A stretch of DNA of 32,891 nucleotides from Colwellia sp. (GTDB lineage Bacteria > Pseudomonadota > Gammaproteobacteria > Enterobacterales > Alteromonadaceae): positions 1-32,891 of the forward strand of contig JABSOX010000059.1 of the NCBI GenBank assembly GCA_013215655.1. Reading direction: 5' to 3'. The notes beneath the pieces were generated by a model. It saw nothing but the letters and a program-made list of their open reading frames with translations, did not search any database and was not told the DNA's origin. Both the position numbers and the translations under genes were made by a program. Each line of letters begins with the position of its first letter. Within the stretch, counting starts at the first letter, position 1. Of the stretch, positions 1-32,891 are shown one piece after another.

Positions 1-1091
1 GCATTAATTGATTGCGGACAACTTTCATTTGTACAGCCCTCTAATTGTCCGTGACCATTCCAATCACCAACAACAAAACCATCAAAACCCATTTGAGTTT
101 TTAATACATCCGTTAATAAATATTTATTGCCATGAATTTTCTTACCATGCCAACTATTAAAAGATGCCATAACAGACTGTGAACCTGCAGTTAAACCACT
201 AATATATCCTTGAGCATGGATATCAAATAACTCTTGTTCAGTAGATAAGTTATCGCCCTGATCATCACCACCTTCAGTACCACCATCTCCTAAAAAATGC
301 TTTACCGTACTAATAACACGTTCATCACCCAAAAAATCCTGATCGGCTCTACCCTGTAAACCTTTTACAATTGAAGCCGCATAGTTTTTAACAATTTCAG
401 GATCTTCAGAATAACCTTCATAAGTACGTCCCCATCTATCATCACGAACTACAGCAACGGTAGGCGCAAAGACCCAATCAATGCCCGTAACCATAACTTC
501 CCTTGCGGTGATAGCGGCTATCTTTTCAATTAAATCAGGATTATTTGCTGCACCTAGGCCAATGTTATGGGGAAATAGAGTCGCACCAATAACGTTATTA
601 TGACCGTGTACCGCATCGGTTCCCCACATTGTCGGAATTGATGAACCGTCGATACTGTCATCAACAGATGCTTGGTACATATCTTCAGCAAGATTTATCC
701 AATCAGCTGGTGTTGCATGTTTGTTGTTATTTGGGAAAGCACCACCGCCATTTAGATATGAGCCAAAGCCATATTTACGCATATCTTCTACGGTGATATC
801 ACGAATTTCTGGTTGTATCATTTGAGCAATTTTTTGTTCAAGTGTCATCGATGATATTAATTTTGTTATGCGCGTTTCAACAGCAATATCTGTTTTAACT
901 TCCAACGTTAAACGAGGCCATATACTTGCAGTCGATGTCTCTTTATCACCTGTAGTAGCTACATTTTTACGCTCATCACTACCACAAGATACAAGTAGGC
1001 TTGATGAAAGGAGTATTGAACACACCACTACTGGAAGCGCTTCCAATTTAAAGTTTAAATTAATTAATTTATTTTTAGTTTTGTTAAGCAT
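1..1091 (-). CDS. Glycoside hydrolase family 3 lipoprotein (beta-glucosidase-like), 3' end outside window
   Basis: The first 363 codons of an exported glycosidase run off the left edge of the window. The N-terminus has a hydrophobic stretch ending in the lipobox LVSC (Cys at about residue 37), so it should be a lipoprotein. The mature part has the GH3 pattern: TLEQKIAQM near residue 90, GTDAVHGHN, ATLFPHNIGLGA, and GFDGFVVGDWNG close to the window edge, where Asp343 is the expected nucleophile. GH3 enzymes of this layout usually cleave beta-glucosides released from polysaccharides; the substrate cannot be told from sequence. It lies 93 bp downstream of an MFS sugar transporter on the same strand and is probably co-transcribed. 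A LacI-type operator lies inside its signal-peptide codons. The start is the only in-frame ATG before the hydrophobic segment; its ribosome site (AGAAGA) is weak. Confidence 0.9.
   Translation of the reverse strand, partial: MLNKTKNKLINLNFKLEALPVVVCSILLSSSLLVSCGSDERKNVATTGDKETSTASIWPRLTLEVKTDIAVETRITKLISSMTLEQKIAQMIQPEIRDITVEDMRKYGFGSYLNGGGAFPNNNKHATPADWINLAEDMYQASVDDSIDGSSIPTMWGTDAVHGHNNVIGATLFPHNIGLGAANNPDLIEKIAAITAREVMVTGIDWVFAPTVAVVRDDRWGRTYEGYSEDPEIVKNYAASIVKGLQGRADQDFLGDERVISTVKHFLGDGGTEGGDDQGDNLSTEQELFDIHAQGYISGLTAGSQSVMASFNSWHGKKIHGNKYLLTDVLKTQMGFDGFVVGDWNGHGQLEGCTNESCPQSIN
1032..1045. promoter_or_regulatory. LacI-type operator inside the GH3 coding region
   Basis: TGGAAGCGCTTCCA is a perfect 14-bp palindrome about 47-60 bp inside the GH3 gene. 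It matches the two operators upstream of the neighbouring transporter and LacI-family regulator (TGAAAGCGCTTTCA and TGAAAGCGCTTCCA). The core GCGC and flanks are typical of LacI/GalR-family sites. Binding by the adjacent regulator is inferred. Confidence 0.6.
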
Positions 1092-1136
1092 TATATTTCT
1101 TCTAATTTGTTTCATTAAAACAACAATAATTTGTGA

Positions 1137-1163
1137 TACGCACTGCACAATATACAGTGCGTA
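1137..1163. other. Inverted repeat between the sugar transporter and GH3 genes
   Basis: TACGCACTG and CAGTGCGTA form a perfect 9-bp stem around a 9-nt loop, in the gap between the transporter stop and the GH3 start. No run of T follows on the transcribed (minus) strand, so it is more likely an mRNA stability or processing element, or a weak attenuator, than a full terminator. Confidence 0.5.
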
Positions 1164-1184
1164 ATATTTGATTTAGTTACTATT

Positions 1185-2447
1185 TTATTTTGTGTCAGTA
1201 ATAGGCTTACTACCTATTAAACCGTAATAGGCGATAAAGACAAAGCAAACTACAGGTAAAATAAAAGCTGATTGCACACCAATAGTATCAGCTAATAAAC
1301 CTTGTATAAGAGGAACAATTGCACCACCAACAATGGCTAAACATAGGATCCCAGAACCTTGACTGGTGTGTTTACCTAAGCCATTTATTGCTAGACTAAA
1401 GATCGTTGGGAACATAATCGAATTACATAAACCAACCAGTAAAATTGCGACCATAGCAACACTACCCGTCGAAACTATCGTTATTAAAATAAGCACAACT
1501 GCAGCAACTGAATTAACAAAAAGTACTTTACCTGCTGCTATTTTTTGCATAACCGCTGCGCCAATAAACCGTCCTACCATAGCTCCACCCCAATAATAGG
1601 CGATGTATTTTGCGGCATGAGATTCTTCTAAACCCGCTATATTGGGATCTGCAAGAAAGCTGACCAGAAAACTACCAATAGAAACTTCAGCACCAACATA
1701 AACAAATATACCAACAGCGCCTAAGACTAAATGGCGATATTGCCAAGCACTGCCACTTTTTTCACTAGAATCATCGTCATCATCAGCAATAGACAAATTA
1801 GGTAGCTTTAACCAAGCAAAGGTTGCTGCAAGTAAGAGTAACATCGCCGCTAGAAAGAGATACGGCATTTGTACAGCTTCGGCAGATGCCGTCGCAGAAA
1901 TGGCTTCAGCTGCCTGATCTAAAATCAAAAATGCACCAAAAAACGGCGCGATGGTTGTTCCTAGCGAATTAAACGCTTGTGTCAGTGTTAATCGTGATGA
2001 CGCAGTTTTTGAATCACCTAACATACTCACATACGGATTGGCAGAAACTTGCAATAAGGTTATGCCACTCGCTAATATAAAAAGTGCTAACAAAAATATC
2101 GGATAACTATGCATTGATGCCGCAGGATAAAAAGATAAGCAGCCTATAGCCGCAATAACAAGACCAACAACAATACCTTTTTGATAACCCAACTTTTTAA
2201 CAATGATACCTGATGGCAATGAAACTAAAAAATATGCACCAAAAAAGCAAAACTGCACTAACATTGCTTGACTGTATGTGAGGTTAAATACGCCTTTTAA
2301 ATGTGGGATCAATATATCATTTAAACACGTTATAAACCCCCACATAAAAAACAATGAAGTAAGTGATGTTAATGCAAAAGAATAGTTTCCTTTGGAATTA
2401 TCAACAGTTAATTCACCTGGCTTGGTTATTATTGATGGGCTAGACAT
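1185..2447 (-). CDS. Sugar MFS transporter, FucP/GluP-like
   Basis: A 420-residue inner-membrane transporter with about 12 hydrophobic segments. The N-terminal segment [28 protein letters not shown] is the hallmark of the FucP/glucose-galactose symporter branch of the major facilitator superfamily. These proteins bring monosaccharides in with protons or sodium; the exact sugar here is unknown, but glucose released by the neighbouring GH3 enzyme is a reasonable guess. An acidic linker ([10 protein letters not shown]) lies in the middle cytoplasmic loop. Ribosome site AGGAG lies 7 bp before the ATG. The gene is divergent from a LacI-family regulator, with two operators in the shared promoter region, so substrate-induced expression is likely. 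Confidence 0.87.
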
Positions 2448-2511
2448 CGGTAACTCCTGCTAAATTATTTTTATAGTATTAAAACAACATATCAAATATT
2501 TCTATTTATGT

Positions 2512-2525
2512 TGAAAGCGCTTTCA
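2512..2525. promoter_or_regulatory. LacI-type operator, transporter-proximal
   Basis: TGAAAGCGCTTTCA is a perfect 14-bp palindrome 65 bp upstream of the transporter start. It sits in the divergent promoter region with the LacI-family gene and lies 60 bp from a second copy, which could allow cooperative binding or looping. Confidence 0.75.
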
Positions 2526-2571
2526 TTCTTACCTTGTCAGCCCAATAAAGCAACATCTTTAGCAAAATAAT

Positions 2572-2585
2572 TGAAAGCGCTTCCA
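2572..2585. promoter_or_regulatory. LacI-type operator, regulator-proximal
   Basis: TGAAAGCGCTTCCA differs from a perfect palindrome at one position. It is the second operator in the transporter/regulator divergent region and lies about 130 bp before the regulator start, consistent with autoregulation. Confidence 0.7.
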
Positions 2586-2713
2586 GTACTTACAAATTTA
2601 ATATGGTAAAGTGAAGATAAAAAGCGTTTTACAAAAAATACATATTGGTTAAGCAAGCAACTTTTTGTTACAGTCAACACGTTAAAATTTTCAATTAAAT
2701 CATAGGGTAAAAC

Positions 2714-3712
2714 ATGACGACAATATATCAGGTTTCTGAACTCGCAGGAGTATCACTATCGTCTGTTTCACGTGTAATGAATAATCATCAACATGTCAGT
2801 GAAAACACAAAAAACAAAGTATTAGCAGCCATGGAACAATTAGATTATCGACCCAATGAAACTGCCCGTTCATTAGCTTCTAGCTGTTCAAATTGCATCG
2901 GAATTTTAGTTTCTGAACTTCATGGGCCATTTTATGGTGATATGTTAAGTGGTATTGAATCTGAACTGAGAGCTGTTGGTAAACATTCTATTATTGCAGC
3001 AGGTCACAGCGACGAAAGCAGTGAAATCGAAGCGATACGATTTTTAATTGACCGTAATTGTGACGCCTTAATATTATTAGTTGATGCGGTGTCTGATGAT
3101 TATTTGATTAATTTAAGCAAAGGATCAACACCCTTTGCTTTAATCAATAGACAAATCCCTGAATTAACAGAAAATTGTTTTTATTTAGATAACAAGTTAG
3201 GTGGTTACTTAGCAACAAAGCATTTGTTAGATCAAGGCCACCGTGAAATAGCCTATATATCAGGACCAATTAGCAAACAAGATGCGAATGAACGACTCAT
3301 TGGTCATAAAAATGCATTAACTGAGTTCAATCTTGAATTTAATAACGATTTATTTTTTGAAGGTGATTTTTTAACAAAAAGTGGTCAAATAGGTATAAAA
3401 AAATTACTTGAAGGAAAGCAAAAGTTTACAGCTCTTTCTTGTGCAAATGATGAAATGGCATCAGGTGCAATGAGAGGCGCTAGAGATTTCAACTTAGATA
3501 TTCCAGCAGACTGTTCAATTATGGGTTTTGATAATGCATTTTTTACGGAGTACCTCTACCCGCAATTATCTACTATTGATTATCCAATAAAAAACATGGC
3601 TCAAATGGCAACTCATTGGATACTTAAAAATGTTTATAAAAAGAGCAATTTAACAATAGAAAACTTATTTACGCCAACATTAATTCTAAGAGAGTCAACA
3701 ACATCAATATAA
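2714..3712 (+). CDS. LacI-family transcriptional regulator of the adjacent sugar genes
   Basis: A 332-residue regulator of standard LacI/GalR length. Residues 3-24 form the helix-turn-helix (TIYQVSELAGVSLSSVSRVMN). The hinge helix follows at about 50-60 (YRPNETARSLAS), and a periplasmic-binding-protein-like effector domain fills the rest (IGILVSELHGPFYGDMLSGIE near the start). It probably represses the divergent transporter and GH3 gene until a sugar binds. Three palindromes of the type this family binds occur in the cluster, two of them in its own upstream region. The effector sugar cannot be read from sequence. No terminator hairpin is evident after the stop. Confidence 0.9.
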   Translation: MTTIYQVSELAGVSLSSVSRVMNNHQHVSENTKNKVLAAMEQLDYRPNETARSLASSCSNCIGILVSELHGPFYGDMLSGIESELRAVGKHSIIAAGHSDESSEIEAIRFLIDRNCDALILLVDAVSDDYLINLSKGSTPFALINRQIPELTENCFYLDNKLGGYLATKHLLDQGHREIAYISGPISKQDANERLIGHKNALTEFNLEFNNDLFFEGDFLTKSGQIGIKKLLEGKQKFTALSCANDEMASGAMRGARDFNLDIPADCSIMGFDNAFFTEYLYPQLSTIDYPIKNMAQMATHWILKNVYKKSNLTIENLFTPTLILRESTTSI

Positions 3713-3816
3713 ATGAACCTTTAACTTTTCAATCGGTTATCGACATCAATAATTTTCCTTATGAACATCTACTCATTATTCCATCCGTTAACTATTTCGG
3801 TTGTTTTAAATACTGT

Positions 3817-5697
3817 TTATAACGTAAATTTCTTGATTAATTTATCAAGTGAATTTGCTTGTTCGTTTAACGCATTACACAGTTCAGATGATTTTAAAAC
3901 ATTCTGTTTAGTATCATTTGCTGTGTCTGCAATCAAAACAATGTTTTCGCTGATTTCAGCCGTTGCACTTGTTTGCTCTTTAGTTGCAATAGCGACCATA
4001 TTATTTGTCTCGGCTAAACTAGAAATACTATGAGAAATTGACGCTAACGTTTCCCCTGTTTGATTTAAACGTTCAGATGTTGCATGGGTTGATTGGCTGC
4101 CTAATTCTATAGCGGATACGGTTTCCCCTGCTTTAGCTTTTAATGAAGTGATCATGGTATTGATCTCTTCAGTTGACTCTGCTGTTTTTTGCGCTAAAGT
4201 TCTAACTTCATCAGCGACAACAGCAAAACCTCGGCCCTGCTCTCCTGCTCTCGCTGCCTCTATTGCAGCATTTAAAGCTAATAAATTGGTTTGCTCAGAA
4301 ATACCTTTAATAACATCTAATACATGGGTTATAGATTGTATTTCATTAGATAACTCTGTCACTGAACCTACTGTTGAGACCATAGTTGATTCTAATTCAT
4401 TCATTTGTTTAATTGTTTCGGCAACAAAATCATTTCCTTTGTTTGTTTGTTGCTGTGACTCACTCGCCGTTTCAGCGGCGTTACGGGCACTCTCAGATAT
4501 TTCAGCCACTGTCATTTCCATTTCGTTCACTGCAGCAGCAACGGTTTGTGTACTATTAGATTGTTGCTCTGAGAAACTCATCGCCAAGTTCATTTCATTT
4601 TTGACGTTTTCTGAAATTTTTTGCACATTATGGGCCGATTGAGATACCTGAATAAACATACCATGTAATTGTTCTAAAAAACTATTAATGTGCTTAGCTA
4701 AGCTCGCTATTTCATTTTCTCTTTTTATTGGTAACCGTATAGTTAAATCGCCATCTTTTTGCGTAAGAGAATAAACTGCTTGGGTGATTTCTTCTATCGG
4801 CTTAAAAATTTGATTAGATAAAATACGTACCAAAGCAAAGCCGATAATCGCAATGATTATTCCAAAAATAACATTATTAAAAATTGCCTCATCTATGGCT
4901 TGGTATAATTCTTTTTCAGGTATTTCTGCAACCAAATGCCAGTTTATTGATGAAAGCGGTGTACTTGATCGAATAAATGATTTTTCCTGTTTTTCGAAAA
5001 TGGTTATTTTACCATTTCGTATTTTTGTTAAAGCTATTTTTGTACCATTAAGCTTTTTATTGGGGTGTAATTGCACAATACCTTCATCATTTACTAAATA
5101 AACAATCCCCGTAAAGCCCACTTTATAACTATTTATTGACTGAGTCATAGCTTCAAGAGAGCGACCAATACCTCCTATAGCGACCCTTTGTCCATTTGCT
5201 TCAATAACATAATTAATAAATACGGTTGCAGCCCCTGTTGACTTATCAACATCTAAACTCAATTCGAATGTATTATCTGATTGTAAAAAATTATAAAACC
5301 ATTGGTCCTCATCTTGTGTTACCTGACGCGTTAAACCATCTGCCGTGTAATAATTACTTGTTATAGAAGAAACGATGAAAGAAGTAATGGCTTTTTCTTG
5401 CTGTTTAATATTAGCTAAATAATCAATAAATTCACTTTGTTTTTCGTCGGGTTCACCTTCATTTATCCACTGTTTAACAAATGTATTATTAGCGATTGCT
5501 CTTGATACAACAATAGGTGAAGTTAATTCTAATTCAATCGCATTTTTAATTTGTCCTAACGCGGTTGGTAATTCAATTTTTGCTAATTTTTCTTCTGCAT
5601 TTAACTTAATATTATTAGAGAAAATGATGGTTGATATAGTTAAAGGCAAAACAATAGCGGTAATTAAACTAGCATATATTTTTTGTTTTAATAGCAC
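3817..5697 (-). CDS. Methyl-accepting chemotaxis protein with periplasmic Cache-like sensor
   Basis: A 626-residue chemoreceptor. A transmembrane segment at about residues 9-29 is followed by a periplasmic sensor of about 240 residues, which looks like a double-Cache domain (segments [33 protein letters not shown] and [17 protein letters not shown]). A second transmembrane segment lies near 273-295, then HAMP and a long coiled-coil signalling domain. The hairpin tip [36 protein letters not shown] near 465-500 is the conserved CheA/CheW contact region. The ligand is unknown. It sits alone, convergent with the LacI-family gene, and its link to sugar or purine use is only positional. Confidence 0.93.
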
Positions 5698-5890
5698 GTA
5701 TATTCCTTTACTTTTGAACAGTTAAGTTATTGAAAAGTTGAAGCATCCCGAATAAGTATAGACGGTATATAAATATCTACTGTATGGAATAAAACTAATT
5801 CAGTCTAAAGTAGCGGTACCTATAACTAACCATTGTGTCGTTAGGGCTAATAAAATGGCATACTTATAGGTTTAAGAAAGCATAATGGTA

Positions 5891-7129
5891 TTATCTGTAG
5901 ACCTCGGGTAATTCTATTGAAGCTACACCTGAATCAATTGCGGCATTAGCTACTGCTTTTGCTACCCTATGACACAACCTTGGATCCATCGGGCGTGGAA
6001 TAATGTAATCCTTTCCATAAGATAAAGACGTTTCTCCACTAGCTTGTAAAACACTTTCGGGCACTGGCTCTTTGGCAATAGCTCTAATCGCATCAACGGC
6101 CGCCAGTTTCATTTCATTGTTTATTTTTCGAGCCCGAACATCCAATGCTCCCCTAAAAATAAAAGGAAAACATAATACGTTATTTACCTGATTTTGATAA
6201 TCCGAACGCCCGGTCGCCATAATTAAATCATCACGTACTGAATGCGCGAGTTCTGGTTTTATTTCAGGGTCGGGATTTGAACAGGCAAATACAATAGGAT
6301 TTTTAGCCATTTTCGATAATTGTTCAGCACTAAGTAAGTTAGGTCCTGAGACACCAACAAATACGTCAGCACCTTCAATTGCATCATCTAACGTGCGTTT
6401 ATCGGTATTATTGGCAAATAGGGCTTTGTATTCATTTAAGTCATTGCGGCGAGTATGAATAACTCCCTTGGTATCAAGCATGTATATTTTTTCACGCTCA
6501 GCTCCACATTGTATCAGCAACTCCATACAAGCTATGGCCGCAGCCCCTGCTCCTAAGCAAACAATAACGGCATGTTCGATAATCTTACCTTGAATATCCA
6601 ATGCATTAAGTAAAGCCGCAGCGGTAACTATCGCTGTGCCATGTTGATCATCATGAAATACCGGCACCTTGCAGCGCTCTTGCAATGCTTTTTCGATAAA
6701 AAAACATTCTGGTGCTTTAATATCCTCAAGATTAATGCCGCCGAATGTGTCAGCGATACTTGCTACTGTATTAATAAACTCTTGCGGGGTATTGTGGGTA
6801 ACCTCAATATCAAACGAATCTATATTAGCAAAACGCTTAAATAACAAGGCTTTTCCTTCCATCACCGGCTTGGAAGCCATTGGTCCTAAATTACCCAAAC
6901 CTAATACTGCACTACCGTTTGATATCACAGCGACTGTGTTACCTTTATTGGTATATTTATATACATTTTCTACATCGTTATAAATTTCACGACATGGCTC
7001 TGCAACGCCAGGGCTGTAGGCCAAAGCTAAGTCTTCGGTAGTTTCAGCTGATGTTGTTATTTCAATTGCAATTTTGCCTGGTTTTGGCTGGGCATGATAA
7101 TCCAGCGCGCGTTGTTTTAAATCGCTCAT
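5891..7129 (-). CDS. Malic enzyme (oxaloacetate-decarboxylating malate dehydrogenase), short form
   Basis: Converts malate to pyruvate and CO2 with NAD(P)+. The chosen start (MSDLKQRALDYH) has ribosome site AAAGGT; the longer open frame to 7225 would run into a terminator hairpin, so it was rejected. The 412-residue protein has YSPGVAEPC (Tyr38), the catalytic Lys in VMEGKALLFK (Lys93), FHDDQHGTA for metal binding and a Rossmann motif LGAGAAAIA. It lacks the C-terminal phosphotransacetylase-like domain of the long MaeB enzymes, which are about 750 residues. In this neighbourhood it could supply pyruvate from malate made by malate synthase, though it is not in an operon with that gene. Cofactor preference (NAD or NADP) is not clear. 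Confidence 0.93.
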   Translation of the reverse strand: MSDLKQRALDYHAQPKPGKIAIEITTSAETTEDLALAYSPGVAEPCREIYNDVENVYKYTNKGNTVAVISNGSAVLGLGNLGPMASKPVMEGKALLFKRFANIDSFDIEVTHNTPQEFINTVASIADTFGGINLEDIKAPECFFIEKALQERCKVPVFHDDQHGTAIVTAAALLNALDIQGKIIEHAVIVCLGAGAAAIACMELLIQCGAEREKIYMLDTKGVIHTRRNDLNEYKALFANNTDKRTLDDAIEGADVFVGVSGPNLLSAEQLSKMAKNPIVFACSNPDPEIKPELAHSVRDDLIMATGRSDYQNQVNNVLCFPFIFRGALDVRARKINNEMKLAAVDAIRAIAKEPVPESVLQASGETSLSYGKDYIIPRPMDPRLCHRVAKAVANAAIDSGVASIELPEVYR

Positions 7130-7205
7130 AGCGTGACCTTTAAATAATTGCCAGTGTATTACTGAACTTTTGAATATGCTGCTCTTTAGAAGAGATAACA
7201 GATGG

Positions 7206-7238
7206 AAAATCAGCTGTATGTCCAATACAGCTGATTTT
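7206..7238. terminator. Strong hairpin terminator between tsx-like gene and malic enzyme
   Basis: A perfect 14-bp stem (AAAATCAGCTGTAT with its complement) encloses a 5-nt loop and is flanked by A and T runs. It can stop transcription coming from the tsx-like gene on the minus strand and lies just upstream of the malic enzyme start. Confidence 0.8.
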
Positions 7239-7318
7239 TATAAACAACAAGTTAAGGTTTAATCGGTTGTTCATTGGAACTAGTTTTTTTACTTAGATGA
7301 TGTCTATTTCTTTAATAG

Positions 7319-7339
7319 CGCTAATTTCTGAAATTAGCG
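7319..7339. other. Second hairpin just after the tsx-like stop codon
   Basis: CGCTAATTT and AAATTAGCG form a 9-bp stem with a 3-nt loop, two bases after the stop codon of the tsx-like gene. No strong T run follows, so it may protect the mRNA 3' end while the hairpin at 7206 terminates. Confidence 0.5.
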
Positions 7340-7341
7340 GC

Positions 7342-8181
7342 TTAGAAGCGCCATACCGCTAGAAATTGTACTGCATTATCATCAGTACCTTTTTCACCTA
7401 ATTTGTTTTTGAAATATTGGTATTCAATACCAACAAACATTTGGCCAGCTTTATTACCCAACACTTCACCTATATCTAAGCGAACTTGAGGTTGAAATAA
7501 AATCCAAGATTCAAGTTCAGTGGTGCCAAAGTTATTGGTTTGTTGACGAGCATCTATGTATTCTAAATGACCTTCAATGCTCCAGCTTGTAGAACCAATT
7601 TTGAAAGGGTAAGCCCAAGAAAAGTCAATCATGAAACTTGAATCTTCATCAACAACAGTAAAGACTGGAGAATTTGCACTACCACCGCCTTGATGTATAT
7701 AACCAGTGACATCAATTTGAGCAAAAGCAAAACCTGGTAAGTCTAATGAAAAACGAACACCGGGAAGTACCCACATGCTATCAACTTCAGGTGCAAAGTT
7801 AAAACCGGCCACAATACCAATATCTTTTATCGGGCCAAACGCTATTTTTTTACCCGTAATGGCACCTAAACTAAAATTAGAATACCACTCGCCGTAGAAT
7901 TCACTGCTGTCTTCAACAGGAAAATTAGCATCATTGTTAACACTGTAACGAGAGTGATCGATGAAGAAAAAGTTATCGCCGTACTCCCAGCCACCAGCAT
8001 GTTGCAAAGTAATAATAGTTGTATCTGCTGTGCCCCCAGTACCTGGTCGCTCTAAATCGCCTAAGGCTTGAAGGTGAACTTCGGTATTACCCCAAATCTC
8101 TGCAGAAGCAGAGAAGCTCATTAATGCTGTTGTGGCAATAGTCGTTGCTACAACAGATTTCAACATGTTATTTACTTTCAT
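7342..8181 (-). CDS. Tsx/OmpK-like nucleoside-channel outer-membrane protein
   Basis: A 279-residue exported beta-barrel. A signal peptide ends at SASA (cleavage before EIWGNTEVH, about residue 28). The mature part begins like the Tsx/OmpK family, with alternating hydrophobic and polar strands (HAGGWEYGDNFFFIDHSRY) and ends in the aromatic C-terminal residue expected for outer-membrane insertion (AVWRF). The Tsx family passes nucleosides through the outer membrane, which fits a locus full of purine genes; uptake of nucleosides or free bases here is inferred. It is divergent from the glyoxylate aminotransferase, and the shared 310-bp region carries the motif B element and a related palindrome. 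It is followed by two hairpins. Confidence 0.82.
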   Translation of the reverse strand: MKVNNMLKSVVATTIATTALMSFSASAEIWGNTEVHLQALGDLERPGTGGTADTTIITLQHAGGWEYGDNFFFIDHSRYSVNNDANFPVEDSSEFYGEWYSNFSLGAITGKKIAFGPIKDIGIVAGFNFAPEVDSMWVLPGVRFSLDLPGFAFAQIDVTGYIHQGGGSANSPVFTVVDEDSSFMIDFSWAYPFKIGSTSWSIEGHLEYIDARQQTNNFGTTELESWILFQPQVRLDIGEVLGNKAGQMFVGIEYQYFKNKLGEKGTDDNAVQFLAVWRF

Positions 8182-8343
8182 ATTTTACCCTTACGTAAAT
8201 TTTAATTATTTTTGCTGGTGTTAAAGTATTTAATTATTAATTATTAGTCATTAGGTTCTTATTTGTAAAATTTTAATGGACCTATATGTATAAACTAAAT
8301 TTCACTTTTCATTAAGTTAAAACTCAATTTAAAATCACTTATC

Positions 8344-8359
8344 TTGACACAGTTGTCAA
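8344..8359. promoter_or_regulatory. TTGACA/TGTCAA palindrome related to motif B
   Basis: TTGACACAGTTGTCAA consists of inverted TTGACA half-sites separated by 4 bp. It shares TTGACAC with the motif B copies but not their GGTTTTGTT tail. It lies 77 bp upstream of a full motif B copy, in the tsx-like/aminotransferase divergent region. Confidence 0.45.
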
Positions 8360-8420
8360 CTTATTTATTCTGACAATTTTGTTTGTTTTTTATACTGCGA
8401 TAATTCTCGATCCTTCGTTC

Positions 8421-8444
8421 TTGACACTTGTGACAGGTTTTGTT
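8421..8444 (+). promoter_or_regulatory. Motif B copy upstream of the glyoxylate aminotransferase
   Basis: This 24-bp element starts TTGACACT and ends TGACAGGTTTTGTT. It is 22/24 identical to the copy at 13831-13854 and about 19/24 identical to the one at 17099-17122. It ends 47 bp before the aminotransferase start. The first six bases could also be a -35 box, with TATCAA 17 bp further as a weak -10. It may be a regulator site, a shared promoter, or both. Confidence 0.6.
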
Positions 8445-8491
8445 ATCAAATAGATAACAATTATAACTTTATCAAGTAAGGTATTTAGAAT

Positions 8492-9613
8492 ATGAACTAT
8501 CAATCTTTCAATCCTCCAAGAAGGATCCTAATGGGCCCAGGCCCCTCAGACATTAGTCCTGAAGTTTTATCCGCATTATCAAGGCCAGTAATTGGTCATC
8601 TAGACCCTTTATTTGTTGGTATGATGGATGAAGTGAAAGCATTACTTCAGTATGCATTCCAAACAAAAAATGAATTTACCATTGCCCTTTCAGCCCCTGG
8701 TTCAGCAGGGATGGAAGCATGTTTTGTTAACTTAGTTGAAGCAGGACAGAAAGTCATTGTTTGTCGTAATGGCGTCTTTGGCGACCGTATGATCCAAAAT
8801 GTAACACGCATTGGCGCAGAAGCCATTGTCGTTGACTCGCCATGGGGACGAGCGGTTGAAGTCGACAAAGTTGAACAAGCATTAATTGCGAACCCTGATG
8901 CTAAGTTCTTGGCTTTTGTTCACGCAGAAACGTCCACTGGTGCAGTATCAGACGCAAAATCATTGTGCGCACTTGCGCAAAAACATGATTGTTTGTCTAT
9001 AGTTGATGCTGTTACATCCCTTGGCGGTATTGAGCTTAGAGTCGATGACTGGGGTATAGACGCTATTTATTCTGGTTCACAAAAATGTTTATCTTGTGTA
9101 CCAGGTTTGTCACCACTTTCATTTAGTGAAAAAGCGGTGCATGTCATAAAGAACCGTAAATCTGTAGTACAAAGTTGGTTTTTAGATCAATCTCTAGTCA
9201 TGAGTTATTGGTCTGGAAAAGGTAAACGTAGTTACCATCATACAGCCCCTGTAAACTCTCTATACGGTTTGCATGAATCATTAATACATTTACATAACGA
9301 AGGTATTGAAAACAGCTGGGCAAGGCATAGGAAACAACATGAATTACTTGCCAAAGGCCTTAACAAGCTTGGTATTGAGTTTATCGTACCAAAAGAAGAA
9401 CGCTTACCTCAACTAAACGCGATTTATATCCCTGAGGGAGCTGACGATGCTAAAGTTAGAGATTATTTACTAAATAACTATAACCTAGAAATAGGTGCTG
9501 GCTTAGGCGATTTTGCAGGAAAAGCGTGGCGAATTGGTGTTATGGGTTATGGGGCAAGAAGTGAAAATGTCGCCTTGTGTTTAACTGCGCTTGAAGATGC
9601 GTTAAACCAATAA
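8492..9613 (+). CDS. Glyoxylate aminotransferase, AGXT/PucG-like class V PLP enzyme (candidate BhcA role)
   Basis: Transfers an amino group to glyoxylate, giving glycine. The 373-residue protein resembles alanine-glyoxylate aminotransferase throughout: LMGPGPSDISPEVL at the N-terminus, QYAFQTKN near 53-60, HAETSTG near 144-150, Asp172 in VDAVTSLGG, and the PLP lysine Lys198 in YSGSQKCL. In the beta-hydroxyaspartate cycle an aspartate-glyoxylate aminotransferase (BhcA) is needed to make glycine and return oxaloacetate. This gene is the only candidate in the window. It is closer in look to AGXT/PucG than to the serine-glyoxylate aminotransferase type I associate with Paracoccus BhcA. A PucG (ureidoglycine) role is less likely because the allantoate route here uses allantoicase and makes no ureidoglycine. 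The amino donor cannot be told. Confidence 0.85.
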   Translation: MNYQSFNPPRRILMGPGPSDISPEVLSALSRPVIGHLDPLFVGMMDEVKALLQYAFQTKNEFTIALSAPGSAGMEACFVNLVEAGQKVIVCRNGVFGDRMIQNVTRIGAEAIVVDSPWGRAVEVDKVEQALIANPDAKFLAFVHAETSTGAVSDAKSLCALAQKHDCLSIVDAVTSLGGIELRVDDWGIDAIYSGSQKCLSCVPGLSPLSFSEKAVHVIKNRKSVVQSWFLDQSLVMSYWSGKGKRSYHHTAPVNSLYGLHESLIHLHNEGIENSWARHRKQHELLAKGLNKLGIEFIVPKEERLPQLNAIYIPEGADDAKVRDYLLNNYNLEIGAGLGDFAGKAWRIGVMGYGARSENVALCLTALEDALNQ

Positions 9614-9672
9614 TCTTAACTGATTGGCAATTTGTACTAATGAACACTATAGATAAGTTTGTGGACAATAAT

Positions 9673-9687
9673 TTCCACTATGTGAAA
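9673..9687. promoter_or_regulatory. Motif A operator upstream of hpt
   Basis: TTCCAC-TAT-GTGAAA style palindrome (positions 9673-9687, half-sites separated by 3 bp). It lies only 17 bp before the hpt start codon, where binding would block transcription or sit on the start site. It is the same motif as the three copies between iclR and bhcB and the one before azgA. Confidence 0.6.
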
Positions 9688-9704
9688 TCAAAAGAGACGT
9701 TATC

Positions 9705-10244
9705 ATGAAGCATAAAATTGAGGTACTGATCTCAGAGGTAGAGATCAAGGATAGAGTCGCCCAATTAGGTCTACAAATAAGTGAATATTATCAAAATAGT
9801 GATAATTTGGTAATGGTTGGTTTGTTACGTGGCTCGTTCGTTTTTATGGCTGATCTAACACGAGCTGTAAACGTTAGTCATACCGTTGATTTTATGACTG
9901 CGTCTAGTTACGGCGACAATACACAAAGCTCTCGAGATGTTCATATTATTAAAGATCTCGATGATAACATTGAAGGTAAAGATGTTCTGATAGTAGAAGA
10001 CATTATTGATACCGGCAATACGTTAAATAAGGTGCTACAAGTACTACATTTACGAGGACCAAATTCTATTTCTATTTGTACACTTTTAGACAAACCTTCA
10101 CGACGTGAAGTAACGGTAGATGTAAAATGGGTCGGCTTTGAAATACCTGATGAGTTTGTTGTTGGTGTAGGCATAGATTACGCACAAAAATATCGTCATT
10201 TGCCCTACATTGGTAAAGTAGTAGCGATGGACGAAGAACCTTAG
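9705..10244 (+). CDS. hpt: Hypoxanthine (purine) phosphoribosyltransferase
   Basis: Salvages hypoxanthine (and possibly guanine) to the nucleotide using PRPP. The 179-residue protein is of normal length and shows the family motifs: [17 protein letters not shown] near 35-51, the flexible-loop SSYGD near 67-71, and the PRPP-binding [11 protein letters not shown] at 97-107 with Asp102 as the likely catalytic acid. It follows the aminotransferase by 91 bp and is followed by a strong terminator. A motif A operator overlaps its immediate upstream region. This salvage gene therefore seems tied to the control of purine breakdown, perhaps as the branch point between reusing and degrading hypoxanthine. 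Confidence 0.93.
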
Positions 10245-10315
10245 CTCATAATAGTTAACGTATTAAATGTTCAGGCGTTATTATATTAGCTTTTACAATA
10301 AGTAGACCAATAGTT

Positions 10316-10350
10316 AAAGCCTAAACATTTCTTATCGTTTAGGCTTTTTT
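10316..10350 (+). terminator. Rho-independent terminator after hpt
   Basis: AAAGCCTAAAC pairs with GTTTAGGCTTT in a perfect 11-bp stem with a loop of about 10 nt and a TTTTTT tail. It lies 72 bp after the hpt stop. Confidence 0.88.
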
Positions 10351-10789
10351 ATGTTCAGACCTGCTCAGGCGTCCTCGATAATAACTCCTGCATTACTCTA
10401 ATGACCCACATGGACGTCGGTGAACGCCTAGCTTTTAATTTGCAGACGAAAGCTGAGTACCTGCATGCAATTTACGGGCTTGAATGTAATTGTGAAACAA
10501 AGATAAATTTTACTGAGATTCAGAACTGATAGACAATCAAAGCTGTTGTTTCCTTGTAGACATATGACAATAATGAGACATTATTCAATACTAAGCTTGT
10601 TAATACTCTTGAAGCATCGGCTAACTCTTCAATTCTATATCCCTAGTAATATATATTTGAGGTCTCTATCAGGAACCAATAGATCTTGATTACGAAGAGT
10701 GTAGTGTATTAGTGCTTTTCTCTTTGTATAGATAATTTATATTAAAAAGAAAAGTACCGAATAAACGTTTTATTTATTGGAAACATAGC
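10351..10789. other. Gene-free region with a possible decayed intergenic repeat
   Basis: About 440 bp between the hpt terminator and the adenine deaminase gene. The part from about 10370 to 10530 is richer in GC than its surroundings and contains the GACGTC palindrome and a 42-codon open frame at 10401-10529 without a ribosome site (MTHMDVGERLAFNLQ...). It resembles intergenic repeats of Alteromonadales as I remember them, but there is no second copy in this window. The promoter of the adenine deaminase gene should lie in the AT-rich last 100 bp. Confidence 0.3.
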
Positions 10790-11797
10790 ATGAAAGAATT
10801 TATCCAGTCCTTACCTAAGATCGAACTCCACCTTCATATTGAAGGAACACTTGAACCTGAACTGATGCTTGAGCTTGCAGAGCGTAATAATGTTCGTATT
10901 CCATTTAATTCAATTGCAGAGATTAAAAATGCATATAATTTTCATAATCTACAATCCTTTCTGGACATTTATTTCCAAGGAGCAGATGTACTAATAAATG
11001 AACAAGATTTTTTCGACCTAACTTGGGCATATTTACTACGCTGCCAGGAAGATAACGTTCTGCACACCGAAGTTTTCTTTGACCCTCAAGCTCATACTGA
11101 ACGTGGCATTTGTTTTGATATAGTTGTTAACGGTATTCATAGAGCACTTGTAAAAGCGACAACAGAGCTAGGGATTAGCAGTAAGCTAATAATGTGTTTC
11201 TTACGGCACTTAGACGAAGAGTCTGCATTTAAAGCATTGGAGAGTGCGCATGTTCATAAAGATAAAATCATAGCTGTGGGTTTGGACTCAACTGAAGTTG
11301 GTAACCCTGTTGGCAAATTTGAAAGAGTATTTAAACAAGCAATTGAACAAGGATTTTTAACTGTCGCACATGCAGGAGAAGAAGGACCTGCACATAATAT
11401 TCATGACGCTTTGAACTTACTACAAGTTTCTCGAATTGACCATGGTGTTCGTTGTTCAGAAGATGAGAACTTAGTAAAGCAGTTAATCACTGAGCGCATT
11501 CCTCTTACCGTTTGTCCTTTATCAAATATTAAGTTAAACGTTTTTGAGCATATGGAGCTACATAATATCGTAACCCTTCTTCGAAGAGGAGTCTGTGTAA
11601 CTATTAATTCTGACGACCCGGCATATTTTGGTGGTTATATGACAGATAATTTTTTGGCAGTAAATGACGCTCATTCTCTAAGTAAAACTGAATTGGCTCA
11701 ATTTACTTTTAATGCAATCGATGCAAGTTTTATTTCCAAAAGTGAAAAGAAACAACTAAAAATGTTGACTCAGAGATATTTAGATTTGCATCAATAA
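10790..11797 (+). CDS. Adenine deaminase (adenosine deaminase-like family)
   Basis: Hydrolyses adenine to hypoxanthine and ammonia. The 335-residue protein belongs to the metal-dependent adenosine/adenine deaminase fold: HLHIEGT with zinc ligands His14 and His16, HAGEEG with His194 and catalytic Glu197, IDHG with His218, and INSDDPAYFGGY with Asp275/276. The SDDPAYFGGY version of the last motif is typical of the adenine deaminase subgroup rather than true adenosine deaminases. It stands alone with its own upstream region and shares a bidirectional terminator with the convergent purine permease gene. It feeds adenine into the same hypoxanthine-xanthine-urate route encoded further right. Confidence 0.88.
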   Translation: MKEFIQSLPKIELHLHIEGTLEPELMLELAERNNVRIPFNSIAEIKNAYNFHNLQSFLDIYFQGADVLINEQDFFDLTWAYLLRCQEDNVLHTEVFFDPQAHTERGICFDIVVNGIHRALVKATTELGISSKLIMCFLRHLDEESAFKALESAHVHKDKIIAVGLDSTEVGNPVGKFERVFKQAIEQGFLTVAHAGEEGPAHNIHDALNLLQVSRIDHGVRCSEDENLVKQLITERIPLTVCPLSNIKLNVFEHMELHNIVTLLRRGVCVTINSDDPAYFGGYMTDNFLAVNDAHSLSKTELAQFTFNAIDASFISKSEKKQLKMLTQRYLDLHQ

Positions 11798-11896
11798 TGT
11801 TATTTAAAATAATTGCTATGTTTTGTTCTAAATCAGCTTATAGCTTTTATTGTTCCTCATTATCACATTTATTTTTAGAATTCTAAATTCACAGAA

Positions 11897-11922
11897 AAAA
11901 GCCCTTCAAATGAAGGGCTTTT
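11897..11922. terminator. Bidirectional terminator between adenine deaminase and purine permease
   Basis: AAAAGCCCTTCA and TGAAGGGCTTTT form a perfect 12-bp stem with a 2-nt centre, flanked by A and T runs on both sides. It serves both convergent genes. Confidence 0.9.
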
Positions 11923-11949
11923 CCATGTTCAAGTTACAAACAAACCGTA

Positions 11950-13386
11950 TTAAGTTAGAAATATAAATTTGGCGATGAACAGAGCCGTCAGCGCCCAAAC
12001 ACCTTTAGAAATTTCTTTGGACTTACCTGCCCCAACTTTAAGTACAGTGTAAGTAATAAAGCCAAAGGCAATACCATTAGCAATAGAAAATGTAAACGCC
12101 ATCATTACCGTCGTACATACTGCTGGTGCATATTCAGTTAAATCTTCCCAGTCTAACCCTTTAAGGGAGCTCATCATTAACATAGCTACATAGATAAGCG
12201 CACCATCAACGGCAAAACCTGGCAGCATTTGAGCAAGAGGCAAGAAGAACATGCCAACTGCGAATAATAGCCCTATCGTAACGGCGGTTAACCCGGTGCG
12301 GCCACCAACTGAAACACCTGCTGCTGATTCAACATAAGAAGTTACCGGAGGACAACCAAAAGCTGTGCCAATAACAGAAGAGATTGAGTCCGCCTTAAGC
12401 GACTTACTTAGCCCTTTAATTTTACCATTTTCGTCTTGTAAGTTTGCACGTTCAGCAACGCCCATTAACGTGCCTGCGGTGTCGAAAATATTAACAAATA
12501 AGAAAGTAACGATCACTGGGATTAAAGCCACTTGAAAAGCACCGGCTATGTCTGCTTTCCACAGAATAGGGTCAAGTGCTGCAAAATCAGGAACTGCTAA
12601 CAATCCTTTATAGGCAACAAAACCTGAATCTGGAGCAAAAGATTTAGCCGCTTCAGCAACCACAAAGAAATCAGTTGGTAGCAACCAAGTCATGGCAAAT
12701 GCAATGAATGTGGTTGCCGCGATACCAATTAACACTGCACCAAATACTTTACGATAACTAAGCACAGTGATTAATAAAAAGCTTAAAAATCCTAGTGCCG
12801 GTGCTTCTGGGCCAAATTGGCCAAAACCAAAGTGAGTTAGATCAGCTAGTGCAACCACGTTATCCGGATTTGCAACAACAATACCAGTGAAACGAAGCCC
12901 AATAAAACCAAGGAACAAACCAACACCTGCGGTCATTGCCAGCCGCAAGCTCATGGGAATACTATCTAACATCCATTCTCGCAAACGAGTGACACTCATC
13001 AGTACAAAAATAACGCCTGATAGAAATACTGCACCCAAAGCAATTTCCCAGCTATAACCCATCGAACCGACGACAGAAAACGTAAAAAATGCATTGAGTC
13101 CCATTCCTGGCGCAAGACCTACCGGCCAGTTAGCGTAAAGCCCCATTATGATTGTTGCTATAGCTGCACCAAGACAGGTTGCAAGGAATAAACCGTCAAA
13201 AGGCATTCCTGTTTTAGACATGATGATAGGGTTTAAAAACATAATGTAAGACATAGTGACGAAGGTTGTTAAACCTGCCATGAGCTCAGTTTTTACCGTG
13301 GTATTATGTTCAGACAGCTTGAATAGTCGTTCTATTAAACCGACCTTACTGGCTTGTTTTTCGTAACTTTTACTAACCTGTTCCAT
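11950..13386 (-). CDS. AzgA-type purine permease (NCS2 superfamily)
   Basis: A 478-residue inner-membrane permease with about 12-14 hydrophobic segments. TELMAGLTTFVTMSYIMFLNPIIMS near residues 34-58, NWPVGLAPGMGLNAFFTF near 85-105, FVNIFDTAGTLMGVAERA near 298-315 and the FGCPPVTSYVESAAGVSVGGRTG segment near 343-365 identify the AzgA branch (adenine/guanine/hypoxanthine permeases). It should import the bases that the deaminases, Hpt and xanthine dehydrogenase use. Its 606-bp upstream region is shared with the SulP gene and holds a motif A operator and a motif B copy whose direction points toward this gene, though 445 bp away. Confidence 0.92.
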   Translation of the reverse strand: MEQVSKSYEKQASKVGLIERLFKLSEHNTTVKTELMAGLTTFVTMSYIMFLNPIIMSKTGMPFDGLFLATCLGAAIATIIMGLYANWPVGLAPGMGLNAFFTFSVVGSMGYSWEIALGAVFLSGVIFVLMSVTRLREWMLDSIPMSLRLAMTAGVGLFLGFIGLRFTGIVVANPDNVVALADLTHFGFGQFGPEAPALGFLSFLLITVLSYRKVFGAVLIGIAATTFIAFAMTWLLPTDFFVVAEAAKSFAPDSGFVAYKGLLAVPDFAALDPILWKADIAGAFQVALIPVIVTFLFVNIFDTAGTLMGVAERANLQDENGKIKGLSKSLKADSISSVIGTAFGCPPVTSYVESAAGVSVGGRTGLTAVTIGLLFAVGMFFLPLAQMLPGFAVDGALIYVAMLMMSSLKGLDWEDLTEYAPAVCTTVMMAFTFSIANGIAFGFITYTVLKVGAGKSKEISKGVWALTALFIAKFIFLT

Positions 13387-13593
13387 AACTACAGTTCTCT
13401 TATTGATTGAATATTAAGGCCGGTTTTTTATATATTTTAAAGTATGACCTGTTAATTGCCGAACTACCGATTACAAGGTACCAGCGACCGTTGCTAACTT
13501 ATAGAAAGAGGCTGTGTTAGACCCTTTTTCTTTCTAGCTTACTCAATAAAACACAAATAAATCTCAAAGTTAATAAGTAAAATAATTTACTTA

Positions 13594-13608
13594 TTCCACA
13601 TAGTGAAA
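13594..13608. promoter_or_regulatory. Motif A operator upstream of azgA
   Basis: TTCCAC-ATA-GTGAAA, the same 6-3-6 palindrome as the sites between iclR and bhcB. It lies 208 bp upstream of the azgA start and 385 bp upstream of the SulP start. Confidence 0.6.
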
Positions 13609-13830
13609 CCCTTCTCTAGTATACGACATACCCATTATAATTGACGGTAATAGAAAATTTCAGAGCCCCTTTTTACGTAGTGGCCTTAACTAGATTAAAT
13701 TAGTAATCTAAGGATTCATTATCGTTTGATTTAAGAATGTCCTAACCTTTTCCTCCTTTATTCGCAATTGACGTTCTGATGTTATCTGCCTATTTATATT
13801 GTAGTCAGCACACCAATCCTATACCTAAAC

Positions 13831-13854
13831 AACAAAACCTGTCAACAGTGTCAA
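13831..13854 (-). promoter_or_regulatory. Motif B copy in the azgA/SulP region
   Basis: Read on the minus strand it starts TTGACACT and ends TGACAGGTTTTGTT, differing from the copy at 8421-8444 at only two of 24 positions. On the minus strand its second TTGACA is followed 16 bp later by TATAGG, a possible promoter directed at azgA. It also lies 138 bp upstream of the SulP start. Confidence 0.6.
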
Positions 13855-13992
13855 GTTTTGTTTTTTAGTGTACAATCTATAATCACCCTTTATCTAAAAA
13901 CAACAGTAATTATTGCAATTCGTTAAGGATTTAATTTTCATAGACTTACGAAATGAGTAATCCACTAATCAAAAAATTTAAGTTAGGTTGTT

Positions 13993-15606
13993 ATGCTTTC
14001 TTTATCACATTTTAATAAACAAACGATTAAGGGCGACATTTTTGGCGCGTTAACATCGACTATTGTTGCATTGCCTTTTGCACTGGCGTTTGGTGTAACA
14101 TCAGGAGCAGGCGCAAGTGCGGGAATTTATTGTGCGATTATAACAGGGCTATTTGCTTCATTGTTTGGTGGTACCAATCAACAAATATCAGGCCCTAATA
14201 CTGGATTAACCGTTGCTATGGTGGCCATACTAACCAGTTTTGTTGCGCAATCTCCTGAACACGGCATCGCAGCAGCATTCACTGTGGTAAGTTTAGCCGG
14301 ATTATTCCAGATGTTATTTGGTATTTTCAAATTAGGAAAGTACTTTATTTTAGTTTCATATCCCGTTATATCCGGTTTTACTTCCGGTATAGGGGTATTA
14401 ATAATCCTTTCACAAATCGAACCGTTATTTGGTAGTACTTTTTCTGATCTAAAACTGACAGTTAATACATTAATGAACCCTACTACATTACTGGGTTTTG
14501 CTTGTTTATTAGTGCTATTTTTATGGCCACAAAGATTCGGCCGAATAGTGCCCGCCAGTATTATTGCAGTAATTGCCGCGACCCTATTCTTCGTATTTAC
14601 CGGTGTTGACTTACCAGTTGTTGGCGCCATTTCCAGCGAACTCCCCTCATTCAGTATGCCTGTATGGGAAAGTAGTTTGGCAAGTGAGATGATCAAATCA
14701 GCGCTATTAATTGCCACGCTAAGTACTTTAGATTCGTTAATGACATCCCTAACGGTTGATAGTATCAGCAATGAATTACATAACTCAGACCAAGAGTTAG
14801 TAGGTCAAGGCATTGGTAACTTTGTAGCAGGTTTATTCGGTGCATTGCCAGGTGGCGGTGCAACCATGCGTACGGTTACTAACCTAAGGGCTGGCGGTAC
14901 AACGCCTTTGTCGGGTATTTTACACGCGCTTTTTATTCTAGCTATTGTCTTGTGGGCTGGTGAGTACACAGCATATATACCTGTAGCTGTTCTCGCCGCA
15001 ATATTAACCCATGTAGGAATAAGCATCATTGATTGGAACTTCCTTAAACGTATTCATCAGGTACCATTATTCAGTGCTGCCTTAATGGTATCAACCATGG
15101 TTATGTCTGTTGCCTTTGATTTAGTTACTGCGGTATTGATTGGCGTATTTATCGCGAACCTAGTAACTATTCGCCGCTTATCTGAAATACAGCTAGACAA
15201 CATAAACCTATGCACAGCAAAAGACGCAGACCACCTCTCAACACCTGAAAAACTGTTACTTACTTCGATAGATGACCACGTATTATTACTTAACATATCA
15301 GGCCCCATTGGCTTTGGTGTTGCTCGAGGATTAAAACAGAGTGTTTCAAAAACGGATCAAAATAAAACCTTGCTGATAGACTTTACAGATGCTCGTTTTG
15401 TTGGCATTACCAGCACCATTGCCATTGAAGAAATTATTGTTAGTTATCAAAATGAAGGAAGAGAAATATTGCTATCAAGTGTTTGTGAACGTGTACGAAG
15501 TGATTTTAATAAACTAAAGTTACTCGAGAAAATCCCTGCAAAACATATTTTTGATAACAGACTAGATGCGCTTAATTATTTAAAACAGAAGATTAAAATC
15601 ACCTAG
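13993..15606 (+). CDS. SulP-family anion transporter with C-terminal STAS domain
   Basis: A 537-residue membrane protein. The N-terminal two-thirds has about 12-14 hydrophobic segments with SulP features (KGDIFGALTSTIVALPFALAFGVTSG, then GGTNQQISGPNTGLTVAM near 60, LDSLMTSLTVDSIS near 247 and LPGGGATMRTVTNLRAGG near 285). A STAS domain covers about residues 420-530. SulP proteins carry sulfate, bicarbonate, or dicarboxylates such as succinate; the substrate here is unknown. Its position between a purine permease and the glyoxylate assimilation genes, with motif B in its upstream region, makes an organic anion linked to this pathway a fair hypothesis. A hairpin terminator separates it from the convergent GlcG-like gene. 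Confidence 0.9.
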   Translation: MLSLSHFNKQTIKGDIFGALTSTIVALPFALAFGVTSGAGASAGIYCAIITGLFASLFGGTNQQISGPNTGLTVAMVAILTSFVAQSPEHGIAAAFTVVSLAGLFQMLFGIFKLGKYFILVSYPVISGFTSGIGVLIILSQIEPLFGSTFSDLKLTVNTLMNPTTLLGFACLLVLFLWPQRFGRIVPASIIAVIAATLFFVFTGVDLPVVGAISSELPSFSMPVWESSLASEMIKSALLIATLSTLDSLMTSLTVDSISNELHNSDQELVGQGIGNFVAGLFGALPGGGATMRTVTNLRAGGTTPLSGILHALFILAIVLWAGEYTAYIPVAVLAAILTHVGISIIDWNFLKRIHQVPLFSAALMVSTMVMSVAFDLVTAVLIGVFIANLVTIRRLSEIQLDNINLCTAKDADHLSTPEKLLLTSIDDHVLLLNISGPIGFGVARGLKQSVSKTDQNKTLLIDFTDARFVGITSTIAIEEIIVSYQNEGREILLSSVCERVRSDFNKLKLLEKIPAKHIFDNRLDALNYLKQKIKIT

Positions 15607-15623
15607 TAATCAGTGAAAAAATA

Positions 15624-15664
15624 AGGCACTGGGCGAATTTCGCTCAATGCCTGTGGGCTTTTTA
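15624..15664. terminator. Hairpin terminator between SulP and GlcG-like genes
   Basis: AGGCACTGGGCG pairs with CGCTCAATGCCT (10 of 12 Watson-Crick pairs, one more G-T) around AATTT. A T run follows at 15659-15664 on the plus strand. It probably ends SulP transcription. Confidence 0.65.
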
Positions 15665-15700
15665 TTTAGTGGTTATATTTAGCGCTATATTTAGTAATTG

Positions 15701-16141
15701 TTAGTTATAATTATGAGTAAATGCATCGACTCCTGCTTGAGCACAGCCTAAATCTTGCGCTGGAGAGCCTGAACTTACCCCAATACCACCGACAACCTTG
15801 CCATTAGAAACAATTGGCAAGCCTCCACCAACAATACACATCCGGCCACCTAATGCTGTATGAATACCGAATAGATTATTTTCGTGAACGGGTATACAGG
15901 CTTGATTAAATTCATGTGTGCCCTTACGAGCCGATGCAGCAGTAAAAGCCTTATCTTGAGATATGGTCACACTATGTACTTTACCGCCATCCATTCGTTC
16001 AAATGCAATTAAATTACCTGATTCATCGACCACGGAAATACACATAGGAATACCGAGTTCGTTTGCCTTATGCACTGCACCGCAAATGATCGTTTTAGCT
16101 TCTATTTGGTTTAACCGATTAATAATTAGCATGTTTTTCAC
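15701..16141 (-). CDS. GlcG/HbpS-family small protein
   Basis: A 146-residue single-domain protein of the GlcG/HbpS (heme-binding-like, DUF336) family. ANELGIPMCISVVDESGNLIAFERMDGGKVHSVTISQDKAFTAAS and the glycine-rich GGRMCIVGGGLPIVSNGKVVGGIGVSSGSPAQDLGCAQAGV are typical. In many bacteria such genes sit beside glycolate oxidase (glcDEF) or other glyoxylate genes, but their molecular role is not settled. Here it lies 169 bp downstream of the IclR-family gene on the same strand and may be in its operon. No signal peptide is seen, so it should be cytoplasmic. The local context supports a link to glyoxylate metabolism. Confidence 0.85.
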   Translation of the reverse strand: MKNMLIINRLNQIEAKTIICGAVHKANELGIPMCISVVDESGNLIAFERMDGGKVHSVTISQDKAFTAASARKGTHEFNQACIPVHENNLFGIHTALGGRMCIVGGGLPIVSNGKVVGGIGVSSGSPAQDLGCAQAGVDAFTHNYN

Positions 16142-16310
16142 CCTTTAATTTTAGAACTTGCGATTAACTCAGGGCTACACCAATTGCTTAAGCATGTTGC
16201 TTGTAAAATATAACCCTAAGTAATATATAATTTTCTTATCTCCAACTAGCGCTATTGAGTGGTATAGACGTTAAGGAGTGTTGGAATTTCATTCTAGACA
16301 CTGCTATAAA

Positions 16311-17075
16311 CTAACTTTTAACATAACCCAGTTCGATTGAGATCGAATTCCCAGCCTTTATTAAGTCTTTTACCCATTCATCTTTGCGTCTTTCGATTGG
16401 AGCAGATACAGATAACCCTGCTACTACTTCTCCGTATTTGTCATACAAAAGTACACCAATACATCCCACGCCTATTTCTGCTTCTTCATTATCTAAAGCG
16501 AAACCTTTGTCAACACAACACATACATTCTTGCTCTAGAGACTCAATTGTAGAAAATGTTTTACGGGTATAGGCAGGCAAGTTTGTGCGTTGAGCATAGC
16601 CAATTATCCCCTCCTTCCCTTCCATTCCTAACATCATTTTACCTACACCGGTGACATGTAAAGGAGCACGACTACCGATAATTTGTTGAACATGCATCAT
16701 TCTATGTGGAATGGCTTTTTCTACATAAATAACCACGTCACCTTCTCGTGCGGTCAGGTTAATTGTCTCACTAAACTTATCCCGCAGCTTTTCCATATAA
16801 GGCTTTGCTACCTTACGAAAATCAATATCCTTGTATTGATAGTTGCGTAATCGGATTAGTCGCCCACTTAATTGATATTTGTTTGTATTGTCTCTATCAA
16901 CAAAATGATTATCGATGAGCGAGTGTAATATTCGAAAAGCTGTAGAAGGCGCCAAATTGGTATCAGCACTAAGTGCTTTTAAGGTAACAGGCATGGAATA
17001 ACGCGAAATGGCATCAAGTAACAATGCTGCCCGATCAATCACTTGAATTCTAGATTCTGGGTTGGTTCTTTTCAT
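16311..17075 (-). CDS. IclR-family regulator, candidate BhcR
   Basis: A 254-residue protein with an N-terminal winged helix (about 12-75; SRIQVIDRAALLLDAI, then APSTAFRILHSLIDNHFV) and a C-terminal IclR effector-binding domain (GVGKMMLG near 142-149, GFALDNEEAEIGVGCIGVLL near 190-209). It is divergent from the bhcBCD-like genes, as expected for a local regulator. In Paracoccus the beta-hydroxyaspartate cluster is controlled by an IclR-family protein, BhcR; the same arrangement here is the basis of the assignment. Three copies of a palindrome of IclR-like form (TTTCAC-N3-GTGAAA) lie between it and bhcB, and a motif B copy lies 23 bp before its start. The effector is probably glyoxylate or a related compound, by inference only. 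Confidence 0.85.
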   Translation of the reverse strand: MKRTNPESRIQVIDRAALLLDAISRYSMPVTLKALSADTNLAPSTAFRILHSLIDNHFVDRDNTNKYQLSGRLIRLRNYQYKDIDFRKVAKPYMEKLRDKFSETINLTAREGDVVIYVEKAIPHRMMHVQQIIGSRAPLHVTGVGKMMLGMEGKEGIIGYAQRTNLPAYTRKTFSTIESLEQECMCCVDKGFALDNEEAEIGVGCIGVLLYDKYGEVVAGLSVSAPIERRKDEWVKDLIKAGNSISIELGYVKS

Positions 17076-17098
17076 AGTATTTCTGCTCAGTTAAATAA

Positions 17099-17122
17099 CA
17101 CAAAACCTGACTTATGTGTCAA
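17099..17122 (-). promoter_or_regulatory. Motif B copy upstream of iclR
   Basis: On the minus strand it begins TTGACACA and ends GTCAGGTTTTGTG, about 19 of 24 positions matching the 8421 copy. It ends 23 bp before the iclR start, so it overlaps the expected promoter. It could mark autoregulation or a second regulator. Confidence 0.55.
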
Positions 17123-17183
17123 CTTATAATTCAATATAAGGTTAAAAACAACAGAAAACTATCATTAAATAGACACTTATTAA

Positions 17184-17198
17184 TTTCACATTGTGAAA
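17184..17198. promoter_or_regulatory. Motif A operator, copy 1 of the iclR-bhcB region
   Basis: TTTCACATTGTGAAA is a perfect palindrome with 6-bp arms and a 3-bp centre, identical to copy 3 at 17284. Confidence 0.7.
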
Positions 17199-17258
17199 AA
17201 CAAAGCTCACCTTAAATCACATACAAAATTATACTTTAAATTTCAGCCTATTAGCGTA

Positions 17259-17273
17259 TTCCGCTTAGTGGAA
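17259..17273. promoter_or_regulatory. Motif A operator, copy 2 of the iclR-bhcB region
   Basis: TTCCGC-TTA-GTGGAA, a near-perfect palindrome with the same 6-3-6 spacing; one arm position differs (G against A). Confidence 0.6.
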
Positions 17274-17283
17274 AACAACTATA

Positions 17284-17298
17284 TTTCACATTGTGAAA
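17284..17298. promoter_or_regulatory. Motif A operator, copy 3 of the iclR-bhcB region
   Basis: TTTCACATTGTGAAA, a perfect palindrome identical to copy 1 and 25 bp from copy 2. It lies 140 bp before the bhcB start. Confidence 0.7.
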
Positions 17299-17437
17299 AC
17301 CAACTCAATTGCAGTCAACAATCGTTCTCCTTAAAGTTATTTTTGAAAATATAAGTCAACGCAGGTTGTAAATAAAATAGAAATATATCCGTAAAAGTAG
17401 ATTTACAAAGATTAATACAAAATTTGAAGAGGTAAAT

Positions 17438-18415
17438 ATGAGCAGTTCAACCAAACCGAACATGAACATTCCAAGCTATAACGATGTGTTAGTTGCCCAT
17501 GAGCGTATTAAGCCCTATATCCATGAAACTCCTGTGTTAACTTCTCGATTTTTAAATGACTTGGTTGGCGCTGAGCTGTTTTTCAAATGTGAAAACTTAC
17601 AAAAAGCAGCAGCCTTCAAAGTACGTGGTGCTTGCAATGCCGTATTTGGATTAACAGATGAAGAAGCCAAACTTGGCGTAGCTACTCATTCTTCTGGTAA
17701 TCATGCCTTATCCTTGTCTTATGCTGCAGGACAACGTGGTATTCCGGTTACAGTGGTTATGCCACGTACTGCACCTCAAGCTAAAAAAGATGCCGTTATT
17801 GGTTATGGCGGTATTATTGTTGAATGTGAACCATCAACCAGTTCACGTGAAGCTGTTTTTAGCGAAGTAGTTGCACTATCCGGTGCTGACTTTGTTCACC
17901 CTTACAACGATCCTCGTGTTATCGCTGGCCAAGCGACCTGTTCTAAAGAGCTGGTAAATCAAGTGCAAGATTTAGATACTGTTGTTGCCCCCATAGGTGG
18001 TGGCGGCATGATTTCGGGCACCTGCCTAACGTTATCTACTATAGCCCCACACATTAATATTTATGCGGCTGAACCACTTAATGCTGACGATGCCGCACGC
18101 TCTTTTCAAGCAGGTTATATTATTGCTGATGATGCACCAAATACCGTTGCTGACGGGCTTAAAGTGCCCTTAAAAGACTTGACGTGGCATTTCGTTAAAA
18201 ATTATGTCACTGATATTTTAACAGCGACTGAAGACGAAATTATTGCTGCAATGAAACTGATTTGGATGCGAATGAAAATAATCGTAGAGCCAAGTAGTGC
18301 AGTAACTTTGGCGATCATTTTAAAAAATCCAAACGTATTTAAAGGCAAGCGTATTGGCGTAATTCTTACTGGCGGCAATGTTGACTTAGACAAACTGCCG
18401 TGGATGAACACATAA
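17438..18415 (+). CDS. bhcB: beta-Hydroxyaspartate dehydratase-like PLP enzyme (BhcB)
   Basis: Predicted to remove water from (2R,3S)-beta-hydroxyaspartate, giving iminosuccinate. The 325-residue protein has the fold-type II threonine/serine dehydratase and serine racemase layout: FFKCENLQKAAAFKVRGA with PLP lysine Lys61, THSSGNHA near 83-90 and the phosphate loop APIGGGGMISG near 184-194. On its own it could be a threonine dehydratase or serine racemase. The beta-hydroxyaspartate role rests on the next two genes, a D-threonine-aldolase-like enzyme and an ornithine-cyclodeaminase-like enzyme, which together match the known bhcBCD order, and on the divergent IclR-family regulator. Ribosome site GAGG precedes the ATG. 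Confidence 0.85.
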   Translation: MSSSTKPNMNIPSYNDVLVAHERIKPYIHETPVLTSRFLNDLVGAELFFKCENLQKAAAFKVRGACNAVFGLTDEEAKLGVATHSSGNHALSLSYAAGQRGIPVTVVMPRTAPQAKKDAVIGYGGIIVECEPSTSSREAVFSEVVALSGADFVHPYNDPRVIAGQATCSKELVNQVQDLDTVVAPIGGGGMISGTCLTLSTIAPHINIYAAEPLNADDAARSFQAGYIIADDAPNTVADGLKVPLKDLTWHFVKNYVTDILTATEDEIIAAMKLIWMRMKIIVEPSSAVTLAIILKNPNVFKGKRIGVILTGGNVDLDKLPWMNT

Positions 18416-18491
18416 GCCATATAGGCACTGATATATAAGATAAAAACTCGAACAAATACACTAAATAAAAATTAAAATTTTGGAGAAGACA

Positions 18492-19640
18492 ATGACAAGT
18501 ATAAGTGATTTAGAAGTAGGTTATGACGTTCCCGCGATACCGGGTATGGATGAAGCTGATATTCAAACCCCTTGTTTAGTCGTAGACCTTGATGCACTAG
18601 AACGTAATATTCGTACCATGGGACAATTAGCAAAAGACATGGGCGTTCGTCACCGAGTCCACGGTAAAATGCATAAATCTGTAGATATCGCCTTGTTACA
18701 GGAAAAGTTAGGTGATAGTTGCGGTGTATGTTGTCAAAAAGTATCAGAAGGCGAAGTATTTGCTCGTGGTGGTATTAAAGACGTGCTTATTTCAAACCAA
18801 GTGCGCGATCCAGCGAAGATCGATCGTTTAGCTCGTATGCCAAAGTTAGGTGCTCGCACACTTTGTTGTGTCGACGATATTGAAAACGTAGCAGAGCTAG
18901 CCGCTGCGGTGAAGAAACACGGTACTCAAATAGAGTGCTTAGTAGAAATTGATTGTGGTGCTGGTCGCTGTGGTGTTAGTGAAGGTCTTCCAGTAGTAGA
19001 AATCGCCAAAGCTATCGCCGCTACTCCTGGTCTTAAATTTGCCGGCATACAAGCATACCAAGGCGCAATGCAGCACATGGAAAACTTCTTAGAACGTAAA
19101 GAAAAAATTGATATCGCTATTGCGATGGTCGCGCGCACTATTGACATGTTAAAAGCAGAAGGACTTGAATGTGACATTGTTGGTGGCGGCGGTACCGGTT
19201 CATATTACTTTGAAGGTAGCTCTGGAGTTTTCAATGAATTACAGTGCGGCTCTTATGCTTTTATGGATGCTGATTACCAACGTATTCATGATGCAAAAGG
19301 CGAAAGAATCTCTGAATTTGAAAATGCATTATTTATTTTAACATCCGTAATGAGTCATACAAAAACAGACAAAGCCATTTGTGATGCCGGCCTTAAAGCA
19401 CAGTCAGTAGACAGTGGCTTGCCGTACATTTTTGGTCGTGATGATGTTGAATACATAAAATGTTCTGATGAACATGGCGTTATTTCAGATCCAACTAACG
19501 CATTAAAAATAAATGAAAAGTTAAAGTTAGTCCCAGGTCATTGTGACCCCACCTGTAATATTCACGATTACTATGTCGGTATTCGCAACGGAAAAGTGGA
19601 AAAACTATGGCCTATTTCTGCTCGAGGTAAAGCTTACTAA
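18492..19640 (+). CDS. bhcC: beta-Hydroxyaspartate aldolase-like PLP enzyme (BhcC)
   Basis: Predicted to condense glycine with glyoxylate to beta-hydroxyaspartate. The start is the ATG at 18492 because the GGAG ahead of it is the ribosome site; an upstream TTG lies inside that site. The 382-residue protein belongs to the D-threonine aldolase/DSD1 family of alanine-racemase-fold PLP enzymes: TPCLVVDLDALERNI near 26-40, RVHGKMHKS with the Schiff-base lysine at Lys59, and a C-terminal metal-site motif PGHCDPTCNIHD. The length matches BhcC as I recall it (slightly under 390 residues). Other possible activities are D-threonine or D-serine related, but the neighbours favour the cycle. It follows bhcB by 76 bp. 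Confidence 0.86.
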   Translation: MTSISDLEVGYDVPAIPGMDEADIQTPCLVVDLDALERNIRTMGQLAKDMGVRHRVHGKMHKSVDIALLQEKLGDSCGVCCQKVSEGEVFARGGIKDVLISNQVRDPAKIDRLARMPKLGARTLCCVDDIENVAELAAAVKKHGTQIECLVEIDCGAGRCGVSEGLPVVEIAKAIAATPGLKFAGIQAYQGAMQHMENFLERKEKIDIAIAMVARTIDMLKAEGLECDIVGGGGTGSYYFEGSSGVFNELQCGSYAFMDADYQRIHDAKGERISEFENALFILTSVMSHTKTDKAICDAGLKAQSVDSGLPYIFGRDDVEYIKCSDEHGVISDPTNALKINEKLKLVPGHCDPTCNIHDYYVGIRNGKVEKLWPISARGKAY

Positions 19641-19670
19641 ACGAATTTCCCATTAAAAGTTTTTACACTT

Positions 19671-19774
19671 CTCCCTTTGAGTGAATGTTAATAAGTATTG
19701 GGTATTACCTAACTCATTGCAGCTAGCAATACCAAGGTTTTCCACTGTTAATACTCACCTTTGGGAGCTTTTTT
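19671..19774 (+). terminator. Large imperfect stem-loop after bhcC with T run
   Basis: CTCCC at 19671 pairs with GGGAG at 19763, GAGT at 19679 with ACTC at 19753, and an inner GGTATT with AATACC. A CTTTTTTAT tail follows. It could terminate or attenuate transcription between bhcC and bhcD, leaving bhcD at a different level from bhcBC. Confidence 0.45.
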
Positions 19775-19843
19775 ATCGTTGAACAATGTAGCAATAAGTT
19801 AATCCTTATAAATTAAGCATTCACACATTTAATTGCTATATTT

Positions 19844-19872
19844 TGCCTCCTTTTGATATTAGCTAGGAGGCA
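19844..19872 (+). promoter_or_regulatory. Hairpin sequestering an AGGAGG sequence in the bhcD leader
   Basis: TGCCTCCT and AGGAGGCA form a perfect 8-bp stem with a 13-nt loop. The right arm holds AGGAGG, a full Shine-Dalgarno match, but it lies 22 bases before the bhcD ATG, too far to serve as its normal site; GAGGA at 19881 is closer. The hairpin could regulate ribosome access or mRNA stability. Confidence 0.45.
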
Positions 19873-19892
19873 CATTACTTGAGGAAATCAAC

Positions 19893-20915
19893 ATGGAAAA
19901 TTTAAACCAAAACTTAAACCAAAATCTAATCAAAAATAAAGACAAAGGCGTATCCGTTGTTTCTGAAGCAATATGCGAAGAAATCATGGGCCGTACAGAT
20001 GCTTTCACAGCAGTAGAAAATGTATTTGCCGCAATGGCTAAAAATACCGCCTATAACTTTCCAGTGATACGCGAAGCAATTGGTCATGCCGATGCACTTT
20101 ATGGCTTTAAGTCAGGTTTTGATCGTGACGCTATGGTATTGGGTTTGAAATCAGGCGGTTATTGGCCAGGAAACATAGAAAAAGATCTTACTAATCACCA
20201 ATCAACGATTATTTTATTCGATCCTGATACGGGAAAACTAAAGTCTCTGATTGCGGGTAATTATTTAACCGCTGTACGTACCGCAGCCTCATCTGCCATA
20301 TCAATCGCGCACTTGGCTCGTAAAGATGCCAAGGTATTAGGTATGGTCGGTGCTGGTCACCAATCAACATTTCAGTTAAGAGCGGCAGTGGAACAACGTA
20401 ATTTTGAAAAGGTAGTTTGTTGGAACTTCCATCCAGAGCAGATCCCCAATCTTGCTGCTGTTGCAGAAGAATTAGGTTTACCATTTGAGTCAGTTACACG
20501 TGAAGAACTAGGTGCTCAAGCTGATGTGATTATTACTATTACTTCTGCCTTCGAAGCGCTAATCGATGTCGATTGGATCAAGCCAGGTACCCACATCGCC
20601 TGCATGGGCACGGATACCAAAGGTAAACAAGAAGTGGATGCAAAACTATTAGCTAAAGCAACAGTTTTTACTGACGAGCTAGCACAATCGATTACCATTG
20701 GCGAAGCTCAACATGCGATAGCTTCTGGTTTAATTAAGCAAACTGACATAATACCTATTGGAGAGGTTATTAATGGGTCTAAGGACGGTAGAACAAGTAA
20801 TGATGAAATTACTCTATTTGATGGTACGGGTGTCGGTTTACAAGACTTAGCTGTTGCCTCTGTTGCTGCAGAATTAGCTGAGGCTAAAGGATTAGCGACT
20901 TACTTTAATCTATAA
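19893..20915 (+). CDS. bhcD: Iminosuccinate reductase-like protein (BhcD; ornithine cyclodeaminase family)
   Basis: Predicted to reduce iminosuccinate to aspartate with NADH, completing the assimilation of two glyoxylate. The 340-residue protein has the ornithine cyclodeaminase/mu-crystallin fold: AYNFPVIREAIGHADALYGFKSGFD near 53-77, GLKSGGYWPGN near 84-94, LTAVRTAASSAIS near 125-137, the nucleotide-binding VGAGHQ near 152-157, and HIACMGTDTKGKQEVD. The YNFPVIREAIGH and GYWPGN segments resemble Paracoccus BhcD as I remember it rather than true ornithine cyclodeaminases. The N-terminus has a short duplication (LNQNLNQN). A structured 252-bp leader separates it from bhcC. Confidence 0.85.
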   Translation: MENLNQNLNQNLIKNKDKGVSVVSEAICEEIMGRTDAFTAVENVFAAMAKNTAYNFPVIREAIGHADALYGFKSGFDRDAMVLGLKSGGYWPGNIEKDLTNHQSTIILFDPDTGKLKSLIAGNYLTAVRTAASSAISIAHLARKDAKVLGMVGAGHQSTFQLRAAVEQRNFEKVVCWNFHPEQIPNLAAVAEELGLPFESVTREELGAQADVIITITSAFEALIDVDWIKPGTHIACMGTDTKGKQEVDAKLLAKATVFTDELAQSITIGEAQHAIASGLIKQTDIIPIGEVINGSKDGRTSNDEITLFDGTGVGLQDLAVASVAAELAEAKGLATYFNL

Positions 20916-20934
20916 CCTAAATAAATGTTCAGAG

Positions 20935-20961
20935 AGAGCCAAATTATCGGGCTCTTATTTA
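20935..20961 (+). terminator. Terminator after bhcD
   Basis: AGAGCC and GGCTCT form a 6-bp stem with a 9-nt loop, followed by TATTTAT. It lies 20 bp after the bhcD stop. Modest strength. Confidence 0.55.
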
Positions 20962-21029
20962 TCATCTAAGCTATTTATCAACTATTCTTCTAAATCACTA
21001 TAGAGAATATTAAATTATAGGATACAGTT

Positions 21030-21467
21030 ATGAAACTTAACGTTTATCTTTCAGGTGAAATTCACACCGACTGGCGAGAGAAAATAATCCAAGGTTGCCA
21101 AGCGCATGATTTGGACATTATGTTCACTTCAGCAAATACCAATCATGACAAAAGTGACAGTGCCGGTGATGTACTGGGCAAAGAAGATAAGCCATTTTGG
21201 CGCGACCATAAATCAGCGAAAGTAAACGCATTAAGAACAAATACACTCATTGAAGGTTGCGACATTGCAATCATTCGTTTTGGTGATAAATATAAACAAT
21301 GGAATGCAGCCTTTGACGCTGGCTATTGCGCCGCGCTTAGTAAGCCCTACATTACCTTGCATAGTGAAGAGTTAATTCACCCGCTAAAAGAAGTTGATGC
21401 TGCTGCCCATGCATGGACAACAACAATAATTCAAGTAATAGAAACGCTTAAGTACATCAGTAAATAA
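21030..21467 (+). CDS. YtoQ-family protein
   Basis: A 145-residue protein that matches the YtoQ family: it begins MKLNVYLSGEIHTDWR and has DVLGKEDKPFWRDHKSAKVNALRTNTLIEGCDIAIIRFGDKYKQWNAAFDAGYCAALSKPYITLH. This pattern (an N-terminal Rossmann-like strand with SGEIH, then the R-T-N and DAGY motifs) recalls the nucleoside 2-deoxyribosyltransferase fold, so a nucleotide- or nucleoside-related role is possible, but no function is established to my knowledge. It lies between bhcD and the TetR regulator with its own short upstream region. No signal peptide. It may belong to the bhc transcription unit if the weak terminator before it is leaky. Confidence 0.75.
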   Translation: MKLNVYLSGEIHTDWREKIIQGCQAHDLDIMFTSANTNHDKSDSAGDVLGKEDKPFWRDHKSAKVNALRTNTLIEGCDIAIIRFGDKYKQWNAAFDAGYCAALSKPYITLHSEELIHPLKEVDAAAHAWTTTIIQVIETLKYISK

Positions 21468-21590
21468 CAGCTATTTCACTCAATAATCAAAGACTGTTTA
21501 TCACACCTTTGCGCAAATAATGTTGCTTGGTTTATTTAGGCACTAAACTAAAAGTGTAAGTACTAAAAGAGATAGCGACTCTAGTCCGCT

Positions 21591-22217
21591 TTAGCGAATT
21601 CCACAGCCTTTAAGAATTATTTGTGTTAAAGAGGCAACAACCTCTTCAAAATCATCATCATTCATCGCGTCTTTGTTCAGTGCGGCAACAACTTGTACAT
21701 TAAAATCAGCGTAATGTTGCGTTGAACTCCAAATTAAGAATAACAAATGATGTGGGTTAACATTATCGATAAGACCTTGACTGATCCAAGCCTCTATTAC
21801 CGCTACTTTATTATTCAACCAGACTTTGAAATCGCTGTTGAGGTATTCGTTTAATACCGGGGCACCATGGATCAGCTCACTAGCGAATATTCTCGATGCA
21901 TCGGGATCATTCTTTGAATGCATAACTTTTGAACGAATATAAGCACTCAAGGCAGCTTTAGGCTCATGATCCGCATTTAATGTATCGTAGTCTGTATTCC
22001 ATACTTCAATGATATTACTTAATAGTTGCTGGTATAAATCTGTTTTGTCTTTAAAGTAATAATGAATATTTGCGCGAGCTATATTAGCTCGTTCAGCGAT
22101 ACGCTTAATAGATGCGCCTTTAAAGCCATAAGTAACAAATTCCTTTTTGGCGGCATTTAAGATCAACGCTTTATTTTTTTGTCGAATATTACCTTCGGAC
22201 ATTTTATCTTTTGCCAT
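21591..22217 (-). CDS. TetR-family regulator, RutR-like
   Basis: A 208-residue repressor. The N-terminal TetR helix-turn-helix covers about residues 14-60 (ILNAAKKEFVTYGFKGASIKRIAERANIARANIHYYFKDKTDLY). The C-terminal domain resembles the RutR/YcdC branch (MHSKNDPDASRIFASELIHGAPVLNEYL, then LFLIWSSTQHYADFNVQV). In E. coli RutR senses pyrimidines and controls genes for pyrimidine and purine breakdown; a similar role here is inferred from family and location between glyoxylate genes. Ribosome site GTAGGAG lies 5 bp before the ATG. It follows malate synthase on the same strand after a strong terminator, so it has its own promoter. I did not find a convincing RutR-type operator. Confidence 0.85.
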   Translation of the reverse strand: MAKDKMSEGNIRQKNKALILNAAKKEFVTYGFKGASIKRIAERANIARANIHYYFKDKTDLYQQLLSNIIEVWNTDYDTLNADHEPKAALSAYIRSKVMHSKNDPDASRIFASELIHGAPVLNEYLNSDFKVWLNNKVAVIEAWISQGLIDNVNPHHLLFLIWSSTQHYADFNVQVVAALNKDAMNDDDFEEVVASLTQIILKGCGIR

Positions 22218-22261
22218 AAAAACTCCTACCCAAAATGGTTAACTTAAACGCTAAAAATGAA

Positions 22262-22294
22262 AATCAGCGGCATTAACAATGCAAACCGCTGATT
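22262..22294 (-). terminator. Terminator after malate synthase
   Basis: AATCAGCGG and CCGCTGATT form a perfect 9-bp stem, with a second small stem (GCATT/AATGC) inside. On the minus strand it is followed by TTTCATTTTT. It lies 77 bp after the malate synthase stop. Confidence 0.78.
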
Positions 22295-22370
22295 AGTTAG
22301 ATTATTAGATATTAAAAGTTAATTCTTTTCAACTAAGAAAGTCATGCTAATACACTTAATTTGTTACTTT

Positions 22371-24560
22371 TTAATTTACCGCTTTCAATTCAACACGACG
22401 TTGATGTAGCAATGGCTCGGTATAACCACTTGGCTGCTCTTTACCTTTAAAAATTAAATCCGTTGCCGCTTTAAAAGCAATATTGCTACTAAAGTTTACC
22501 GCCATAGGTTCATAACTTGCGTCCGTTATATTTTGCTTGTCGACTACCGTTGCCATTCGTTCAAGTGACTCCATGACTTGTGCTTTCGTCAAAATACCAT
22601 GGTGTAGCCAATTACAGATGTGTTGACTAGATATTCGTAATGTTGCTCTATCCTCCATACGCCCTACATTATCTATATCTGGTACTTTTGAACAACCTGT
22701 GCCCTGATCAATCCAACGTACTACATAACCAAGCAATCCTTGAACATTATTATCAAGTTCATTTTGAATATCCTGTTCACTAAGCTCCTCTCTCTTATTT
22801 AACAAAGGGATGGTTAATAAGTCAGCTAAATCACAAGTCTTTTTATTTAGGGAAAATTGTTCAATTAATTGGTCTTGAATCTCTGCAACATTTACTCGAT
22901 GATAATGTAATACATGCAAGGTCGCAGCCGTTGGTGACGGAACCCAAGCACAGTTTGCACCTGACAAGGGATGTGCTATTTTTGTTGCTACCATTGCAGA
23001 CATTTCATCAGGAATTGCCCACATGCCCTTCCCTATTTGTGCCTTGCCCTTTAATCCTGCCTGCAATCCAATTCGAACATTTCGTTTTTCATAGGCTGAA
23101 ATCCATTTTTCATCTTTCATTAATCCTTTACGTATCATAGGACCTGCTTGCATACTGGTATGAATTTCATCACCGGTTCTATCTAAAAATCCGGTATTAA
23201 TAAACGCAATACGATCTTTTGCTGCACGGATACATTCTTTTAAGTTTGCTGAAGTTCTACGTTCTTCATCCATTATTCCCATTTTGACGGTATTAGTTGC
23301 TAAACCCAAACACGATTCGATTCTGGTAAATAAATCGTTGCTAAAAGCCACTTCATCAGGGCCATGCATTTTGGGTTTTACTATGTAAATACTGCCTTGA
23401 CGAGAGTTTTTAAACTGGGAGTTACCTTTTAAATCATGCAATGAAATTAGTGTTGTAATTAAACCATCTAAAATTCCTTCCGGTACTTCTTGGTTGTCTT
23501 TTGTTAATACCGCATCATTAGTCATTAAATGACCTACATTACGAATAAATAACAGGCTACGACCCGGTAATATCAACTCTTGATTATCAAGAGTTTTGTA
23601 AGTTCTATCTTTGTTTAAGGTTCTGGTGATTGAAACTCCATTTTTTTCCAAAACTTCCTTTAAATCACCTTTCATTAGGCCTAACCAATTACGATACACA
23701 GCCGTTTTATCTTCAGCATCAACGGCAGCAATTGAGTCTTCGCAGTCTTGGATGGCACTTAATGCGGACTCTAAAATAATATCAGCGACAGAGGCAGGGT
23801 CAGTTTTCGCCACAGGCATACTAGGATCTATCTTAATCTCTATATGTAGACCATTATTTTTAAACAATATAGCACTAGGATTTTGCTCATCTCCGTTATA
23901 AGCAACAAATTTTTCCGGTTCAACTAAGTCTTCTTGTTTACCAGACAGCAGAGTAACAACTAGCTTGGCATTGGCAACTTGATAACTACATACATCCGTG
24001 TGACTACCTGCAGTTAAAGGAATAACATCATCCAAAAACTGACGAGCATAGGCCTGTACTTTTGCACCACGAATTGGGTTATATGTTTTATTCATCTCTG
24101 CGCCATTGTCATCTTTAATAACGTCTGTTCCATACAGCGCGTCATACAAACTACCCCAACGGGCATTTGCAGCGTTGAGTGAAAAACGGGCATTCATTAA
24201 CGGCACTACTAATTGTGGGCCAGCAACAATGGCAACTTCTTCGTCAACATAAGTAGTAGTGACTTCGAAGTCTTCTTTTTCATCAACAATGTAACCAATA
24301 TCAATTAAGAACTGTTGATATTTTTCTTGGTTAAAAGGTTGGTTACTTTCATCTAAATGCCAAGCATCAATTTGAGTTTGAAATTGTGTTCGAGTATCTA
24401 ATAGTGCTTCATTTTTTGGTGTGAACTCGTCAAAAATGTTGGCCAAAGATTGCCAGAAATCCTCTGAGTCTATACCTGTACCAGGGAGTACATCATGTTC
24501 AACCAAATTGTATAAAGACTCTGCAACTTTATAACCGTGTTTAATTACGCGTGTATTCAT
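22371..24560 (-). CDS. glcB: Malate synthase G
   Basis: Condenses glyoxylate with acetyl-CoA to malate. The 729-residue length is that of the single-chain G form rather than the A form of about 540. Diagnostic segments include LNAANARWGSLYDALYGTDVI near 128-148, FIRNVGHLMTNDAV near 335, YIVKPKMHGPDEVAFSND near 390, MGIMDEERRTSANLKECIRAAKDRIAFINTGFLDRTGDEIHTSMQAGPM near 428-476 and CAWVPSPTAATLHVLHYH near 540. It lies between the RutR-like gene and puuD on the same strand as the purine cluster, separated from puuD by a hairpin. It is one of two exits for glyoxylate in the window, and the one that needs acetyl-CoA. Confidence 0.96.
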   Translation of the reverse strand: MNTRVIKHGYKVAESLYNLVEHDVLPGTGIDSEDFWQSLANIFDEFTPKNEALLDTRTQFQTQIDAWHLDESNQPFNQEKYQQFLIDIGYIVDEKEDFEVTTTYVDEEVAIVAGPQLVVPLMNARFSLNAANARWGSLYDALYGTDVIKDDNGAEMNKTYNPIRGAKVQAYARQFLDDVIPLTAGSHTDVCSYQVANAKLVVTLLSGKQEDLVEPEKFVAYNGDEQNPSAILFKNNGLHIEIKIDPSMPVAKTDPASVADIILESALSAIQDCEDSIAAVDAEDKTAVYRNWLGLMKGDLKEVLEKNGVSITRTLNKDRTYKTLDNQELILPGRSLLFIRNVGHLMTNDAVLTKDNQEVPEGILDGLITTLISLHDLKGNSQFKNSRQGSIYIVKPKMHGPDEVAFSNDLFTRIESCLGLATNTVKMGIMDEERRTSANLKECIRAAKDRIAFINTGFLDRTGDEIHTSMQAGPMIRKGLMKDEKWISAYEKRNVRIGLQAGLKGKAQIGKGMWAIPDEMSAMVATKIAHPLSGANCAWVPSPTAATLHVLHYHRVNVAEIQDQLIEQFSLNKKTCDLADLLTIPLLNKREELSEQDIQNELDNNVQGLLGYVVRWIDQGTGCSKVPDIDNVGRMEDRATLRISSQHICNWLHHGILTKAQVMESLERMATVVDKQNITDASYEPMAVNFSSNIAFKAATDLIFKGKEQPSGYTEPLLHQRRVELKAVN

Positions 24561-24605
24561 AATGTAATCTCATTTATTTGTTTCTTACTTATAAGGCAGA
24601 AAGCC

Positions 24606-24630
24606 ATAAAAGCAGCTAAGCTGCTTTTAT
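24606..24630. terminator. Terminator between puuD and malate synthase
   Basis: ATAAAAGCAGC and GCTGCTTTTAT form a perfect 11-bp stem with a 3-nt loop, the arms carrying A and T runs so it can work in both directions. It lies 28 bp after the puuD stop on the minus strand. Confidence 0.8.
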
Positions 24631-24657
24631 TTTTTGACTTTTGTTTACATACAAAAA

Positions 24658-25854
24658 CTATTTTGTGCTCATTTGTTCCAGCCAAATAGCCAACAGGGTT
24701 CGCTCCTCAGCAGTCATTTTTGTTTTGTTCATAAATGGCATATCTTTGGCGTCAATGACTCGTGCTTTTATCCTTGGAGCCCATTGCCTAATTGAAGCTA
24801 TATCTGTAAAAACTACGCCACCTTGCGCTACAGTAAAAATATCATCTGTGTTTTGTATTGAGTGACAGGCACTACAGCGTGTTTCAATAATAGTTTGTAC
24901 TTGAGCGATACTCACTTTATTTTTTAACTGCTCTGCACTGACTTCAAGCTTTGCCGGCGCAATTAAATAAGCTAAAACAATGGTTGCTGCAATCGCACCT
25001 ACGATTATCCCTGGTTGATTTTTACCGAAGTGACGAAGCACAAAGTATTGTCTTATCGCCGCAGTAATTAAGATAAGCGCCATTAATACAATCCAACCGG
25101 CATTGTGGTTGAATGTCATAGGGTAGTGATTTGAGATCATAATAAAAATTACGGGCAAGGTAATATAAGTATTATGTGTTGAGCGAAGTTTGGCATTTAA
25201 ACCATATTTTGAGTCAGGAGTATTACCTGCTTCAACAGCTTTTACCAGCGCACGTTGTGATGGCATAATACCAAAAAATACATTACCTGCCATAATCGTA
25301 CCGATAATGGCTCCCATGTGCATGTATGCACCACGTGCACTAAATATTTGCATTAGTCCGTAGGATAATAAAGTACCAATAATAAGTAAGATAAGCCCTA
25401 GTATTAAGCCATGATCTTTAAGTTTGGTACGGACTAATATTTCATAACACCCCACACCAATTACAATCGATCCTAAACCATATAAAATAGCTTGCATTTG
25501 TGTAAGTTCAGCAACACTTTTATCAATTAAGTATGTTTCTGCACCAACATAAAACATCAATGCCAATAAAAAGAAACCAGTGATCCATGTTGTATAGGCT
25601 TCCCATTTAAACCAATGCAGCATAGATGGCATTTGAGGTGGAGCAAGCTTGTACTTCGCGACTTCATAGAAACCACCACCGTGAATTGCCCATAGATCAC
25701 CAGAAATACCTTTATCAGCTTTCTCTTGTGGTGGTGTTTCTAAATGGTTATCAAGCCATACAAAATAAAATGAAGCACCAATCCAGGCGATACCTGTAAT
25801 AACGTGTGCAAAACGAATGGCCAAATTTAGCCAGTCTGTAATATACGGATCCAT
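24658..25854 (-). CDS. puuD: Membrane-bound cytochrome c urate oxidase (urate hydroxylase) PuuD
   Basis: Oxidises urate to 5-hydroxyisourate and passes electrons to a fused cytochrome c. The start is the ATG at 25854; the upstream TTG is part of the GGAG ribosome site. The 398-residue protein begins MDPYITDWLNLAIRFAHVITGIAWIGASFYFVWLD, has about eight transmembrane segments, and ends in a c-type cytochrome domain with CSACH at 327-331 and a likely axial Met further on (DAKDMPFM). PuuD proteins replace soluble uricase and do not make hydrogen peroxide. It is the last gene of the purine cluster and is preceded by a terminator hairpin after guaD, so it may have its own promoter in the 159-bp gap. 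Confidence 0.93.
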   Translation of the reverse strand: MDPYITDWLNLAIRFAHVITGIAWIGASFYFVWLDNHLETPPQEKADKGISGDLWAIHGGGFYEVAKYKLAPPQMPSMLHWFKWEAYTTWITGFFLLALMFYVGAETYLIDKSVAELTQMQAILYGLGSIVIGVGCYEILVRTKLKDHGLILGLILLIIGTLLSYGLMQIFSARGAYMHMGAIIGTIMAGNVFFGIMPSQRALVKAVEAGNTPDSKYGLNAKLRSTHNTYITLPVIFIMISNHYPMTFNHNAGWIVLMALILITAAIRQYFVLRHFGKNQPGIIVGAIAATIVLAYLIAPAKLEVSAEQLKNKVSIAQVQTIIETRCSACHSIQNTDDIFTVAQGGVVFTDIASIRQWAPRIKARVIDAKDMPFMNKTKMTAEERTLLAIWLEQMSTK

Positions 25855-25977
25855 AAAACTCTCCAATTTTTAATTTATTTTAAATAATTGTTTTATCTGT
25901 TGCCGGATCTGTTCATCGACTGACATTAAACGTTGGTTTGAATAATACTCAAACTTTTTTAAAAATAATTGTAATAA

Positions 25978-25995
25978 GTCGGGCATATACCCGAC
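25978..25995 (-). terminator. Hairpin after guaD
   Basis: GTCGGG and CCCGAC form a 6-bp GC-rich stem with a 6-nt loop, 19 bp after the guaD stop. On the minus strand TTATTAC and an AT-rich stretch follow. A plausible terminator or attenuator before puuD. Confidence 0.55.
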
Positions 25996-26013
25996 CGGCT
26001 ATAATAGAAATAG

Positions 26014-27312
26014 TTAACTATTAACTTGTATACGTTCGCCCATAATATGGGTCGCTTTGACATGACGCTCATCGCCTAACATGCTTAAGATAAATAGTTT
26101 CTCTGACAAGTTTTTACAATGTTGCATCCGCCTGTCCATCAGCGGCGTCGCATGATAATCCAGCACAATAAAGTCAGCTTCTGCGCCTTTAACAAAATTA
26201 CCTATAGTACCTTCAAGATCTAAGACAATAGCACCTCCCAAAGTGGCCAAATAAAACGATTGGAATGGGCTCAGTTTGTCGCTACGTAGTTGTTGGGTTT
26301 TATAGCCTTCATTGATAGTACTTAACATAGAAAACGTAGTGCCTGCGCCAATATCTGAGCCAAAACCAACATTTACATCAAACTTTTGTGCTTGTTTAAG
26401 GTTAAATAAACCACTGCCCAAAAACAGGTTAGAACTTGGACAAAATGCAATTGATGAATTAGTTTCACCTAAACGCTGACATTCATTATCATGTAAATGC
26501 ACACCATGAGCAAAAACACTACGACGGCCTAATAACTTACTCTTGTCATAAACATCTAAGTATCCATCACTTTCAGGAAACAACTCTTTTACCCAAGCGA
26601 TTTCAGCTTTGTTTTCGCTTAAATGTGTATGCAAATAGACGCTAGGATTTTCAGCAAGTAATTTGCCGGCTTTATTCAGCTGCTCTGTTGAACAGGTAGG
26701 AGCAAAACGCGGAGTAATAGCGTATTGTAAACGGTCAACCTCATGCCATTTCTCAATCAAGGCTTTAGAATCTTGATAGCCAGTTTCTGCAGTATCAGAT
26801 AAGTCTTCAGGACAATTTTGATCCATTAATACTTTGCCACAGATCATGCGAAGTTTTTTCTGTTGAGCAATAGTAAAGAATGCTTCGACTGACTCTTTAT
26901 GTACTGTACCAAATACCAACGCCGTTGTTGTACCTGCTTCTAATAGTTGAGTTAAGAAAAATTCAGCGACACCTTTAGCGTGTTCAAGATCACTAAACTG
27001 CTTTTCAAAAGGAAAAGTATAATTTTCTAACCATTCAAGTAGTTGCTCACCATAAGAGGCGATCATTTCCGTTTGAGGATAATGCACGTGGGTATCGATA
27101 AAACCCGGTATCATTAAGCCATCTTCGTAATGGGTCACTTCAACATTTGCATCTAAGCTTGGTAATAACGTATTTGCATCACCCACTTGCTCAACCAATC
27201 CATCTTTTATAATTAGCAGACCATCTTCGATATACTGATAACTGTCCTCTAACGCAACTTTTGCAGGATCTGCCAAAAAGTGCAGTAATTCCCCACGATA
27301 AACTTTTAACAT
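26014..27312 (-). CDS. guaD: Guanine deaminase
   Basis: Converts guanine to xanthine and ammonia. The 432-residue amidohydrolase carries the metal motif GFIDTHVHYPQTEMI (His75, His77), and the segments SYGEQLLEWLENYTFPFEKQF, THLSEN, FAHGVHLHDNE, SIAFCPSSNLFLGSGLFNL and GFGSDIGAGTTFSML that mark guanine deaminases. It lies between puuD and the small open frame at 27375 on the same strand. Together with the adenine deaminase at 10790 it lets both purine bases enter the urate route. No signal peptide; cytoplasmic. Confidence 0.95.
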   Translation of the reverse strand: MLKVYRGELLHFLADPAKVALEDSYQYIEDGLLIIKDGLVEQVGDANTLLPSLDANVEVTHYEDGLMIPGFIDTHVHYPQTEMIASYGEQLLEWLENYTFPFEKQFSDLEHAKGVAEFFLTQLLEAGTTTALVFGTVHKESVEAFFTIAQQKKLRMICGKVLMDQNCPEDLSDTAETGYQDSKALIEKWHEVDRLQYAITPRFAPTCSTEQLNKAGKLLAENPSVYLHTHLSENKAEIAWVKELFPESDGYLDVYDKSKLLGRRSVFAHGVHLHDNECQRLGETNSSIAFCPSSNLFLGSGLFNLKQAQKFDVNVGFGSDIGAGTTFSMLSTINEGYKTQQLRSDKLSPFQSFYLATLGGAIVLDLEGTIGNFVKGAEADFIVLDYHATPLMDRRMQHCKNLSEKLFILSMLGDERHVKATHIMGERIQVNS

Positions 27313-27374
27313 CTTCTTTTACCTTTTTTACTTACATCACAATACTTATTAAATACTGCAATATTTTTCTGTGT

Positions 27375-27512
27375 TTAATCGTTAGTCGTTTGCTCTAAAT
27401 CTTGATTTGCTTTAACAAACCAACTTATACGACTTCTTGCTTGTCCCCTTTGCGACTTATACTTAATGCGCGCATGGTTTTTTTTAAACTTTTGCACTAA
27501 TTTGGCTTTCAT
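27375..27512 (-). CDS. Possible 45-residue basic small protein between allA and guaD
   Basis: An open frame of 45 codons starting MKAKLVQKFKKNHARIKYKS and ending KANQDLEQTTND. It has a good ribosome site (AAAGGA, 9 bp before the ATG) and fills most of a 233-bp gap inside an otherwise compact same-strand cluster. The protein is strongly basic (8 Lys and 4 Arg against 3 acidic residues), has no membrane segment or signal, and is not recognised. It may bind nucleic acid or a protein partner, or may not be translated at all. It starts 33 bp after the allA stop. Confidence 0.5.
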   Translation of the reverse strand: MKAKLVQKFKKNHARIKYKSQRGQARSRISWFVKANQDLEQTTND

Positions 27513-27545
27513 AATATTCAATCCTTTATTACTCGTGTTTTATAG

Positions 27546-28052
27546 TTAGCTTGGCTTAATGACTAACGAGCCATCCAGTGCTAAAACGTCGCAGTTGTTG
27601 CCGTCACCACCTCGATCAATCACTAAAAAGTCGCTTTCACTGCCTAGCGCTAAACAAAAGTGATGCCAAGTGCCTTTATGATAATTTACCCCTTGATTGG
27701 AGTTGGCGATGAATACTTCAATTTTATTGACATCAAATTCACCAGCAGGAGCTACCACAATTAAGTATGAGTTTGAGCCCAATGGAATGAAAGCTTGGCT
27801 ACCATAGGGGTGTCGTTCCATCATTTTTATTGCTATTGGTTGAACTAATGGCGTTGAACGAAAAATATTGACCAATACATGACCATGCTTATCACCAACA
27901 TCTACCTTAGCTAAATCGTGGTAACGCTGAGTATAGCCATCATTAATTGCAAAGTTATTAACTTCACCTTTGGCTTCAATAACATTGCCAAAGGCACTAA
28001 AGCCTTCGCTTGTTAATGGTTTTGGTTTAATCAATGGCAGTTTGTCAGTCAT
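27546..28052 (-). CDS. allA: Ureidoglycolate lyase
   Basis: Splits (S)-ureidoglycolate into glyoxylate and urea. The 168-residue protein has the AllA cupin-like pattern: LTSEGFSAFGNVIE near 13-26, HGHVLVNIFRSTP near 56-68, MERHPYGSQAFIPLGSNSYLIVVAPAG near 78-104 and NYHKGTWHHFCLALG near 123-137. It starts 8 bp after the hiuH stop and is probably translated from the same message. It is the step that releases the glyoxylate used by malate synthase and the bhc-like genes. Confidence 0.94.
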   Translation of the reverse strand: MTDKLPLIKPKPLTSEGFSAFGNVIEAKGEVNNFAINDGYTQRYHDLAKVDVGDKHGHVLVNIFRSTPLVQPIAIKMMERHPYGSQAFIPLGSNSYLIVVAPAGEFDVNKIEVFIANSNQGVNYHKGTWHHFCLALGSESDFLVIDRGGDGNNCDVLALDGSLVIKPS

Positions 28053-28060
28053 TAGTTGTC

Positions 28061-28402
28061 CTAGCTACCGCGGTAAGTTGAATAACCATATGCTGTTAAA
28101 AGCAATGGAATGTGATAATGGCTACCACTCGCATCAATTTCAAAGACGATATCAACGTAAGGGTAAAAACCTATTTCTTTATTAGCCTCAAAATATACTT
28201 TAGTTTCGAAGTTCATCCGGTAAATGCCTGCCGGTAATTTTTCATCATCCGCTAATAAATCCGGTAAACGACCATCTTTATTGGTAACACCGCCATTAAT
28301 TTCCTGCCAACCTTTGCCTTTTTGGGAAAATAAAGTGATAGGAACACTTTGCGCGGGTAAACCACGCGTAGTATCCAGTATGTGAGTAGTAATTTGGCTC
28401 AT
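28061..28402 (-). CDS. hiuH: 5-Hydroxyisourate hydrolase (transthyretin-like)
   Basis: Hydrolyses 5-hydroxyisourate, the product of PuuD, to OHCU. The 113-residue protein is of the family's normal length, begins with THILDTTRGLPA (catalytic His7), has the second His in SHYHIPLLL, and ends in the signature YRGS. There is no signal peptide, so it works in the cytoplasm. It lies between uraD and allA, the usual neighbours in the urate-to-allantoin steps. Confidence 0.95.
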   Translation of the reverse strand: MSQITTHILDTTRGLPAQSVPITLFSQKGKGWQEINGGVTNKDGRLPDLLADDEKLPAGIYRMNFETKVYFEANKEIGFYPYVDIVFEIDASGSHYHIPLLLTAYGYSTYRGS

Positions 28403-28457
28403 TATTATTCCTTAAAATGAAGAGGCCTTAAAATGGAGTGGCCTTATAATTCTTAAT

Positions 28458-28979
28458 TTAACCGTCAGCTAAAGCTTTTCCGAATGCTTTAGTTAAGCGA
28501 AGCTGGAAGATTTTGCGTTGCTCTTCAGCGGCATTAATTAACTCTTGCGCTTTAGTGTTTGGCAAGCGATCTTGCAATAAGTCAGACATTTCTTTGGCAC
28601 TTTTACCTGTTGCGCAAACAATAAAGATAAACCCGAATTTGACTTCGTAATCACTATTACCTTGAGAAAGCACTTGCAGTACATCGTCATTTGCTTCTTT
28701 AACTAGACCTTGTTCATTACCTGCCAATTCTTTGGTATTTGCATATTTAGCGCGGAGACTATTTACATCGCCAATTTTTGGATGACCTTCAAAGGCTTCT
28801 AAATAATCAACTTCACTAAGCTCTTGCCACGCCAAATCTGCTTGGTTAGTTATTGATCTTTTGTCGGTAAAAGGACGCGCTTGAACCATAGTATTGACCC
28901 AAGTTATTGATGTACAACATTGCAAAAAAGTATGTCTTGCTTGTTCTATTGTTTGGTTGTTTAAATCATTTAAGTTCAT
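28458..28979 (-). CDS. uraD: OHCU decarboxylase
   Basis: Decarboxylates OHCU to (S)-allantoin. The 173-residue protein has the diagnostic EAFEGHPKIGDVNSLR with catalytic His66, the AGNEQGLV segment near 85, and the KFGFIFIVCATGKSAKEM segment near 115-132. It starts 6 bp after the alc stop and ends 55 bp before hiuH, consistent with one operon. No peroxisomal-like tail is expected or seen. Confidence 0.95.
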   Translation of the reverse strand: MNLNDLNNQTIEQARHTFLQCCTSITWVNTMVQARPFTDKRSITNQADLAWQELSEVDYLEAFEGHPKIGDVNSLRAKYANTKELAGNEQGLVKEANDDVLQVLSQGNSDYEVKFGFIFIVCATGKSAKEMSDLLQDRLPNTKAQELINAAEEQRKIFQLRLTKAFGKALADG

Positions 28980-28985
28980 CAGTTG

Positions 28986-30053
28986 CTACACCTTTTCATC
29001 ACTAATTTTTCCAAAGATACGCAGTCGAGATATTCCACCGTCAGGGAAAATACTCAAACGAACATGAGTAAACTGTTCCGTGTTATTTGGAACAATCTCG
29101 CTTAAGAATAAATGTTCACGATGGGCATATAATTTTGTCCTAACGATGATCGGTTGCCATTTATTTTCCTGATTTACGTTAGTAAAATCATCACTATCAG
29201 TCATCATACCTTCCAAAGTAAAAGTATCAGGGAAGTTTCCTTTAAAATGACAGGTATCTACGATCACTTTTTCAATACTGCCTTTTGTAGCAAGTTTAAC
29301 AATTGACCAATCCGGACCCGGATCACGACGACGTTTTGTTTCCCAACCATCTCCCATATCTTTGCCTCGGCCTGGCATAATTAGGTTGTTTTTATCACTG
29401 AAGAACATGTCAGATACCAGCAATGCTTTAGCACCATTTTTTATATAGGCTAAATCAATCAACTCGCCGTCAATAAAATCGTTCCAGTTAACATCAGCTT
29501 CGCCATAAACACGAAAACGTGCGATACCGCCATCAGGAAACATGTTCAAACGCACATGAGTCCAAGCAGTGTTTTCGTCAATTTCAAAAATATTTTGGCT
29601 ATGCGCATCCACGGCTACTTCTTTTAAAATGGTATGCCATACTGTGTTTTCATTAGGTTGTTCATTACTCACACATGCTTCTACAGAAACAGTTTCTGGC
29701 GCATTACCTCGGAAATAATTCGTATCGATATCAAAACCGTGAATAACACCTTTAATACCAAGCCTGATAATACACCAATCAAACTCTCGTCCATTTTCAC
29801 GGCCGTAACTACGACGAGATTCCCAACCGTCCATCCATTTGCCACGATCAGTAAATTTATCATCGATAAAAATTCCGCGACCGGCTTTGAGTAAATTTTC
29901 CATTTCTGCGAAAAAGTCATCGCTACATGATAATGTTTCACCGCCGACACGTTCACTGGCCAAATCAACACAGTGAGTTTTTAGTTTACGTTCTAACTGA
30001 AGCGGTTCTCCGCTTAATTTGTTTTGTTCTTGAGTATCTATGTCTAGCATCAT
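28986..30053 (-). CDS. alc: Allantoicase
   Basis: Hydrolyses allantoate to (S)-ureidoglycolate and urea. The 355-residue protein consists of two related allantoicase repeats. The first has GKWMDGWESRRSYGRENGREFDWCIIRLGIKGVIHGFDIDTNYFRGN near 70-116; the second has DMGDGWETKRRRDPGPDWSIVKLATKGSIEKVIVDTCHFKGN near 230-273. Each ends in THVRLNMFPDGGIARFRVYG or its counterpart. Use of allantoicase, rather than allantoate amidohydrolase, means two urea and no ureidoglycine are formed. Two adjacent ATG codons are possible starts. It is preceded by a 148-bp gap containing a strong ribosome site (see findings). Confidence 0.95.
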   Translation of the reverse strand: MMLDIDTQEQNKLSGEPLQLERKLKTHCVDLASERVGGETLSCSDDFFAEMENLLKAGRGIFIDDKFTDRGKWMDGWESRRSYGRENGREFDWCIIRLGIKGVIHGFDIDTNYFRGNAPETVSVEACVSNEQPNENTVWHTILKEVAVDAHSQNIFEIDENTAWTHVRLNMFPDGGIARFRVYGEADVNWNDFIDGELIDLAYIKNGAKALLVSDMFFSDKNNLIMPGRGKDMGDGWETKRRRDPGPDWSIVKLATKGSIEKVIVDTCHFKGNFPDTFTLEGMMTDSDDFTNVNQENKWQPIIVRTKLYAHREHLFLSEIVPNNTEQFTHVRLSIFPDGGISRLRIFGKISDEKV

Positions 30054-30201
30054 TGCTCTGTTTTCCTACTTAAATTTTTTTATTGTTTCGCTAAGGCTTG
30101 TTGTTTTCACATTTGTAATCAACAGACCTTCCTCCTGTAACTATTGTTGGTGAGCATCTCTGCCAACTTATAATTACAAATGCCCTTTTACAATTTACTT
30201 T

Positions 30202-31557
30202 TTACAATCTGCCTTTTAGTAAAGGGCGCCCTATAGGCATGTTAATAAATTCGTCTTGTTGATATACATGATGTCCGCGAACAAAGGTATGTTGTACTTG
30301 TCCGGTTACTTTACGGCCTGCATAAGGCGTAATGTTATGACGGTGTTTAATCATCTCATTAGTAATTGTAAATTCAGCATTTGGATCAAAAACTAAAAAG
30401 TCAGCATGTTTACCTATCTTAATTTCACCTTTTACTGAGTCTAATCCGGCAAATTTTGCCGTTTCTGTTGACATCAAACGAACAATATCAACTAAGCTAA
30501 AACCTCGTTGTTTCGCCTCAGTCCAAATTAACGAAATGCCAAATTGTAAAGCAGAAATACCACCCCAAGCTTTTTCAATATCGCCGGTATCTATATGCTT
30601 CAATTCAGGTGTACATGGGGAGTGATCAGACACGATAAAATCTAGACGACCATCAGCAATAGCTTGCCATAAATGTTCTCGGTTCTTATTCTCACGAATT
30701 GGCGGACAACATTTGAATAACGTTTTACCATCTGGAATATTTTCCGAAGCAATCGTTAAATAGTGTGGACAGGTTTCTGCAGTAAAACGTAAACCTTCTT
30801 GTTTCGCCTGTGCAATAGTTTCAAGAGCTTCATCACTAGATAGATGCACGATATGTACTTTGCAATTATCGCCTTTTTCCTTCGACTCTCTCGCCATATC
30901 AACCATTAAAGAGATAGCATCATTTTCCCAACTCTTTGGACGAGATGCTAAAAAACTGTTGTATTTTTTGGTGATGTGAACATCGTTATAACCACCACAA
31001 TCCAATTCTGCATGAATTAAATATGGCACATCATGTTTGGCAAGAATGGGCATTGCAGCGCGCATATCTTTAGCTTCAACAGGAGGGAATTCTTCAATAC
31101 CTGAATCGATTAAAAACGATTTAACTCCTAGAACACCAGCGTTTAACAATTCGTCTAAATCATCGATATTTTGCGGAACAACACCGCCCCAAAAACCACA
31201 ATCAACCCATAATTTGTCGTCAACCGAATCTAGTTTTTCTTGAAACGCAACCTTGGTCGTCGTTACAGGAATACAATTTAAAGGCATATCGACTAATGCC
31301 GTAATTCCACCAGCGGCGGCAGCTTGAGTAGCAGTATTAAATCCTTCCCACTCAGTACGCCCAGGCTCGTTAATATGGACATGAGAGTCAACTAAACCAG
31401 GCATAATCACTTGTTCGCCAAAATCTTTTATTTCACAGTCGAATACATGCTCATAGTCGAGAATATCGTAAATCAAATCACCTTTTACTTCGATAGCCGC
31501 GGGTCTCATTTCGCCATCAACTATCACATTTTTACTTTTTAGAGCAAAATGCTTCAT
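30202..31557 (-). CDS. allB: Allantoinase
   Basis: Opens the allantoin ring to allantoate. The 451-residue protein is of the AllB amidohydrolase type: VDSHVHINEPGRTEWEGF with metal ligands His59 and His61, the carbamylated lysine Lys146 in GVKSFL, His182 in LIHAE, His238 in IVHLSS and Asp311 in VSDHSPC. Its ATG overlaps the xdhC stop by four bases (ATGA), indicating translational coupling. It is not the PuuE type that often accompanies PuuD. Confidence 0.95.
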   Translation of the reverse strand: MKHFALKSKNVIVDGEMRPAAIEVKGDLIYDILDYEHVFDCEIKDFGEQVIMPGLVDSHVHINEPGRTEWEGFNTATQAAAAGGITALVDMPLNCIPVTTTKVAFQEKLDSVDDKLWVDCGFWGGVVPQNIDDLDELLNAGVLGVKSFLIDSGIEEFPPVEAKDMRAAMPILAKHDVPYLIHAELDCGGYNDVHITKKYNSFLASRPKSWENDAISLMVDMARESKEKGDNCKVHIVHLSSDEALETIAQAKQEGLRFTAETCPHYLTIASENIPDGKTLFKCCPPIRENKNREHLWQAIADGRLDFIVSDHSPCTPELKHIDTGDIEKAWGGISALQFGISLIWTEAKQRGFSLVDIVRLMSTETAKFAGLDSVKGEIKIGKHADFLVFDPNAEFTITNEMIKHRHNITPYAGRKVTGQVQHTFVRGHHVYQQDEFINMPIGRPLLKGRL

Positions 31558-32561
31558 TTTACCGCTCCATCTTGAGTTAATACTTCATCATTCATTATGG
31601 CTAAATCTTCTGAATTGTTTTTTGAATGAGTGGTTAAATTCACCGACGTTCTATCACCACTAATAAGCTGTTTAATTTCTTTCCAAGCAATACCTTTATT
31701 TTTACCTTGAGCTTGCTCATTAGGTAACAACGCCTGATATGATTCAATAATTTGCCCTGCCACGCTTATCGCAACTTCCATCGGTAATTTACCAACCACT
31801 TGCTCAAGGCCGATTGGGCAGTTCATTCGTTTAATAAGTGGCGGTGGTATCTCTCGGTGTTTATATCGTTGTTGAAAACGTCGCCATTTAGTATCAGAGG
31901 CAATTAAACCTAAGTAGTGAAAGTCTTCACGTTTCAAAATCGCCAGGCTTATATCAAAATCCAATTGATGATTATGTGTCATCACTACGTTTAAGGTATT
32001 GCTTGGCATGCCTGATACTTCGCCTGCAGGGTCGTCAGTAATAAGCTTGGTTACATTAGCGTATTGTTCACAGTTTTCTGGAAATTGCGCTTCCCGGTTA
32101 TCAACCCAAGTAACATGACAAGGTAGCCCTGCTAACAAAGGGATTAATGCTTGTCCTACATGGCCAGCACCAAATACAGCAATATGAACAATATTGGCAG
32201 CAAAACATTCAAACAAAATGCTGGCATTACCACCACAACATTGCCCCAATTGACTCCCTAGTTCAAAATGTTCAATGAGTTGGCAATCTTTGTTTTCTTG
32301 CAGAAGTTTATGCGCTTGTTTAACCGCTTTATATTCAAGATGACCTCCTCCAATAGTATCAAAGGCTTGGTCTTTGCTTACCACCATCTTAGTGCCACTG
32401 TTTCGAGGGGTTGAACCAGTAACACCAATAATCGTGATTAATACAAAAGCTTTACCTTGCTGACTTAAATTCAAGCTAGCTTGGTTCCAATTCAATTTAT
32501 AGCCCGAACTTTCCTCGAAAAAGCTAGTTTGCTCAAAACTGTTGCCATCAGAAATACTCAT
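31554..32561 (-). CDS. xdhC: Xanthine dehydrogenase accessory protein XdhC
   Basis: Binds and sulfurates the molybdenum cofactor for insertion into xanthine dehydrogenase. The start is the ATG at 32561 with ribosome site AGGTGA; an in-frame GTG at 32570 lies inside that site. The 335-residue protein has the N-terminal XdhC/CoxI segment FVLITIIGVTGSTPRNSGTKMVVSK and GGGHLEYKAVKQA, the LGQCCGG motif, and a C-terminal Rossmann domain with HIAVFGAGHVGQALIPLL. The last 30 or so residues are low in complexity and probably disordered. It follows xdhB directly and overlaps allB. Confidence 0.94.
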   Translation of the reverse strand: MSISDGNSFEQTSFFEESSGYKLNWNQASLNLSQQGKAFVLITIIGVTGSTPRNSGTKMVVSKDQAFDTIGGGHLEYKAVKQAHKLLQENKDCQLIEHFELGSQLGQCCGGNASILFECFAANIVHIAVFGAGHVGQALIPLLAGLPCHVTWVDNREAQFPENCEQYANVTKLITDDPAGEVSGMPSNTLNVVMTHNHQLDFDISLAILKREDFHYLGLIASDTKWRRFQQRYKHREIPPPLIKRMNCPIGLEQVVGKLPMEVAISVAGQIIESYQALLPNEQAQGKNKGIAWKEIKQLISGDRTSVNLTTHSKNNSEDLAIMNDEVLTQDGAVK

Positions 32562-32570
32562 CTTAGTCAC

Positions 32571-32891
32571 CTATTTATTAACCGCTTTCGCTGCTTCAAC
32601 CGCCCAAAGCACTCGCTCAGGTGTTGCTGGCGTATCTAGCATTGGACTATGCTTATGATCAGAAATACTTGATATTGCATCTTTCAGCGCAGACCATACC
32701 GACATTCCTAACATAAACGGGGGTTCACCTACGGCTTTTGAGTTGTAAATAGTATGTTCACGATTTGGTGCATCAGGCACTAAGGCCACTCGGAAATCTT
32801 TAGGCGTATCATTAATCGCAGGAATTTTGTAGGTCGCGGGGTTATTTGACAGTAAACGTCCTTGCTCATTCCACCCTAACTCTTCAGTGGT
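32571..32891 (-). CDS. xdhB: Xanthine dehydrogenase molybdopterin subunit XdhB, C-terminal part
   Basis: The last 106 codons of a gene that continues beyond the right edge of the window. The visible part starts TTEELGWNEQGRL, continues with ATYKIPAINDTPKDFRVAL, and has NSKAVGEPPFMLGMSVWSALKDAI, the conserved end of the molybdenum-binding subunit, with the active-site glutamate in GEPPF. The enzyme oxidises hypoxanthine and xanthine to urate. xdhC follows with about 9 bp between stop and start. The FeS/FAD subunit xdhA is expected upstream, outside the window. Confidence 0.92.
   Translation of the reverse strand, partial: TTEELGWNEQGRLLSNNPATYKIPAINDTPKDFRVALVPDAPNREHTIYNSKAVGEPPFMLGMSVWSALKDAISSISDHKHSPMLDTPATPERVLWAVEAAKAVNK

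Follow-up and report, generated by a model that had tools for sequence, protein, structure and literature searches.

The genes for a β-hydroxyaspartate cycle (BHAC) that lie among purine genes in a marine Colwellia sp. raise the question of which source of glyoxylate this cycle serves. An important share of the turnover of glycolate in the sea has been ascribed to the BHAC, largely from genes and proteins (PMC11323563). In the 32,891 nucleotides of Colwellia sp. DNA that we analysed (hereafter the window), the bhc genes stand amid genes for purine uptake and breakdown with glyoxylate as the end product, an arrangement proposed in the initial annotation and borne out by the gene content (Table 1). 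The window holds puuD, uraH, uraD, allB, alc and allA, the allantoicase route to glyoxylate (uraH assigned by reading, allB by context); xdhAB lies beyond its edge and is adjacent in genomes G008 and G245. We consider it probable (roughly 0.74), judging from the sequence, that this is a purine catabolic locus with a BhcA-less BHAC as its carbon branch, malate synthase G running in parallel and an IclR-family regulator exerting glyoxylate-sensing control. The locus suggests that carbon from DNA and RNA bases may be salvaged by the BHAC in this marine bacterium, and comparable gene orders are found in many others from the sea.

Table 1. Features of the window and the evidence on which each was assigned.
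Feature	Position	Strand	Evidence
Malic enzyme	5891..7225	-	NF009501 (NADP-malic enzyme), residues 36-438, 542 bits, under cut-off 1178
Tsx-like nucleoside channel	7342..8181	-	PF03502 28.6 bits vs cut-off 27.2
AGXT-type class V aminotransferase	8492..9613	+	PF00266; best PDB match 1VJO alanine-glyoxylate aminotransferase, 343 bits
Predicted IclR operator following AGXT, 15 bp ahead of hpt	9670..9690	.	20.0 bits
hpt, hypoxanthine phosphoribosyltransferase	9705..10244	+	TIGR01203 above cut-off
add, adenosine (or adenine) deaminase	10790..11797	+	NF006850, TIGR01430 above cut-off
Purine permease	11950..13386	-	PF00860 Xan_ur_permease
Predicted IclR operator between purine permease and SulP genes	13591..13611	.	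19.7 bits
SulP-family anion transporter	13993..15606	+	nearest BicA, 510 of 880 bits
GlcG/HbpS-like protein	15701..16141	-	PF03928
IclR-family regulator, predicted glyoxylate-responsive	16311..17075	-	HTH_IclR, IclR_C; divergent from bhcB
Predicted IclR operator 1, bhcB promoter	17181..17201	.	24.3 bits
Predicted IclR operator 2, bhcB promoter, 100 bp from operator 1	17281..17301	.	26.4 bits
bhcB, beta-hydroxyaspartate dehydratase	17438..18415	+	325 aa; NF045641 582.7 bits vs cut-off 550
bhcC, 3-hydroxy-D-aspartate aldolase	18480..19640	+	386 aa from TTG; NF045642 716.2 bits vs cut-off 690
bhcD, iminosuccinate reductase	19893..20915	+	340 aa; NF045643 573.7 bits vs cut-off 500
YtoQ-family protein	21030..21467	+	TIGR03646 above cut-off
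TetR-family regulator, RutR-like	21591..22217	-	193.6 of 368 bits for RutR
glcB, malate synthase G	22371..24560	-	TIGR01345 1100.8 bits vs cut-off 989
puuD, membrane urate oxidase	24658..25866	-	PF06181 417 bits
guaD, guanine deaminase	26014..27312	-	TIGR02967 above cut-off
allA, ureidoglycolate lyase (releases glyoxylate)	27546..28052	-	NF002954 230 bits vs cut-off 212
uraH, 5-hydroxyisourate hydrolase	28061..28402	-	113-aa ORF, YRGS end; named by reading; relatives by similarity
uraD, OHCU decarboxylase	28458..28979	-	TIGR03180 above cut-off
alc, allantoicase	28986..30053	-	PF03561, two repeats
allB, allantoinase	30202..31557	-	PF01979; role from context
xdhC, xanthine dehydrogenase accessory protein	31554..32570	-	PF13478, PF02625

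The naming of three consecutive plus-strand genes as bhcB, bhcC and bhcD was confirmed, since every product exceeds its curated NCBIfam cut-off, which excludes a threonine dehydratase, D-threonine aldolase or ornithine cyclodeaminase with a different role; YNFPVIREAIGH and GYWPGN, the segments cited for BhcD, both occur in the translated sequence. The best PDB matches of BhcC and BhcD are 6QKB (633 bits) and 6RQA (408 bits), entries named D-3-hydroxyaspartate aldolase and iminosuccinate reductase that we take to be Paracoccus enzymes, and BhcB matches serine racemases and related fold-II enzymes. For bhcC, an ATG start at 18489 is as likely as the TTG at 18480.

The BHAC as encoded here is incomplete, with three of the four bhc genes. 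The best score in the window for the NCBIfam BhcA profile is 210 of 650 bits, reached by the AGXT-type aminotransferase at 8492-9613, and genome-wide searches, which covered two genomes, returned only two matches in the source genome (G000), neither above the cut-off, and none above it in G008. The initial annotation had overlooked this absence. Without bhcA, some other enzyme has to supply the glycine, and the most likely one is the AGXT-type aminotransferase, the proposed stand-in for BhcA. That protein is not itself BhcA, as it is 29-32% identical to BhcAs that are themselves 63-64% identical to the single BhcA query; PucG was also rejected, since the protein ranks nearer AGXT among PDB matches and allantoicase is encoded in the window, the stretch to which the look at allantoate enzymes was confined. 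A homologue of at least 83% identity, a line set after the fact with the next match at 80%, occurs in all 12 BhcC-positive genomes of the window's family and in only four BhcC-negative members, all AllA-positive. One genome (G069) carries AGXT within a purine locus devoid of bhc, and therefore AGXT need not have arisen for the BHAC; in G187 and G221 it lies 0.5-0.8 Mb from bhcC.

In the proposed pathway, purines would enter through the PF00860 permease and be oxidised to urate and allantoin, and allantoicase and AllA would then cleave the allantoin-derived product to urea and glyoxylate. Part of this glyoxylate would be converted to glycine by the AGXT-type aminotransferase, with alanine or aspartate the most likely amino donor. 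Going by strong orthology, BhcC would condense glycine with glyoxylate, BhcB would dehydrate the product to iminosuccinate and BhcD would reduce this to aspartate, from which a general aminotransferase could form oxaloacetate. In a parallel branch, malate synthase G and malic enzyme would let glyoxylate be burnt for energy. Since malate synthase G is encoded in the same locus, part of the glyoxylate probably uses acetyl-CoA. The earlier proposal that purine carbon reaches aspartate and oxaloacetate without spending acetyl-CoA thus holds for the BHAC branch, but not for a locus that includes malate synthase G and malic enzyme.

The regulator had been likened to BhcR. Its divergent orientation fits that comparison, but its identity as NCBIfam BhcR does not, given a score of 150.8 bits against a cut-off of 350. 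Compared after Table 1 of PMC11323563, the protein retains the oxygen-binding residues of the IclR glyoxylate pocket (Gly160, Asp212, Ser239 and Ser241) except for Val at position 161 (A161V), and has a hydrophobic patch of Met/Val/Ala/Val unlike that of IclR, AllR or BhcR. The window contains four sites of one palindrome at 14 bits or more, against a control mean of 0.035. All 21 of the gammaproteobacterial regions upstream of bhc from which the matrix was built contain the motif (L055 and L058 were not among them), and its consensus also matches at some position in 16 alphaproteobacterial loci. Beside the purine permease, it is present in eight of the ten genomes with the permease in view, including the bhc-less G069, and no site of at least 14 bits was found there in G221 or G237; behind AGXT, it is present in 10 of the 11 loci that show this stretch and absent in L133. 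A set of 33 loci yielded 87 sites, three of them double-counted as G237 entered twice (L046 and L129/L130); 23 lie beyond the iclR-bhc gap, nine near the purine permease, 12 near AGXT/hpt, one before xdhA and one before glcG. The named and unnamed locus sets overlap (G245 is L044 and G778 is L114). No palindrome of at least 12 bits was found upstream of the window's purine enzyme operon, where the xdhA start lies outside the window, or upstream of xdhA in G008 (L028). A CRP site was rejected as the identity of the palindrome because its half-sites run in the reverse order. A scan for sigma-70 promoters and terminators gave no more than shuffled sequences. We predict a single regulon in which the IclR-family protein would sense glyoxylate and, acting at this palindrome as a common operator, would govern bhcBCD and hpt as well as the uptake of purines.

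The reading that survives best beside the purine one is that bhcBCD serve mainly glyoxylate from glycolate, isocitrate lyase or glycine, as in Paracoccus, with incidental purine neighbours. We regard it as improbable. In its favour, the role described for the BHAC is glycolate use (PMC11323563), some relatives encode GlcD-like proteins, the best at 536.5 of 567.9 bits in G008, and glycolate oxidase genes adjoin bhcABCD in S. meliloti. However, BhcC occurs in 12 of the 246 genomes of the window's family, and GlcD stays under its cut-off in all 12, three of which have no match at E 1e-30; in the source genome, searched for the GlcD type of glycolate oxidase, the best GlcD score is 111 of 567.9 bits. 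AllA is present in all 12, compared with 32 of the 234 other family members (a 43-bit match in G090 was not taken as AllA), and lies within 25 kb of BhcC in 11 of the 12. The predicted operator common to bhc and the purine permease also argues against this reading, as does the recurrence of purine linkage in alphaproteobacteria, the label changing at least 13 times on the BhcC tree.

Searches for AllA and GlcD took 80 of 92 BhcC-positive genomes, the 12 omitted belonging to the Rhodobacteraceae-type family. Of the 73 genomes of that family, with AllA counted from 150 bits, 27 have AllA within 10 kb of BhcC, and all six of these that were read have further purine genes there; in the other 46, AllA is absent (3), on another contig (34) or more than 10 kb away (9). 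BhcC exceeds its cut-off in 64 of the 73, including 26 of the 27 near cases, the other being G784. Of the remaining seven of the 80 genomes, four have AllA, and in one of these (G406) it lies no more than 10 kb from BhcC. A glcD search at E 1e-150 in 80 genomes, of which 79 belong to other classes than the window does, matched in three, none above the cut-off, and says little since this threshold is too strict for most. In 80 named loci, purine enzymes adjoin bhc in 19 and glcDEF in one. The ORFs of 19 of the 80 loci were read. Several Colwellia have no purine enzymes within 10 kb of bhc (G245 has AllA 20 kb away), and no purine genes were seen at the bhc loci of R. pomeroyi and Paracoccus marcusii. 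Altogether, bhc and purine genes occur together, lie side by side repeatedly in two classes of proteobacteria and share a predicted operator, all of which supports a specific genomic coupling between them.

A little less probable still is that most purine glyoxylate is taken by malate synthase G together with malic enzyme or turned into glycine by AGXT, with bhcBCD either a minor side branch or serving external 3-hydroxyaspartate breakdown or glyoxylate detoxification. Malate synthase G and malic enzyme are indeed encoded in the locus, and the G069 purine locus, with iclR and AGXT, has no bhc, so relatives would not need bhc to use purines. A Gcl above cut-off is also missing from 30 of the 32 AllA-positive, BhcC-negative family members (two have it; 44 of 45 genomes were searched, G090 being left out). 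All 12 BhcC-positive members lack it as well, which speaks for the purine-linked BHAC, and none was found in the source genome at E 1e-100; mutual exclusion of Gcl and bhc is only weakly shown. Against a minor role, malate synthase alone yields no net C4 unless there is a source of acetyl-CoA, and two strong predicted operators precede bhcB.

Should a large part of all bhc clusters be tied to purine glyoxylate, bhc gene counts and transcripts would not report glycolate use alone, and bacteria would have a carbon-conserving route for recycling marine nucleic-acid carbon. The locus would also provide a naturally BhcA-free form of a pathway that metabolic engineering already employs. More broadly, we give as much credence as doubt to the idea that the BHAC of many marine bacteria is primarily the carbon-recovery arm of purine catabolism, and that a Colwellia-type purine locus which already possessed an aminotransferase for glyoxylate and an IclR protein sensing it acquired bhcBCD without bhcA, giving an AGXT-run variant under one IclR regulon over purine uptake, salvage and the BHAC.

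The coupling had been thought undescribed, and we found no description of it in the literature apart from a comment, made in 2024, that glyoxylate is formed from purines; it is not unique to the window, however, and recurs in Rhodobacterales, where existing records already annotate bhcABCD by ureide and urate genes. Like the window, the bhcR-bhcABCD clusters on plasmids of Leisingera, Sulfitobacter, Defluviimonas and Pseudosulfitobacter place the BHAC beside ureide and urate genes (bhcR is listed in three of the four records, not in Sulfitobacter), but unlike it all four keep bhcA, two include PuuE and three AmiS/UreI-type genes. With the BHAC of Paracoccus denitrificans, the window shares BhcB, BhcC and BhcD orthologues and a divergent IclR-family gene; unlike that system, with its BhcR and BhcABCD, it lacks bhcA, has a regulator under the BhcR cut-off and is embedded in purine genes. 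The Paracoccus cycle is described for glycolate use, and there, too, a palindrome is reported before the first bhc gene (PMC11323563). The E. coli allA-allR-gcl-hyi-glxR-allB locus and the allantoin-inducible gcl cluster of P. aeruginosa (PMC12694930) likewise join purine or allantoin genes to a glyoxylate-assimilation module, and E. coli also has an IclR-family glyoxylate sensor (for the sensing, PMC11323563). Both use the glycerate pathway, which releases CO2, as this module, whereas in the window bhcBCD take its place.

We established the gene identities and gene order of the locus, its co-occurrence with purine breakdown across genomes and the conservation of a motif beside it, and conclude that the arrangement is real and specific. 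The initial annotation had placed bhcB, bhcC and bhcD, with a divergent IclR-family gene, among genes for purine catabolism, and each of these assignments was borne out. All three proteins exceed their NCBIfam equivalog cut-offs, the strictest identity test applied, and among all PDB sequences the top matches of BhcC and BhcD are 6QKB and 6RQA, entries named for these enzymes. The neighbours include genes for purine uptake and salvage (purine permease, adenosine and guanine deaminases, hypoxanthine phosphoribosyltransferase) and for breakdown (PuuD, UraH, UraD, allantoinase, allantoicase, ureidoglycolate lyase and XdhC). By reading, PuuD carries a CxxCH haem motif in its C-terminus, past the Pfam urate oxidase domain, a feature of cytochrome-linked urate hydroxylases. 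The matching locus of a relative, G008, runs on into xdhAB. Near its bhcD lies a urea transporter gene (PF03253) that matches AmiS/UreI-type genes of alphaproteobacterial clusters, and a transporter of this type may export by-product urea.

Of the 246 genomes in the window's family, 12 have a BhcC over cut-off. AllA, the ureidoglycolate lyase, is the enzyme that frees glyoxylate from purines; it occurs in all 12 versus 32 of the 234 others (Fisher p 2.7e-10, kinship of genomes ignored). In 11 of the 12, no more than 25 kb separates it from BhcC, and in G230 it is on another contig. For the aminotransferase gene AGXT, homologues of at least 83% identity occur in the same 12 genomes and in four others, all AllA-positive; weaker homologues are widespread, with matches at E 1e-100 in 139 of the 246 genomes. 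Neither GlcD (glycolate oxidase) nor glyoxylate carboligase was found over cut-off in any of the 12. GlcD matches below cut-off occur in nine, the best in G008 (536.5 of 567.9 bits), and the best in the window's own genome reaches 111 bits. In addition to its true BhcC, G260 encodes a further BhcC-like protein, which stays below cut-off at 437 bits.

No bhcA was found in the window locus. Its class V aminotransferase, AGXT, is similar to alanine-glyoxylate aminotransferases (343 bits to 1VJO). Its identity to BhcAs is 29-32%, whereas four other BhcAs share 63-64% identity with Defluviimonas BhcA. The genome encodes a second protein of this type, 76% identical to AGXT, and both fall short of the BhcA cut-off. 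G008 likewise has no bhcA ahead of bhcB, and neither do 15 named loci from Colwellia, Shewanella and Thalassotalea (L035, L036, L038-L046, L054-L057). The gene is present in Marinomonas, Amphritea, Motiliproteus and Bermanella loci, and in alphaproteobacterial loci with the upstream side in view, except L086 (Rhodovulum adriaticum), where none was found between bhcR and bhcBCD and the spacing seems too tight for one.

The purine linkage extends to a second family, f71, which we read as Rhodobacteraceae broadly defined, given that L114 is one of its genomes and that named Rhodobacteraceae, Marivita and Paracoccaceae are the closest matches to others. In a sample of one genome per genus, BhcC was found at E 1e-180 in 73 of 159 genomes, 64 of these over cut-off, and AllA of at least 150 bits accompanies it in 70 of the 73. 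The two genes lie 1.6-6.9 kb apart in 27 genomes, within 25 kb in 29 and farther apart on one contig in seven; the 27 are a lower bound, because 34 draft genomes have AllA on a separate contig. Six of the 27 were examined and all contain further purine genes (among puuE, uraH, puuD, ureidoglycine aminohydrolase and permease), five together with bhcABCD. The sixth, G784, has just one BhcC-like gene, which is below cut-off (658 bits; 61% identical to the BhcC of the window) and is flanked, within a purine cluster, by genes for ureidoglycine aminohydrolase and a permease. No bhcA, bhcB or bhcD was found near this BhcC-like gene, and its product is perhaps an aldolase with another role in ureide breakdown.

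Among seven annotated plasmid records, purine genes adjoin bhcABCD in four (Sulfitobacter, Defluviimonas, Leisingera, Pseudosulfitobacter), glycolate oxidase genes in one (S. meliloti) and neither in two (R. pomeroyi, P. marcusii); an eighth record carries no annotation. Relatives of bhcC occur in 118 plasmid records, among them Pseudosulfitobacter and Leisingera; 21 of the plasmids are typed conjugative, and some also carry purine genes. With the window's BhcC as query, 80 named loci were retrieved (flanks up to 10 kb, several shorter). Genes for purine enzymes neighbour bhc in 19 of these loci, and a glcDEF homologue does so in one; the sole purine gene is ureidoglycine aminohydrolase in L060 and L093, and allA in L070. 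A quick BhcC tree of 86 rows has one distant outgroup and strong support on 14 of its 83 inner branches; on it, at least 13 changes are required to explain the purine-neighbour label and four to explain the presence of bhcA.

The purine locus itself takes three forms. The window, G008, G221, G237, G245 and G260 hold bhcBCD; G069 has iclR, AGXT, hpt, permease and SulP genes without bhc; and G186 has gcl, hyi, tartronate semialdehyde reductase-like and glycerate kinase-like genes (the last three named from reading their starts) among puuE, allA, puuD and uraH. The simplest reading is that bhcBCD was gained by, or lost from, a purine locus already holding AGXT and IclR. In two Shewanella loci (L036, L040) the order is that of the window and the proteins are 71-91% identical, which suggests block transfer between families. 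In four Colwellia loci (L054-L057), iclR is close to the window's (87-89%), whereas BhcC is only 83% identical to the window's and belongs to a different lineage (separate branch, support 100), possibly a gene replacement.

In the iclR-bhcB gap a palindrome occurs twice at a spacing of 100 bp, and both copies are conserved, unlike the surrounding sequence. A consensus search of the window gave full matches in this gap and otherwise only at 9673 and 13594, with a single one-mismatch place, 9117, within AGXT; a 17-base search gave six readings at four places, versus 0.36 expected from shuffles. With a weight matrix built from bhc promoters, and a 14-bit threshold set after the alignment was seen, the window has four sites (control mean 0.035, maximum 1, 200 simulations), and 33 loci (662,056 bases) have 87, versus 0 or 1 in each of 10 control sets; three of the 87 are counted twice because one genome, G237, occurs twice. 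The gap holds 64, partly by construction. Among the 23 outside it, nine lie between the purine permease and SulP genes, 12 directly behind AGXT or before hpt, one ahead of xdhA (G245) and one ahead of glcG (L048). Where the sequence covers the permease, eight of 10 genomes have the permease site (the G260 case confirmed with more sequence), and it was not found in G221 and G237; where it covers the region behind AGXT, 10 of 11 loci have the AGXT site, L133 being the exception. Both sites occur in the bhc-less G069. Wherever hpt comes next, the AGXT site lies 13-15 bp ahead of it. Even without hpt following, this site stays right after the AGXT stop codon.

Coordinates of the locus genes, related genes and predicted operators behind AGXT
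Locus or genome	Feature	Position
Window	AGXT	8492-9613
Window	IclR-family gene	16311-17075
Window	bhcBCD	17438-20915
Window	PuuD	24658-25866
Window	predicted operator	9670-9690
L035	predicted operator	18892, 18944
L036	predicted operator	2129
L040	predicted operator	2568
L056	predicted operator	19611
L124	predicted operator	1426
L129	predicted operator	3966
L028 (G008)	urea transporter gene	17046-18038
L143 (G784:C11)	BhcC-like gene	~2452
G260:C1	second BhcC-like protein	2515282-2516382

We infer that the IclR protein binds the palindromes, and bhc is probably co-regulated with purine uptake. Glyoxylate would be the signal sensed, and would pass through the BHAC enzymes in the proposed reaction sequence, with AGXT supplying glycine. 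Given that malate synthase G and malic enzyme are both encoded in the locus, glyoxylate likely has a dual fate, namely C4 supply through the BHAC and oxidation through these two enzymes.

In open-licence full-text literature, BHAC genes and purine catabolism were joined in no title or abstract start among the matches listed (in two cases the best 30 of 243 and the best 20 of 30), though a 2019 Nature paper may mention the link; nor are they joined in the excerpts consulted of PMC11166783, PMC9723591, PMC12599240 and PMC6963729. Other papers describe purines and allantoin as glyoxylate sources (PMC11323563), SAR11 purine use with glyoxylate as the carbon product (PMC11698098) and an allantoin-inducible glycerate route in P. 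aeruginosa (PMC12694930).

The window's regulator keeps Gly160, Asp212, Ser239 and Ser241 of the IclR ligand pocket and has Val at position 161, which is Ala in IclR and Ile in BhcR (Table 1 of PMC11323563); that paper also describes a potential palindromic BhcR site ahead of bhcA in Paracoccus. The earlier idea that bhc genes are coupled to purine breakdown is strengthened by the wider Rhodobacterales linkage, yet made less unusual by it. The locus is a bhcA-less variant of the known BHAC, tied to purine breakdown.
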